A DNA stretch of 37,225 bases, taken from a virus. The notes under the pieces were generated by a model. That model saw only the letters and a program-made list of their open reading frames with translations. It was not told where the DNA came from and searched no databases. The stretch covers positions 1-37,225 of the IMG/VR virus record IMGVR_UViG_3300049259_000181, one strand, 5' to 3'. Position 1 is the first letter of the stretch; each line of letters opens with the position of its first letter. Shown here one piece after another: positions 1-37,225 of this stretch. The position numbers were made by a program, and so were the translations under genes.

Positions 1-294
1 GACGACACCCTCGGCGGCGGTTCGATCGCGACCCTCGAACCGCCGCGTGAACCCACACCGGAATCGGGGTCGACTCCACCGTCTGGCCAGCGTAAATCGA
101 GGCCGAAGTGGCATCGGGAACCCGCCAAGCAGAACCGCACGATCGACGACCTGCGGGCCGACCTGCGATCGAGGCTGGAGCGTTCCCCCGAATCGATCGA
201 TCCGACGTCCGCAGAGTCGATCCGGAAGGCGCTGCGGTGCTCCCCGAAGAACGCCCGCCGGCTCCGCGACGAACACCGAGATGGGACTACCTGA
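1..294 (+). CDS. 3' end of an unknown gene upstream of the translocase (partial)
   Basis: Frame 1 is open from the first base to the TGA at 292-294, giving the last 97 residues of a protein whose start lies outside the window. The visible part is hydrophilic: a Pro/Ser/Arg-rich linker followed by a basic helical segment (from TIDDLRADL to KNARRLRDEHR) that could be a small helix-turn-helix. The stop overlaps the translocase start as TGATG, so the two are probably translationally coupled. In actinomycete integrative elements a DUF2637 membrane protein often sits directly before the FtsK/TraB gene, and this tail would fit such a protein, but the diagnostic membrane part is not visible. Function is not assigned. 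Confidence 0.7.
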   Translation, partial: DDTLGGGSIATLEPPREPTPESGSTPPSGQRKSRPKWHREPAKQNRTIDDLRADLRSRLERSPESIDPTSAESIRKALRCSPKNARRLRDEHRDGTT

Positions 295-2552
295 TGAGCA
301 CCGACCACGGCACCCAGCCCATCCCGGACCCGGGCGGCGACGGTGAGCTCGCCCGCGTCCACCGGCTGCCCGTCACCCCACCCGACGGCACCCCGGGGGG
401 CGGTGACGTGCTCGACGGCGAACTCGTGTCGGACGAAGAATACGAGCGGCTCACCAGCCAGCGCGGCCAGGCACTCGAGCGCTACGCGTACTACCGAACC
501 GAAGCGGTCGGTGTGTACCGCGGCGTCAAGTCGGTGGTGAGTCACGAGCGCACCCGAATGGTGATGCGGCACGCCCTGTGGTTCCCGGTCGCCGGCGCGA
601 AGGTCACGGTGCAGCGGTGGCGGGACGCGCACGGCAACGGCCGGCACGAACGGATGATGCGTGCCGCGGAGGCGGCCGGGAAGTTCGAGGAGGTCAAGGA
701 CTGGGAGACCAGGGACGCCGCGGCGAAGCAGGCACGTCACGAGCGGGTCATGGACTGGCTGGACCGGCCGATCGCGCTGATCAAGGCTGGTGCGCTGGGG
801 CTCGCCGCGCTGGCCGGGTTGCTGCTCGTGATCGGTGTGGTGCTCGCCGTGAAGCAGAGCGATGCGCACCTGGTGTTGCAGCCGGTCGGCTCGGTTTTCG
901 ACGCGGTGGCGTTCGCGTGGTGGGCCGTGACCGCGTACGGCCTGGCTGCGCTGCTCCTGGTTACCGCGGCCGTGTTGTTCTACCTGTGGCAGGTGGGCCG
1001 GTCCCAGGCTGAACCACCAGAGTGGCTCGCACCGCCGGAGGTGGTCAAGCGGCGCGCCGAGGTAGTCAACCTAACCCCGTCGATCGTGACGGTGGCGATG
1101 CGCGACCTCGGCATCAGGGTGCTGCGCGAAGCGATCAAAGCCGACCCCGACGGTGGGGCCCGCATGCTCGGCGCCATCACCCGCTACGGGCCGGGCTCCC
1201 AGGTCGAGATCACCCTCCCGCCGCAGGTCACCTGCAGCCAGATCATAAAGCTCCGCGAAACCCTCGCCGGGAACCTGGACCGCAAGGCCCACGAGGTGCA
1301 CATCGAAGTCAGCGCCGACAGTGAACGCGAGTTCGTGCTGTGGGTGGCGGACTCGGGTGCACTGGACCAGAAGCTGCCGCCGTCGCCGATGCTCGACCCC
1401 AACTACGGGGCGGTTGACATCTACCGGGACACCATGCCGTGGGGCGTGGACATCAAGGGCGAGCTCGTTTCGCTGAACCTGCTGCAGCAGCACCTCCTTC
1501 TCGCAGGTTTGAGCAAGCAGGGCAAGACCGCCGCCGCGCGAGCGTTGCTGCTGTGGCTCGTACTCGATCCCTCGGCACGGCTTCGCATCGCCGACCTGAA
1601 GGGCTTCGGCGACTGGTCGATGTTCGACGGGCTCGCCGAGCAGCTCATCGAAGGTGCCGGCGCGGAAAACTTCATCGCGGCCAGCGACATGCTCGAGTGG
1701 GGTGTCGCCGAGATGGGACGCCGCTACGAGCGATGGCTCGCGATGGGACATAAGGGCGATATCGGCCGGAAGGACTCGCTGCCGGGTTCTGGCTTCGAAC
1801 CGCTGTTCCTGGTGGTTGACGAGGTGCAGAAGCTGTTCGGCTGCTCGACCGAACACCCTGACGGTGGGGAGATCGGCGGGAACGGGAAGAAGGCGCGCGC
1901 GGCGCGCGCGGCGCAGGCCCTGCACGATCAAGCACGCGCGGTCAACATCCACTTCCTCGAGTTCGCGCAGAACCCCAACGACCGCAACCTGCCGGTGCTG
2001 GTCCGCGAAGGCGCGATGATCCGGGCAAGCCTGGCGGTCGGCACCGAATCGATCGCGAAGATGGCGCTGGGGGAGGCTCCAGTATCCACCGGTGCAGCGC
2101 CGCACGCACTGCGGCCAGGTCTGGACCGCGGCACGGTGGTGCTCGCGCCGGGTGAGTCGATGGACCTGCCGGGCGGCGCCACACACATCACGGTGCGGAC
2201 GTACTTTATCTCCACCGAGCAGGCGTGGGAGATCGCCGAGCGCGCCAAGGAGTTCCGGAAGGCCGCGGCGGACCAGATGCGCGCGAAGCGTGACTTCCTG
2301 CTCGACGTCATGTCGTGCCTGGGCACCGGCGACGAGGGCAAGGACGAGTGCAAGCACACCGATATGGCGGCGCGGCTGCGGAAGTTCGCGCCGACGTACG
2401 AGCCGTACAGGCGGCTCAACGGGCAGCAGGTGGTCGAGTGGCTGGAACGCGAAAGTGTGGAAGTGAAGGTGTTGCACGGCTACCCGATGGTCCGTTTACG
2501 CGCTGTGATGGCGGTGCTGGCGGAGCGGGAAGACGGCGAGGTTGAGCAGTGA
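294..2552 (+). CDS. FtsK/SpoIIIE-family (TraB-like) DNA translocase
   Basis: A membrane-anchored P-loop ATPase of 752 aa. In actinomycete plasmids and integrative elements this family (TraB) moves double-stranded DNA between hyphae. Residues 1-155 are a charged N-terminus. Two membrane segments follow at about 160-186 and 203-232. The motor domain carries Walker A GLSKQGKT (405-412) and Walker B LFLVVDE (D509, E510). The C-terminal region (about 650-752) is a small charged domain that may contact DNA. The ATG at 294 was chosen because it overlaps the upstream stop (TGATG); an in-frame ATG at 108 would run through the upstream gene. Architecture separates it from FtsK proper, which has four membrane helices and a long linker. 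Conjugative function is inferred from family and context. Confidence 0.88.
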   Translation: MSTDHGTQPIPDPGGDGELARVHRLPVTPPDGTPGGGDVLDGELVSDEEYERLTSQRGQALERYAYYRTEAVGVYRGVKSVVSHERTRMVMRHALWFPVAGAKVTVQRWRDAHGNGRHERMMRAAEAAGKFEEVKDWETRDAAAKQARHERVMDWLDRPIALIKAGALGLAALAGLLLVIGVVLAVKQSDAHLVLQPVGSVFDAVAFAWWAVTAYGLAALLLVTAAVLFYLWQVGRSQAEPPEWLAPPEVVKRRAEVVNLTPSIVTVAMRDLGIRVLREAIKADPDGGARMLGAITRYGPGSQVEITLPPQVTCSQIIKLRETLAGNLDRKAHEVHIEVSADSEREFVLWVADSGALDQKLPPSPMLDPNYGAVDIYRDTMPWGVDIKGELVSLNLLQQHLLLAGLSKQGKTAAARALLLWLVLDPSARLRIADLKGFGDWSMFDGLAEQLIEGAGAENFIAASDMLEWGVAEMGRRYERWLAMGHKGDIGRKDSLPGSGFEPLFLVVDEVQKLFGCSTEHPDGGEIGGNGKKARAARAAQALHDQARAVNIHFLEFAQNPNDRNLPVLVREGAMIRASLAVGTESIAKMALGEAPVSTGAAPHALRPGLDRGTVVLAPGESMDLPGGATHITVRTYFISTEQAWEIAERAKEFRKAAADQMRAKRDFLLDVMSCLGTGDEGKDECKHTDMAARLRKFAPTYEPYRRLNGQQVVEWLERESVEVKVLHGYPMVRLRAVMAVLAEREDGEVEQ

Positions 2553-2618
2553 TCACTTCCGCCGGGGTGGGTGATCGTAAACCCGCTGGTCAGCGGGGTG
2601 GTTGTGGATCGTCCACCC

Positions 2619-2732
2619 GCCCACCTCATCCACCCGGAGCCACATAACCGCAGGTCACAGTGGGTGGGCCTGGTCAGGTGGGCGGAAAGTGGATATCCAC
2701 CCCGATTTTGTCGATTCACCCAGGCGCCCACC
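2619..2732. repeat. GCCCACC repeat cluster, candidate clt/TraB recognition region
   Basis: The 268-nt spacer after the translocase gene contains four copies of the heptamer GCCCACC: 2619-2625 and 2726-2732 in one orientation, 2663-2669 and 2677-2683 in the other. Related CCACCC/GGGTGG elements lie nearby (2567-2573, 2612-2617, 2741-2748). No convincing gene occupies the spacer. Known TraB proteins bind short repeats in a non-coding clt site that may lie close to traB. The position and repeats fit such a site, but the heptamer itself is not a known TraB motif, so this is inference. Confidence 0.35.
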
Positions 2733-2785
2733 CGCGTTTTCACCCACCAGTTCGACTCCCGAACCGGCTCCCTACCCGACTCGAA

Positions 2786-2791
2786 TATAAC
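2786..2791 (+). promoter_or_regulatory. Possible -10 box for the lipoprotein gene
   Basis: TATAAC lies 30 nt before the lipoprotein ATG in an otherwise GC-rich spacer. No good -35 hexamer is seen 16-18 nt upstream. A weak promoter candidate only. Confidence 0.3.
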
Positions 2792-2820
2792 CGTACGTAA
2801 CCAATGGAAGGGATCAAGAA

Positions 2821-3090
2821 ATGAGACAGACGATCATCGCCCGGACCGCCGCCATCGCGGTCACCGCAGCCATCGCCGCGGCATGCACCCCCGGCGGGGC
2901 AGCCCAGACACCGGCCCCGCCCGCGCAGTCCCGGTGGCAGATCCCGCCCGGCCAGGCCGACTACGACCTGATCCCGCCGTCGACCTACACGTACACGTGC
3001 GGCCCGGGTGGGGTGCTGGTGTCCGTCGACCCGGCCGGCAATCCGGCCATTCGCCGGGCCGCCGAGTTCGCGTGCGAGGACCACGGCTGA
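2821..3090 (+). CDS. Small predicted lipoprotein
   Basis: An 89-aa exported protein. A basic N-terminus (MRQTIIAR) and a hydrophobic stretch end in the lipobox IAAAC, with the lipidated Cys at residue 22. The mature part is a Pro-rich linker followed by about 45 residues with two Cys (60 and 84) that could form a disulfide. The start has a GAAGGGA ribosome site 7-8 nt upstream. Its place just behind the translocase suggests a cell-surface role such as entry exclusion or mating support, but the family is not recognised. Confidence 0.7.
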   Translation: MRQTIIARTAAIAVTAAIAAACTPGGAAQTPAPPAQSRWQIPPGQADYDLIPPSTYTYTCGPGGVLVSVDPAGNPAIRRAAEFACEDHG

Positions 3091-3179
3091 ACAGCCTCAA
3101 TCCGGCCGACTGGCCAGACGCCAGGAAGGCCACCGATATGAGTGCCGCACCTATGGCGGCCTAGGAAACGGAGACACAA

Positions 3180-3368
3180 ATGGATGAAAAAGCGCTCAGG
3201 AAACTCGCGAAACAAATGCAGCACGAAGATGACCTCTACATGGCGGGGAAACTCAGCCACAGAAAGTACTGGCGGTGCGTGCACAAGCGCGACAAGTGGC
3301 TCCAATCCATGCCCCCGGAACAAGCCGCCGAAATCAACCGCCTGCTCGCCCACTACATGTGGGGCTGA
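3180..3368 (+). CDS. Small charged protein of unknown function
   Basis: A 62-aa protein rich in Lys, Arg, His and Met, probably all helical (begins MDEKALRKLAKQ). It has no membrane segment, Cys pair or known motif. A GGAG sequence 8 nt before the ATG supports the start. It lies between the lipoprotein and the first of two paralogous small genes in the same direction. Function unknown. Confidence 0.55.
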   Translation: MDEKALRKLAKQMQHEDDLYMAGKLSHRKYWRCVHKRDKWLQSMPPEQAAEINRLLAHYMWG

Positions 3369-3467
3369 ATTCCACCACTCGGCTTCCAGAACCGGGTGAG
3401 CGACTCGCCTCCCACCCGGTCCTGGGGCGCACATTCGGACCCACATCAAACGACTCGAGGAACCCCA

Positions 3468-3689
3468 ATGGCCATTTTCGTCACACCCGAGATCCCCTTC
3501 AAAGCCTTCGATGACTACAACCCGGGTCACGGGCTAGACAGCTTCGCCGAGACCGTTGCCGACCTGCGCACCACCTACCATGCCACGGCGGTCCGCCGCA
3601 TCCAGACTCCGCGCGGATTCCACTTCCAGGTGGTCGGTCCACGTCGACACATTCGCAAGTTGGCTCGCCTGTACGACGTGGACATCTGA
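3468..3689 (+). CDS. Small protein, paralog A of a two-member family
   Basis: A 73-aa protein that aligns over its length with the product of 4994-5224. Both begin MAxFxTPxIPFxxFDD and share LR-x2-Y-x-AT-x-VR-x-I-x-T-x-RG-x2-F and a C-terminal LA-x-LY. The ATG at 3468 follows GAGGAA by 7 nt; an upstream in-frame start at 3396 lacks a ribosome site and adds residues absent from the paralog. The shared pattern looks like a compact alpha/beta domain. Function unknown; the duplication supports both genes being real. Confidence 0.72.
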   Translation: MAIFVTPEIPFKAFDDYNPGHGLDSFAETVADLRTTYHATAVRRIQTPRGFHFQVVGPRRHIRKLARLYDVDI

Positions 3690-3743
3690 TCTCCTGGACG
3701 AAACGCATTCGGGTGTCTAGGACCGGAAGCTACCGCGGCTTTG

Positions 3744-3760
3744 GCCCGCGGCGCGCGGGC
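3744..3760. terminator. GC-rich hairpin between convergent genes
   Basis: A 7-bp perfect stem (GCCCGCG, 3-nt loop, CGCGGGC) sits between the end of paralog A and the end of the leftward endonuclease gene. There is no T-run, so a bidirectional terminator is plausible but not proven. Confidence 0.4.
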
Positions 3761-3810
3761 GGGAGCCCGGCGTCGGCGGCTTTGCGGGCGCGTAGCTGAT
3801 GCTCGGGCGG

Positions 3811-4401
3811 CTAGAGCGGCTTGGGTGCGTACTGGGCTGGAGGGAGCGCACCGTTGATTAGCGATCGGTACCTGGTCAGTTGGTACTCGACCCATGGGGT
3901 CGACTTGTCCAGCACTCGGGCGATGTCACCTTGGCGGAGGCCGGTGCGTTGAGCGTTTCCAATGATGTGGAGCAGTTCGTAGTAGGCGGTTCTGTCTCGC
4001 CAGGTGACGGTGTGGAAACGCTCGTAGTTCGTCGTCAGGTTGTTGATCGACGCGAGACGTCCGCTGATGTGTTGGCCCCGCCTCGTCTTGAGCTCTCGGT
4101 CGGCGTGGAACGGGTTCGCCAGGTAGTCGCCGACGGCATGGTCATCCGGCTGCTGATACGCGATACGGGTGGTGTTGCACGCCAGGCACAACAGTCCACG
4201 CACGGCCCAGTTTCCGAGCCGGTGGTCGATGTGCAGGAATCCCAAGGTGCTCGGGACGACCGCGCACAGTTCACATCGTCCGTGCGCTCGTCGCCAGAGG
4301 CGGTCGTACTCGTCGCAGGTCAGGTCGTAGAACGCATGCGTCTTGCAGAGCGGGGCGGGCCTGCCGTGTCTCATTCGCTCTCTCCGACGAGGTGCACTCA
4401 T
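3811..4401 (-). CDS. Endonuclease VII-like HNH (His-Me finger) nuclease
   Basis: A 196-aa protein with the recombination endonuclease VII pattern. An N-terminal helix with the FYDLTCDEYDRLW element precedes C43-x2-C46, then HIDH (57-60), then RGLLC-x2-CN with C72, C75 and N76. The four Cys would bind zinc and HIDH/N76 form the metal nuclease site. Phage T4 endonuclease VII resolves branched DNA; many actinobacterial mobile-element homologues act as nicking nucleases. Residues about 150-190 could form a helix-turn-helix. The ATG at 4401 overlaps the stop of the preceding HTH gene (ATGA). The two genes form a leftward unit opposed to all neighbours, suggesting separate acquisition. Confidence 0.82.
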   Translation of the reverse strand: MSAPRRRERMRHGRPAPLCKTHAFYDLTCDEYDRLWRRAHGRCELCAVVPSTLGFLHIDHRLGNWAVRGLLCLACNTTRIAYQQPDDHAVGDYLANPFHADRELKTRRGQHISGRLASINNLTTNYERFHTVTWRDRTAYYELLHIIGNAQRTGLRQGDIARVLDKSTPWVEYQLTRYRSLINGALPPAQYAPKPL

Positions 4402-4637
4402 GCTTCCCCCTGCTGTTTGGGCTGTTGTTTCTTCCGTCCTTGTTTCGCGGGCGGTAGGCCCGCTTCCCGCCGTATCCGGCGGATGGTCTCCCGCGTGTAC
4501 CCCGTGATCTCGGCTACCTCGATCGGACCGACTCCCTCTTGGAGGGCCTCCGCGATCGCTTCGTGGTAGTTGGCAGGCGCCTCGTCGTGGACTCGCTTCG
4601 CGGCCCGGAGCTTGTCGCGTGGATCTTCGTCCGCCAT
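4398..4637 (-). CDS. Small helix-turn-helix protein
   Basis: A 79-aa basic protein. A resolvase/Hin-type helix-turn-helix is clear at about residues 25-60 (ALQEGVGPIEVAEITGYTRE, then TIRRIRREAGLPP), followed by a Lys/Gln-rich tail. The ATG at 4637 has CATACT 7 nt upstream but no ribosome site, so transcription could begin close to the start codon. An in-frame start at 4700 would add 21 residues and run into the divergent promoter region. Its stop overlaps the endonuclease start, so it may regulate or target that nuclease. Confidence 0.65.
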   Translation of the reverse strand: MADEDPRDKLRAAKRVHDEAPANYHEAIAEALQEGVGPIEVAEITGYTRETIRRIRREAGLPPAKQGRKKQQPKQQGEA

Positions 4638-4683
4638 GCCGCGAGTATGCCACACCCGCTCGGCATTTCTTTCACCAACCCTC

Positions 4684-4713
4684 TTGAAAAGACTACCCAA
4701 GTAGGCATATCCT
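4684..4713 (+). promoter_or_regulatory. Candidate sigma70-type promoter for the 4756 operon
   Basis: TTGAAA (4684-4689) and TATCCT (4708-4713) are separated by 18 nt. A start near 4720 would give a leader of about 35 nt before the ATG at 4756. The near-palindrome CTACCCAAGTAG (4693-4704) lies in the spacer and could be an operator for the divergent HTH protein. Confidence 0.5.
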
Positions 4714-4755
4714 GGTGTGGCATTTCAAACCACCGTCCGAACAGGGGGCTACGAC

Positions 4756-4977
4756 ATGACCGCCGCGTTCGCCCCCAGGATCAAGACCACCGTGTACCTC
4801 GGCTACGCGCACCTAAAGCGGCTCGCCGCAGCGCACCACCGAGGTTGGGAGCCGGACCCGACCAACGAACTCGACGTGGACGCCTGCACAGACCTGATCG
4901 AGTGGGGCTTCCTCACCAAGAAATACAACGTGACCGCAGCGGGCCGGAAACTGCTCGCCGCACTCACCCGGAGCTAA
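4756..4977 (+). CDS. Small winged-helix-like protein
   Basis: A 73-aa protein. The C-terminal half (CTDLIEWGFLTKKYNVTAAG then RKLLAAL) has the helix-wing pattern of MarR/PadR-like small DNA-binding domains, where a 'GFL..x-V/L-T-x-xG' strand forms the wing. The ATG at 4756 has GGGGG upstream and lies 43 nt after the candidate -10 box; an earlier in-frame start at 4717 would leave almost no leader. First gene of a rightward run. DNA binding is a weak inference. Confidence 0.6.
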   Translation: MTAAFAPRIKTTVYLGYAHLKRLAAAHHRGWEPDPTNELDVDACTDLIEWGFLTKKYNVTAAGRKLLAALTRS

Positions 4978-4993
4978 TGGAGGAAACGAATCG

Positions 4994-5224
4994 ATGGCCA
5001 GTTTCACCACCCCAGTGATTCCCTTCAACGATTTCGACGACTGGAAGCCCCCGCCGCTTCCGCGTTGGCAGCACATGAACACCGTCCAGCTGACCATCAG
5101 CCATCTTCGCCAGGAGTACGGGGCCACCAAGGTCCGTGTCATCACCACCCGGCGCGGCATCCGGTTCAAGTGCAAGGGCTCCCGCGCGGACATGGGTCGG
5201 CTGGCTGCTCTTTACGGCCACTAA
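4994..5224 (+). CDS. Small protein, paralog B of a two-member family
   Basis: A 76-aa homologue of the 3468-3689 product, with the same MAxFxTPxIPFxxFDD start and the same spacing of the conserved LR, VR-x-I, RG and LA-x-LY positions. A strong GGAGGAAA ribosome site precedes the ATG. The endonuclease VII/HTH pair lies between the two paralogs, so that leftward pair may have inserted into a tandem duplication. Function unknown. Confidence 0.75.
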   Translation: MASFTTPVIPFNDFDDWKPPPLPRWQHMNTVQLTISHLRQEYGATKVRVITTRRGIRFKCKGSRADMGRLAALYGH

Positions 5225-5261
5225 GCCATTCCAGACATCGCGCCGCGAAAGGAGCTGGATC

Positions 5262-5474
5262 ATGTTCAAAGTATTCAAGAGGTACACGCTCGAAGACCTC
5301 GCCGAACGGATTGCGATCAACAGTCCCGGTGCCGACGAAGAGGCCGTCGCGCTGTACCTGGCGATGGGCGCGAAAGCGCTGCACATGTCCACCAACATCC
5401 ACGCGACGTTCAGCCGGAAAAAGGCGCTTCGGTTGGAGGAATGGCTGAGCGTCAACGCTGGCAAGCTCGACTGA
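5262..5474 (+). CDS. Small soluble protein of unknown function
   Basis: A 70-aa, probably helical protein (MFKVFKRYTLEDLAERIAIN at the start). It has no Cys, membrane segment or known motif. The ATG is preceded by AAAGGAGCT, a very good ribosome site. It is cotranscribed with paralog B, 37 nt downstream of its stop. Confidence 0.65.
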   Translation: MFKVFKRYTLEDLAERIAINSPGADEEAVALYLAMGAKALHMSTNIHATFSRKKALRLEEWLSVNAGKLD

Positions 5475-5516
5475 CAGCGACGGGCATTTCCTCGCGGAAC
5501 ACGAACGACGTTCACG

Positions 5517-5636
5517 ATGACCACCCTCGACCACAACATCGTTCCCACACCCGGCCCGGGGTTTTCCCTGATGGCCGGTGCGCTGGGCACAGCGTGCGGT
5601 GCTCGCGCCGCTGGCCCGAATCACGAGAAGAGGTGA
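5517..5636 (+). pseudogene. Truncated duplicate of the 5961-6356 gene
   Basis: A 39-codon ORF (ATG 5517, TGA 5634-5636). Its middle, PGFSLMAGALGTAC, matches PGFSLVVGALATAC near the start of the 5961 product, and the DNA is also very similar there (GGGGTTTTC followed by the same codon pattern). Downstream of this motif the similarity ends and a stop follows about 13 codons later. It is best read as a leftover of a duplication. No clear ribosome site is present. It could still be translated as a short peptide. Confidence 0.5.
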
Positions 5637-5640
5637 ACCG

Positions 5641-5853
5641 ATGAACCGTCGGCTGATGTGTGACTACGACACCGGCTCCATGGTCAGCTGCGATCGGGCC
5701 TGTAACCGCCCGGCCACCCATGTTGTGTGCTACCGCAACGGGAGCTATGGCCCGTTCAGCACGCCGGTGTGCCGCCGGCACCGGCTTGCGATGCAGGGCC
5801 GTGTCGATGCCGGCCACATCGAGACCCGCGCGTTGCGGCGGTGCACCGGATGA
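5641..5853 (+). CDS. Small Cys-rich putative zinc-binding protein
   Basis: A 70-aa protein. Cys at 7, 17, 21, 30 and 44 and His at 27 and 47 suggest a small zinc knuckle (C-x3-C, then C, then CRRH). The pattern resembles short zinc-ribbon proteins common in actinobacterial phages and mobile elements. The ATG follows AGAAGAGGTG by 5 nt. The stop overlaps an ATG at 5850 (ATGA) in the frame of the next gene. Confidence 0.62.
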   Translation: MNRRLMCDYDTGSMVSCDRACNRPATHVVCYRNGSYGPFSTPVCRRHRLAMQGRVDAGHIETRALRRCTG

Positions 5854-5960
5854 CTCGATATCTGATCGCGGACCCCGGCGGGGCGGCCCATCCCGCCAAG
5901 AACGCGCCTGCCGCGCCGGGTTTCCCCAACCACCCGGATGACTGTTCGGAGAGGACACCG

Positions 5961-6356
5961 ATGATAGTCAGCGCCCCGGTGCCGGGGTTTTCGCTGGTGG
6001 TGGGCGCGCTGGCCACCGCGTGCGATGCCTACGACGCCGCGCTCACCGATGATGACGCCACGACGTGCACGTCGATGGCGATGCAGGCCGCCTTACAGGC
6101 TGCGCTGCCGCAGTTGCTGAACAACCGAGTCGTCTACGACCCGCACCGGATGGACCGTCTGGTCGCACAGCTCGCCGCCCGCGAGGTGGCCGCACGGCTG
6201 CGGGAACGCGCCGCGTGGCACCGCCAGCAGGCGGATCACGACACCGCCGGCGGGTTCCCGCACAGCGAGCCGCTGGCCGGCTGGCACCGCGGCGAAGCTG
6301 AGGCGCTCGAGCAGATCGCCGAGCGGGAACTGGTGAACGCCGGAATCCGCTCCTGA
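5961..6356 (+). CDS. Unknown helical protein; parent of the 5517 duplicate
   Basis: A 131-aa protein. An N-terminal motif PGFSLVVGALATACDAYDAAL is followed by Ala/Arg-rich helices (about 60-131) that could form a coiled coil. GGAGAGGAC lies 4-6 nt before the ATG at 5961. The in-frame ATG at 5850, which overlaps the upstream stop, would add 37 residues of low-complexity Pro/Ala sequence; the ribosome site and the position of the duplicated motif favour 5961. Family not recognised. Confidence 0.62.
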   Translation: MIVSAPVPGFSLVVGALATACDAYDAALTDDDATTCTSMAMQAALQAALPQLLNNRVVYDPHRMDRLVAQLAAREVAARLRERAAWHRQQADHDTAGGFPHSEPLAGWHRGEAEALEQIAERELVNAGIRS

Positions 6357-6396
6357 CACATCACTGACGAATCGACGACATGAGGAGGTGTCGGCC

Positions 6397-6654
6397 ATGG
6401 ACTGGCGACACAAGGCGGCGTGCAGGGGAGAGGACCCCGAGCTGTTCTTCCCGGCCGGCACGGACGGGCCTGCCGTCGAGCAGATCGCTGAGGCGAAGGC
6501 GGTGTGTCGCCGGTGCACGGTCGCCTCGGACTGCCTGGCGTGGGCGCTCGCGTCCGGGCAGAACGACGGGGTGTGGGGCGGCTTGTCGGAGACCGAGCGG
6601 CGCGCCTTGAAGTGGCGCGAGGGAGCTGCCATCGGTCAGCGCAGCAACGCGTGA
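6397..6654 (+). CDS. WhiB-like Fe-S transcription regulator
   Basis: An 85-aa Wbl protein. Four Cys in the family spacing (C9, C37-x2-C40-x5-C46) would hold a 4Fe-4S cluster, and the G[VI]WGG turn is at 58-62 (GVWGG), followed by a basic helix that contacts DNA or sigma factor. Wbl proteins bind the principal sigma factor region 4 and act in development, redox response or, in phages such as TM4, in superinfection exclusion and host septation. The ATG at 6397 has GAGGAGG 8 nt upstream; a GTG at 6388 overlaps that ribosome site. On a mobile element it probably tunes host or element transcription. Confidence 0.93.
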   Translation: MDWRHKAACRGEDPELFFPAGTDGPAVEQIAEAKAVCRRCTVASDCLAWALASGQNDGVWGGLSETERRALKWREGAAIGQRSNA

Positions 6655-6690
6655 CACGAAAACGAGACCGGAAGGGATAGGGAGACAGCG

Positions 6691-6876
6691 ATGGGTAGGA
6701 AGACGAGGCGCTGGGACGGCGAGCGGGAGTCCGCAGCGGACACGCGGTTCTTCAACTTGCGGGAGGCCGGCTACGAGGGGCCGATCGACGAGAACGGCTT
6801 TCCGGTCACGAAGGGCCGTCACGCCAAGATCCTTCGCCGGCTCGCGAAGCGGCGCAATCGGAAGGTCGGCTGGTAG
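6691..6876 (+). CDS. Small basic protein of unknown function
   Basis: A 61-aa protein with basic ends (MGRKTRRWDGER and KILRRLAKRRNRKVGW) around an acidic middle. It may bind nucleic acid. GGGAG lies 8 nt upstream of the ATG. It heads a tightly packed run: the next GTG is 3 nt after its stop. Confidence 0.6.
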   Translation: MGRKTRRWDGERESAADTRFFNLREAGYEGPIDENGFPVTKGRHAKILRRLAKRRNRKVGW

Positions 6877-6879
6877 GTC

Positions 6880-6972
6880 GTGGCGACAACGAGCGGGCAG
6901 GTCAAGCAGCGCGGTGCCGTGGATGCCGCGCTGTCCGACCTGCCCGCGTGGGCGGAGACGGAGGTGGCGTGA
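6880..6972 (+). CDS. Very small ORF (30 aa) in the WhiB-HIT operon
   Basis: GTG at 6880 opens a 30-codon frame (begins VATTSGQVKQ, ends WAETEVA) whose TGA overlaps the next ATG as TGATG. There are no motifs. The arrangement suggests a coupled cistron or one needed mainly to carry ribosomes to the next start. Confidence 0.4.
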   Translation: MATTSGQVKQRGAVDAALSDLPAWAETEVA

Positions 6973-7031
6973 TGACCGAGCTGAGGATCGCGAACGATCT
7001 CGCTGAGGTGTTCTTCCTGGGGCGTCAATGA
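6972..7031 (+). CDS. Very small ORF (19 aa) coupled to the HIT gene
   Basis: ATG at 6972 overlaps the preceding stop, and its own TGA (7029-7031) overlaps the HIT protein start as ATGA. It encodes MTELRIANDLAEVFFLGRQ. GGAGACGGAGGTG upstream gives it a good ribosome site, so it may drive HIT translation by coupling. Confidence 0.45.
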   Translation: MTELRIANDLAEVFFLGRQ

Positions 7032-7402
7032 AGGCGGGCGGTAGGTGCGTGTTCTGCGCGATCGTCGCGGGCGATGCGGCCGCTGAGGTGGTGCGGCGGT
7101 GGCCGCATGCGTGGGCGATCGTGCCACTGGAGCCTGTGACGCCTGGGCATGTGATTGTGCTGCCCACAGTGCATGTCGTCGATGCCGCCGAGGATCCGGC
7201 GGTGACTGGTGCGACGACCGTATTGGCGTCCGAGCTTGCGGCGGGCTGGGGCGACGACTTCAACCTGATCATTAACGCTGGCCCGGCTGCGACGCAGACG
7301 GTGCCTCATTTGCATGTTCATCTGGTGCCGCGCAGGGTCGGCGACGGTCTTCCGCTGCCGTGGACCCCGCAGCAGGACGCCGAACAGCAGGTCACGCCGT
7401 GA
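7028..7402 (+). CDS. HIT-family nucleotide hydrolase/transferase
   Basis: A 124-aa histidine-triad protein. The active site HLHVHLVPRR is at 94-103 (H94, H96, H98; H96 is expected to form the nucleotidyl intermediate). An N-terminal C7-x2-C10 is typical of zinc-binding HIT proteins of the Hint/GalT-like branch. HIT proteins hydrolyse purine nucleoside phosphoramidates or dinucleotides. The substrate cannot be told from sequence. The start overlaps the preceding micro-ORF and the stop overlaps the next GTG. HIT genes recur in actinobacterial mobile elements, but their purpose there is not known to me. Confidence 0.9.
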   Translation: MKAGGRCVFCAIVAGDAAAEVVRRWPHAWAIVPLEPVTPGHVIVLPTVHVVDAAEDPAVTGATTVLASELAAGWGDDFNLIINAGPAATQTVPHLHVHLVPRRVGDGLPLPWTPQQDAEQQVTP

Positions 7403-7500
7403 CGGTGGGCCGTCACCTACCGCATCCCGCGGTCAGCCAGGTCCCAAAGTGCCCACGATGTTCGAGGAGAACCCTGATGTCCGAACAGACCGAAGACTGA
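7399..7500 (+). CDS. Small zinc-knuckle-like ORF (33 aa)
   Basis: GTG at 7399 overlaps the HIT stop (GTGA) and opens a 33-codon frame ending at 7500. It contains KCPRCSRRTL, a single CPRC knuckle. The junction type matches the rest of the operon, which supports translation. The peptidase ATG follows 14 nt after its stop. Confidence 0.45.
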   Translation: MTVGRHLPHPAVSQVPKCPRCSRRTLMSEQTED

Positions 7501-7514
7501 CCGCGGCCAGGACG

Positions 7515-8036
7515 ATGGCGAAGTCGAAGAAGACGTCCGGGGGCGGGTGGCTGCTCGTGCTCGCGATGTGCGCGGCTGTGGTGTTCGGTGTGCAGCACCG
7601 CGGCGACGCCGGGCAGTTGGCAGGCTCTCCAGATCCGGGGCATGGCGCGTTCGTGCGGCCCGCCGATGGGCCGGTCACGTCGGGGTTCGGAGCACGCTGG
7701 GGGACCCAGCACTACGGGATCGACATCGCGAACGCAGTTGGTGCGCCGATCCGGTCGGTCGCCGAGGGCACTGTGATCGTCGCCGGCCCGGCGACCGGGT
7801 TCGGGTTGTGGATGCAGGTGCGGCACGGCGACGGCACGGTCACGGTGTACGGGCACATGAACACCATGGACCGTCGCGTCGGGGATCACGTGGCGGCGGG
7901 GGAGCAGATCGCGACGATCGGTCAGCGTGGCGAAGCCACTGGGCCGCATCTGCATTTCGAGGTGTGGCCGCACGGAAACCGTGCTGAGCGCGTGGATCCG
8001 GCGCCGTGGTTGGCGGCGCGCGGGGTGCGGCTCTGA
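7515..8036 (+). CDS. M23 (LytM-type) metallopeptidase, membrane-anchored
   Basis: A 173-aa protein with an N-terminal membrane segment (about 11-27) and one M23 peptidase domain (about 45-173). Zinc and catalytic residues are present: H66 and D70 (HYGID), H114 (YGHMN) and HLHF with H145 and H147. Family members cut peptide cross-links in peptidoglycan. In a conjugative element it could open the wall locally for DNA passage; in a phage it would be a lysin. The single anchor and lack of a wall-binding domain fit a local remodelling role. The start at 7515 has only a weak CAGGA site; an in-frame ATG at 7458 would add 19 residues. Confidence 0.87.
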   Translation: MAKSKKTSGGGWLLVLAMCAAVVFGVQHRGDAGQLAGSPDPGHGAFVRPADGPVTSGFGARWGTQHYGIDIANAVGAPIRSVAEGTVIVAGPATGFGLWMQVRHGDGTVTVYGHMNTMDRRVGDHVAAGEQIATIGQRGEATGPHLHFEVWPHGNRAERVDPAPWLAARGVRL

Positions 8037-8162
8037 CGTCGTGGTCATTGAACCGTCGAAGCACGGCCGACAGGCTGGGTCCTCACGCAGGCGATCAGCG
8101 CCCGCACGCGGTTCGCCGGTCTGCGGCAGTGGTAGCCGCGAGTCGCCCGTCCGGACAACAGT

Positions 8163-8193
8163 GAGGCCCCGCACCGATCTGGTGCGGGGCCTC
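8163..8193. terminator. Strong bidirectional terminator hairpin
   Basis: A 13-bp perfect stem (GAGGCCCCGCACC, loop GATCT, GGTGCGGGGCCTC) lies between the rightward peptidase operon and the end of the long leftward operon. It is placed to stop transcription from both sides. A short TTTCC follows on the + strand. Confidence 0.85.
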
Positions 8194-8205
8194 TGCGGTT
8201 TCCTC

Positions 8206-8478
8206 TCAGGACGGTGGGCGTATGTGGCGTGCCCGGTCGGCGGTGTCGCCGAGGAGTTCAGCGGCCCGGGGCTGGGCGTCGTCGGGGATGAGCTCGAGGA
8301 GCGCGGCGAGCGCGAGCAGCGGCACACGTGCGGTCGCCGCGGCCGGGTTGTTGCTGTCCTTGCGCCTCTGCACAGCGCGGGCGTGCGCAGCCTTACAGTC
8401 CCCGCACGGCGGCGTTCCGGACCGGATGTGCCACATGTAGCCGCTGGGGGTGCCCGCGACCTCCTCGTGCCGTTTCAC
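8206..8478 (-). CDS. Small protein with phage-type HxxxG..CxxC motif
   Basis: A 90-aa protein, last gene of operon B. The motif GTPSGYMWHIRSGTPPCGDC followed by KAAHA is shared by many short actinophage proteins and probably binds zinc. The rest is Ala/Leu-rich helix. GTG at 8478 overlaps the stop of the preceding gene (GTGA), the same junction type as elsewhere in the operon; other GTG codons up to 8505 are possible. Function unknown. Confidence 0.65.
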   Translation of the reverse strand: MKRHEEVAGTPSGYMWHIRSGTPPCGDCKAAHARAVQRRKDSNNPAAATARVPLLALAALLELIPDDAQPRAAELLGDTADRARHIRPPS

Positions 8479-8909
8479 CGCGTCCACCGCCACATCACGA
8501 GGCACGCGGCGAACAGCGCGACGTAGACGGCGATGTAGGCCCAGGCCGCGGTCACGATGGCCGCGGCGAACCCGAGCCCGGCAATCCCCAGCCCGATCCC
8601 AGTTCCGATCCCCAGCGCGACCTTCGCGGCCCGTGACGGTTTCTTCGCGGCACGGGCCGGTTTCTCAGGCTGGTCGTTGGCCCTGGCCAGCTGGAACGGC
8701 GTCGAGTCCTCGACACGCTCGACGATCACAATGCGACCGAACGGGTCACCGAGCCGCCCGGTGGGCAGATACGGGTGTGCCGGCCGCGGGCTCATCGCCT
8801 TCAGGTACTCGAACTGGTTGCGGGTCAGTTTGATCGGCTCCTCCGGCCAGGGTGGATGGTCCCGGATGAGGTCGCGGTAGGCGGCGGCGAGATCGTCGTA
8901 GTCGGTCAC
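8475..8909 (-). CDS. Membrane protein with two C-terminal helices
   Basis: A 144-aa protein. Residues 1-90 are soluble and acidic/Pro-rich. A Lys/Ala linker (PARAAKKPSRAAK) leads to two membrane segments (about 98-116 and 120-140) that end in a short WRWTR tail. GTG at 8909 overlaps the preceding stop (GTGA), with AAAGGGAA upstream. A holin-like role is possible from topology but not supported by anything else. Confidence 0.7.
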   Translation of the reverse strand: MTDYDDLAAAYRDLIRDHPPWPEEPIKLTRNQFEYLKAMSPRPAHPYLPTGRLGDPFGRIVIVERVEDSTPFQLARANDQPEKPARAAKKPSRAAKVALGIGTGIGLGIAGLGFAAAIVTAAWAYIAVYVALFAACLVMWRWTR

Positions 8910-9781
8910 GGTCGTTTCCCTTTGGTTTCGCCGCTGTTCCGCCCACAACCCGGCTCCAGGCAGTAGGCGATGTCACCGCGCCACTCCACGATGCCGGTGT
9001 GCCGGTGCTGTTCGTCCGGGCACACCCAGAACCGGATCGGCGCGGCCGCGATCTCCGGGTGGTCTTCGAAGAAGCTCTCGATCGGGTCGCTCACCGCTCC
9101 ACCCTCGATCGTCAACCAGCAGCGCGGACCCGGCTCCGGTGGCCGCAGGATCTCCGGGGATGGCACCGCCACGAACTCGTCGCGGTAGGCCGGGACGAGC
9201 CGCAGCCTGGTCAGCGCGTCGACCGCGGCATACGCGGTCGGGCGCAGATGCTGGCCGTCGATCCGGTCCCACGTGCCCGGCGCGTAGTGCAGCCGCACAG
9301 TCAGATGCCGCGCCTTCGGGATCTTGCGGCGTTTCGCGAGGACCATCACACCCCGCCGCACACACTGCACCCGCTCCCCACAGGCCCGCGGGTCGCCGCG
9401 CAGAGTGTCCGAGGTCAGCGGCGGGTGCGGCCACGGCAAATCGAGGCGGAAATGACAGCCAACGAGGCCCAGAGGCGCGGCCAGTTCGATGGCCAGCAGG
9501 AGCCGCGCGGTGCGGGCCTGCACACGTTTCCGGGTGCCGGCGAGGATCTCGGACACCGCGGAATGCGAAATCTGGCTGCCGGTGGCGCGGGAGATCGCGG
9601 ACGCGGTCCAGCCGAGCTGGGCGAGCCGCCCCAGGTGCCGGTGGAGGCGGTCTTCGGGCACCAGCCCCGAGTCGGGAAGCAACCCGGCCTTGCGGTGCTG
9701 CTGGTAGTGCGCGGGGCAGAGCCGTTTCGCGCGCACCGGTTCGCTGCAGCCGGGTTTCGCGCAGGTCTGGTTATCGGCCAC
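8906..9781 (-). CDS. Zinc-finger and helix-turn-helix protein, unknown
   Basis: A 291-aa protein. The N-terminus has a zinc knuckle (C7, C12, C22, H25) of a kind common in phage proteins, then a likely helix-turn-helix (about 52-90). The middle and C-terminal regions are unfamiliar; Cys pairs near residues 150 and 280 could bind metal. GTG at 9781 was chosen because the frame further upstream overlaps the SLOG gene. The frame could in principle hold two proteins (an internal start lies near MVLAKRRK), but no stop separates them. Confidence 0.6.
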   Translation of the reverse strand: MADNQTCAKPGCSEPVRAKRLCPAHYQQHRKAGLLPDSGLVPEDRLHRHLGRLAQLGWTASAISRATGSQISHSAVSEILAGTRKRVQARTARLLLAIELAAPLGLVGCHFRLDLPWPHPPLTSDTLRGDPRACGERVQCVRRGVMVLAKRRKIPKARHLTVRLHYAPGTWDRIDGQHLRPTAYAAVDALTRLRLVPAYRDEFVAVPSPEILRPPEPGPRCWLTIEGGAVSDPIESFFEDHPEIAAAPIRFWVCPDEQHRHTGIVEWRGDIAYCLEPGCGRNSGETKGKRP

Positions 9782-10280
9782 CGGAAACACCCGCCTGTCG
9801 GGTGATGGCGTGCCGAACCCACCCGGGCACGTCCCCGTACGCCTGGACCGGGATACTGGCATCCAACGCCGCGGTGGCCGCGTCGGTGGTGCCCTTGTTC
9901 GCGGCGAGCGGGGCGAAAAACGCCAGCACCAGGCCCGGTCCGGTGGCGAGCATGCGCCGGTTACGGCGGTTCCCCGCGGCCGGGCACCACGTACCCGGGC
10001 CGAACCGTCTCGGTTTCCGATGCCCTGGCCGGCAGAACCCGGGGTCACACGGCCCGTCCCAGTCGGCGTCGAACACCTCCGGGGACTCACTGGTGCTGGA
10101 CGTCCACAACTGGTGCGCCATGGTGTCCGCGCCGGCGGCCCCACCGTGAATCAGCACCGCGGCGGGATGCTCCTGGTAGACGGTGAACAGTGCCGTGCGC
10201 ATCAGGTCCCGGTTGGTCCATTCCCGGGACCCCGTGACCATCAAGCGGAAGTCGTCGCACTTCATGCCGGTGGTGCCCAT
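9771..10280 (-). CDS. SLOG-domain protein (DUF2493/YspA-like)
   Basis: A 169-aa protein with the nucleotide-binding pattern of the SLOG superfamily: a first strand RLMVTGSREW (about 13-22), then VLIHGGAAGADTMAHQLW (about 43-60) and a C-terminal LVLAFFAP strand. These are the G-S-R and G-G-x2-GAD signatures of DUF2493. Members bind nucleotides or their derivatives and recur in phages and near defence genes; the ligand is not predictable. An insertion between the two core parts holds two Cys. Start overlaps the preceding stop as TGATG. Confidence 0.8.
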   Translation of the reverse strand: MGTTGMKCDDFRLMVTGSREWTNRDLMRTALFTVYQEHPAAVLIHGGAAGADTMAHQLWTSSTSESPEVFDADWDGPCDPGFCRPGHRKPRRFGPGTWCPAAGNRRNRRMLATGPGLVLAFFAPLAANKGTTDAATAALDASIPVQAYGDVPGWVRHAITRQAGVSGGR

Positions 10281-10954
10281 CAGTTGCCGTCCTCGGCACC
10301 GCGGCGACTGGTGGCGCACTGGGTTGGGTTGTCCCGCAGGCAGACCTTGCCGCCGACGACCCGCAGTCCGGCGTCGTCGAACGCCGTCGTCCAGTCGCTC
10401 GCGATGGTTTTCTGTGCGGTGGCGAGCGGGATCAGGCCCGCACAGACCGCGCCGTGTAGCTGGTTCTCCACCGCGTCCTTGGGGTTCGGGATTTTCCCGG
10501 GCTCGACCCACAGGTTGGCCGGGTCGCTCGGCGCGCCACCAAGCTCCAGGGACACCAGGTGGTCCAGTTCACCCTCGGTTGTGGCCGGCAGGCTGTAGGC
10601 GGTGTCGAGCTGCGTCTTGAGCGTGCCGGTCACCGACGGCGGTGGCCGGACGGTGGAGGTCCAGCCGGGTTTGCAGACCGTGGCGGCGATGGTGGCCTGG
10701 CTCACCGCGGGGTTCAGCGTGCCCGGAGTGCAGGTCGGGTCGGGCAGGGGCTGGCCGTTGCGGGTGCCCAGCTTGCAGGTGCCCGGCGCGGGCACCTTCG
10801 AATCCGCCGCCGGGCCGCTGGGCGCCGTGCTCGCCGGGGGTGAGCTGCCGGTGGAGGTGCCGTGGCCGAAGCTGCACGCCGCGGTGGCCGCGAGCGCTGC
10901 GGCGGCGAGCAGGGCGATGATGGCGTGCCGATGGAGCTGCGGCAGGGTCGTCAT
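10280..10954 (-). CDS. Secreted lipoprotein with HNH-nuclease-like domain
   Basis: A 224-aa protein. A signal peptide with a hydrophobic core (11-24) leads to a Cys at 27 in a lipobox-like TAAC. A Ser/Pro linker follows. The C-terminal domain (about 60-210) has ELDHLVSLELGG (D131, H132), NLWVEP (N147) and KDAVEN (N164), the spacing of a beta-beta-alpha metal nuclease seen in many exported bacterial proteins. Such an enzyme anchored outside the membrane could cut incoming DNA (exclusion) or degrade extracellular nucleic acid. Activity is inferred from motif only. Confidence 0.7.
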   Translation of the reverse strand: MTTLPQLHRHAIIALLAAAALAATAACSFGHGTSTGSSPPASTAPSGPAADSKVPAPGTCKLGTRNGQPLPDPTCTPGTLNPAVSQATIAATVCKPGWTSTVRPPPSVTGTLKTQLDTAYSLPATTEGELDHLVSLELGGAPSDPANLWVEPGKIPNPKDAVENQLHGAVCAGLIPLATAQKTIASDWTTAFDDAGLRVVGGKVCLRDNPTQCATSRRGAEDGN

Positions 10955-11439
10955 CGGGGCTCACCCACTCCGGTCGCCGTGCCCTCGACGAAGGGAACGC
11001 GGGTATGGCCGTACCGGCGGCGGCCGATTTCGGCATCCGCGCACACCGCGCACAAGATCCGGAGTGGCAGGCCGGGCACGTAGCCGGTGACCTGCCAGCC
11101 GTCGAGGCGAAGATCGATGAGCAGGTCCATCGGGTCCCCGTACAAGGAGTCGGCCACACTGTCGATCTCGTCCGGGCCACCGCACCGGTCGCAGGTCACT
11201 CCCCAGAGAAACCAGCCCGGTGTTTGCTCGCGCGGAGCGTGCGGGGGTTCCGGCCGGTACACGGTCTCGCGGACACAGTCCGGGCACACCATGGCCGGGG
11301 AGATCTTCCAGCCAACCTCGACCGCCAGAAGCAGGGCTTCGCCGGGTGTTGGGGCGATCGGCCACAGCTCCGGGTCAGTGACGTCGGTCCCGTCGCACGT
11401 TGTGCAGTCCGGTGCATACCACGTTGCTGCGGTGAGCAC
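10951..11439 (-). CDS. Protein with three CxxC pairs, putative zinc ribbon
   Basis: A 162-aa protein. CTTC (12-15), CPDC (52-55), CDRC (82-85) and CAVC (about 130-133) suggest two or more zinc-binding sites. The rest is mixed alpha/beta without a known motif. GTG at 11439 has AAAGGAGGA 5-7 nt upstream, one of the best ribosome sites in the window, consistent with the 42-nt gap before it. Its stop overlaps the lipoprotein start (ATGA). Confidence 0.68.
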   Translation of the reverse strand: MLTAATWYAPDCTTCDGTDVTDPELWPIAPTPGEALLLAVEVGWKISPAMVCPDCVRETVYRPEPPHAPREQTPGWFLWGVTCDRCGGPDEIDSVADSLYGDPMDLLIDLRLDGWQVTGYVPGLPLRILCAVCADAEIGRRRYGHTRVPFVEGTATGVGEPR

Positions 11440-11481
11440 AGTTGTCCTCCTTTGGTGGGGAAATTCGGCGAATACGGTTCA

Positions 11482-13188
11482 TCAGGCGGCCGGGTCTTGC
11501 TCGGCGCGGGCGATCAGGGACTCGGCGAGCGCCCGGATGTGGCCGTCGTTCGCCGCCGCCGGCTGCACCGGGTTCGCACGGGGGTTGACCATCGCGTCGT
11601 TCTGCATCCGCTTCAGATCAAGCAGTTCCGCCATCGGCGGGTCGGCCCCGTGGTCGGAGACGCAGAAGAACCCGCGCGGGGCGTGATCAATGCCGTCGCG
11701 GGCCAGCCGCCCCATGCATTGCACGTGGACCTGCGGGGACCAGTCCAGCTCCCCGAAAACCCCGGTGTCGCAACCCATCTGCAGCCCGTCCAGACCGGCG
11801 CCGGACCGCAACGACATGATCAGGACCCGGGACCGCCCGTCGATGAGCGAGTCCGCGGACCGCTGCTTCGCGGCGGCGGTCTCCGACCCGGTGTAAAGCG
11901 CCGGCTGGTATGGGGCCAGGAGCTTCGTCCACACATCGAAAACCGCGCGATGCCATCCCCACAGCACCAGCCGCTCGGTGCCCGACTCGAGGAGCATCTG
12001 GCAAAACGCGGCCACGTACGGGGCTTTCGCGACACCAGTGGCCTGGCGAAGCCGCATGTCCATCTCACCGGCCGCGCGCCACCGGTCGTGCGGATTGTTG
12101 GCCTTGTTGAGCACGAACCGGGCCATCTCGACGGCGTCGCCGGCGATCCGGTCGTACACGTCCTCGTCGGCGTCGACGTTCTGGGTCGCCAGCAGCGGTT
12201 TCGGCAGGGGGCGGCCGACCTCGTCGCGGGTGTGGCCGAGCATGAGCCCTTCGGCGCGGAGGTGCTCGCCGAACGCACGCGGGTTCTTCACCCGGATTTT
12301 GCCGTCGACGACCTCGGTTCCCCACTCACGGAGGAACTCATCTCGGCTGCCGAGCTCGTCGGGCGCGAGAATGTTGATGATGTTGAAGCATTCGCCGCCG
12401 TAGTTGTAGACCGGCGTGGCGGACAGCCCGACCTTGTAGGTGGCGCCGTCGGCGATCCGGCCGGCGGCAGCGTATTTGTCGGTGCCTTGGTGGCGGAGTT
12501 CCTGAATCTCGTCGAAGACGACCGTGTTCACCTTGCCGGCGAGGTGGTCGGACCAGGCGGCGAGCTTGCTGTAGGAGATCGCGAGGACGTCGACCTCACC
12601 CGGGTCATAGATCTTGGTGGAGCTGATGACGTGGCCCCGCAGATCCGGGAAGGTGGCGGCGAGTTCCTTCTCGATCCACTGCCGCGGCAGGTGCGCCAGC
12701 GTGACCACCAGAGCGGGCAGGGAGTCGGGGGCGCGCAGCACCAGCAGCGCGGTGAGCGACTTGCCGATCCCGACCTCGTCGGTGACCAGCAGCCGCCCGG
12801 TGGTGATGGCGAGGTCGGCGGATTTCAGTTGCTCCGGGTACGGGGTGCGCGCGGGTCGCCGGGCGCCGTCGGGGAGGCGGCGGCCGGCGAGGATTTCCTC
12901 GATGTCGGTTTCGATGTGGCGGTGCCGGTTGGCCTGCTCGACGAGCCGCGCCTGGCTGGCCGGGTCCATGCGCATCGGGTAGCGCTGCAGCAGCCATTCG
13001 ATGTCGCGGGCGACCTCCGGGTTGTCGACGATCGCGACCGCGCCGCCGCGGGTTTGGCGTACGCGGGGCAGCAGTCGTTTGACCTTGATGGCGACGTGCG
13101 GCACGGCGTCGACCACCCAGACGCCGCGACCCGTGTCAGGGTCGGTGGCCCAGCGGACGGTGCCGTGCATGCGGCTCGTGGTGTCCAT
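11482..13188 (-). CDS. SNF2/SF2-type helicase
   Basis: A 568-aa superfamily 2 ATPase. Motif I is DEVGIGKS (137-144), motif II DEIQEL (226-231), motif III LSATP (255-259) and motif VI QCMGRLARDG (490-499), in which a Gly precedes the first Arg as in SNF2-like proteins. Residues 1-120 have no known domain. SNF2-like proteins translocate on double-stranded DNA. The neighbour just upstream encodes a PD-(D/E)XK nuclease-like protein, so the two may form one complex for restriction, recombination or replication-fork processing. ATG at 13188 has GAGGGGAAA upstream. Confidence 0.85.
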   Translation of the reverse strand: MDTTSRMHGTVRWATDPDTGRGVWVVDAVPHVAIKVKRLLPRVRQTRGGAVAIVDNPEVARDIEWLLQRYPMRMDPASQARLVEQANRHRHIETDIEEILAGRRLPDGARRPARTPYPEQLKSADLAITTGRLLVTDEVGIGKSLTALLVLRAPDSLPALVVTLAHLPRQWIEKELAATFPDLRGHVISSTKIYDPGEVDVLAISYSKLAAWSDHLAGKVNTVVFDEIQELRHQGTDKYAAAGRIADGATYKVGLSATPVYNYGGECFNIINILAPDELGSRDEFLREWGTEVVDGKIRVKNPRAFGEHLRAEGLMLGHTRDEVGRPLPKPLLATQNVDADEDVYDRIAGDAVEMARFVLNKANNPHDRWRAAGEMDMRLRQATGVAKAPYVAAFCQMLLESGTERLVLWGWHRAVFDVWTKLLAPYQPALYTGSETAAAKQRSADSLIDGRSRVLIMSLRSGAGLDGLQMGCDTGVFGELDWSPQVHVQCMGRLARDGIDHAPRGFFCVSDHGADPPMAELLDLKRMQNDAMVNPRANPVQPAAANDGHIRALAESLIARAEQDPAA

Positions 13189-13201
13189 GCGCAGTTTCCC
13201 C

Positions 13202-13858
13202 TCAGGCGAGGTGGGTGAGGTTGACGACGGTGACCGGCATGCCGCCCAGCTCGGTGGGCAGCGTGTGGTGTGTGGCGCGAGTGGTGGCCAGCACCAGCGC
13301 GTCGAGGCGGCCGGTGGTGGCGTAGCGCTGCAGTTGGCGGGCCACGGTTTCCACGGAGCCCTTGACTTTGATTTCGATGCCGACACGGCCGACGAGGATG
13401 TCGATGCGGCATCGGGGCGCGAGCGTGACCTCCCGTTCGACGGGCGCGACGTGTTGGGCGAGCACGTGGGCGATGGCGTCCTGGAGTTCGTACTCGTCGT
13501 CCCAGGTGAACCGGTAGCGGGTGAGTACGTGGGCGATCCGTTCGGCGGTCGCCCGCTCGGCTTCGCGGGCCAGATATTGGCGGACGGTGGGTCCTTCGGG
13601 GCGCCCACGCATCGGCTGGTCCGGTGCCTCGGGTAGCGGTTCACCGTCCGGGACGAACTGCACCGCCGCTTTGATGCTGCTGGCGTCGTCCACGGACCAC
13701 GCGGTCTGTGAGCGGGCGTGGCACGGCAGACCTTGGTGTGCCCAGCTCCCGGAGGGGAACTGTTCGGCCGGGCGTCCACACGCGCCGCACCGCCCGGGCG
13801 CGGAGACCGCGGCCGTGAGCTCCGCGAGTTGCGCGGCGATGCGTTCCACGTCAGCCAC
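13202..13858 (-). CDS. PD-(D/E)XK nuclease-like protein with zinc knuckle
   Basis: A 218-aa protein. The N-terminal third has C24-x2-C27 and a later Cys (46), likely zinc-binding. The C-terminal domain has RIDILVGRVGIEIKVKG, giving D153 and E162-x-K164 of the PD-(D/E)XK core, followed by a helix with Q175 (RQLQRY) as in many such nucleases. It ends 13 nt before the SNF2-type helicase gene. The pair resembles helicase/nuclease modules of restriction or repair systems. GTG at 13858 follows GGGGGAC and overlaps the preceding stop by 8 nt. Confidence 0.75.
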   Translation of the reverse strand: MADVERIAAQLAELTAAVSAPGRCGACGRPAEQFPSGSWAHQGLPCHARSQTAWSVDDASSIKAAVQFVPDGEPLPEAPDQPMRGRPEGPTVRQYLAREAERATAERIAHVLTRYRFTWDDEYELQDAIAHVLAQHVAPVEREVTLAPRCRIDILVGRVGIEIKVKGSVETVARQLQRYATTGRLDALVLATTRATHHTLPTELGGMPVTVVNLTHLA

Positions 13859-14069
13859 GGTGCTGTCCCCCGCGCGGCGGCATGGGGGCCGGTGCTTGGC
13901 AGGCGACGCAGATCCGCAGCACCCACGGGGTGGTGCCGCCGTTGACGTCCGAGCCGGGGAACGCGACGTGCCGCACGTACGCCTCGCCCGGCTGGATTTC
14001 GGTGTCGCACCGGTCGGTTTCGCAGGTGAATGGTTTGCGTGCGACGACGGTGCGGGCGGTTTCAGCCAC
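13851..14069 (-). CDS. Small zinc-ribbon protein
   Basis: A 72-aa protein with two Cys pairs: C16-x4-C21 and C-x2-C near residue 56-59, forming a likely zinc ribbon (VVARKPFTCETDRCDTEIQP then YVRHV...CVAC). GTG at 14069 has GGAGGAGG 8 nt upstream. The start lies inside the end of the preceding gene by 8 nt. Confidence 0.68.
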   Translation of the reverse strand: MAETARTVVARKPFTCETDRCDTEIQPGEAYVRHVAFPGSDVNGGTTPWVLRICVACQAPAPMPPRGGQHRG

Positions 14070-14550
14070 GACGCTGCCTCCTCCGGTCGGCGAGCGACAC
14101 GGTTTCCGCGCGGCTGGCGAGGTACCCGTCGAACTCGTCGCGGTGGGCGCGGACAAGCGCGGCGACCGCCTCCAGTTCCGCGTTGAGGTGTTCGCGCTGC
14201 TGCCACAGCTCCGTGTCCCGCGCGTGCCATCGCTCGCTGTCGGCGGTGCGGCGGGGCGGCATACCACGCATGGCGCTGGCGGTTTCCCGCGCGACCGCGG
14301 CAACGGCATCGTTGACCACGTGCCCGGCGTGGTAGCGGTCTGATGTGGACACGCACGTCATGCACAGTGTGAACGACGCACGGGTTTTCCCGATCCGGTT
14401 GATGCGGGCGCGGGCTTCGTCTCGGGTGATCACGTTGCCGTGTACCTTGTCGATCTGCTTCCCGCATTCGGTGAGCGTCGCCTCGGTGCGCCACGGCAGC
14501 ACCACGCGCCCGATGTGGTCGAGGGGGCCGGTGAGTTTGTCGTCGGTCAC
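14062..14550 (-). CDS. Unknown protein with zinc-knuckle and coiled-coil parts
   Basis: A 162-aa protein. The N-terminal half has C29, C63 and C66 with nearby His, a split zinc-binding pattern. The C-terminal half (about 95-160) is a long Glu/Arg/Ala helix and probably a coiled coil. GTG at 14550 overlaps the DUF4326 stop (GTGA) and has GGAGG upstream. Family not recognised. Confidence 0.62.
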   Translation of the reverse strand: MTDDKLTGPLDHIGRVVLPWRTEATLTECGKQIDKVHGNVITRDEARARINRIGKTRASFTLCMTCVSTSDRYHAGHVVNDAVAAVARETASAMRGMPPRRTADSERWHARDTELWQQREHLNAELEAVAALVRAHRDEFDGYLASRAETVSLADRRRQRRG

Positions 14551-14996
14551 CGTGGGCCTCCGTTCGCGTAGCGGAGCAGCACCGCGGCGTGGCAGTAGTC
14601 CGGCTCACCGGGCTCGGGGAGCCTGCACCAGCAGGCGAGGTCTTTCCCGGTCAGCTTTCCGGCGCGGAGCGCGGAGGTGAGGCGGACGTGCGCGAGGATT
14701 TCCCGTGCGCTCCACTTGTCGGTCGGCAGGTCCGATAGGGACACCCACTGCTCGAACCTGGCGACGAGGAGTTCCTGCTTCTGGCGCCGGACGTCGCCGT
14801 GCCGGGCCCGCTCGCTGTGGTGGAGGTTGCCGCTCGCGTCGTAGATCTGGATCATGCCGTTGGACCGCACGGCGCGGAACGGGTTCCCGTAGGGCCCGCG
14901 ACGGTCGACGATCACGACGTTGGTGGAGTGGTCGGCGAGTCGCCAGCCTGCGCGGCGGCTCAGCTGGATCCGGCGCGGCTTCGTTGGTTCAGCCAT
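14547..14996 (-). CDS. DUF4326 protein
   Basis: A 149-aa protein with the DUF4326 pattern: VVIVDRRGPYGNPFRA near residue 27, then LTGKDLACWCRLPEP and CHAAVLLRYAN at the C-terminus. The conserved RxGPYGNPF and ACWC...CHA elements probably build a metal or nucleotide site. The family is common in phages and mobile elements and has no settled biochemical role. Its first codons share 13 bp with the start of the gene just upstream in the operon. Confidence 0.85.
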   Translation of the reverse strand: MAEPTKPRRIQLSRRAGWRLADHSTNVVIVDRRGPYGNPFRAVRSNGMIQIYDASGNLHHSERARHGDVRRQKQELLVARFEQWVSLSDLPTDKWSAREILAHVRLTSALRAGKLTGKDLACWCRLPEPGEPDYCHAAVLLRYANGGPR

Positions 14997-15621
14997 GAGC
15001 CAGCTCCCCGTCTTCGGTCACAGAGACGCGAATGCCTGCGGCAGCCCGGATCTGGTCGGCCAGTGAGGCGAGCTGGACAGCTGTCGCAGCCGGAAAGGGC
15101 AGTTCGGCGGCGGGGCGTACGGCATCGGCCAGTTGGTCTGCGAGGTCTGCGATAAAGCGCGGACTGGGCAGCAAGCGCTCCGAGCGCTCCCGGATTCGCT
15201 GGGGCGTGTTCCAGTCCGGGAGTGCCGCCGCGGCGACGCGCTCGGCGACCGTGACGACATGTTCGGACAGGGCGTCGAGTTCATCCGGCGCGAGTGGATC
15301 GATCTTGCCGATACGCGCGAATTCCTCCGGTGGGGCCCCGGCCTCGGTGAGTTGGCCGTGTTCCAGCGTCAAGGCGGCTTGCCGGGCAAGCGGTCGCATC
15401 TGTCGGAGGATCTCGACGCAGACGTCGAGATCGCGGCTGCGGTCGTAGTCGAGCAGTGTCGGGTCGACCTGCACGGCAGAAGAGACCATCTGTGCGGCCT
15501 GCCGTCCTCGGGCCTGCGCGCGTTCGAGCACCGGCTCGCCGCCCGGGATCTTCCTTGCCAGCTCGTCCAGCCGTTTGCGCATCGGCGTTGTCGCCGAGCG
15601 TGGTTTCGTTGGTTCAGACAC
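14989..15621 (-). CDS. Helical protein of unknown function
   Basis: A 210-aa protein, Ala/Leu/Arg-rich and predicted all-helical, without Cys clusters or membrane segments (one Cys near 87). It begins VSEPTKPRS, nearly the same as the MAEPTKPRR start of the next gene. GTG at 15621 overlaps the previous stop by 8 nt. No family recognised. Confidence 0.6.
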   Translation of the reverse strand: MSEPTKPRSATTPMRKRLDELARKIPGGEPVLERAQARGRQAAQMVSSAVQVDPTLLDYDRSRDLDVCVEILRQMRPLARQAALTLEHGQLTEAGAPPEEFARIGKIDPLAPDELDALSEHVVTVAERVAAAALPDWNTPQRIRERSERLLPSPRFIADLADQLADAVRPAAELPFPAATAVQLASLADQIRAAAGIRVSVTEDGELAHG

Positions 15622-16036
15622 GGAAATGCCGCCCGTCTTCGTCGAGGTGGAGGCCGTCAAGGTGGAGGTGGTCGACGCATCGCGGGTGTTCGCACCACGC
15701 TTCGGGCGGTAGATCGTCGGATTCCGCGGGGGCGAGGGCGTCCCGCGCGGCGACGATCGCGGCTTTGAGCCGGTTTTTGACACGGGTGCCGTCGCTGGTG
15801 CCGAACCGGCTCGGGATCTGGCCGTCGGGAATGCAGCGCATCGCAGAGAGCCCGGCCTGGACGAGTTCCTGCCGGACACCGAGGTTCGGGTCGAGGTGCT
15901 CGATGCGGTCGCCAGCAGCTCGGACGATCTCCCCAAGCGCGGCCTGGCCAGCCTCGTCGAGCGGCTCTCGGCCACGCACGCGGACAGGTTCGCCGCCGAC
16001 GTCGTACACGCGGCACTGCTCGCCGTTGCCTGTCAT
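15614..16036 (-). CDS. Unknown protein with C-terminal Cys/His motif
   Basis: A 140-aa protein. The body is helical. The C-terminus AWCEHPRCVDHLHLDGLHLD carries C-x4-C and several His that could bind metal. ATG at 16036 overlaps the preceding stop as ATGA. Function unknown. Confidence 0.6.
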   Translation of the reverse strand: MTGNGEQCRVYDVGGEPVRVRGREPLDEAGQAALGEIVRAAGDRIEHLDPNLGVRQELVQAGLSAMRCIPDGQIPSRFGTSDGTRVKNRLKAAIVAARDALAPAESDDLPPEAWCEHPRCVDHLHLDGLHLDEDGRHFRV

Positions 16037-16347
16037 GGTTTCCGCCTCAGCGCGTCCGCGACCGTGTACCCGTTGACGGTGATCAGCGGGGCGTGCTGCT
16101 TCGCGAGTTCGATCGCCGTGTCAAACGCGAACCGGTGGGACACCAGCCAGTCATCGTCCCGGTTCGACGGCAACGGCTCCCAGTCCCACTGGCCGTCGGA
16201 ACCGAGGCAACCCCGCCCGTTTCGGAACACACCCCACTGGCCGTTTCCCCTGTACTCCACGGTGATCGTGAACAGGTGCGCGTCCTCGTCGTCGAGCGGC
16301 AGGCACGACACGGCATAGGTTGTGGCCCGCACGGTGGGTTCGGGCAT
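16033..16347 (-). CDS. Unknown beta-rich small protein
   Basis: A 104-aa protein with several predicted strands (YAVSCLPL, LFTITVEYRG, WGVFRNG) and one helix (about 75-90). The ATG at 16347 begins 1 nt after the stop of the 27-aa ORF; an alternative in-frame ATG at 16374 lies inside that ORF. No family recognised. Confidence 0.58.
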   Translation of the reverse strand: MPEPTVRATTYAVSCLPLDDEDAHLFTITVEYRGNGQWGVFRNGRGCLGSDGQWDWEPLPSNRDDDWLVSHRFAFDTAIELAKQHAPLITVNGYTVADALRRKP

Positions 16348-16348
16348 G

Positions 16349-16432
16349 TCAGTCGCCACAGAAAACATCCCCATTCGTCGGCACGAGAACCTCGGCGGCG
16401 AGCTCTTCGGCCAGTTCGGTTTCGTCGTCCAT
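16349..16432 (-). CDS. 27-aa acidic ORF bridging two genes
   Basis: ATG at 16432 overlaps the stop of the upstream gene (TGATG). The frame encodes MDDETELAEELAAEVLVPTN and seven more residues, then TGA one nt before the next ATG. The tight fit on both sides suggests it is translated. It may be a short acidic protein or a coupling cistron. Confidence 0.5.
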   Translation of the reverse strand: MDDETELAEELAAEVLVPTNGDVFCGD

Positions 16433-16821
16433 CACGCCCCCTGAGAGCACGTGCTCATCTCGTTGACAAGCAACTGGCGGCGGGCGGCTTCGGCATCTTC
16501 GGGCGACAGACGGAAATGGACACCCATGTCGTGGGCCGACGGGAACCCGGGGAGGTCGCCGTTCTGCTGCATCTGGCGTGCTTTGGCCACGACCGCTTCG
16601 AGGTAGCCGCTCGTGGTGTCGGGCAGCAGTCCTTTGTCGATCGCGGCGAGCGCGGCGTACGCCTCGGCGAGTCGCAGAATGTTTTCTTGGTACGCCTTCG
16701 CCTGTTTTTTCGAGAACTCCGAATAGCAGGAGTATTCTCGCGCCTTCGCGCCGTTCGTGCGCTCGTTGTCTTCGGCGGCCGACGCGATCAGCGCGGCAGC
16801 TTCGTCGAGGTAGTGGTTCAT
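16432..16821 (-). CDS. Helical protein of unknown function
   Basis: A 129-aa protein, predicted mostly helical, with a Tyr/Lys-rich centre (YSCYSEFSKKQAKAYQENIL) and a C-terminal part ending in TCSQGA. GAGGAGATGA precedes the ATG at 16821. No motif recognised. Confidence 0.6.
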   Translation of the reverse strand: MNHYLDEAAALIASAAEDNERTNGAKAREYSCYSEFSKKQAKAYQENILRLAEAYAALAAIDKGLLPDTTSGYLEAVVAKARQMQQNGDLPGFPSAHDMGVHFRLSPEDAEAARRQLLVNEMSTCSQGA

Positions 16822-16837
16822 CGGTTCATCTCCTCGG

Positions 16838-17005
16838 TCAGTTGCGGAATCCTTGGGACGCAGGGGGAGTAGGTCGCCTGCCGTGTTCACGGTCGAGGCG
16901 GATCTGCCGGGCCCGGTTGTCTTCACGGGCATGCACCATGGACACCCACAACAAGCCCGCGACCCGGAACGGCCCAGCAGCAACGGACACCAGACGAGGA
17001 ATCAT
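16838..17005 (-). CDS. Small single-pass membrane protein
   Basis: A 55-aa protein. ATG at 17005 overlaps the stop of the kinase-like gene (ATGA). A membrane segment covers about residues 5-24 (LVSVAAGPFRVAGLLWVSMV), followed by a basic tail, so N-out/C-in topology is likely. An upstream in-frame ATG at 17023 is less well placed. Function unknown. Confidence 0.52.
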   Translation of the reverse strand: MIPRLVSVAAGPFRVAGLLWVSMVHAREDNRARQIRLDREHGRRPTPPASQGFRN

Positions 17006-17532
17006 CGGGTTCCACCTGCCCACGCCGGGAGAGCCACATGCGGCGGCAGGGCGACGATCCAGAGGTCGTCCCAGCCCTCAGCGGGCATGGTTGGCAGATC
17101 GCGGGTGATCGCGAGGTGCATCGACCAGATCACCTGCTCGGGGACGCGGCGGGCGTAGCCACACCAGCACGGCCGCAGGTCGCGGGTGGCGTTGCGCGCC
17201 AGGGTGTCCAGCAGCGGAGGCAGAATCACCACACCAACCGTGCGGGCATCGACCTCGCCGGCCAGCATCTGCAACGCGATCCGCTCGGATGTTTGCCAGT
17301 TGGTGGCATCCCACGCGACCGTCGAACCGCGGGCGAGCCCGGCGAGGGCCTGCCGGACACCGAGTTCCACCGCGTACGGGGTTGCGTTCTGGTTCGCGGA
17401 GCAGCCGCACGGCGACAGGTTCCGGCGGTTCCAGTCCAGCGACACCGACGGCACCAGCGGGTGGTTCGCTTTGAGCCACTCGGTTTTCCCTGCACCGGCG
17501 GGGCCGATGGTGGCGATGAGGGTGCCGGTCAC
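17002..17532 (-). CDS. P-loop kinase (polynucleotide kinase-like)
   Basis: A 176-aa AAA/kinase-fold protein. The P-loop GPAGAGKT is at 10-17. W-D-A-T-N at about 71-75 matches the substrate-binding strand of polynucleotide kinase-like and zeta-type kinases, and Arg residues follow (RIALQML, ARNATRD). Phage relatives phosphorylate 5'-OH ends for repair of cut RNA or DNA. There is no phosphatase or ligase domain. GTG at 17532 overlaps the sigma-like gene stop (GTGA) and has GGAGGTG upstream. Substrate is not determined. Confidence 0.8.
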   Translation of the reverse strand: MTGTLIATIGPAGAGKTEWLKANHPLVPSVSLDWNRRNLSPCGCSANQNATPYAVELGVRQALAGLARGSTVAWDATNWQTSERIALQMLAGEVDARTVGVVILPPLLDTLARNATRDLRPCWCGYARRVPEQVIWSMHLAITRDLPTMPAEGWDDLWIVALPPHVALPAWAGGTR

Positions 17533-18152
17533 GACCGCACCTCCGGGTATTGGCTGCAGGTTTGGTCGTTCATCCCCGCCTCCTCGTATCGAGAAACGCG
17601 CCGGTCGGTGCCCCACGGTTTCGACGGGATCTCGCCTTCGTGCCAGAGCGCGAAGAACTCGGCGCGGGCGCGGCCAAGCAGCGCCCGATAGGTCTGCGGG
17701 GCGATCCCGAGCGCTTCGGCTGCGGCACGGTAGTTGTCCAGCGCTGCCAACGCCTCGAACGCTTCGCGCTGCCGCTCGGTCAGCTCCGGAAAGATCTGGC
17801 GCACGGTGAACCGGTCGATGAGAGTCTCCTCGAACGGTGACCGCGGCGTGGTCCAGAACTTCGCGAACGCCGGTGACGAGCCGGAGCCTGCCTCGCCGCC
17901 GATCGTCTTGTGCTTGTAGAAGCCGTGGTGCCGCCGGTAGTCGTGGACGACGGCATAGATCGCCGTCTGGCCGACACGGACCAGTTCATGCCGCTGCGGT
18001 GGTTCCTCCACGGAGTACAGGTGCGTGGCGATGTCGGAGTAGGCCAGGTCGTAGCGTTCGTGGTAGTCCATGCCCATCGGGCCGATGGTGTGCACCGCGA
18101 GCCGCGCGAGCTCGTGGAGGTTGGCGAGGGTGTAGCCGTGCCTGAGTTCCAT
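17529..18152 (-). CDS. Sigma-factor-like protein
   Basis: A 207-aa protein with the layout of a small sigma factor. Residues about 25-80 (YHERYDLAYSDIATHLY and AIYAVVHDYRRHHG) look like a degenerate region 2, and about 121-172 (FPELTERQREAFEALAALDN then helix-turn-helix) is a typical region 4 with a -35-binding helix. Such proteins in actinobacterial phages and elements may switch on late genes. The promoter it reads cannot be seen here. ATG at 18152 overlaps the previous stop as TAATG. Confidence 0.72.
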   Translation of the reverse strand: MELRHGYTLANLHELARLAVHTIGPMGMDYHERYDLAYSDIATHLYSVEEPPQRHELVRVGQTAIYAVVHDYRRHHGFYKHKTIGGEAGSGSSPAFAKFWTTPRSPFEETLIDRFTVRQIFPELTERQREAFEALAALDNYRAAAEALGIAPQTYRALLGRARAEFFALWHEGEIPSKPWGTDRRVSRYEEAGMNDQTCSQYPEVRS

Positions 18153-18613
18153 TACACGTCCACCAGTTCGGGAAGACGCACGGTGGTGATCGGCATTCCG
18201 AACCGCGCGTCCGGCACACCTGTGGCGGCGCAGACGCTGCACCCGAATTCACCGGGCACACCCGCCGGCGAATGCCAGGCACACCACACGAGGCCGTAAA
18301 CCTCGACACCGTTCGGCAGAGTGGACAAAGCCGCGACGACGCGGGCGAGGTGGTTGAACGTGCGCACCGTTCCGGGCTCGTCCGGGTAGTCCCGCATGCG
18401 GTGGAGGATCGCGTCGCCCTCGCTGGCGAGAACGTCGGCTGCCGCGGTCGCCCATTTCTGGGCGGCTCGCGGTCGGACGTGCGGGCTGAGGTCGAGGAGT
18501 TCGGCGACGCGCAGTGGAACGGCGACCTGGAGGCAGGTCCGTAGCCACGTTTGGCCGACGCCATTCCAGTGCGTCAGCTCGTCGTGTGCCTGTGGCGTCA
18601 CGCGGTCCGTCAT
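18152..18613 (-). CDS. Unknown protein with C-terminal zinc-knuckle-like part
   Basis: A 153-aa protein. It is helical to about residue 105. The C-terminal part has CAWHSPAGVPGEFGCSVC, which places Cys and His for a zinc site. ATG at 18613 overlaps the homing endonuclease stop (TGATG). Function unknown. Confidence 0.6.
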   Translation of the reverse strand: MTDRVTPQAHDELTHWNGVGQTWLRTCLQVAVPLRVAELLDLSPHVRPRAAQKWATAAADVLASEGDAILHRMRDYPDEPGTVRTFNHLARVVAALSTLPNGVEVYGLVWCAWHSPAGVPGEFGCSVCAATGVPDARFGMPITTVRLPELVDV

Positions 18614-19146
18614 CACCGGGCCACCTCCAGATATTGGTCCCAGGTGCGGTAGCGCGTCGACAGTGTGCGGATCTCGTCGACCAACGAGATAAGTCCAGGT
18701 GTCGGGTCCCAACCAGCGGGCATCCACGGAAACGGGTCGTCATCGCCGCGCGTGGCGCGGATGTAGTCAACCTCCTCTTGCAAATGAACGACGAGCGCCG
18801 CACGGTTCTCCTTGATTCGAAGAAACGGGCGCAGAGCCTCGATTATCGGCACAGCCCTAGCGCCGCAGCGCTGCCAGTGATATTGGGTGCGGTGGTGCTC
18901 GCGACCATTTCCCGGCGAGTGAGCCGAAACCCGACCACCGAACAGCTTGGCAGCAAGGTCGTGCGGTTCACGCGCGCTGCCGGTGATGCCGACCTGTGCG
19001 CCGAAGTAGACACGTCCAGCGTGGGTGCTCATCGTCGCGGTGACGTATCCGTCTGCGTCGACGATGCCCGCGAGGTAGGCGAGGTCCGTCGCGCCCGGGG
19101 TTCCGTCGTCGCCCCGCGTCCACTCGATCTTCGATGTCGAGCTCAT
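18613..19146 (-). CDS. LAGLIDADG homing endonuclease
   Basis: A 177-aa protein with one LAGLIDADG motif (LAGIVDADG, 25-33) followed by the expected beta-rich half (VTATMSTHAGRVYFGAQVGI) and IIEALRPFLRIKENRAALV. With one motif it would act as a homodimer and cut a long, roughly palindromic site. The acidic Asp of the motif is present. It is freestanding, not within an intron or intein as far as can be seen, and its junctions are as tight (ATGA, TGATG) as those of its neighbours. Confidence 0.85.
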   Translation of the reverse strand: MSSTSKIEWTRGDDGTPGATDLAYLAGIVDADGYVTATMSTHAGRVYFGAQVGITGSAREPHDLAAKLFGGRVSAHSPGNGREHHRTQYHWQRCGARAVPIIEALRPFLRIKENRAALVVHLQEEVDYIRATRGDDDPFPWMPAGWDPTPGLISLVDEIRTLSTRYRTWDQYLEVAR

Positions 19147-19544
19147 GCGATCGCCTGACCCAGAGCGGCGAACAGGCTGTCCGCGTCGATGTTCGCGGCG
19201 AGCGCCTCAGCGACATGCTGGTCGCGGCCGTAGCTGCGGAAATCGTCGCTGTAGTCGTGCCCGCAGCCGCAGTGCATCGTGCCGCCGAACTGGCCGTGCG
19301 CGCCGCGATGCACACGCATCACGTCGTCCACATAGGTCTGGGGGAGCCCGGTTTCGCGGGCGGTCATCTCGCGGATGTGTCCGCCGAGCAGGTCACCCGG
19401 GAACCGGTGGCCGCAGTAGCAGTCGTCCCACACACCGTCGGGGCTGTGGCGGAGCAGGGCCGCCATGACGCGGCGCCGCATCTTGAGTCGGGCGATGACG
19501 ACGTGGGCTTCTTCGTCGGAGGGGATGGTCACGAGATGGGTCAT
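19143..19544 (-). CDS. Unknown protein with Cys/His clusters
   Basis: A 133-aa protein. CYCGH (about 42-46) and HCGCGHDY (about 91-98) suggest two linked zinc sites. AAGAAG precedes the ATG. A 27-nt gap separates it from the gene upstream. Its last codons with the next start form the sequence GCGATCGCATGA, which recurs at the DUF1643 start. Function unknown. Confidence 0.62.
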   Translation of the reverse strand: MTHLVTIPSDEEAHVVIARLKMRRRVMAALLRHSPDGVWDDCYCGHRFPGDLLGGHIREMTARETGLPQTYVDDVMRVHRGAHGQFGGTMHCGCGHDYSDDFRSYGRDQHVAEALAANIDADSLFAALGQAIA

Positions 19545-19571
19545 CGGATTCTTCTTTCTGGCTTGCCGTGT

Positions 19572-20135
19572 TCAGTTGCGGCCGAACACTTTCGCGTTGT
19601 CGTCCGGGTCGAGGCAGTCGCCGAGGATGCGCAGCGACTGGTGGCCATCGGTGGCCGGTGGCACCGACGCACCGATCTTGATCAGGAGCGCGCGGACCGG
19701 TGGGCACGGCCACTGCACGACGTCACCGCGGTGGCACCAAATCCGGCCATCGTCACCGACGCTGGTGACGCTGCAGTCCACGCACGACCCGCCGAAACCT
19801 TCGCTCCACTCGTGGTCCGCGAACAGCTTGTGCAGCGCGGCCATCTCGGCGGCGGTGCAGTCGGGCCGCCACACGGTCGGCGGGACAGTGCGCAGCGGCA
19901 CCGTGGCCGTCACGATGTCGCGGTGCGGGGAACGGACCGTCGAGTCGGAGCGGTCGCGGCCGTAGGTGATCGTGCCGCCCTGGACGACCACCGGGTGCTC
20001 GGCGGTCGCCAGGTCGAGGTTGTTGTCGGCCATCCACTCGGTGACCGCGGCGAGGTCGTCGTCGCTGAGCCAGTGCGCGGCGTAGGCATTCAGCCGCCAC
20101 GTGACGCTGGCCAGGTCCACGGCCGCGGCGCCCAT
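19572..20135 (-). CDS. Unknown protein with CxxC and CH motifs
   Basis: A 187-aa protein. SCVDCSVT and WCHRGDVVQWPC in the C-terminal half indicate metal binding. The N-terminal half is helical. ATG at 20135 overlaps the preceding stop (TGATG) in the repeated GGTGCGTGATGG junction. No family recognised. Confidence 0.62.
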   Translation of the reverse strand: MGAAAVDLASVTWRLNAYAAHWLSDDDLAAVTEWMADNNLDLATAEHPVVVQGGTITYGRDRSDSTVRSPHRDIVTATVPLRTVPPTVWRPDCTAAEMAALHKLFADHEWSEGFGGSCVDCSVTSVGDDGRIWCHRGDVVQWPCPPVRALLIKIGASVPPATDGHQSLRILGDCLDPDDNAKVFGRN

Positions 20136-20653
20136 CACGCACCGACCTCGGCGGACTGGCCCGGGTCCGGCCCGTCCACATCGGCTGCGGCGACCCGTTC
20201 GACGGTGGCGTTCCGCACATCATGCAAACCCTGACCCGAGTTCGCGAGAATGGCCCCTTTCCCCACGAAAAACCCGTCGCGCGCCACCGACGTTTCATAG
20301 GTCACCCGCACCCGATCACCGCGCACCAAATCATCGGTGACAGTCGCCGGGGTACACAGCAAACCCTCAACGGCAGCAACGACGTCAGGGTCGGCGACGC
20401 GTTCCCGCCACTCGGCGGGCAGCGAATTAGCGGGCGCCGCGTCGGCGCGGGCCTGGTGCTCGGCCCGCTCCCACTGGGCCTCAGCGTGCAACCACATCAA
20501 CAACGCGATCGATTCGTACACGCTGGCCAGCTCGGCGAGGATCTGGTCGTGGTCAAGTCCATCGGGCCGGTGAGCTATCCCCAGCTGGCGGGCGACGGCG
20601 AGGCGGAACACCCGCAGATCGTTCTCGTCGGCCACAGGGCGCTGTCCGCTCAT
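20135..20653 (-). CDS. Unknown protein sharing a domain with its neighbour
   Basis: A 172-aa protein. Residues 13-50 (LRVFRLAVARQLGIAHRPDG then LDHDQILAELA) match the central part of the next upstream gene product. The rest includes a basic strand-rich C-terminal region (VRVTYETSVARDGFFVGKGA). ATG at 20653 overlaps the previous stop (ATGA). The shared domain is a probable duplication. Function unknown. Confidence 0.65.
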   Translation of the reverse strand: MSGQRPVADENDLRVFRLAVARQLGIAHRPDGLDHDQILAELASVYESIALLMWLHAEAQWERAEHQARADAAPANSLPAEWRERVADPDVVAAVEGLLCTPATVTDDLVRGDRVRVTYETSVARDGFFVGKGAILANSGQGLHDVRNATVERVAAADVDGPDPGQSAEVGA

Positions 20654-21387
20654 TTGTCCCGGTCCTCACCGTCGCCGTCGGGGGAAGCCAGCTCGCCGCG
20701 CCCATCGGTGTGGTGGCCGTCGGTCAGCACCCGATAGGCAGCGCGGCACCGGTCGGACGGGTCCTGGCTGCTCCGCAGCAGCTCGGTCGCCGCAGCCTTG
20801 ATCCGGTGGTCCCGCTCGGCGAGCCGCTTCGACAGGCGGTCCACGTCGTCGGCGGTCGCGTTGTCCGCCCAGAACCGGTCGATGTCGCCGCACCATCCGC
20901 GGATCGCGTCGATGACGGCGTGCGGATCGACACCGGTCGGGTCCTCGATCAACTGGGTGATGGTGCTTTCCCAGTCGGGCGCCGGAATGAACGCCCGCCC
21001 CACCAGGCTGTCCACTGTGGCCTGCAACGCCGCGTACATGAACCGCAGCCGCGCATGCTGGAATTCGGCGTCGGCGCGGGCCTGCCGGAACGCCAGCATC
21101 TCCTCCAGGATGAGCTGGTGGTCGAGGCCGTCGCGGCGGTGGGTGGTGCCGAGTACGCGGGCGACGGTGAGCCGCAACTCGCGCAGCTCGTGCAGTTCCT
21201 TGCCGGTGAGCGCATGGATGGTTTCCCCGATGCGCATGTCGACCTCGCGCTGGCGGTCGTCCAACTGCTCCCACGGTGCGAGCCAGGACAGTTTCGGGTC
21301 CGGTTGTTCCATCGCCCACGTGACCCACACGTCGCGGACGATGCGCCCGAGGTGCTCGCGGCGCGGGTTTGATGTTGGTGTGTTCAT
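20650..21387 (-). CDS. Unknown phage-type protein
   Basis: A 245-aa protein. Its N-terminal part (WVTWAMEQPDPKLSWLAPWE then LDDRQREVDMRIGE) is of a type I recognise from many actinophage and mobile-element proteins of unknown function. The next part (LRELRLTVARVLGTTHRRDG then LDHQLILEEM) is shared with the neighbouring gene. The C-terminal region is helical and charged. ATG at 21387 overlaps the preceding stop (ATGA). Confidence 0.68.
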   Translation of the reverse strand: MNTPTSNPRREHLGRIVRDVWVTWAMEQPDPKLSWLAPWEQLDDRQREVDMRIGETIHALTGKELHELRELRLTVARVLGTTHRRDGLDHQLILEEMLAFRQARADAEFQHARLRFMYAALQATVDSLVGRAFIPAPDWESTITQLIEDPTGVDPHAVIDAIRGWCGDIDRFWADNATADDVDRLSKRLAERDHRIKAAATELLRSSQDPSDRCRAAYRVLTDGHHTDGRGELASPDGDGEDRDK

Positions 21388-22058
21388 GCGATTTTGCAGC
21401 CTTCCTGATACCAGCGGCGGAGTTCTTCCTGTGTGGGCAGCGGTAGCCGCGCAGGGCCCCGGCCGCATTTCGGCAACCGGTCCAGCTCCTCCTGCGAATA
21501 ACCGGACTGTTCGAGCGCGGTCCTCAACGAGGTGGCGCGCACCCCCAACGCAGCCACGATTTCGGCCGGCGGGAGACCAAGTTCTTTCAGAACCTCGTAT
21601 TCGTCGACCGTCTCGGCGCGGGTCCGTTGCCGGTTGACCGGTAACTGCCCGGCTCTCGCGAGGTACGAATAGCAGGAACGGCACTTCCCGCGGGTTTTCG
21701 GCTCGGTCGGGTCGTCGCATTTGCAGACCCGCCGGTGTGACGTGAACGTTGGTTCAGGTTTCGGTTGGTAGTGCACGCACGCCGGCCAACTGACGATGAT
21801 CTGGCGGTGGGATCGGCGTTCGTCGCCGATTCCATGTACGCAGCGGGACCGGGTCCGGTCGTTGTGGCGGCTGGCTTCGCGGAACACGCAGCCACCGCAG
21901 CGGAGCCCGGTGGCGGTGGTGTCGTCGATCGGTGCGGCGTCCGGGTGCAACGCCACCTCGCGCCGGGTGACGGTGAGCAGCGGATGCGTACCCGATGCGG
22001 CGCGCTCGGTGACCATGCGGCACCGTGCAGCCCAATCGTCCGTGACAGGAGTGCTCAT
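21384..22058 (-). CDS. Zinc-knuckle protein with helix-turn-helix
   Basis: A 224-aa protein. The first half holds Cys pairs (CGGC near 54-57, then C73, C92) and a WPACVHY element. A second cluster (CKCDD...CRSC, about 112-130) follows. Residues about 155-185 (LGLPPAEIVAALGVRATSLR) form a likely helix-turn-helix. It may be a DNA-binding protein of the element. ATG at 22058 lies 3 nt after the stop of the upstream gene. Confidence 0.62.
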   Translation of the reverse strand: MSTPVTDDWAARCRMVTERAASGTHPLLTVTRREVALHPDAAPIDDTTATGLRCGGCVFREASRHNDRTRSRCVHGIGDERRSHRQIIVSWPACVHYQPKPEPTFTSHRRVCKCDDPTEPKTRGKCRSCYSYLARAGQLPVNRQRTRAETVDEYEVLKELGLPPAEIVAALGVRATSLRTALEQSGYSQEELDRLPKCGRGPARLPLPTQEELRRWYQEGCKIA

Positions 22059-22061
22059 CGT

Positions 22062-22559
22062 TTAGCGCTCCAGTGTGATTCCGTCGACCGTTCCGGCCGC
22101 GACATAGGCGGCCAGGTCGTTGACGGTGATCTCGACGGGAAGGATCCTGTTCAAGCGGTCCAGCTCTTCCGGTGTGATGTCACCGATCACCCAGCGCCAC
22201 AGGTCACTGTGCTCGACGTCCCACACCTCCACACGGATTCCTTCCATGCCGCCGGTGACAGCGACCTTGGTCGCGTGGTTGCTGGGATCTCCATGGCATT
22301 GGAGGCTGATGACGACGTCGCTGAGCGTGCGGGCCCACAACAGGACGGCGTGGGCGTCGACGGGCTCGCCGAAGACCGACACCGAAGTGATCTGCAAGAC
22401 CGTGTCGACGTCGCCCCCCACTGCGCGGTGGACGACAACGTACGGAAGCGTGGGGTGCTGGTCGAGGTGGGTGGCGAGCGCGGTGAATATCGCGGCCTGT
22501 GAGTGCGCGGGCATGGTGGGTTCCTGCCGTGTGTCGAGGGTGGTTGTGTGGTCGGTCAT
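22062..22559 (-). CDS. Unknown acidic protein
   Basis: A 165-aa protein, acidic, alternating strands and helices, no Cys cluster. ATG at 22559 overlaps the preceding stop (ATGA) in a 17-bp junction that is repeated at the next gene upstream (22554-22570 and 23054-23070). Function unknown. Confidence 0.6.
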   Translation of the reverse strand: MTDHTTTLDTRQEPTMPAHSQAAIFTALATHLDQHPTLPYVVVHRAVGGDVDTVLQITSVSVFGEPVDAHAVLLWARTLSDVVISLQCHGDPSNHATKVAVTGGMEGIRVEVWDVEHSDLWRWVIGDITPEELDRLNRILPVEITVNDLAAYVAAGTVDGITLER

Positions 22560-23059
22560 CGGTGGTCTTCCCCGGGGTTGCCGTTGGGGGTCGGTGCGGC
22601 GATGGTGGCGCGGAGGTCGTCGATGGTGATGACGGCGTGATTCCCGCGTCGGCCGGAGCGGGTCCGTTTCCAGTCGACGGTGATACCGGGCAACCCGCGC
22701 CCACCGCGGCGGGACACGGAACCGGCGAGGTTCCAGGTGATCCCGTCCCGGTCGATGGTGGCGTGCAAGCACACGTCCAGCTCGCGCCGCTCGACCGCGA
22801 CCTGCCCGGCACCGAGGGCTTCGCACCAGCGGACGAACCCGTGCGGTGTGGAGGACAGGATCACCGTGACCTCGGGCAGCACGGGAAGCGTGAAATCGCG
22901 GGTTTCCGGGTTCCAACGGTGCGCAGTGGACGACCCGCAGGCGAAGTCGAGGTGGGTGCCGGGCAGGCCATGTTCGCTGATCAGTTTCGCGGCGGTAGCC
23001 ATGGTGTCGAGGACTTCCTGGGTCCTGATGTCCGCCATGGACGGTGCAGGTGTGGTCAT
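22556..23059 (-). CDS. Unknown protein
   Basis: A 167-aa protein with predicted strands (VTVILSSTPHG, DVCLHATIDRDGITWNLAG) and a basic C-terminal part (VDWKRTRSGRRGNHAVITID). ATG at 23059 overlaps the SsgA-like gene stop (ATGA). No motif recognised. Confidence 0.6.
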   Translation of the reverse strand: MTTPAPSMADIRTQEVLDTMATAAKLISEHGLPGTHLDFACGSSTAHRWNPETRDFTLPVLPEVTVILSSTPHGFVRWCEALGAGQVAVERRELDVCLHATIDRDGITWNLAGSVSRRGGRGLPGITVDWKRTRSGRRGNHAVITIDDLRATIAAPTPNGNPGEDHR

Positions 23060-23595
23060 CGGTGGTCTTCTTCCGCTTCGCCGTGGGGGTCGATGTCGTC
23101 GCCGTCGGCGGCTTCGAACAGGTGCTCGCCGGGAGGGTTGTGCCACCAGGTGCCGCCCCGGTACTGGGGTTCGCACCAGCAGCCGCTGCGGTGCTCGTGG
23201 TAGGCGAGGCGGGCGATCACGTCGTCGACGTCGACGGTTTCCTGGTGGTATTCGACGAGTTCTTCGGTGGCGATCAGGAACTCGATGACGTCGTCGACGT
23301 CGACCGCGAGGACCGCGTGCCCCTGGGGTGAGGTGAGGCTGATGTGGACGGTGTCGTGGCGCGGTTCGAGGCGCACGTCACCGACCCCGGCGGGGGACTG
23401 CAGACCTGCAGCGAGCAAATCGCGGGCGAACACCCAGTCGCTGATGGGCAAGCTGGGGAACGCGAGCCGCACCGCGTAGGGATCTTTGGTGTTGTAGTGC
23501 AGTTTCGCGAACAGTAGCTGTCCGCTGGTGATGAGGTCGGTGAGCACGGGCTGGACGACGGTGCTGGTGTCGGGCTGCCGGATGTAGGTGGCCAT
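23056..23595 (-). CDS. SsgA-like sporulation/cell-division protein
   Basis: A 179-aa protein. Residues about 15-118 follow the SsgA-family (SALP) pattern: KDPYAVRLAF (37-46), WVFARDLLAAGL (54-65), GVGDVRLEP (70-78), LTSPQGHA (87-94) and FLIATEELV (106-114). SALPs control septum placement, FtsZ recruitment and wall remodelling in sporulating actinomycetes. This one has an extra acidic C-terminal part (about 120-179) with CWC and several Trp/His, not typical of chromosomal SALPs. Carriage on a mobile element is unusual and suggests that the element acts on host septation. Start overlaps the preceding stop (TGATG). Confidence 0.85.
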   Translation of the reverse strand: MATYIRQPDTSTVVQPVLTDLITSGQLLFAKLHYNTKDPYAVRLAFPSLPISDWVFARDLLAAGLQSPAGVGDVRLEPRHDTVHISLTSPQGHAVLAVDVDDVIEFLIATEELVEYHQETVDVDDVIARLAYHEHRSGCWCEPQYRGGTWWHNPPGEHLFEAADGDDIDPHGEAEEDHR

Positions 23596-24095
23596 CACGC
23601 ACCGCCCTGGGTGGAGTCGGTGTGGGTCCCGTGGAACGGGCACGGCTGCGGGTAGGCCAGTGCGCCCGCCTGGCAGCACCAATGCCCGAACGGATCGGGT
23701 GTGAGGCCCATGGCGCCAACCCAACCCGGGAGAGCGGCGCAGCCCTCCGCGCGCTTGGTGATGTCCTTCGCCCCCAGCCGGTCCAGCAATCGACGCAACT
23801 GGCCGAGGTCCGTGGGCACCTCACGGTGCAGGGCCTCGAAGAACTCGGGGACATCGGCCAATGCCTGAAACGCGTCACCGAAGATCCGCAGGCGCAGGTA
23901 CGGCGTGCCACCAAGGACGTGCTCTTGGACGTCGAATTCCCACTTCACGCCACCACCGTCCGCGTCCGCCGAGATCTGCACGGATGGGAGTTCGTCGGCG
24001 ACGGCGGAGCGGTACCACGCTTCCTTGAGAACGATGTAGGCGAACGTGCAGTGGTCGTCAATCCGACGAGGCGGCTGGACCCAATTGGTGGCCAT
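23595..24095 (-). CDS. Unknown protein next to the SsgA-like gene
   Basis: A 166-aa protein with an alpha/beta N-terminal half and a C-terminal Cys/His group (HWCCQAGALAYPQPCPFHGT) likely to bind metal. ATG at 24095 lies in the repeated junction GGTGTGTGATGG. Function unknown; coupling suggests the same expression as the SsgA-like protein. Confidence 0.6.
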   Translation of the reverse strand: MATNWVQPPRRIDDHCTFAYIVLKEAWYRSAVADELPSVQISADADGGGVKWEFDVQEHVLGGTPYLRLRIFGDAFQALADVPEFFEALHREVPTDLGQLRRLLDRLGAKDITKRAEGCAALPGWVGAMGLTPDPFGHWCCQAGALAYPQPCPFHGTHTDSTQGGA

Positions 24096-24439
24096 CACAC
24101 ACCGCCGATCGGCCACACGGCGGCGACTGTGGTGCTGTCCCCGGCGGCGTGGTTCCCTCCGTGCCCGGCAAGACGGGTGCATGCCCACTCGTCGCAGGTG
24201 GCATCGCAGACGTCGACGAACCCCGTGGTGCCCTCGGTGTCGTCAAGCTCGCCGACCCGGTACACGCGTCGCCGGGCGAGAACTTCGCGCACCTTCTCGG
24301 CGCTGTAGACGGGCACGAACCCGCAGCCCTGCCGGTGTTCGCCGAGCGGCCCGGGATCGCAGGTGCAGCTGCCGCTCTGCTCGCACAGGTACTCGCCGAT
24401 GACGGCCAGTTCCTCGTCGCCGACTGCTGGTTCGGCCAT
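24095..24439 (-). CDS. Small protein with multiple Cys/His
   Basis: A 114-aa protein: CEQSGSCTCDPG near 20-31, then CGFVPVYSAEKVREVLARRR (a helix), then CDATCDEWACTRLAGHGGNH. The Cys/His sets suggest two zinc sites. ATG at 24439 overlaps the preceding stop; a GTG one codon earlier is possible. Confidence 0.6.
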   Translation of the reverse strand: MAEPAVGDEELAVIGEYLCEQSGSCTCDPGPLGEHRQGCGFVPVYSAEKVREVLARRRVYRVGELDDTEGTTGFVDVCDATCDEWACTRLAGHGGNHAAGDSTTVAAVWPIGGV

Positions 24440-24591
24440 CACACACCACCCCGGCGCCGCTGCTTGTGGATCTCCCGCAGGTCAGCCACTGTCCACAACA
24501 GCGGCTCGCTGCCGACGTCGCTGTGCAACGCGGCCAGCATCTCGGCGACCGCCTTCGCGGCCTGCTTCTTGGCTTTCCGGCGCTTCCCCAT
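24439..24591 (-). CDS. Small basic protein
   Basis: A 50-aa protein with basic ends (MGKRRKAKKQAAK and IHKQRRRGGV) around a helix. It might bind nucleic acid. ATG at 24591 overlaps the preceding stop (TGATG). Function unknown. Confidence 0.55.
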   Translation of the reverse strand: MGKRRKAKKQAAKAVAEMLAALHSDVGSEPLLWTVADLREIHKQRRRGGV

Positions 24592-25001
24592 CACGCAGCC
24601 GCCGTCCGGGGCGCGGGCACCGGCAGGAACAGGGCGCCACCCATCTGCCGTTTCTGCGCGTTCAGGGCGGCACGCAACTCGCGGAGGCAGTTGGCTTCCT
24701 CGCCGTCCGCGTAGTCCGAGTCGGGTCCGTCGGCGCCGTCTTCCACGCGCCACCGGAAATAGGCGGCGGTGATCTCCGAGGCGGCCATGCGGGCGGTGCG
24801 TTCGTCGGCGACGGGTTCGGTGAGCTGCCAGCCGAAGTCCGGGATGTCGCCGTCGGTGGCGTCCCGGAACGCGAACATCACCGCCAACTCGACGGCGCGG
24901 CGGGTGAGGATGCCGGCGAGGTGCGCATAGGTGGGTTCGCCGGCCAGCGACACCGGTGTGGTGATGGTCGCGTGGGGGAGTTCGGTGATGCGAGTTGTCA
25001 T
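24591..25001 (-). CDS. First gene of operon B, unknown
   Basis: A 136-aa protein, helical and acidic in the middle (DGADGPDSDYADGEEANCL). The ATG at 25001 is used because an earlier in-frame start at 25046 coincides with the predicted transcription start. AGGA lies 9-12 nt upstream of the ATG. It opens the 17-kb leftward run behind the operator-containing promoter. Family not recognised. Confidence 0.65.
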   Translation of the reverse strand: MTTRITELPHATITTPVSLAGEPTYAHLAGILTRRAVELAVMFAFRDATDGDIPDFGWQLTEPVADERTARMAASEITAAYFRWRVEDGADGPDSDYADGEEANCLRELRAALNAQKRQMGGALFLPVPAPRTAAA

Positions 25002-25046
25002 GAGGTTGGTCCTGGTGGCCGTATGTGTATTACCTGGTACTGTCAC

Positions 25047-25075
25047 ACTTTACGTCAACTGATGTCAACCGGCAA
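25047..25075 (-). promoter_or_regulatory. Operon B promoter with embedded operator
   Basis: Read leftward: TTGCCG (-35, 25070-25075), 17-nt spacer GTTGACATCAGTTGACG, TAAAGT (-10, 25047-25052). The spacer and -10 share 21 identical bases (25049-25069) with the operon A promoter. The operator contains the direct repeat GTCAAC-TGAT-GTCAAC (+ strand). The leader to the ATG at 25001 would be about 40 nt. Repression by one of the HTH proteins at the right end is inferred. The rest of the 240-nt gap to dnaB holds no gene or clear terminator that I can see. Confidence 0.7.
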
Positions 25076-25241
25076 GAGGGTTGAGGCACACCAAGGGTTC
25101 CAATCGGGGAGTGGATCGGCGGTTTACAGCACCGTCCGGCCGGCTGACATAGACGTGTACCGACGAACCTGGGTGCTCGCGGCCACGAGGGCGCCGAGCC
25201 CGGTTCAACGCGTCACAGGCGAACTCAGGGCCCGTTTCCGG

Positions 25242-26561
25242 TCAGACCGCGCGCAGACCCGAGTAGTTACTCAACGCGCTCCGATCCGGGCGCCACACCA
25301 GCCGCACATCACCAGTCGGCCCCTGCCGGTGCTTCGCCAACGCCAACTGCCGCTCGCCCGGCCGGGTGTCGTCGTCCCACAGGAAAATCACGCCATCCGC
25401 GTCCTGCTCCAGCGAACCCGACTCACGCAGATCAGCCAGGATCGGGCGCGGCACCTGCCGCTTCTCGACCTCCCGGTTGAGCTGCGCCGCCGCAACAACC
25501 GGAACATCAAGCTCACGCCCCAGCAGCTTCAACGCCTGCGAAAACCCCGTCACCTCGACCTGGCGGGACTCGCTACGCTCCCCGGCCTTCATCAACTGCA
25601 CATAGTCCACAACCACGATCCCGCACTTCGCCGGCCCGCGGACATGGTCACGCGCCAGGCTGCGCAGCTTCGGAGGTGTCAGCGAAAACGGATTCTCGAT
25701 CCGCAGCGGCGTGTCCCGCAGCTGGAGGTTCGCGAGACGCACCTTTTCCCAGTCGTCCTCGGTCAGCTGGTGTTTCGACAGGTTGCGCAGGCTGACGCGG
25801 GCGACCTGCGCGAGCACACGGTCGGTGAGTTCCTCGCGGCTCATCTCCAGTGACACGAACAGCGCACCACAGCCCTGGCTTCGCACGACGTTGGTCGCGA
25901 TGTTGACCGCGAAATTCAACCCCAGCGTCGACTTGCCCACCCCCGGGCGGGCCGCGAGCACCGTGAACGTGCCCGGCCGCAACCCGCCGTCCAGCAACTC
26001 GTCCAGGTCCGCGAACCCAGTCGGCAGCGCCGGTGGCGTCGCTTCCGCGTACCGCTTCAGCGCGGCCTCGGTGAGTTCCCCGATCCAGGCGCCGTCGTCG
26101 TCGCCGCGGCGCACGAACGACGTAGTGGCGCGATCGACCACCGCGCGAGCCTGCTCAAGTAGATCGGGCAGTTCGTCGACGGTCGTATCCCGGTGCGCCA
26201 TGTCCTGCAACGCCGAGGTCGCCTCGAGCAGCCTGCGTCTGACCGCGGTCCCGGCCACCATCTGGGCGTAGTAGGCGACGTTCGCGACCGCACCGGTTTG
26301 GTACAGGTCGAGTAGGTACGGCGCCCCGCCGCACCGCTCCAGGTCCTCGCCGAGTTGCTCGGCGACCGTGATCGGATCGACCTCCCGGTCCGCGTCACGC
26401 ACCGCGAGGATCGCCGCGTAGATCCGCCGGTGCGCATGCCGGTAGAAATCATCCGCGGTAAGCCAGTCCGCGGCCTCCGGGATGCGTTTCGGTGCGCGCA
26501 TCACCGCGCCGAGCAGGCCACGCTCGGCGTCGAGATCGGATGGGGGCAGGGGCTCGGTCAC
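25242..26561 (-). CDS. dnaB: Replicative DNA helicase DnaB
   Basis: A 439-aa DnaB. The N-terminal collar domain (about 10-115) is followed by a linker and a RecA-like motor with Walker A ARPGVGKST (204-212), Walker B IVVVDY (315-320), AQLNREVEKR (359-368) and DLRESGSLEQDAD (377-389). It unwinds the fork as a hexamer and recruits host primase. Length is near that of bacterial DnaB (about 450-470). GTG at 26561 overlaps the initiator gene stop (GTGA), so initiator and helicase are made together. Having its own DnaB frees the element from the host loader-helicase pair, as in many phages. Confidence 0.95.
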   Translation of the reverse strand: MTEPLPPSDLDAERGLLGAVMRAPKRIPEAADWLTADDFYRHAHRRIYAAILAVRDADREVDPITVAEQLGEDLERCGGAPYLLDLYQTGAVANVAYYAQMVAGTAVRRRLLEATSALQDMAHRDTTVDELPDLLEQARAVVDRATTSFVRRGDDDGAWIGELTEAALKRYAEATPPALPTGFADLDELLDGGLRPGTFTVLAARPGVGKSTLGLNFAVNIATNVVRSQGCGALFVSLEMSREELTDRVLAQVARVSLRNLSKHQLTEDDWEKVRLANLQLRDTPLRIENPFSLTPPKLRSLARDHVRGPAKCGIVVVDYVQLMKAGERSESRQVEVTGFSQALKLLGRELDVPVVAAAQLNREVEKRQVPRPILADLRESGSLEQDADGVIFLWDDDTRPGERQLALAKHRQGPTGDVRLVWRPDRSALSNYSGLRAV

Positions 26562-27718
26562 GCAACACCAGCCCGGCGGTTCCACGCGCGAACCAGAACC
26601 CGCCGCACCTCGGCGCGCCGCACCGACAGCCGCTCAGCAGCCCAGTCGTCGAAAAACGCCCGCCGCGCGGTTGCGTCCTCCTCGGTCCACCCATTCGGGC
26701 GGTCCACATCGTCCCCAGGCCACGGAGGCGGCTGCTGGCTGTCCGGACCCAGAATGCCCTGGACACGCCGACGGGTCAGGTACTCGTCCGGGATGTGCTG
26801 CGGATCCACCCGCGGGGTCCCGTACTCGTCGATCAGCGGTTTCTCCGGGTCTTCACCCGCGTTCAGCCGCCCGGCGGCGTCGTCGTACAGCCATTGCAGC
26901 GCCTTCGCCGTGTAGGCGTTGTCGCGCCGGTTCCACTCGCCGAGCGCCGCGCTGAGGCAGTCCCGGTCGTATCCGGCGCGGACCGCGCGGTCGACCTGCT
27001 CGGTCATCTCCCGGATCAACTTGTCCGACAGCCGTGTCGCGTGCCCCGCCCGCCACGCCTCGACGAGGCGGCGAGTGTCGGGGTGCGTCGCTGTCGCGTT
27101 GAGTTCCTCGAGCTTCTGACGGCGCGGTGTGGCTGGAGGCTCCGGGGATGGGGCAGCAGTCGGTTCCGGCGGCGCCTCGCGCGCGACGCGCGTGTGTGCG
27201 TGCGCGTCGCGCGTGTGCGCACGTGTCGCGCCCGCGCGCGCCCCCACCACTTCCGAAGGAAGTGAAGAAGAGGTGGCTAGTACGGGGATCGTACTAGGGT
27301 CAGCGTTTTCCCTGGTCGTAGCTGGTTCAATCCCCGTACTAGGGGGGTTCAATCCCCGTACCGGCCCTGGTTCAATCCCCGTACCGGCCCCAGTACGATC
27401 CCCGTACTGGGGGGCCGGTTCGATCCCCGTACTGGGGGCCAGGGTCAACAGGTACGTGCTGTTGCCGGTTCCGCCGTCCTCCCGCTGCTGCGACGCGGTC
27501 TTCAACAGGCCCGCGTTCCGAAGGATCGTGAGCGCGTTCGACACCGTGCCGCGGGACATGCCGCACCGTTGCACGAGGACGGTCAGGGACATGTCGTCGC
27601 TGCAGGTGCCGTCGCTGTCGGCGTCGTCCGCCAACACCATCAAGACGAGTTTCGCCGACGTGTTACCCAGTGGCGGGAGCTGGCGCATAGCCCAGCGCAT
27701 GATCTTTCGGTTGCCCAC
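26558..27718 (-). CDS. Winged-helix replication initiator (origin-binding) protein
   Basis: A 386-aa protein. Residues about 1-93 form a helix-turn-helix/winged-helix domain of the phage replisome-organiser kind (MRWAMRQLPPLGNTSAKLVL, MSLTVLVQRCGMSRGTVSNA, LTILRNAGLL). Residues about 94-200 are a low-complexity linker whose DNA carries the iteron-like repeats. The C-terminal part (200-386) is helical and may contact DnaB, whose gene overlaps the stop. This is the layout of lambda O and similar initiators, where the origin is inside the initiator gene. GTG at 27718 has AGGAAAGG upstream. Origin binding is inferred. Confidence 0.75.
   Translation of the reverse strand: MGNRKIMRWAMRQLPPLGNTSAKLVLMVLADDADSDGTCSDDMSLTVLVQRCGMSRGTVSNALTILRNAGLLKTASQQREDGGTGNSTYLLTLAPSTGIEPAPQYGDRTGAGTGIEPGPVRGLNPPSTGIEPATTRENADPSTIPVLATSSSLPSEVVGARAGATRAHTRDAHAHTRVAREAPPEPTAAPSPEPPATPRRQKLEELNATATHPDTRRLVEAWRAGHATRLSDKLIREMTEQVDRAVRAGYDRDCLSAALGEWNRRDNAYTAKALQWLYDDAAGRLNAGEDPEKPLIDEYGTPRVDPQHIPDEYLTRRRVQGILGPDSQQPPPWPGDDVDRPNGWTEEDATARRAFFDDWAAERLSVRRAEVRRVLVRAWNRRAGVA
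27277..27432. repeat. Iteron-like repeat array, candidate replication origin
   Basis: Six copies of ATCCCCGTAC lie in the linker part of the initiator gene. Five are direct: 27330-27339, 27352-27361, 27375-27384, 27398-27407 and 27423-27432, spaced 22, 23, 23 and 25 bp, about two helical turns. One is inverted at 27280-27289. Four direct copies extend to GGTTC[AG]ATCCCCGTAC. Copy 5 is a perfect palindrome with 10-bp arms (27388-27397 and 27403-27412) and the inverted copy one with 8-bp arms (27277-27297). The copies fall in different reading frames, so selection acts on DNA, not peptide. Origin function is inferred. Confidence 0.72.
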
Positions 27719-27774
27719 GGCCGTGCCTTTCCTGGTTGAGCGAAGCGTGTCAGTTGCGAGGCGAGGGCCGCGGG

Positions 27775-28002
27775 CTACGGGGGCCGGTGGTCGCAGTCGG
27801 CGGTGATGTCCCAGCGGCACAGGAGGCTTTCCAAATGCTCGGCGACCTGGTGGAGGGTGCCGGCGCGGCCGGGGCAGCCGTGGTGGTCGAGGAGGGCGGT
27901 GTCGCGGCGGCAGGCGGCGGTGTAGTCGGCGAGCCAGGCCCGTGCTTGGTGCGCGGTGACCCGGTTGGCGCGGTGTGTCAACTTTCCATGTGTCAAGTTC
28001 AC
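27775..28002 (-). CDS. Small helical protein with Cys/His
   Basis: A 75-aa protein (begins VNLTHGKLTHRANRV). Cys and His are spread over the sequence (C31, C43, C62, C70), possibly a zinc site. GTG at 28002 overlaps the helicase-methyltransferase stop (GTGA). A 56-nt gap follows before the initiator GTG. Function unknown. Confidence 0.58.
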   Translation of the reverse strand: MNLTHGKLTHRANRVTAHQARAWLADYTAACRRDTALLDHHGCPGRAGTLHQVAEHLESLLCRWDITADCDHRPP

Positions 28003-30533
28003 GCGGCGTCACCGTCCGTTGCTGGAAGGTCGAACAGGGTCGGGAGACTCGCGCGTCGTTCTTCGGTCTGCAGGTACTTGACGCCGTCCAGCCAGTAGCC
28101 GGGGTTGAGCTCCACAGCACGCCCACGGCGCCCGGCTTTCAGGGCGCGGACGGGCACGGTGCCGAGGCCGCCGAACGGGTCGTAGACGAGCTCTCCGGGG
28201 TTGCTGTACCGGGTGATGAGCCGGTCGACGATTTCGAACTGAATCGGACAAACATGCATGACTCGGGCGCGCCGGGACTGCTCGGTGTTGAGGGTGAGCA
28301 TGCGGTTGATGTCGTGCCACACCTCGGGGTGCCAGGAGCCGGGGGCGAGCGCCATGAACGTCGCGGGGAGCGCGCCTTTGCTGTCGAGGGTTTCGCCGAC
28401 GCGGATGTGGGCTTCGTAGTCGTAGACCTCGCGGAGGGTCTGTTCGGTGAACAGCCTGCTCATCTGTTCGGCGGGGAGGGCGGCGAGTTCGTCGGGGGTG
28501 AGGTGCCGGTCCCCTGAGGTGCGCCAGAACGCGTGCGCGTCGACCTGCCACCGTGCCCGCGTGTAGTCGGCTTTGTCTTTGGTGACAGGGGTGTCGGCGT
28601 AGCCCTTGGTGCGGTCGGTCTGCGGTTTGTGGAACAGCAGGATGTACTCGGGGCTGCCGGCCCCCATCTTGGTGGCGTCCTTGCACTGCTCAGACCAGCC
28701 CAACCGGTAGGTCTGGTTGTTCTCCCGCACCACGTCGGTGATGACGGTGATCATGCCGAGGTAGTCGAAACCGTGGCGTTGGCCGTGCATGATCGCTTCG
28801 GCGTGGAAGGGGGAGACGGTCGGGACGCCGGCGCCGGTGACCGCGCCGAACAGGATGCGGTCCTTGACGTGGCAGGCGTAGATCCGGCCCGGTTTCAGCA
28901 CCCGCAGCAGGTGCGGGGTGAGGTAGTCCATCTGCGCCCAGAAATGGGCGTTGTCGTCGGTGTGCCCAAAGTCCTCGTAGGCCGGGGTGTACTCGTAGTG
29001 GTTCGAGAAGGGGATGGACGTGACGATCAGGTCGACGGAGTTGTCCTCCAGCGCACTGGTCTCGGCAACGGTGTCGTTGTTCGCGAACACCCAGCCGTCG
29101 CCGGACGCTTCGATGCGTTCGACACCCATGCTGCGGGTGAGGGCGGCGACGATCCCGTCGGTGTCGAGGCCGTGCTCGCGGATGATGTCGCTCATGGTGT
29201 CGGTCAACTCCTCGTGCTGAGTCCATTTCGCGCGCAGGGTGCGGACGACTTCGCGCTCGGATTCGGCGTGGATGACGTGCACCTGGCAGGTGTGCTGCTG
29301 GCCGTAGCGCTGGATGCGATGCAGGGACTGAATGAAATCCGCGAACTTGTAGCTCACGCCCACGTAGATGGCGGTGTGGCATTGCTGCAGGTTCATGCCC
29401 TGGCCGAGCATCACCGGTTTCCCGATCAGTGCGGTGGTTTCCCGGTTGCGCCACTGCTCCAGCCGGGCCTCGCACTCGTCCGGTGTCAGGCCGCCGTGCA
29501 CGGACGAGTAGGAGACTCCGAGCTGGGTGAGGGCTTTCTCGGTGGCGTCCTGCTCGGCGTTGAGGTCGCACCAGATGATGATCTGGTCGCCGGCCGCGGC
29601 CGTAGTGTGTTCGGCGACGAGCTGGGTCATGCGGTCGATGCGCTCCGTGAGGGTGTCCCGTTTTTCGCGGGCCACGTCCTTGACGCCGAGCGTGCCGCCG
29701 CGGAACAGATGGGCTTGCCCATCCCGGTTGACCCCCGCGAGGCTGTGGTCGACGGCGACCTCGTGGAAGTGAACGTCGGCGTCGGGTAGGTCGTAGCCGG
29801 TGGCGTCGAACCCGAGGTCGGCGGGGGATTGCAGGAACACGGCCCACGTGTTGAGCCACAGGAAGAACTCGCGGCGCTTGTGCGGGTACAGGGTGAGGTT
29901 GTTCGCCTGGGTGGAGTCGCGCTGGAAGAACCGGGTGAGCGCTTCCCCGGTGGCCATCACACCGAGGAACCCGGCGTAGTGGATGAGTTCCTTGTGTCGG
30001 TTCGGAGATGGTGTGGCGGTGGCGACGAACCGATACGGCACCTGGTGGAACAGGGTCAGGAACGTCTGGAAGGTTTTCGACCCGAATGAGCGGAGCACTG
30101 CGGCTTCGTCGAGGCTGACCGCGTCGAACTCGTTGGGGTCGAGTTTGCCGTCGCGCACGGTTTCGTAGTTGGTGACGTAGATCCCGGGCCCGGTGGCGTC
30201 GTCGATGGAGCGGATGAACCGGGCGGTGAGGCCGATCGCGGCGGCTTCGGCGGCGAACTCGGTGCGCACCCCGAGTGGGCACACGATCAGCGCGCGTTGC
30301 CCGCCGGACTTGGCGAGGGTGAGCCTAAGCGACTCGAGTTGCATGCGGCACTTTCCAAGCCCGAATCTGGCGAACATGCCGCGCCGGCCACCGCGGACCG
30401 CCCACGCGACGATTGCGCGTTGGTGCGGTTTCAGCGACGAGTGCACCTCGGACTCGTCGACAGGGTGGCCGTAGGTGCGGCTGAAGTTGACCTTCTGTTC
30501 GAGGAACTCGGTGTAGCTCAGGGTGGCCGTCAT
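27999..30533 (-). CDS. Helicase-DNA methyltransferase fusion
   Basis: An 844-aa two-part protein. The N-terminal half is an SF2/SNF2-like helicase: FGLGKC (57-62, Walker A with Cys where Thr/Ser is usual), DEAA (142-145), ATATPSPN (171-178), HRIQRYGQ (405-412). The C-terminal half is an amino-methyltransferase of the beta order: catalytic TSIPF (505-509, in place of [DNS]PP[YF]) then SAM-binding DPFGGLGT (785-792) and a GRRGRAVELN element. It would methylate adenine N6 or cytosine N4. Phage P1 DarB also joins methylase and helicase and protects DNA from type I restriction, so an anti-restriction role is possible here. ATG at 30533 overlaps the DUF1643 stop. Confidence 0.85.
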   Translation of the reverse strand: MTATLSYTEFLEQKVNFSRTYGHPVDESEVHSSLKPHQRAIVAWAVRGGRRGMFARFGLGKCRMQLESLRLTLAKSGGQRALIVCPLGVRTEFAAEAAAIGLTARFIRSIDDATGPGIYVTNYETVRDGKLDPNEFDAVSLDEAAVLRSFGSKTFQTFLTLFHQVPYRFVATATPSPNRHKELIHYAGFLGVMATGEALTRFFQRDSTQANNLTLYPHKRREFFLWLNTWAVFLQSPADLGFDATGYDLPDADVHFHEVAVDHSLAGVNRDGQAHLFRGGTLGVKDVAREKRDTLTERIDRMTQLVAEHTTAAAGDQIIIWCDLNAEQDATEKALTQLGVSYSSVHGGLTPDECEARLEQWRNRETTALIGKPVMLGQGMNLQQCHTAIYVGVSYKFADFIQSLHRIQRYGQQHTCQVHVIHAESEREVVRTLRAKWTQHEELTDTMSDIIREHGLDTDGIVAALTRSMGVERIEASGDGWVFANNDTVAETSALEDNSVDLIVTSIPFSNHYEYTPAYEDFGHTDDNAHFWAQMDYLTPHLLRVLKPGRIYACHVKDRILFGAVTGAGVPTVSPFHAEAIMHGQRHGFDYLGMITVITDVVRENNQTYRLGWSEQCKDATKMGAGSPEYILLFHKPQTDRTKGYADTPVTKDKADYTRARWQVDAHAFWRTSGDRHLTPDELAALPAEQMSRLFTEQTLREVYDYEAHIRVGETLDSKGALPATFMALAPGSWHPEVWHDINRMLTLNTEQSRRARVMHVCPIQFEIVDRLITRYSNPGELVYDPFGGLGTVPVRALKAGRRGRAVELNPGYWLDGVKYLQTEERRASLPTLFDLPATDGDAA

Positions 30534-31006
30534 GCGGCACCTCCGAGGTACTCCACCGGCAGTGCGGTTTTCGGGATGTACAGAGGGTGCCGGGGTGCGC
30601 CGTGTTTAGTGGTGCCGAGGCAGCGGAGTGTGGCGGTGGTGTGCCGCAACCGTTCGGCGACGAGTGCGGCGCGGTCGCCGCCGTGCGCACCCCACGCCAG
30701 CACGGTCAGCGGGTCGTCGGCGCACCGTTCGAGGTAGGCGTCGTTGTCCGGGCCGATCGGGTCGGGGTGTCTGGTGAGCTGGGCGGGGTCGGTGGCGCGC
30801 AGTGCGTATGCGTTGCGGATGACGATCCCGGCGTAGCCCCAGTCGATGCCGAACCCGATGCAGCGGCGGACGCTCGGGTCGTCGATAGTTCCGTCGGCGG
30901 TCGAGGGGTTGAGCATGACCCAGCCGAGTAGCGGTCCTTCTTTCCAGCGGCGGACGAGTTCGTAGCGGTAGGTGCCGCAGGGGCTGATCACGGCGTCGCG
31001 CTTCAT
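30530..31006 (-). CDS. DUF1643 protein
   Basis: A 158-aa protein with the DUF1643 signatures: CGTYRYELVRRW near the start, VMLNPSTADGTIDDPSVRRC, VIRNAYALRATDP and TVLAWGAHGG. The family is found on phages, plasmids and near DNA-modification genes; its activity is not established. ATG at 31006 overlaps the cytosine methyltransferase stop (ATGA), within the repeated GCGATCGCATGA junction. Its position between two methyltransferases hints at a link to DNA modification. Confidence 0.88.
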   Translation of the reverse strand: MKRDAVISPCGTYRYELVRRWKEGPLLGWVMLNPSTADGTIDDPSVRRCIGFGIDWGYAGIVIRNAYALRATDPAQLTRHPDPIGPDNDAYLERCADDPLTVLAWGAHGGDRAALVAERLRHTTATLRCLGTTKHGAPRHPLYIPKTALPVEYLGGAA

Positions 31007-32715
31007 GCGATCGCCTCCGGGACGTGGATGATGGCCCGCAGCCGCACCCCGGCCCATGCACCAACCGGCGGCGAGACCGCGTTGCCGAAACCATCCACCT
31101 GGTCACGGGCCGGGCCCCACACGACGAAATCGCCCTGGTGATCAGGGAAGTCCACGTCGAACCCGCAGCCGCGGCCGATTTCGTGGCTGCCCATCATCCG
31201 GAAGTAGCAGTCTTCGAGTGTGAGGTTGGCGAGGGTCGCGCGCCATTGCGCGGCCAGGCATGCGTCAACGGGGTCAGAGCCAGCGCTGGCGCCGTTGATC
31301 GTTCCGGCGGCGGTGAGAAGACCGGGAATCTGGTCCGAGGTGACGGTCGGCATCGCTTCGGCGTGCACCGTGGGGATCGTGTTCTGCCGGTACGGCAGGA
31401 CCCCGGACGACAGCACCCCGAGCGTCTCCGACCCGACCTGCGTCGGCAGCGGATCGGTCGTGGGACGTGGTGCGCCCTGGTAGTTGTCGATCGCGAGCAC
31501 AACCGCTTTTTCGTGGGTCGAGGTCACGGTGTCCATCGGCAGCGTGATGTGCTGCCCGTCCCCGTTGTGCCGGTGCGCGGCGATAACCGAACCCGTCGCG
31601 ACCGCGACCGGCGTGCCAGTCGACAGGATCGCGGTCTCCTGCTGACTGGTTTGCGTGGCCATTGGCTGCCACGGGTGCCGCTCCGAACCGTGCACGGTCT
31701 TCGCCGGCATGAGCACCGCAGGGAAGTCGGCGAACTTCCGAAGGCAGCGTTCCGCGCGGGCCATCGTCCCGGCGGCCAGCGGCCCGCGTGAGCCGTCCTT
31801 GAACGTGCGGAGCGGCTTGTCCCCGATGCGGGTGCCCAAGTTGGTCAGGTCGAGCGCCGCCAGCGACGGTGTCATCGGCGGGACCACTGGGCGTCGGCAG
31901 GACGGGCACCGGTATTCGTACTGCTTGCCGTAGCGCACCGAGCCGGACGCGGGCACACCGGTTTTCCACGTCCACACGGCCTGGACGACGCGGTCGCATC
32001 GGCCACACCACGATCCGGGCCGGTGTTCGAGGTCCGGGGTCGGCAGTTGCCGGTCCCAGAACGCGATGTAGAGGCGGTCACGCGACTGCGGGACGCCGAA
32101 GAACATCGAGTTCAGGTACAGCACGCGGTACCGGTAGTTCAGCTTCTCGAATTCCTTGAGCCACCACCTGTACGTGCTGCCGTCGCCCACCTTCGGTCGG
32201 CCCGGGATGGCCGGACCCCACGAGGTGAGCTCGGTCGTGCACTCGACGAGGATCAGCCGAGGGTGGTGCTGCGCGGCATAGTGCAAAACACAGTTGGCCG
32301 TCGCCCGGTCACGCTCCGACCGCGTCACCCGCGCGTCGAACTCCGGATCGTCCATATCGAACAAGGTGAGACCCTGCGCGTACGCCTTCTGGGTGTTGGC
32401 TCCGGAGTGGTTCGTACAGGTGACTCCGGCGGCGAGCAGGTCAACGGCAGGGAGGTCGCGGACGGAGTGGTAGTCGGATGATTCCGGGTCGACGAGGTCG
32501 GCGATCCAGTGCTCGGTGTTCGGATGGTTGGCCTCGTGGACCTCGATCTTGTAGGGGTCGTGGTTCGCGGCGATGATCGTTTCGAACCCCGCCAGCTCGA
32601 TGCCCCGCGAGAGGCCACCGAAGCCACTGAAGAGGTCCCCGGCGATGACGTCGTCGTGGCGGAATCGTCGTTGTCGCTTGGCGGGACGGTGTGTGGCGGT
32701 GCGGCTTCGCGTCAT
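31003..32715 (-). CDS. Cytosine-C5 DNA methyltransferase (atypical motifs)
   Basis: A 570-aa Dcm-type enzyme. Motif I DLFSGFGGLS (27-36) binds SAM. The motif IV loop reads GVTCTNHS with C100 in the catalytic position but Thr in place of the usual Pro. Motif VI is ECT (158-160) in place of ENV, keeping the Glu. Motif VIII is PQSRDR (209-214) and motif X GNAVSPPV (544-551). A zinc ribbon (C237, C240, C270, C273) and a long variable region (about 275-510) carry target recognition. It is likely active, as Cys and Glu are kept. No cognate restriction gene is adjacent, so it probably shields element DNA. Confidence 0.9.
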   Translation of the reverse strand: MTRSRTATHRPAKRQRRFRHDDVIAGDLFSGFGGLSRGIELAGFETIIAANHDPYKIEVHEANHPNTEHWIADLVDPESSDYHSVRDLPAVDLLAAGVTCTNHSGANTQKAYAQGLTLFDMDDPEFDARVTRSERDRATANCVLHYAAQHHPRLILVECTTELTSWGPAIPGRPKVGDGSTYRWWLKEFEKLNYRYRVLYLNSMFFGVPQSRDRLYIAFWDRQLPTPDLEHRPGSWCGRCDRVVQAVWTWKTGVPASGSVRYGKQYEYRCPSCRRPVVPPMTPSLAALDLTNLGTRIGDKPLRTFKDGSRGPLAAGTMARAERCLRKFADFPAVLMPAKTVHGSERHPWQPMATQTSQQETAILSTGTPVAVATGSVIAAHRHNGDGQHITLPMDTVTSTHEKAVVLAIDNYQGAPRPTTDPLPTQVGSETLGVLSSGVLPYRQNTIPTVHAEAMPTVTSDQIPGLLTAAGTINGASAGSDPVDACLAAQWRATLANLTLEDCYFRMMGSHEIGRGCGFDVDFPDHQGDFVVWGPARDQVDGFGNAVSPPVGAWAGVRLRAIIHVPEAIA

Positions 32716-33950
32716 GCCTGCGGTCCCGCTTCACCAGCGGTGTCGCCGCCCTGAGTCGCCAGCTCGCCACGTTTAAGCTCAGCGTCCAGCGCGGCCTTAC
32801 GGTCGTCCGACTGAAGGACGGTGCCGAGCCGGTTGAGGACATCGCGGGCTTCGGCGTAGGTGATGTCGCTGGACGACGTGAGTTCGCCGGGGCGGCCGAC
32901 CAGTAGACCGAGCGTGGTGAGCTTGTCGTCCCGTTCAGTGAGGTCGAGATCGCCGAGCTGTGCGTGGAGCCGGTTCTGCTGCGACTGGTTGATCAGCGGC
33001 TGCTTTTTCGTGTCCCCCGTGCTGGCGCCCGTAGATCGCTTGACCGACTTCGCGGTGTCCTCCGCCGGCGGCTGTTCGTCGGGTTGCTCGTGCTGCCCGC
33101 CGTCGGGGCCGTCTCCGTCTTCCGGTTCCTCGCCGACAACTTCGCCGTCGATGTCGCCGGGCATCGGGTGCTCGCCGTGCAGCATCGATTCGGGGCTGGG
33201 TGCGAGGTCAACGCGGACACTGCTGTCGGCTTCCAGGGCGTAGGCCAGGTCGGTGGACTTGGGCATCCACTTGGCCAGCCGCAGGAACGTGGTTTTAGTT
33301 GCCATCTCGTCGAAGTTGTCTCGCCACGGGCCGACGACCTCGCCCTGCTTGGTGCGGGCCATGGCAAAGCGGTCGCGCCACTCCTCGCATTCGGTTTTGC
33401 TCATGTGCCAGAACGCGTAGCCACCGGTGGTGTATTTGACGATGGTGTAGTAGCCGATCGCCTCACCACGGGGACCGCTCTTCGGCGGCTTGTGCACCAG
33501 GTTGTCGGCGAGCCCGTAGTCGATGTCGAACTCGTCGTTTTCGTAGACGACACGGGCGATGAGGGTGGAGATCTGGCCGGATCGCTGCGCGAGTTCGCGG
33601 TAGCCCTGGTAGCCGATGATCAGCTGGGCTTTGTGGCTGCGGGACCGGTTGTCCCAGAACGGCAGCAGCCACGCGTGGCCGAGCACACCGGGGCGGAGGC
33701 CGAGCTGCGCGCAGGTCATCAGTCCACCGAGGACCGAGTACTTGTCGCATTTGTCGAGGTTGCGGGTGGTGCGCAGTGCGGTGATCGCGTCCCGGATCAA
33801 CTGGGCGGCTTCGGCGCCGTGCGGCATGGCGAGCGCGAACTGCTTCTCCATGCGCTGGATCTCGACAGCCAGCGACGCCGGCTGGTCGTCGCCCGTGCGG
33901 GCTGGTGCGTTGGTGTTGTCGCGGACGCGGGTGGCGAGGTTGTTGCCCAT
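32712..33950 (-). CDS. recT: RecT-family single-strand annealing protein
   Basis: A 412-aa protein. Residues about 30-245 are RecT: LMTCAQLGLRPGVLGHAWLL, LIIGYQGYRELAQRSGQI, VVYENDEFDIDYG, GYYTIVKYTTGGYAFWHMSK and FDEMATKTTFLRLAKWMP. The rest is a long acidic linker and an extra helical C-terminal domain (about 320-400) absent from short RecT proteins. RecT anneals complementary strands and promotes strand invasion with its partner exonuclease, here the YqaJ-type enzyme 50 nt upstream. AGGGAG lies 15 nt before the ATG at 33950. It would serve element replication and repair. Confidence 0.93.
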   Translation of the reverse strand: MGNNLATRVRDNTNAPARTGDDQPASLAVEIQRMEKQFALAMPHGAEAAQLIRDAITALRTTRNLDKCDKYSVLGGLMTCAQLGLRPGVLGHAWLLPFWDNRSRSHKAQLIIGYQGYRELAQRSGQISTLIARVVYENDEFDIDYGLADNLVHKPPKSGPRGEAIGYYTIVKYTTGGYAFWHMSKTECEEWRDRFAMARTKQGEVVGPWRDNFDEMATKTTFLRLAKWMPKSTDLAYALEADSSVRVDLAPSPESMLHGEHPMPGDIDGEVVGEEPEDGDGPDGGQHEQPDEQPPAEDTAKSVKRSTGASTGDTKKQPLINQSQQNRLHAQLGDLDLTERDDKLTTLGLLVGRPGELTSSSDITYAEARDVLNRLGTVLQSDDRKAALDAELKRGELATQGGDTAGEAGPQA

Positions 33951-34000
33951 GTGGAGGTGCTCCCTGGTTGGTGGGTTTGGTGCTGGCGCCGGATGTCCGG

Positions 34001-35032
34001 CTAGTTCTTGAAGTTGAGGACCCGGGGCCGGCAGGCGCGGTAGATGTCCGGGTGGTCGGTGGCGAGGGCGTCGACGTCGAGCCGGTCGACCGTGACGGGG
34101 CGCGTGTACTGGTCGGCGAGTTCGGGGTGGTTCGCGCGGAGCTTCTTCTCGGAGAAAGCACCGGTGTTTTTCCAGGTGGCGATCTCGTCGTCGCCGCACA
34201 TCAGCCGCTCACGTGTGCCGAGCCGGTCGCGGATCCGGTTCTTCAGGGCGTCGGCGTCGGCCTTCGCTGCCTTTTCCCCGGCGGCTGTCTTGTCTCGTTC
34301 CAGCACGATCTGGTCGCGTTCGGTTTCGTCGACGTCGACGATGCTGTCCGGATCGGCGAGTCCGTAGCGTTCGGCGAGGTAGCGGGTGGCGTCGTCGGAG
34401 CCGTCCCAGTCCGGCGCTGTTCCGGTCTTCACGTGGTCGACCCAGAAGCGCTTGCCGACGTCGACAAGGACCTCGATCAGGTCGTCGTCGCGTTCGACGA
34501 CGCGGTACAGGTTCCGTTGGCCGCCGATGAGGGCGGCGACGTGCCAGAAGTCCAGCCCGGTCACGGCCATGGCCCAGTTCGCCTGCAGTTCGGCGTGGTC
34601 GGCGGTCTGGCCGTCTTTCCAGTCGTGTGCCTTGAACTGCGTCGTGGTTTTGATCTCCAGGCCCGCCCCGTCGGACACGAGGCCGTCGGGGTTGACCAGC
34701 ATCCACGGCCACTTGCGTGATCGGTAGGTGCCGGCCAGGGAGACGGTGAGACCGTGTACGCGCGCGAACCGGTCTCGCAGGACCGGCTCCAGCAGGTGCC
34801 CCATCTCGGCTTCTTCGGACGGGTTGTCGTCGATGAGCGGCAGTTGGCCGGTTTTGTCCAGCCAGAGCATGTAGGGCGAGTACTTGGAGATCCCGACGAG
34901 TGTGGAGATGTCGCTGCCGCCGATGCCGGTGCGGCGTGTGGCGAGCCATTCGGCGCGGTTGGGGCCTGGTGGCAGCACCAGCTCGGCGACCGCGGGGTTG
35001 ATCCCGGGTGCGGTGTGCAGGGGAGTGGTCAT
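34001..35032 (-). CDS. YqaJ-family viral recombinase exonuclease
   Basis: A 343-aa lambda-exonuclease-like nuclease. Core residues are visible: GIGGSD (36-41), GHLLEP with E82, NPDG with D116 (114-117) and LEIKTT with E126 and K128 (125-130); a Gln helix follows (AELQANWAMAV). The C-terminal third is a charged helical region. It makes 3' single strands for RecT. ATG at 35032 overlaps the stop of the upstream gene (TAATG), so the in-frame start 4 codons earlier is not used here. Confidence 0.92.
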   Translation of the reverse strand: MTTPLHTAPGINPAVAELVLPPGPNRAEWLATRRTGIGGSDISTLVGISKYSPYMLWLDKTGQLPLIDDNPSEEAEMGHLLEPVLRDRFARVHGLTVSLAGTYRSRKWPWMLVNPDGLVSDGAGLEIKTTTQFKAHDWKDGQTADHAELQANWAMAVTGLDFWHVAALIGGQRNLYRVVERDDDLIEVLVDVGKRFWVDHVKTGTAPDWDGSDDATRYLAERYGLADPDSIVDVDETERDQIVLERDKTAAGEKAAKADADALKNRIRDRLGTRERLMCGDDEIATWKNTGAFSEKKLRANHPELADQYTRPVTVDRLDVDALATDHPDIYRACRPRVLNFKN

Positions 35033-35271
35033 TACGCGTACCACCGAGCGAAGTCGGCGTCGTGCACGACGAGTACGTCACGGGCCAGGGTCGCGGGGTT
35101 GGGGTGTCCGTCGCGGATCGCGGTGAGCGCGGCGACGAGCAGTTCGTCGGCGAGCCCGTGCCCGACCTCGGGATCGGCTTTGCCGAGTTCGGCGAGCTTG
35201 TCCCGCATCTGCTCGGTGGTGAGGCCCCGGTATCCGGCGAGTTCCCAGCGCAGTTTCTCGATCTCACCCAT
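35032..35271 (-). CDS. Small helical protein before the exonuclease
   Basis: A 79-aa acidic, helical protein (MGEIEKLRWELAGYRGLTTE at the start). ATG at 35271 overlaps the stop of a 13-codon ORF (TGATG) and its own stop overlaps the exonuclease start. It may be an accessory to the recombination pair. No family recognised. Confidence 0.65.
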   Translation of the reverse strand: MGEIEKLRWELAGYRGLTTEQMRDKLAELGKADPEVGHGLADELLVAALTAIRDGHPNPATLARDVLVVHDADFARWYA

Positions 35272-35312
35272 CAGGCCACCACCCGGCGGGCGCTGTCTGT
35301 CTCGCTGGTCAC
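35271..35312 (-). CDS. 13-codon coupling ORF
   Basis: GTG at 35312 overlaps the previous stop (GTGA) and its TGA overlaps the next ATG (TGATG). It encodes VTSETDSARRVVA. GGTGGTGG just before the next ATG may serve as that gene's ribosome site. Probably a translation-coupling cistron, if translated at all. Confidence 0.3.
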   Translation of the reverse strand: MTSETDSARRVVA

Positions 35313-35707
35313 GATGCGCTCGCGATCGGGGTGTCGCCGCCGTTCAGGTACTCGGTGATCGCTTCGGCGGGAATGTGATAGCTGTGGCCCGTGTTGCGGG
35401 CCCGGAGCTGGTTGGAGTGGATCAACCTGCGGACCTGCTTGTCGCTCTTGAGGTCGAGCAGTTCTCTCGTCTCGGCGACCGAGTACATCGCTTTGCCGTT
35501 GAGGCCGGGCCCGGTCGGGGTGTGTTCTGGCGGCTGTTCGCCGTAGGCGGCGGCGACGCGGGCGCTGAGGCGGGCGGCGAGGTCGCGGGCCAGGGCGCGT
35601 TCCTCTGGCGTCCACAGGATGCGGGCGTCGGTTGCCCGGGCGTCGGTGAGTGCGGTGGCGAGCCGCAATGCCCCTGACAGGTCGGCAACACGGTCGACGC
35701 CGGTCAT
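35309..35707 (-). CDS. Excisionase-like helix-turn-helix protein
   Basis: A 132-aa protein. Residues about 73-120 (AMYSVAETRELLDLKSDKQV, RRLIHSNQLRARNTGHSYHI, PAEAITEYL) match the MerR-like winged helix of excisionases and HTH_17 proteins: Arg-rich recognition helix and a G-x-S/x-Y wing before 'IP..AI.EYL'. The N-terminal 70 residues are helical. It may direct excision of an integrase not in this window, or be a transcription factor. ATG at 35707 overlaps the preceding stop (ATGA). Confidence 0.72.
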   Translation of the reverse strand: MTGVDRVADLSGALRLATALTDARATDARILWTPEERALARDLAARLSARVAAAYGEQPPEHTPTGPGLNGKAMYSVAETRELLDLKSDKQVRRLIHSNQLRARNTGHSYHIPAEAITEYLNGGDTPIASAS

Positions 35708-36024
35708 GCGGCATCACCGGCGTCGGTGCCGCGGTCGAGCAGGTCGATGGCTTCGACGAGGCGCTTGCTCGCTTCGGCTTCGCTGACCTCCGTGTGCTCC
35801 CGGGGTTCGAGCATGCTCTTCGGCACTTGCAGCGCGTTAGCGAGTTTGCTGATGGCGTCTGCGGTGGGCTTTCTGTCGCCGCGCAGCAGTTGGCGCACGC
35901 TTTCGTGCGACATGCCGGCGGCTTTGCCGAGGCTGCGGAGGTTCCAGTGGCCGTCCTTTTTGACGATCGTCTGGAGTTCGACCCAGGGTTTCGGTGGCTG
36001 GGGCGGCGGGTTTGTAGCGATCAT
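35704..36024 (-). CDS. XRE/Cro-type helix-turn-helix protein
   Basis: A 106-aa protein, first gene of operon A. A helix-turn-helix of the Cro/CI kind covers about 28-72 (LRSLGKAAGMSHESVRQLLR, then GDRKPTADAISKLANALQVP). The C-terminus is acidic. The predicted -10 box (36033-36038) is only 8 nt upstream of the ATG, so the mRNA would be leaderless or nearly so. By position next to a divergent repressor candidate it resembles Cro and may bind the shared operators. Confidence 0.82.
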   Translation of the reverse strand: MIATNPPPQPPKPWVELQTIVKKDGHWNLRSLGKAAGMSHESVRQLLRGDRKPTADAISKLANALQVPKSMLEPREHTEVSEAEASKRLVEAIDLLDRGTDAGDAA

Positions 36025-36028
36025 GGTG

Positions 36029-36061
36029 TGTCAGTTTACGTCAACTGATGTCAACTGACAA
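36029..36061 (-). promoter_or_regulatory. Operon A promoter with operator
   Basis: Read leftward: TTGTCA (-35, 36056-36061), 17-nt spacer GTTGACATCAGTTGACG, TAAACT (-10, 36033-36038). On the + strand there are two direct repeats GTCAACTGAT/GTCAACTGAC (36040-36059), enclosed by an 8-bp inverted repeat TGTCAGTT (36029-36036) and AACTGACA (36053-36060). The central 21 bp (36035-36055) equal those of the operon B promoter; the outer inverted repeat is not kept there. A second possible operator is the palindrome CGAATATTCG (36099-36108), nearer the rightward gene. TAATAC at 36074-36079 may be a -10 box for that gene. Confidence 0.72.
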
Positions 36062-36157
36062 TATTGGACGTAGTAATACGCGGCCGACCTGTGTCAACCG
36101 AATATTCGAACAGGTGAACGGTTGGCGCTCGCGGGTACTTTGCCCCACGATGCATCC

Positions 36158-36676
36158 GTGTCATCACCAAGCAAGCAGGGCCCGGAGCGCGGCTGGTCTT
36201 GGCCGCTCGGCCCTAAGTTGAGGAAGGCGCGCGAGGCCCGCCAGTTGGGGCTGCGCGGGGCCGCGAGGGCGGCCGGGATCTCTTCGACCACATGGATGCA
36301 GCTCGAATCCGGGATGAGAAATCTCGGCGGCGGGGTGATGAGGAAACCGAATCCGCGCCCGAATATCGTGATCAAAGCGGCAGAGGTGGCTGGGCTGGAG
36401 CCGGATGAGGCTCTGCGTCTCGCGGGGATCGACCCCAGGAGGGCCGCTCGGGCGCTGAACGACGACCAGGACTACCGGCGCTCGGAGACGGTGGCTCAGC
36501 GCGAGGTGACGCAGCGGTACGCGCGACTGAACGAAGACCAGCGGCGTGCCTTGCTGGCGTTGATCGATTCGATGTTGCCGCCCAGCCTGGGTGACGAGGA
36601 GGATCCGGTGGTGCCGCCGATGGGCGAGCCGCGCGGCGGTGAAACGAACCGGACCACGCCCCGTCAGGGCCGCTAG
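36158..36676 (+). CDS. XRE-type repressor candidate
   Basis: A 172-aa protein transcribed away from operon A. A helix-turn-helix region lies at about 17-75 (LGPKLRKAREARQLGLRGAA, RAAGISSTTWMQLESGMR), with an insertion before a third helix group (IVIKAAEVAGLEPDEALRLA). The C-terminus (about 100-172) is charged and could mediate oligomerisation; no LexA-type protease residues are seen. Divergent placement makes it the CI-like partner of the 36024 gene. GTG at 36158 has no ribosome site; a TTG at 36122 in frame is possible. Its TAG shares the CTAG with the stop of the facing gene. Confidence 0.75.
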   Translation: MSSPSKQGPERGWSWPLGPKLRKAREARQLGLRGAARAAGISSTTWMQLESGMRNLGGGVMRKPNPRPNIVIKAAEVAGLEPDEALRLAGIDPRRAARALNDDQDYRRSETVAQREVTQRYARLNEDQRRALLALIDSMLPPSLGDEEDPVVPPMGEPRGGETNRTTPRQGR

Positions 36677-36939
36677 CTTCCGTCGCGTTGCCGCTGCCGC
36701 TGGAGATTGGCGAGAACGTCCTCGAGGAGTGTGATCTGGTCGTCGAGGCTCAGGCCGGCGGAGGGAATCCAGGCGCACCGTTCGGTGATGTCGCCGTTGT
36801 CCTCGAAGTTGGCGACGCCGGCGGCGATGAGGTAGCCGGTCACCATGCTGCGGGGGGTGATGATTCCGGCGTCGGCGAATTTGGCGGCGATGGCGGCTTC
36901 AGCTTCGTCGGCGGTGTTCGGGGTCCAGGATCTGGTCAC
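36673..36939 (-). CDS. Small protein of unknown function
   Basis: An 88-aa protein. GTG at 36939 follows GAGGGAGGAC by 6 nt. The sequence is helical with a central hydrophobic part (MVTGYLIAAGVANFED) and a Gln/Arg-rich end (LQRQRQRDGS). It faces the repressor gene and overlaps it by 4 bp at the stops. Function unknown. Confidence 0.62.
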   Translation of the reverse strand: MTRSWTPNTADEAEAAIAAKFADAGIITPRSMVTGYLIAAGVANFEDNGDITERCAWIPSAGLSLDDQITLLEDVLANLQRQRQRDGS

Positions 36940-37225
36940 GCTGCTGTCCTCCCTCGAACCGGGCCACCCTCCCCGGCGTTGGTGTCTGTCCCCGTCCCGT
37001 ATGTGGTGTGCTCACACACGGTGTTCGGGGAGGGGTTTGTGGTTGTCCGTGGGAAGGGCCACTAGTGCATCATGACTACTGATGTGACGCATCTTGCCTG
37101 AATGTCTCTCATTCTTATGGAGCATCAGACCTAGGGGAAATGGCCGAGTCGTGATCGCTGGGTGATTGGTTACGCCTAAGTATTCGGCCATTTCGGGGGT
37201 TAACGAATTGGAGCGGTGGGGGGTT
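36940..37225. other. Non-coding end with inverted repeats
   Basis: No convincing gene lies in the last 286 nt. It contains CCCTCCCCG (36967-36975) pairing with CGGGGAGGG (37026-37034), a small hairpin GTGTG-CTCA-CACAC (37006-37019) between them, and an 11-bp perfect inverted repeat GAAATGGCCGA (37137-37147) / TCGGCCATTTC (37184-37194) with a 36-nt centre. From about 37070 the base composition is clearly richer in A+T than the rest. Promoter, operator, recombination or partition site are all possible; the window ends too soon to decide. Confidence 0.45.

Follow-up and report, generated by a model that had tools for sequence, protein, structure and literature searches.

An SsgA-like protein gene downstream of dnaB in a TraB-encoding mobile element and its counterparts on phages and plasmids

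The SALP gene and the element that carries it

SsgA-like proteins (SALPs) are used by filamentous bacteria to decide the sites at which cross-walls are formed. Typical members of the family are 130-145 amino acids long, and SALP-domain proteins of about 490-650 amino acids have also been described (PMC3814722). The presence of SALP genes on mobile elements is already known: the Psed_7011 gene of the Pseudonocardia dioxanivorans plasmid pPSED02, published in 2013, encodes a SALP translationally fused to a WhiB-like (wbl) protein (PMC3814722), and an ssgA gene was published in 2020 for the singleton Streptomyces phage Dagobah (PMC7650747). No study of the function of a SALP carried by a mobile element came up in the literature searched. 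Here we analyse a SALP gene in an IMG/VR virus record of 37,225 bp (the window, by which we mean the whole stretch of DNA analysed), whose label as a virus is that of the IMG/VR classification only. Both published cases are likened to the window by their descriptions; pPSED02 resembles it in tying a plasmid SALP to a WhiB-like gene, but the two genes are fused in the plasmid and lie 16 kb apart in the window (PMC3814722).

The SALP gene, g42, is an uninterrupted open reading frame of 179 amino acids that starts with ATG and reads from 23595 to 23056 on the minus strand, and the plus-strand frame across the same interval contains stops. These are exactly the coordinates given, without a strand, in the original prediction, which had named the product as a SALP with five signature blocks and a C-terminal extension rich in Trp, Cys and acidic residues, all of which we recovered. 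SsgA (PF04686) is the sole Pfam match in the protein, spanning residues 30-119 and 96 of the 98 profile positions (3-98) with an E-value of 1.1e-25 and a score of 89.8 bits (cut-off 25), and the profile had matches in 0 of 14 control genomes. A phmmer search of the PDB gave E-values of 6e-15 to Thermobifida fusca SsgB (3cm1) and 8e-14 to 6slc, and the five SALP blocks, LxYxxxDPYAV, WVFARDLLxxGL, GxGDV, LxSPxGxA and the F(L)...V helix, occur in order. The protein falls below the equivalog cut-off for SsgD (NF052496; 77.1 bits versus 185) and the nearest SALPs are only about 30-44% identical. Its C-terminal tail takes it beyond the typical length of the family, but this range is not defining, given the longer SALP-domain proteins (PMC3814722), and membership is therefore not excluded. 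The g42 product is a genuine SsgA-like protein, by sequence and by fold.

Table 1. Features of the window discussed in the text
Feature	Position	Strand	Remarks
TraB-like FtsK/SpoIIIE DNA motor	108..2552	+	Pfam FtsK_SpoIIIE 27 bits (cut-off 24); start codon uncertain
WhiB-like regulator	6397..6654	+	Pfam Whib 8.8e-27
HIT-domain protein	7049..7402	+	common to window and sister element G027 (48%)
M23 peptidase	7458..8036	+	Pfam M23 6.7e-30; apparent N-terminal hydrophobic segment, read from sequence
Packed run of 16 ORFs including the SALP gene	17002..25001	-	most starts/stops overlap by 1-4 nt; 240 bp downstream of dnaB
g41, downstream partner, 160 aa	22556..23038	-	one distant relative, on a Pseudonocardia linear plasmid
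g42, SALP gene	23056..23595	-	SsgA domain residues 30-119; C-terminal tail from about residue 132
C-terminal tail of the SALP, residues 132-179	23056..23202	-	rich in W, C, H and acidic residues; predicted disordered
g43, upstream partner, 166 aa	23595..24095	-	stop overlaps SALP start (TGATG)
DnaB-like replicative helicase	25242..26561	-	Pfam 2e-71; phrog_19 4.5e-102
Replication-initiator-like protein	26558..27718	-	phrog_1032 2.2e-14
Fused SNF2-type helicase/DNA methyltransferase	27999..30533	-	up to 73% identical to actinophage proteins
DNA methyltransferase	31003..32715	-	phrog_116 4.4e-46
RecT-like ssDNA annealing protein	32712..33950	-	phrog_148 8.4e-79
RecE-like exonuclease	34001..35032	-	phrog_434 1.5e-84

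The SALP gene sits in an operon-like run that follows dnaB and is not a member of a traB operon. The genes for the initiator-like protein, the helicase-methyltransferase, the second methyltransferase, RecT and RecE are located upstream of dnaB and read in the same direction. Within the run, g43 has neither a Pfam match nor a plasmid relative, and g40, g41 and g43 gave no significant match to the SALP profile. Two pairs of paralogous small-protein genes were also observed in the window, at 3468-3689 and 4994-5224 (plus strand) and at 20135-20653 and 20650-21387 (minus strand). The M23 peptidase, WhiB-like protein and TraB-like motor that had been predicted to stand beside the SALP gene are indeed encoded in the window, but on the plus strand and about 15, 16 and 20.5 kb away from it.

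The classification of the record as viral, together with RecE, RecT, DnaB, DNA methyltransferases and the FtsK/TraB motor, agrees with the mobile element that had been proposed, in which replication and recombination genes of phage type stand alongside a TraB-type motor; the motor scores 426 bits against the TraB-like FtsK protein encoded on a Streptomyces plasmid of 13.5 kb. Window proteins could be assigned to no virion or packaging family beyond domain-level cross-matches of M23 and RecE, the M23 protein matching endolysins and tail proteins through its peptidase domain alone. There was no match in the window to the portal profile, which also misses known phages; phrog_2 and the TerL profile PF03354, which both missed known phages, were dropped as virion tests. 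Neither an spd gene nor an integrase nor a plasmid or AICE replication gene was found in the window, in a contig that may be a fragment and for a class of spd genes that vary widely (PMC4170104). The window may be part of a larger phage, phage-plasmid or conjugative element, and virion genes may lie off the contig, since one relative (G047, below) has TerL, tail and TraB genes together. Judging from the SALP family alone, the host is probably a filamentous soil bacterium. The linear Pseudonocardia plasmid NZ_CP080522.1, which carries the g41 relative, also has in common with the window a SALP, a WhiB-like match, a methyltransferase and a DUF1643 protein of 59% identity, a sharing that hints at a host in the Pseudonocardiales.

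Predicted fold, core residues and C-terminal tail

An AlphaFold2 model of the protein, built from an alignment of eight element-borne sequences, is of moderate quality overall (mean pLDDT 68) with a confident core (residues 25-112, mostly pLDDT 75-90). When the model was compared with the PDB using Foldseek, ranks 1-8 were all SsgB chains, with E-values of 4e-6 to 3e-5, and the next match followed only at an E-value of 0.19, almost four orders of magnitude higher. Structural comparison with VIA likewise placed SsgB on top (Z 7.5, 3.1 A over 93 residues), followed by weak matches to MRP1/MRP2, Pur-alpha and PBF-2 (Z 4.1-2.9); kinship with these non-SALP folds was not accepted, as their Z-scores are at most 4.1. 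The modelled protein thus has the alpha+beta barrel fold of SsgB, and the original prediction, which was to stand or fall by an SsgA-like fold, is not refuted by the comparison.

The SsgB proteins of T. fusca (3cm1) and Streptomyces coelicolor (6slc, 6suj) resemble the window SALP in fold, in sequence blocks and in about 40% core identity, and nearly all of the functionally critical core residues are common to both. Mutants of S. coelicolor SsgB that fail to sporulate or divide wrongly have been described for Y35, V37, W51, L57, D70, L88, A95, L97 and V115 (PMC8061694); all nine are identical in the window SALP when it is aligned to S. coelicolor SsgB, as is the salt-bridge partner R55. The proteins part company at the VPPGxE loop between helices 2 and 3 of SsgB, which reads VEYHQE in the window SALP. 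The computed alignment shows L96 changed to V and P116 to E; reading on past its end, P117 and G118 have likewise changed, and E120 of SsgB is conserved and corresponds to E119. In SsgB the angle of helix 3 is determined by the loop positions that have changed, and because P116, P117 and G118 are all replaced, the loop that orients this helix is remodelled.

The second departure from SsgB is the extra tail of 48 residues, which contains three W, two C, six H and twelve D/E, as compared with about 0.4 W and no C expected from the composition of the core. It is disordered in the AlphaFold2 model, with pLDDT mostly 38-54 beyond residue 140. The tail is absent from every SALP aligned and gave no tblastn match at E<=1 among plasmids; an apparent match on a Pseudonocardia plasmid was rejected as chance, with stops in frame. 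As a guess from the HEH and CWC motifs, the tail may possibly hold a metal site. The window SALP is only about 40% identical to SsgB, whereas SsgB orthologues of Streptomyces are almost identical to one another (PMC3814722), and it differs again in its location on a mobile element. The changed loop and the added tail, neither of which has a homologue, may mark the protein as a modified interactor and not as a mere second SsgB, although any selection on these two features is conjectural.

SALPs on other phages and plasmids

The original prediction had called for a survey of mobile elements for SALPs, and this survey found them on several further elements. A relative of the window's helicase-methyltransferase is encoded in 45 virus records, two of which, G027 and G011, have a SALP. 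The first of these (IMGVR_UViG_3300038386_000165; 39.8 kb) is a sister element of the window, with identities of 67% for the helicase-methyltransferase, 48% for a second helicase, 41% for DnaB, 36% for TraB, 48% for the HIT-domain protein, 30% for RecE and 37% for the SALP. Its SALP gene, at 36203-36592, is on the same strand as traB, about 5 kb upstream of it, and lacks the C-terminal tail, whereas the window SALP has the tail and lies in the dnaB run. No virion family was found among the G027 proteins scanned. The ends of G027 (L103 start, L104 end) form a perfect inverted repeat of 147 bp, which may represent the true termini of a linear plasmid or an assembly artefact. G011, a temperate phage of 104 kb, encodes TerL, a head protein, a protease and an integrase, and the end of its SALP gene overlaps a WhiB-like gene by four bases (L111:10001-10620), echoing the published link between SALP and wbl in pPSED02. 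A third record, G047 (100 kb), was found through its SALP and encodes TerL, a tape measure protein, a major tail protein, an integrase, a WhiB-like protein and a TraB motor; the gene upstream of its traB is related to a gene near traB of G027, and the product of 12693-14330 reads like a VirD4-type coupling protein, without profile confirmation. G047 (L117-L121) is possibly a phage-plasmid with a transfer module.

In a phage collection, SALP matches were obtained in 38 Streptomyces phage records, the weakest with an E-value near 1. Nearly all of these proteins are labelled hypothetical in the records, and UniProt names that of BillNye as SsgA family. The SALPs of the Stanwilliamsviridae (Faust, TunaTartare, BillNye, Comrade and others) are like the window SALP in being single-domain proteins with phage-type carriage, but they are only about 25-34% identical to it, lack the long tail and form one separate clade in our tree (100/95). 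The SALPs of the window, G027, G011 and G047 are instead scattered among those of plasmids and hosts, in a tree that is poorly resolved around the window SALP. This pattern makes it likely, with the central branches unresolved, that SALP genes have been captured by elements more than once. The plasmid settings are mixed: a Saccharopolyspora plasmid has a SALP gene next to parAB and 12-16 kb from a DUF2637 gene and ftsK, and a Pseudonocardia plasmid has one near the gene for an RRQRL protein, the same kind of protein as adjoins traB/spdB in a Streptomyces plasmid. A Streptosporangium plasmid encodes two SALPs; the pair (L107:17055-18414) forms one overlapping operon with a function-unassigned gene in between.

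Viral contigs scanned with the window SALP alone yielded no relative, and the all-SALP alignment was too diverse for use as a scan query. The sole match among genome contigs, in a Bacillota MAG (L005), was discarded as a chance alignment to a short stretch of unrelated protein in a genome without a SALP. A Nonomuraea match was set aside as an ordinary SsgB-like gene on a chromosome-sized record, and so was MT838510 ('Bacteriophage sp.'; L003), a 5 kb clone with hydrolase-like and membrane-protein-like reading frames and no recognised phage gene, whose reading frames point to a piece of actinobacterial chromosome and whose SALP is an ordinary one.

Possible roles of an element-borne SALP

The original prediction had proposed that an element-borne SALP could steer septation or open sites for hyphal DNA transfer, and both are treated here as hypotheses. 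Redirected placement of host septa appears the likeliest role, and our best explanation, held tentatively and at somewhat less than even confidence, is that the SALP would be expressed early along with the replication genes and that its SsgA/SsgB-like surface would let it join or compete with host SsgA-SsgB complexes, thereby altering FtsZ placement and septation during replication and spread of the element. In its favour are the SsgB family and fold, the conserved core residues, the TGATG overlap with g43, the position in the run after dnaB and the recurrent carriage of SALPs by phages. Phage interference of this type has a precedent in WhiB-TM4, which hinders septation in Mycobacterium smegmatis, as cited in PMC7650747. 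In a related but improbable reading, the SALP would control the timing of sporulation septation or prevent it, with the result that the element passes into spores or its host remains in vegetative growth. SsgA and SsgB do act mainly in sporulation septation (PMC4255298, PMC3814722), and WhiB-like genes accompany SALPs in the window, G011 (where they overlap), G047 and pPSED02 (PMC3814722); on the other hand, the two genes are in different operons of the window, and WhiB-like genes are in any case very common on actinophages (24% of genomes, as cited in PMC10117723). We consider it very unlikely that a whirly/PUR-like fold was recruited for nucleic-acid binding in replication of the element, with septation not the target, as might be read from the position downstream of dnaB and the weak MRP1/MRP2, Pur-alpha and PBF-2 matches, since the published SsgB structure has the same resemblance and a described role in cell division (PMC3814722), and the residues critical in SsgB are kept. 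Least probable of all is a passenger gene captured from a host and now without a role: the low identity to the nearest SALPs would fit, and with no close relative known selection cannot be measured, yet the gene is intact in a dense operon-like run, its core is conserved despite great divergence, and SALPs recur on unrelated elements.

A role as a transfer accessory, in which places in septum and wall would be marked or opened by the SALP for TraB-driven (and Spd-type) movement of DNA between or along hyphae, is possible though rather unlikely. TraB of the window family was detected in only four of the 50 records searched (the window, G027, G047 and, weakly, G031), and three of these, the window, G027 and G047, also have a SALP. 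Intramycelial spread of plasmids across septal cross-walls and contact between SpdB2 and TraB have been described (PMC4170104), and the proximity of SALP and traB in G027 is matched by the Streptosporangium plasmid, where about 7 kb separate the two SALP genes from an ftsK-type gene downstream on their strand. Because the SALP played a part in the choice of the window and G047, a fair test of co-occurrence comprises 43 records, among which the association is insecure (Fisher p 0.09; 0.047 without the weak TraB match in G031). With p about 0.05-0.09 in a tiny sample, the link is no more than suggestive. Against it, this TraB family was not found in G011 or in the SALP-bearing Stanwilliamsviridae phages searched; the window SALP lies 20 kb from traB on the opposite strand, in the dnaB operon, and the window has no detectable Spd homologue. 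That elements of mycelial actinobacteria have repeatedly captured SALPs in order to choose or open cross-walls for TraB-type DNA movement is a bolder reading that seems to us improbable, and no description of a septum-targeting part in conjugation or intramycelial spread was found in the literature searched.

SALPs place septa in hyphal bacteria, and their carriage by elements bears on how phages and plasmids cope with multicellular hyphae. The frequency of phage SALPs is probably underestimated, since almost every phage copy in the records examined still bears the label hypothetical. SALPs are carried by at least four kinds of element, namely the window with its sister G027, the Stanwilliamsviridae, G011 and G047, and the idea that elements rewire host septation is therefore directly testable with one small gene.

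Follow-up and report, generated by a model that had tools for sequence, protein, structure and literature searches.

In lambdoid phages, the replication origin is located in the middle of gene O. In lambda, O dimers assemble on the iterons, an AT-rich tract is opened, and the helicase is delivered; Stx phages have six iterons (PMC7466680). In SPP1, oriL lies within gene 38, and its direct repeats are bound by the initiator encoded by the same gene (PMC6316719). The window analyzed here is the whole 37,225 bp stretch (67.6% GC) of the virus record IMGVR_UViG_3300049259_000181. In this window, iterons were found inside the element's own initiator gene, the repeats were kept at the DNA level, and the initiator gene was next to a helicase gene. 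The best reading of the array is an intragenic iteron origin like those of lambda O and SPP1, a kind of origin that is already known. The first-pass annotation had proposed an iteron-like origin inside the initiator gene. This proposal is very probably right, and it is supported by the winged-helix initiator, the neighboring dnaB, and the arrays in 15 relatives.

The genes concerned are the following:
26558-27718, minus strand: replication initiator gene, 386 aa; GTG start at 27718, stop at 26560-26558; winged helix at residues ~5-95, array-bearing linker, and C-terminal part.
25242-26562, minus strand: DnaB-type replicative helicase gene (PF03796, E 2e-71; PF00772, E 2e-24).
27999-30533, minus strand: SNF2-like helicase and DNA methylase gene; it lies two genes upstream of the initiator.

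Residues 20-73 of the initiator matched HTH_36 (PF13730, E 1.7e-5), and its N-terminal half matched PHROGs of the class "replication initiation" (phrog_1032, E 2e-14; phrog_391, E 3e-11; and phrog_4617). Residues 180-282 weakly matched the later part of other initiator PHROGs. The predicted structure of residues 1-97 was a winged helix (pLDDT 79), which resembled a predicted model of phage replication protein O among predicted viral structures (E 3e-6, TM 0.75). Many winged helices among the solved structures matched about equally, including 4pt7 ("Structure of initiator") and 4pql (Z 8.1-8.2); these matches show the predicted fold of the N-terminal domain, not its function. Taken together, the results support a two-part replication initiator composed of a winged helix and a C-terminal stretch. 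The Pfam, PHROG, and fold matches agreed with the earlier claim that the array sits in the low-complexity linker of a winged-helix initiator. The likely GTG start of dnaB, as read from the sequence, overlaps the initiator stop codon as GTGA. Upstream of the initiator are the SNF2/methylase gene and genes for a C5 methylase, RecT, and a RecE-like nuclease.

The array was located at initiator residues 98-144, behind the winged helix and between the DNA-binding and C-terminal parts. It is composed of six iterons:
27280-27294, minus strand: iteron R1, inverted, GTACGATCCCCGTAC; inside the inverted repeat 27277-27297 (arms 8).
27325-27339, plus strand: iteron R2, GTTCAATCCCCGTAC.
27347-27361, plus strand: iteron R3, GTTCAATCCCCGTAC.
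27370-27384, plus strand: iteron R4, GTTCAATCCCCGTAC.
27393-27407, plus strand: iteron R5, GTACGATCCCCGTAC; inside the inverted repeat 27388-27412 (arms 10, spacer 5).
27418-27432, plus strand: iteron R6, GTTCGATCCCCGTAC.

A search of the whole 37-kb window for ATCCCCGTAC yielded exactly six exact copies, all at 27280-27432, and zero copies outside this region. Five copies were on the plus strand (starts 27330, 27352, 27375, 27398, and 27423), and one was inverted (27280-27289, minus strand). The starts of the direct copies were 22, 23, 23, and 25 bp apart, as expected from the earlier description of six repeats, five of them in the same direction at 22-25 bp. The iteron centers were at 27287, 27332, 27354, 27377, 27400, and 27425, with steps of 45, 22, 23, 23, and 25 bp. 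The inverted R1 is 45 bp (two steps) from its neighbor and thus stays on the ~22.5-bp ladder. A decayed seventh iteron in this 45-bp gap between R1 and R2 was rejected, as a weight-matrix scan gave no site above background there. In the scan of the window, the six iterons scored 28-32 bits and the best other site scored 13.4 bits. The unit conserved by alignment was the 18-bp GTWCRATCCCCGTACYRG, with 15 invariant columns, most inside the 18-bp core. In general, this unit forms an imperfect inverted repeat around a 5-nt spacer; in R1 and R5 the inverted repeat is perfect. Two details of the first-pass annotation were therefore adjusted: the repeat occurs in six exact copies as claimed, but the unit is longer, with the 18-bp core; and the two perfect inverted repeats (27277-27297 and 27388-27412) were confirmed, but each contains a 5-nt spacer and is not a perfect palindrome.

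No other zone of the window was as dense in short repeats as the array, where 220 bp contained 86 repeated 9-mer pairs; the second zone had 14. The initiator gene contained 95 repeated 9-mer pairs, compared with a mean of 8.3 and a maximum of 25 in 400 synonymous codon shuffles, none of which reached the observed repeats. No excess of this size was seen when 13 other genes of the window were put through the same test (lowest p 0.035). Within 200 bp, six copies were observed, compared with a maximum of four for a 10-mer in 3000 same-protein codon redraws and a maximum of three in 60 Markov genomes of 37 kb. The iteron centers fell in codon positions 2, 2, 1, 2, 0, and 2, covering all three frames. 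Three of the five direct copies share one frame and are read as TGIEP; the other two are read as VRGLN and YGDRTG. The repeats could in principle be a peptide feature, a linker grown by in-frame duplication, and the low complexity of the linker and the three TGIEP readings are consistent with this. However, spacings of 22, 23, and 25 are not multiples of three, one copy is inverted, and the shuffle test and the frame changes refute a peptide-level reading, which has almost no probability left. Since the array exceeds any synonymous recoding tried and its copies occupy three frames, conservation acts on the DNA and not on the peptide. The earlier argument from the different reading frames was thus borne out by the codon positions and the synonymous shuffles.

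The form of the sites also suits a regulatory role, in which the winged-helix protein or another repressor would bind the array as operators, regulating its own early operon or blocking transcription, and replication would start elsewhere. MarR/ArsR-type winged helices are among the nearest solved folds of the N-terminal domain, and near-palindromic sites are typical of operators. However, the sites lie 280 nt inside the gene and not at a promoter, and neither a promoter-like site nor a terminator was found near the array. The rest of the window has zero copies. The relatives have their sites at the same place and spacing, and so does lambda O, whose sites form the origin. Operators in place of an origin are improbable, and an operator role could exist in addition to the origin.

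The flanks of the array contained two further features:
27249-27331, no strand: candidate unwinding element, where the gene is most AT-rich; 48-50% AT, which ranks at the 98.5-98.7th percentile of the window.
27186-27226, no strand: alternating purine-pyrimidine tract, Z-DNA-prone, 41 nt with one phase break, behind the AT-rich stretch.

Read along the gene, the candidate unwinding element falls at the array's 3' end. The AT-richest 40 nt of the gene lay at the 3' end of the array or at most ~100 nt from it in lambda, L080, L083, and the window, but not in several other initiators. The alternating tract lies ~54 nt past the last iteron in the direction of the gene. Its adjoining runs of 22 and 19 nt rank first and second in length among the alternating purine-pyrimidine runs in the window. 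Synonymous shuffles reached the 45-nt alternation in 2 of 300 cases and the longest run in 33 of 300, so that the tract is supported on the 45-nt measure only. The tract was absent from every relative compared. The third-position GC skew of the coding strand was −0.35 to −0.53 just upstream of the array and +0.15 to +0.19 just downstream, and it was negative again beyond 25 kb. The sign change at the array fits a fork start, but it holds over ~2 kb only. The skew flip lies within one operon (25242-27718 vs. 27775-35707).

It is highly probable that the six-iteron array is the replication origin of the element, placed within its own initiator gene and acting by a winged-helix/DnaB route. By this route, the winged helix would bind the six sites, probably as a dimer per near-palindromic 15-18 bp iteron. 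The bound sites would be about two helical turns apart (~22.5-bp steps), and the DNA would be wrapped. The nucleoprotein complex may then open the adjoining AT-richer stretch at 27249-27331, and the C-terminal part of the initiator may deliver the phage DnaB encoded directly downstream. We infer dimer binding, opening, helicase delivery, and the array as the only origin. A second origin elsewhere is possible, since the record may not be a whole genome; SPP1 has two.

Among the ORFs searched, which were part of all ORFs of the window, an M23 endolysin and an FtsK/SpoIIIE-like gene were found, and capsid, portal, and terminase gave no match. Given the FtsK/SpoIIIE-like gene and the absence of capsid and terminase matches among these ORFs, the record may not be a complete phage. 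The FtsK/SpoIIIE match (PF01580, phrog_1358) is to an 814-aa protein at the left end of the window (108-2552). The record probably has an actinobacterial setting, to judge by its G+C content, the presence of an SsgA-like gene, and the isolates that occur among its relatives. The SsgA-like gene (23056-23724; PF04686, E 2e-25), here on a virus record, corresponds to a streptomycete sporulation and cell division protein. The second-densest repeat zone in the window is located near 23200, within this gene. A small ORF at 18613-19146 has a LAGLIDADG-like motif (YLAGIVDADGYV) without a Pfam match and perhaps encodes a homing endonuclease.

Iteron-like arrays are also found in centromeres. Together with the FtsK/SpoIIIE-like gene at the left end, this could point to another multi-copy cis site, one for partition (a centromere), for packaging, or for recombination. 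However, the ORFs searched included no ParB- or ParM-type partner, and such a site would have no reason to be placed inside the initiator and tied to initiator genes across many relatives. This reading is very unlikely.

No close relative of the window's own initiator was found in phages, viral_contigs, or genome_contigs. Thirteen loci were fetched with an alignment of the winged helix and two distant homologues, which were 36 and 34% identical to it; the L080 initiator fetched more. In 13 of 15 distinct relatives, a significant array was found directly behind the winged helix (p ≤ 0.003 in the synonymous test); the other two gave p values of 0.027 and 0.047. The repeat distances were mostly 22-25 bp or combinations thereof, and mostly not multiples of three. 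L148, with 21-bp, in-frame repeats, was the exception. The repeat units differed entirely by lineage: GTCTCAAAATGAGAC in L142, GAGGGTGCCA in L140, CTTGTCA-TGACAAG in L136, and TGACGGTCTCGGACACCGTCA in L080/L144. The linker arrays of L080/L144, L136/L137, L140, L142, and L145-L147 resemble that of the window in the winged-helix family (36% identity to L080), the place in the gene, the spacing of mostly 22-25 bp, and the possession of an own palindromic repeat. They differ in the array sequences, and many have GAACC-TCA or AACCATCA behind the array, which the window lacks. The comparison of repeats and linker peptides proposed by the first-pass annotation thus showed that place and spacing are kept in the relatives while repeat sequence and peptide differ. 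As judged from these loci, this pattern is the mark of iterons that probably co-evolve with their initiator.

An independent sample of 80 loci was fetched by the SNF2/methylase gene alone and subjected to the same test with simple gene calls. None of 100 shuffles reached the observed repeats in 13 of 25 initiator clusters, compared with 30 of 604 other gene clusters (Fisher p 3e-10). At least a few of these 30 clusters look like initiators themselves or like antisense frames of initiators, so that the counts would, if anything, underestimate the contrast. The dnaB neighbors in known phages were only 38% identical, and MrSmee gp55 and ArV2 gp59 also had linker repeats. Prophage initiators of the MRIRSIKPEFWRS type (L061, L063, L065, L075, and L093) had linker tandem repeats GGAACAGGGGAACAGGGG, read as EQGNRGTGEQGNRGTG, and in several of them TCGCGAGACCCTCGCGA palindromes adjoin these repeats. 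The iteron itself was also sought elsewhere. A two-copy pattern matched 24 viral contigs, which on inspection were coding or tandem repeats of unrelated context and period. The 18-bp consensus was found in nine contigs, only one with two copies, and these were within a 74-bp tandem repeat of another gene.

Many relatives had short repeats 11-13 nt apart behind the array, GAACC-TCA or AACCATCA, the latter often as three 11-mers. A blind scan of viral contigs with (AACCATCANNN)x3, 24 fixed bases, gave 22 stretches. A 22-23 bp repeat array was present at most 220 bp upstream of the 11-mers in 13 of these stretches; some others had four to six AACCATCA in a row. At least three AACCATCA exactly 11 nt apart were found in L159-L180 (e.g., L163, L172, and L176), L139, and L083 (4312-4341). 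They usually lay right behind the 22-bp iteron array, and the replication-initiation genes containing them belong to several families. L083, which had been fetched by the methylase gene, carries a near copy of the triple 11-mer. Eight of these ORFs were checked: six matched replication-initiation or DnaD-like loader PHROGs, and two matched nothing. The first 11-mer copy was in frames 0, 1, and 2 in 12, 7, and 1 of 20 distinct cases, respectively, and so the element seems to be kept as DNA. The triple 11-mer was absent from the window, where the best match was 15 of 24 positions against a shuffled maximum of 16. Among the matches listed by a literature text search for AACCATCA, all were unrelated and mostly of the primer type, which says nothing on novelty.

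A joint reading of these results has, in our judgment, an even chance of being correct. Winged-helix phage initiators of a very broad class would, as a rule, contain their origin within the gene, and these origins would be built as a module. In this module, a near-palindromic iteron specific to each lineage would be repeated on a 22-23 bp ladder and would diverge together with the DNA-binding domain. Behind it, many lineages would have a near-invariant (AACCATCANNN)x3, spaced at half the iteron period, which would serve in unwinding or loading and be recognized by a conserved factor. The window would be a GC-rich branch in which the 11-mers were replaced by a purine tract and a Z-DNA-prone stretch.

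The analysis locates a likely replication origin with base precision in an element without a close sequenced relative. A test that needs only sequence, namely a search for repeats defying synonymous recoding, finds such origins in otherwise unrelated phage genomes, and the comparative result reaches wider than this window. The fixed position and the changing iteron sequence provide paired DNA-binding domains and cognate sites, in which co-evolution is directly testable. The 11-mers conserved in many relatives are a separate lead on strand opening.

Compared with SPP1 oriL, the window likewise has direct repeats inside the initiator's own gene and the phage's own DnaB-type helicase nearby. SPP1 differs in that it encodes gp39 as a separate loader and has a second origin (oriR); in the window, neither was identified. 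The window initiator falls outside the Pfam lambda O family: it had no match to PF04492 (Phage_rep_O), which lambda O matched at 6e-36. Both proteins matched phrog_391, phrog_678, and phrog_345, partly in different stretches. A search of the PDB by sequence found no lambda O structure. Compared with ori-lambda, the iteron sequence of the window is unrelated, one iteron is inverted, and the AT-rich element is far weaker (80% AT over 40 nt in lambda vs. only 48-50% AT in the candidate element). The next gene is the loader P in lambda, whereas it is the DnaB helicase in the window, with no P-type loader following. Lambda O, used as a positive control, behaved like the relatives in the same synonymous test, with 18 pairs against 1.2. 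Its iterons are 20, 24, and 23 bp apart, with the AT-rich stretch right behind. In both systems, the iterons follow the N-terminal DNA-binding domain within the initiator gene at comparable steps (20-24 bp in ori-lambda), they are inverted repeats with a 5-nt spacer (TCCCTC-AAAAC-GAGGGA in lambda and AGTACG-ATCCC-CGTACT in the window), the AT-richest stretch is directly behind the array, and the initiator gene shares 4 nt with the replication gene that follows it (O/P in lambda and GTGA here).
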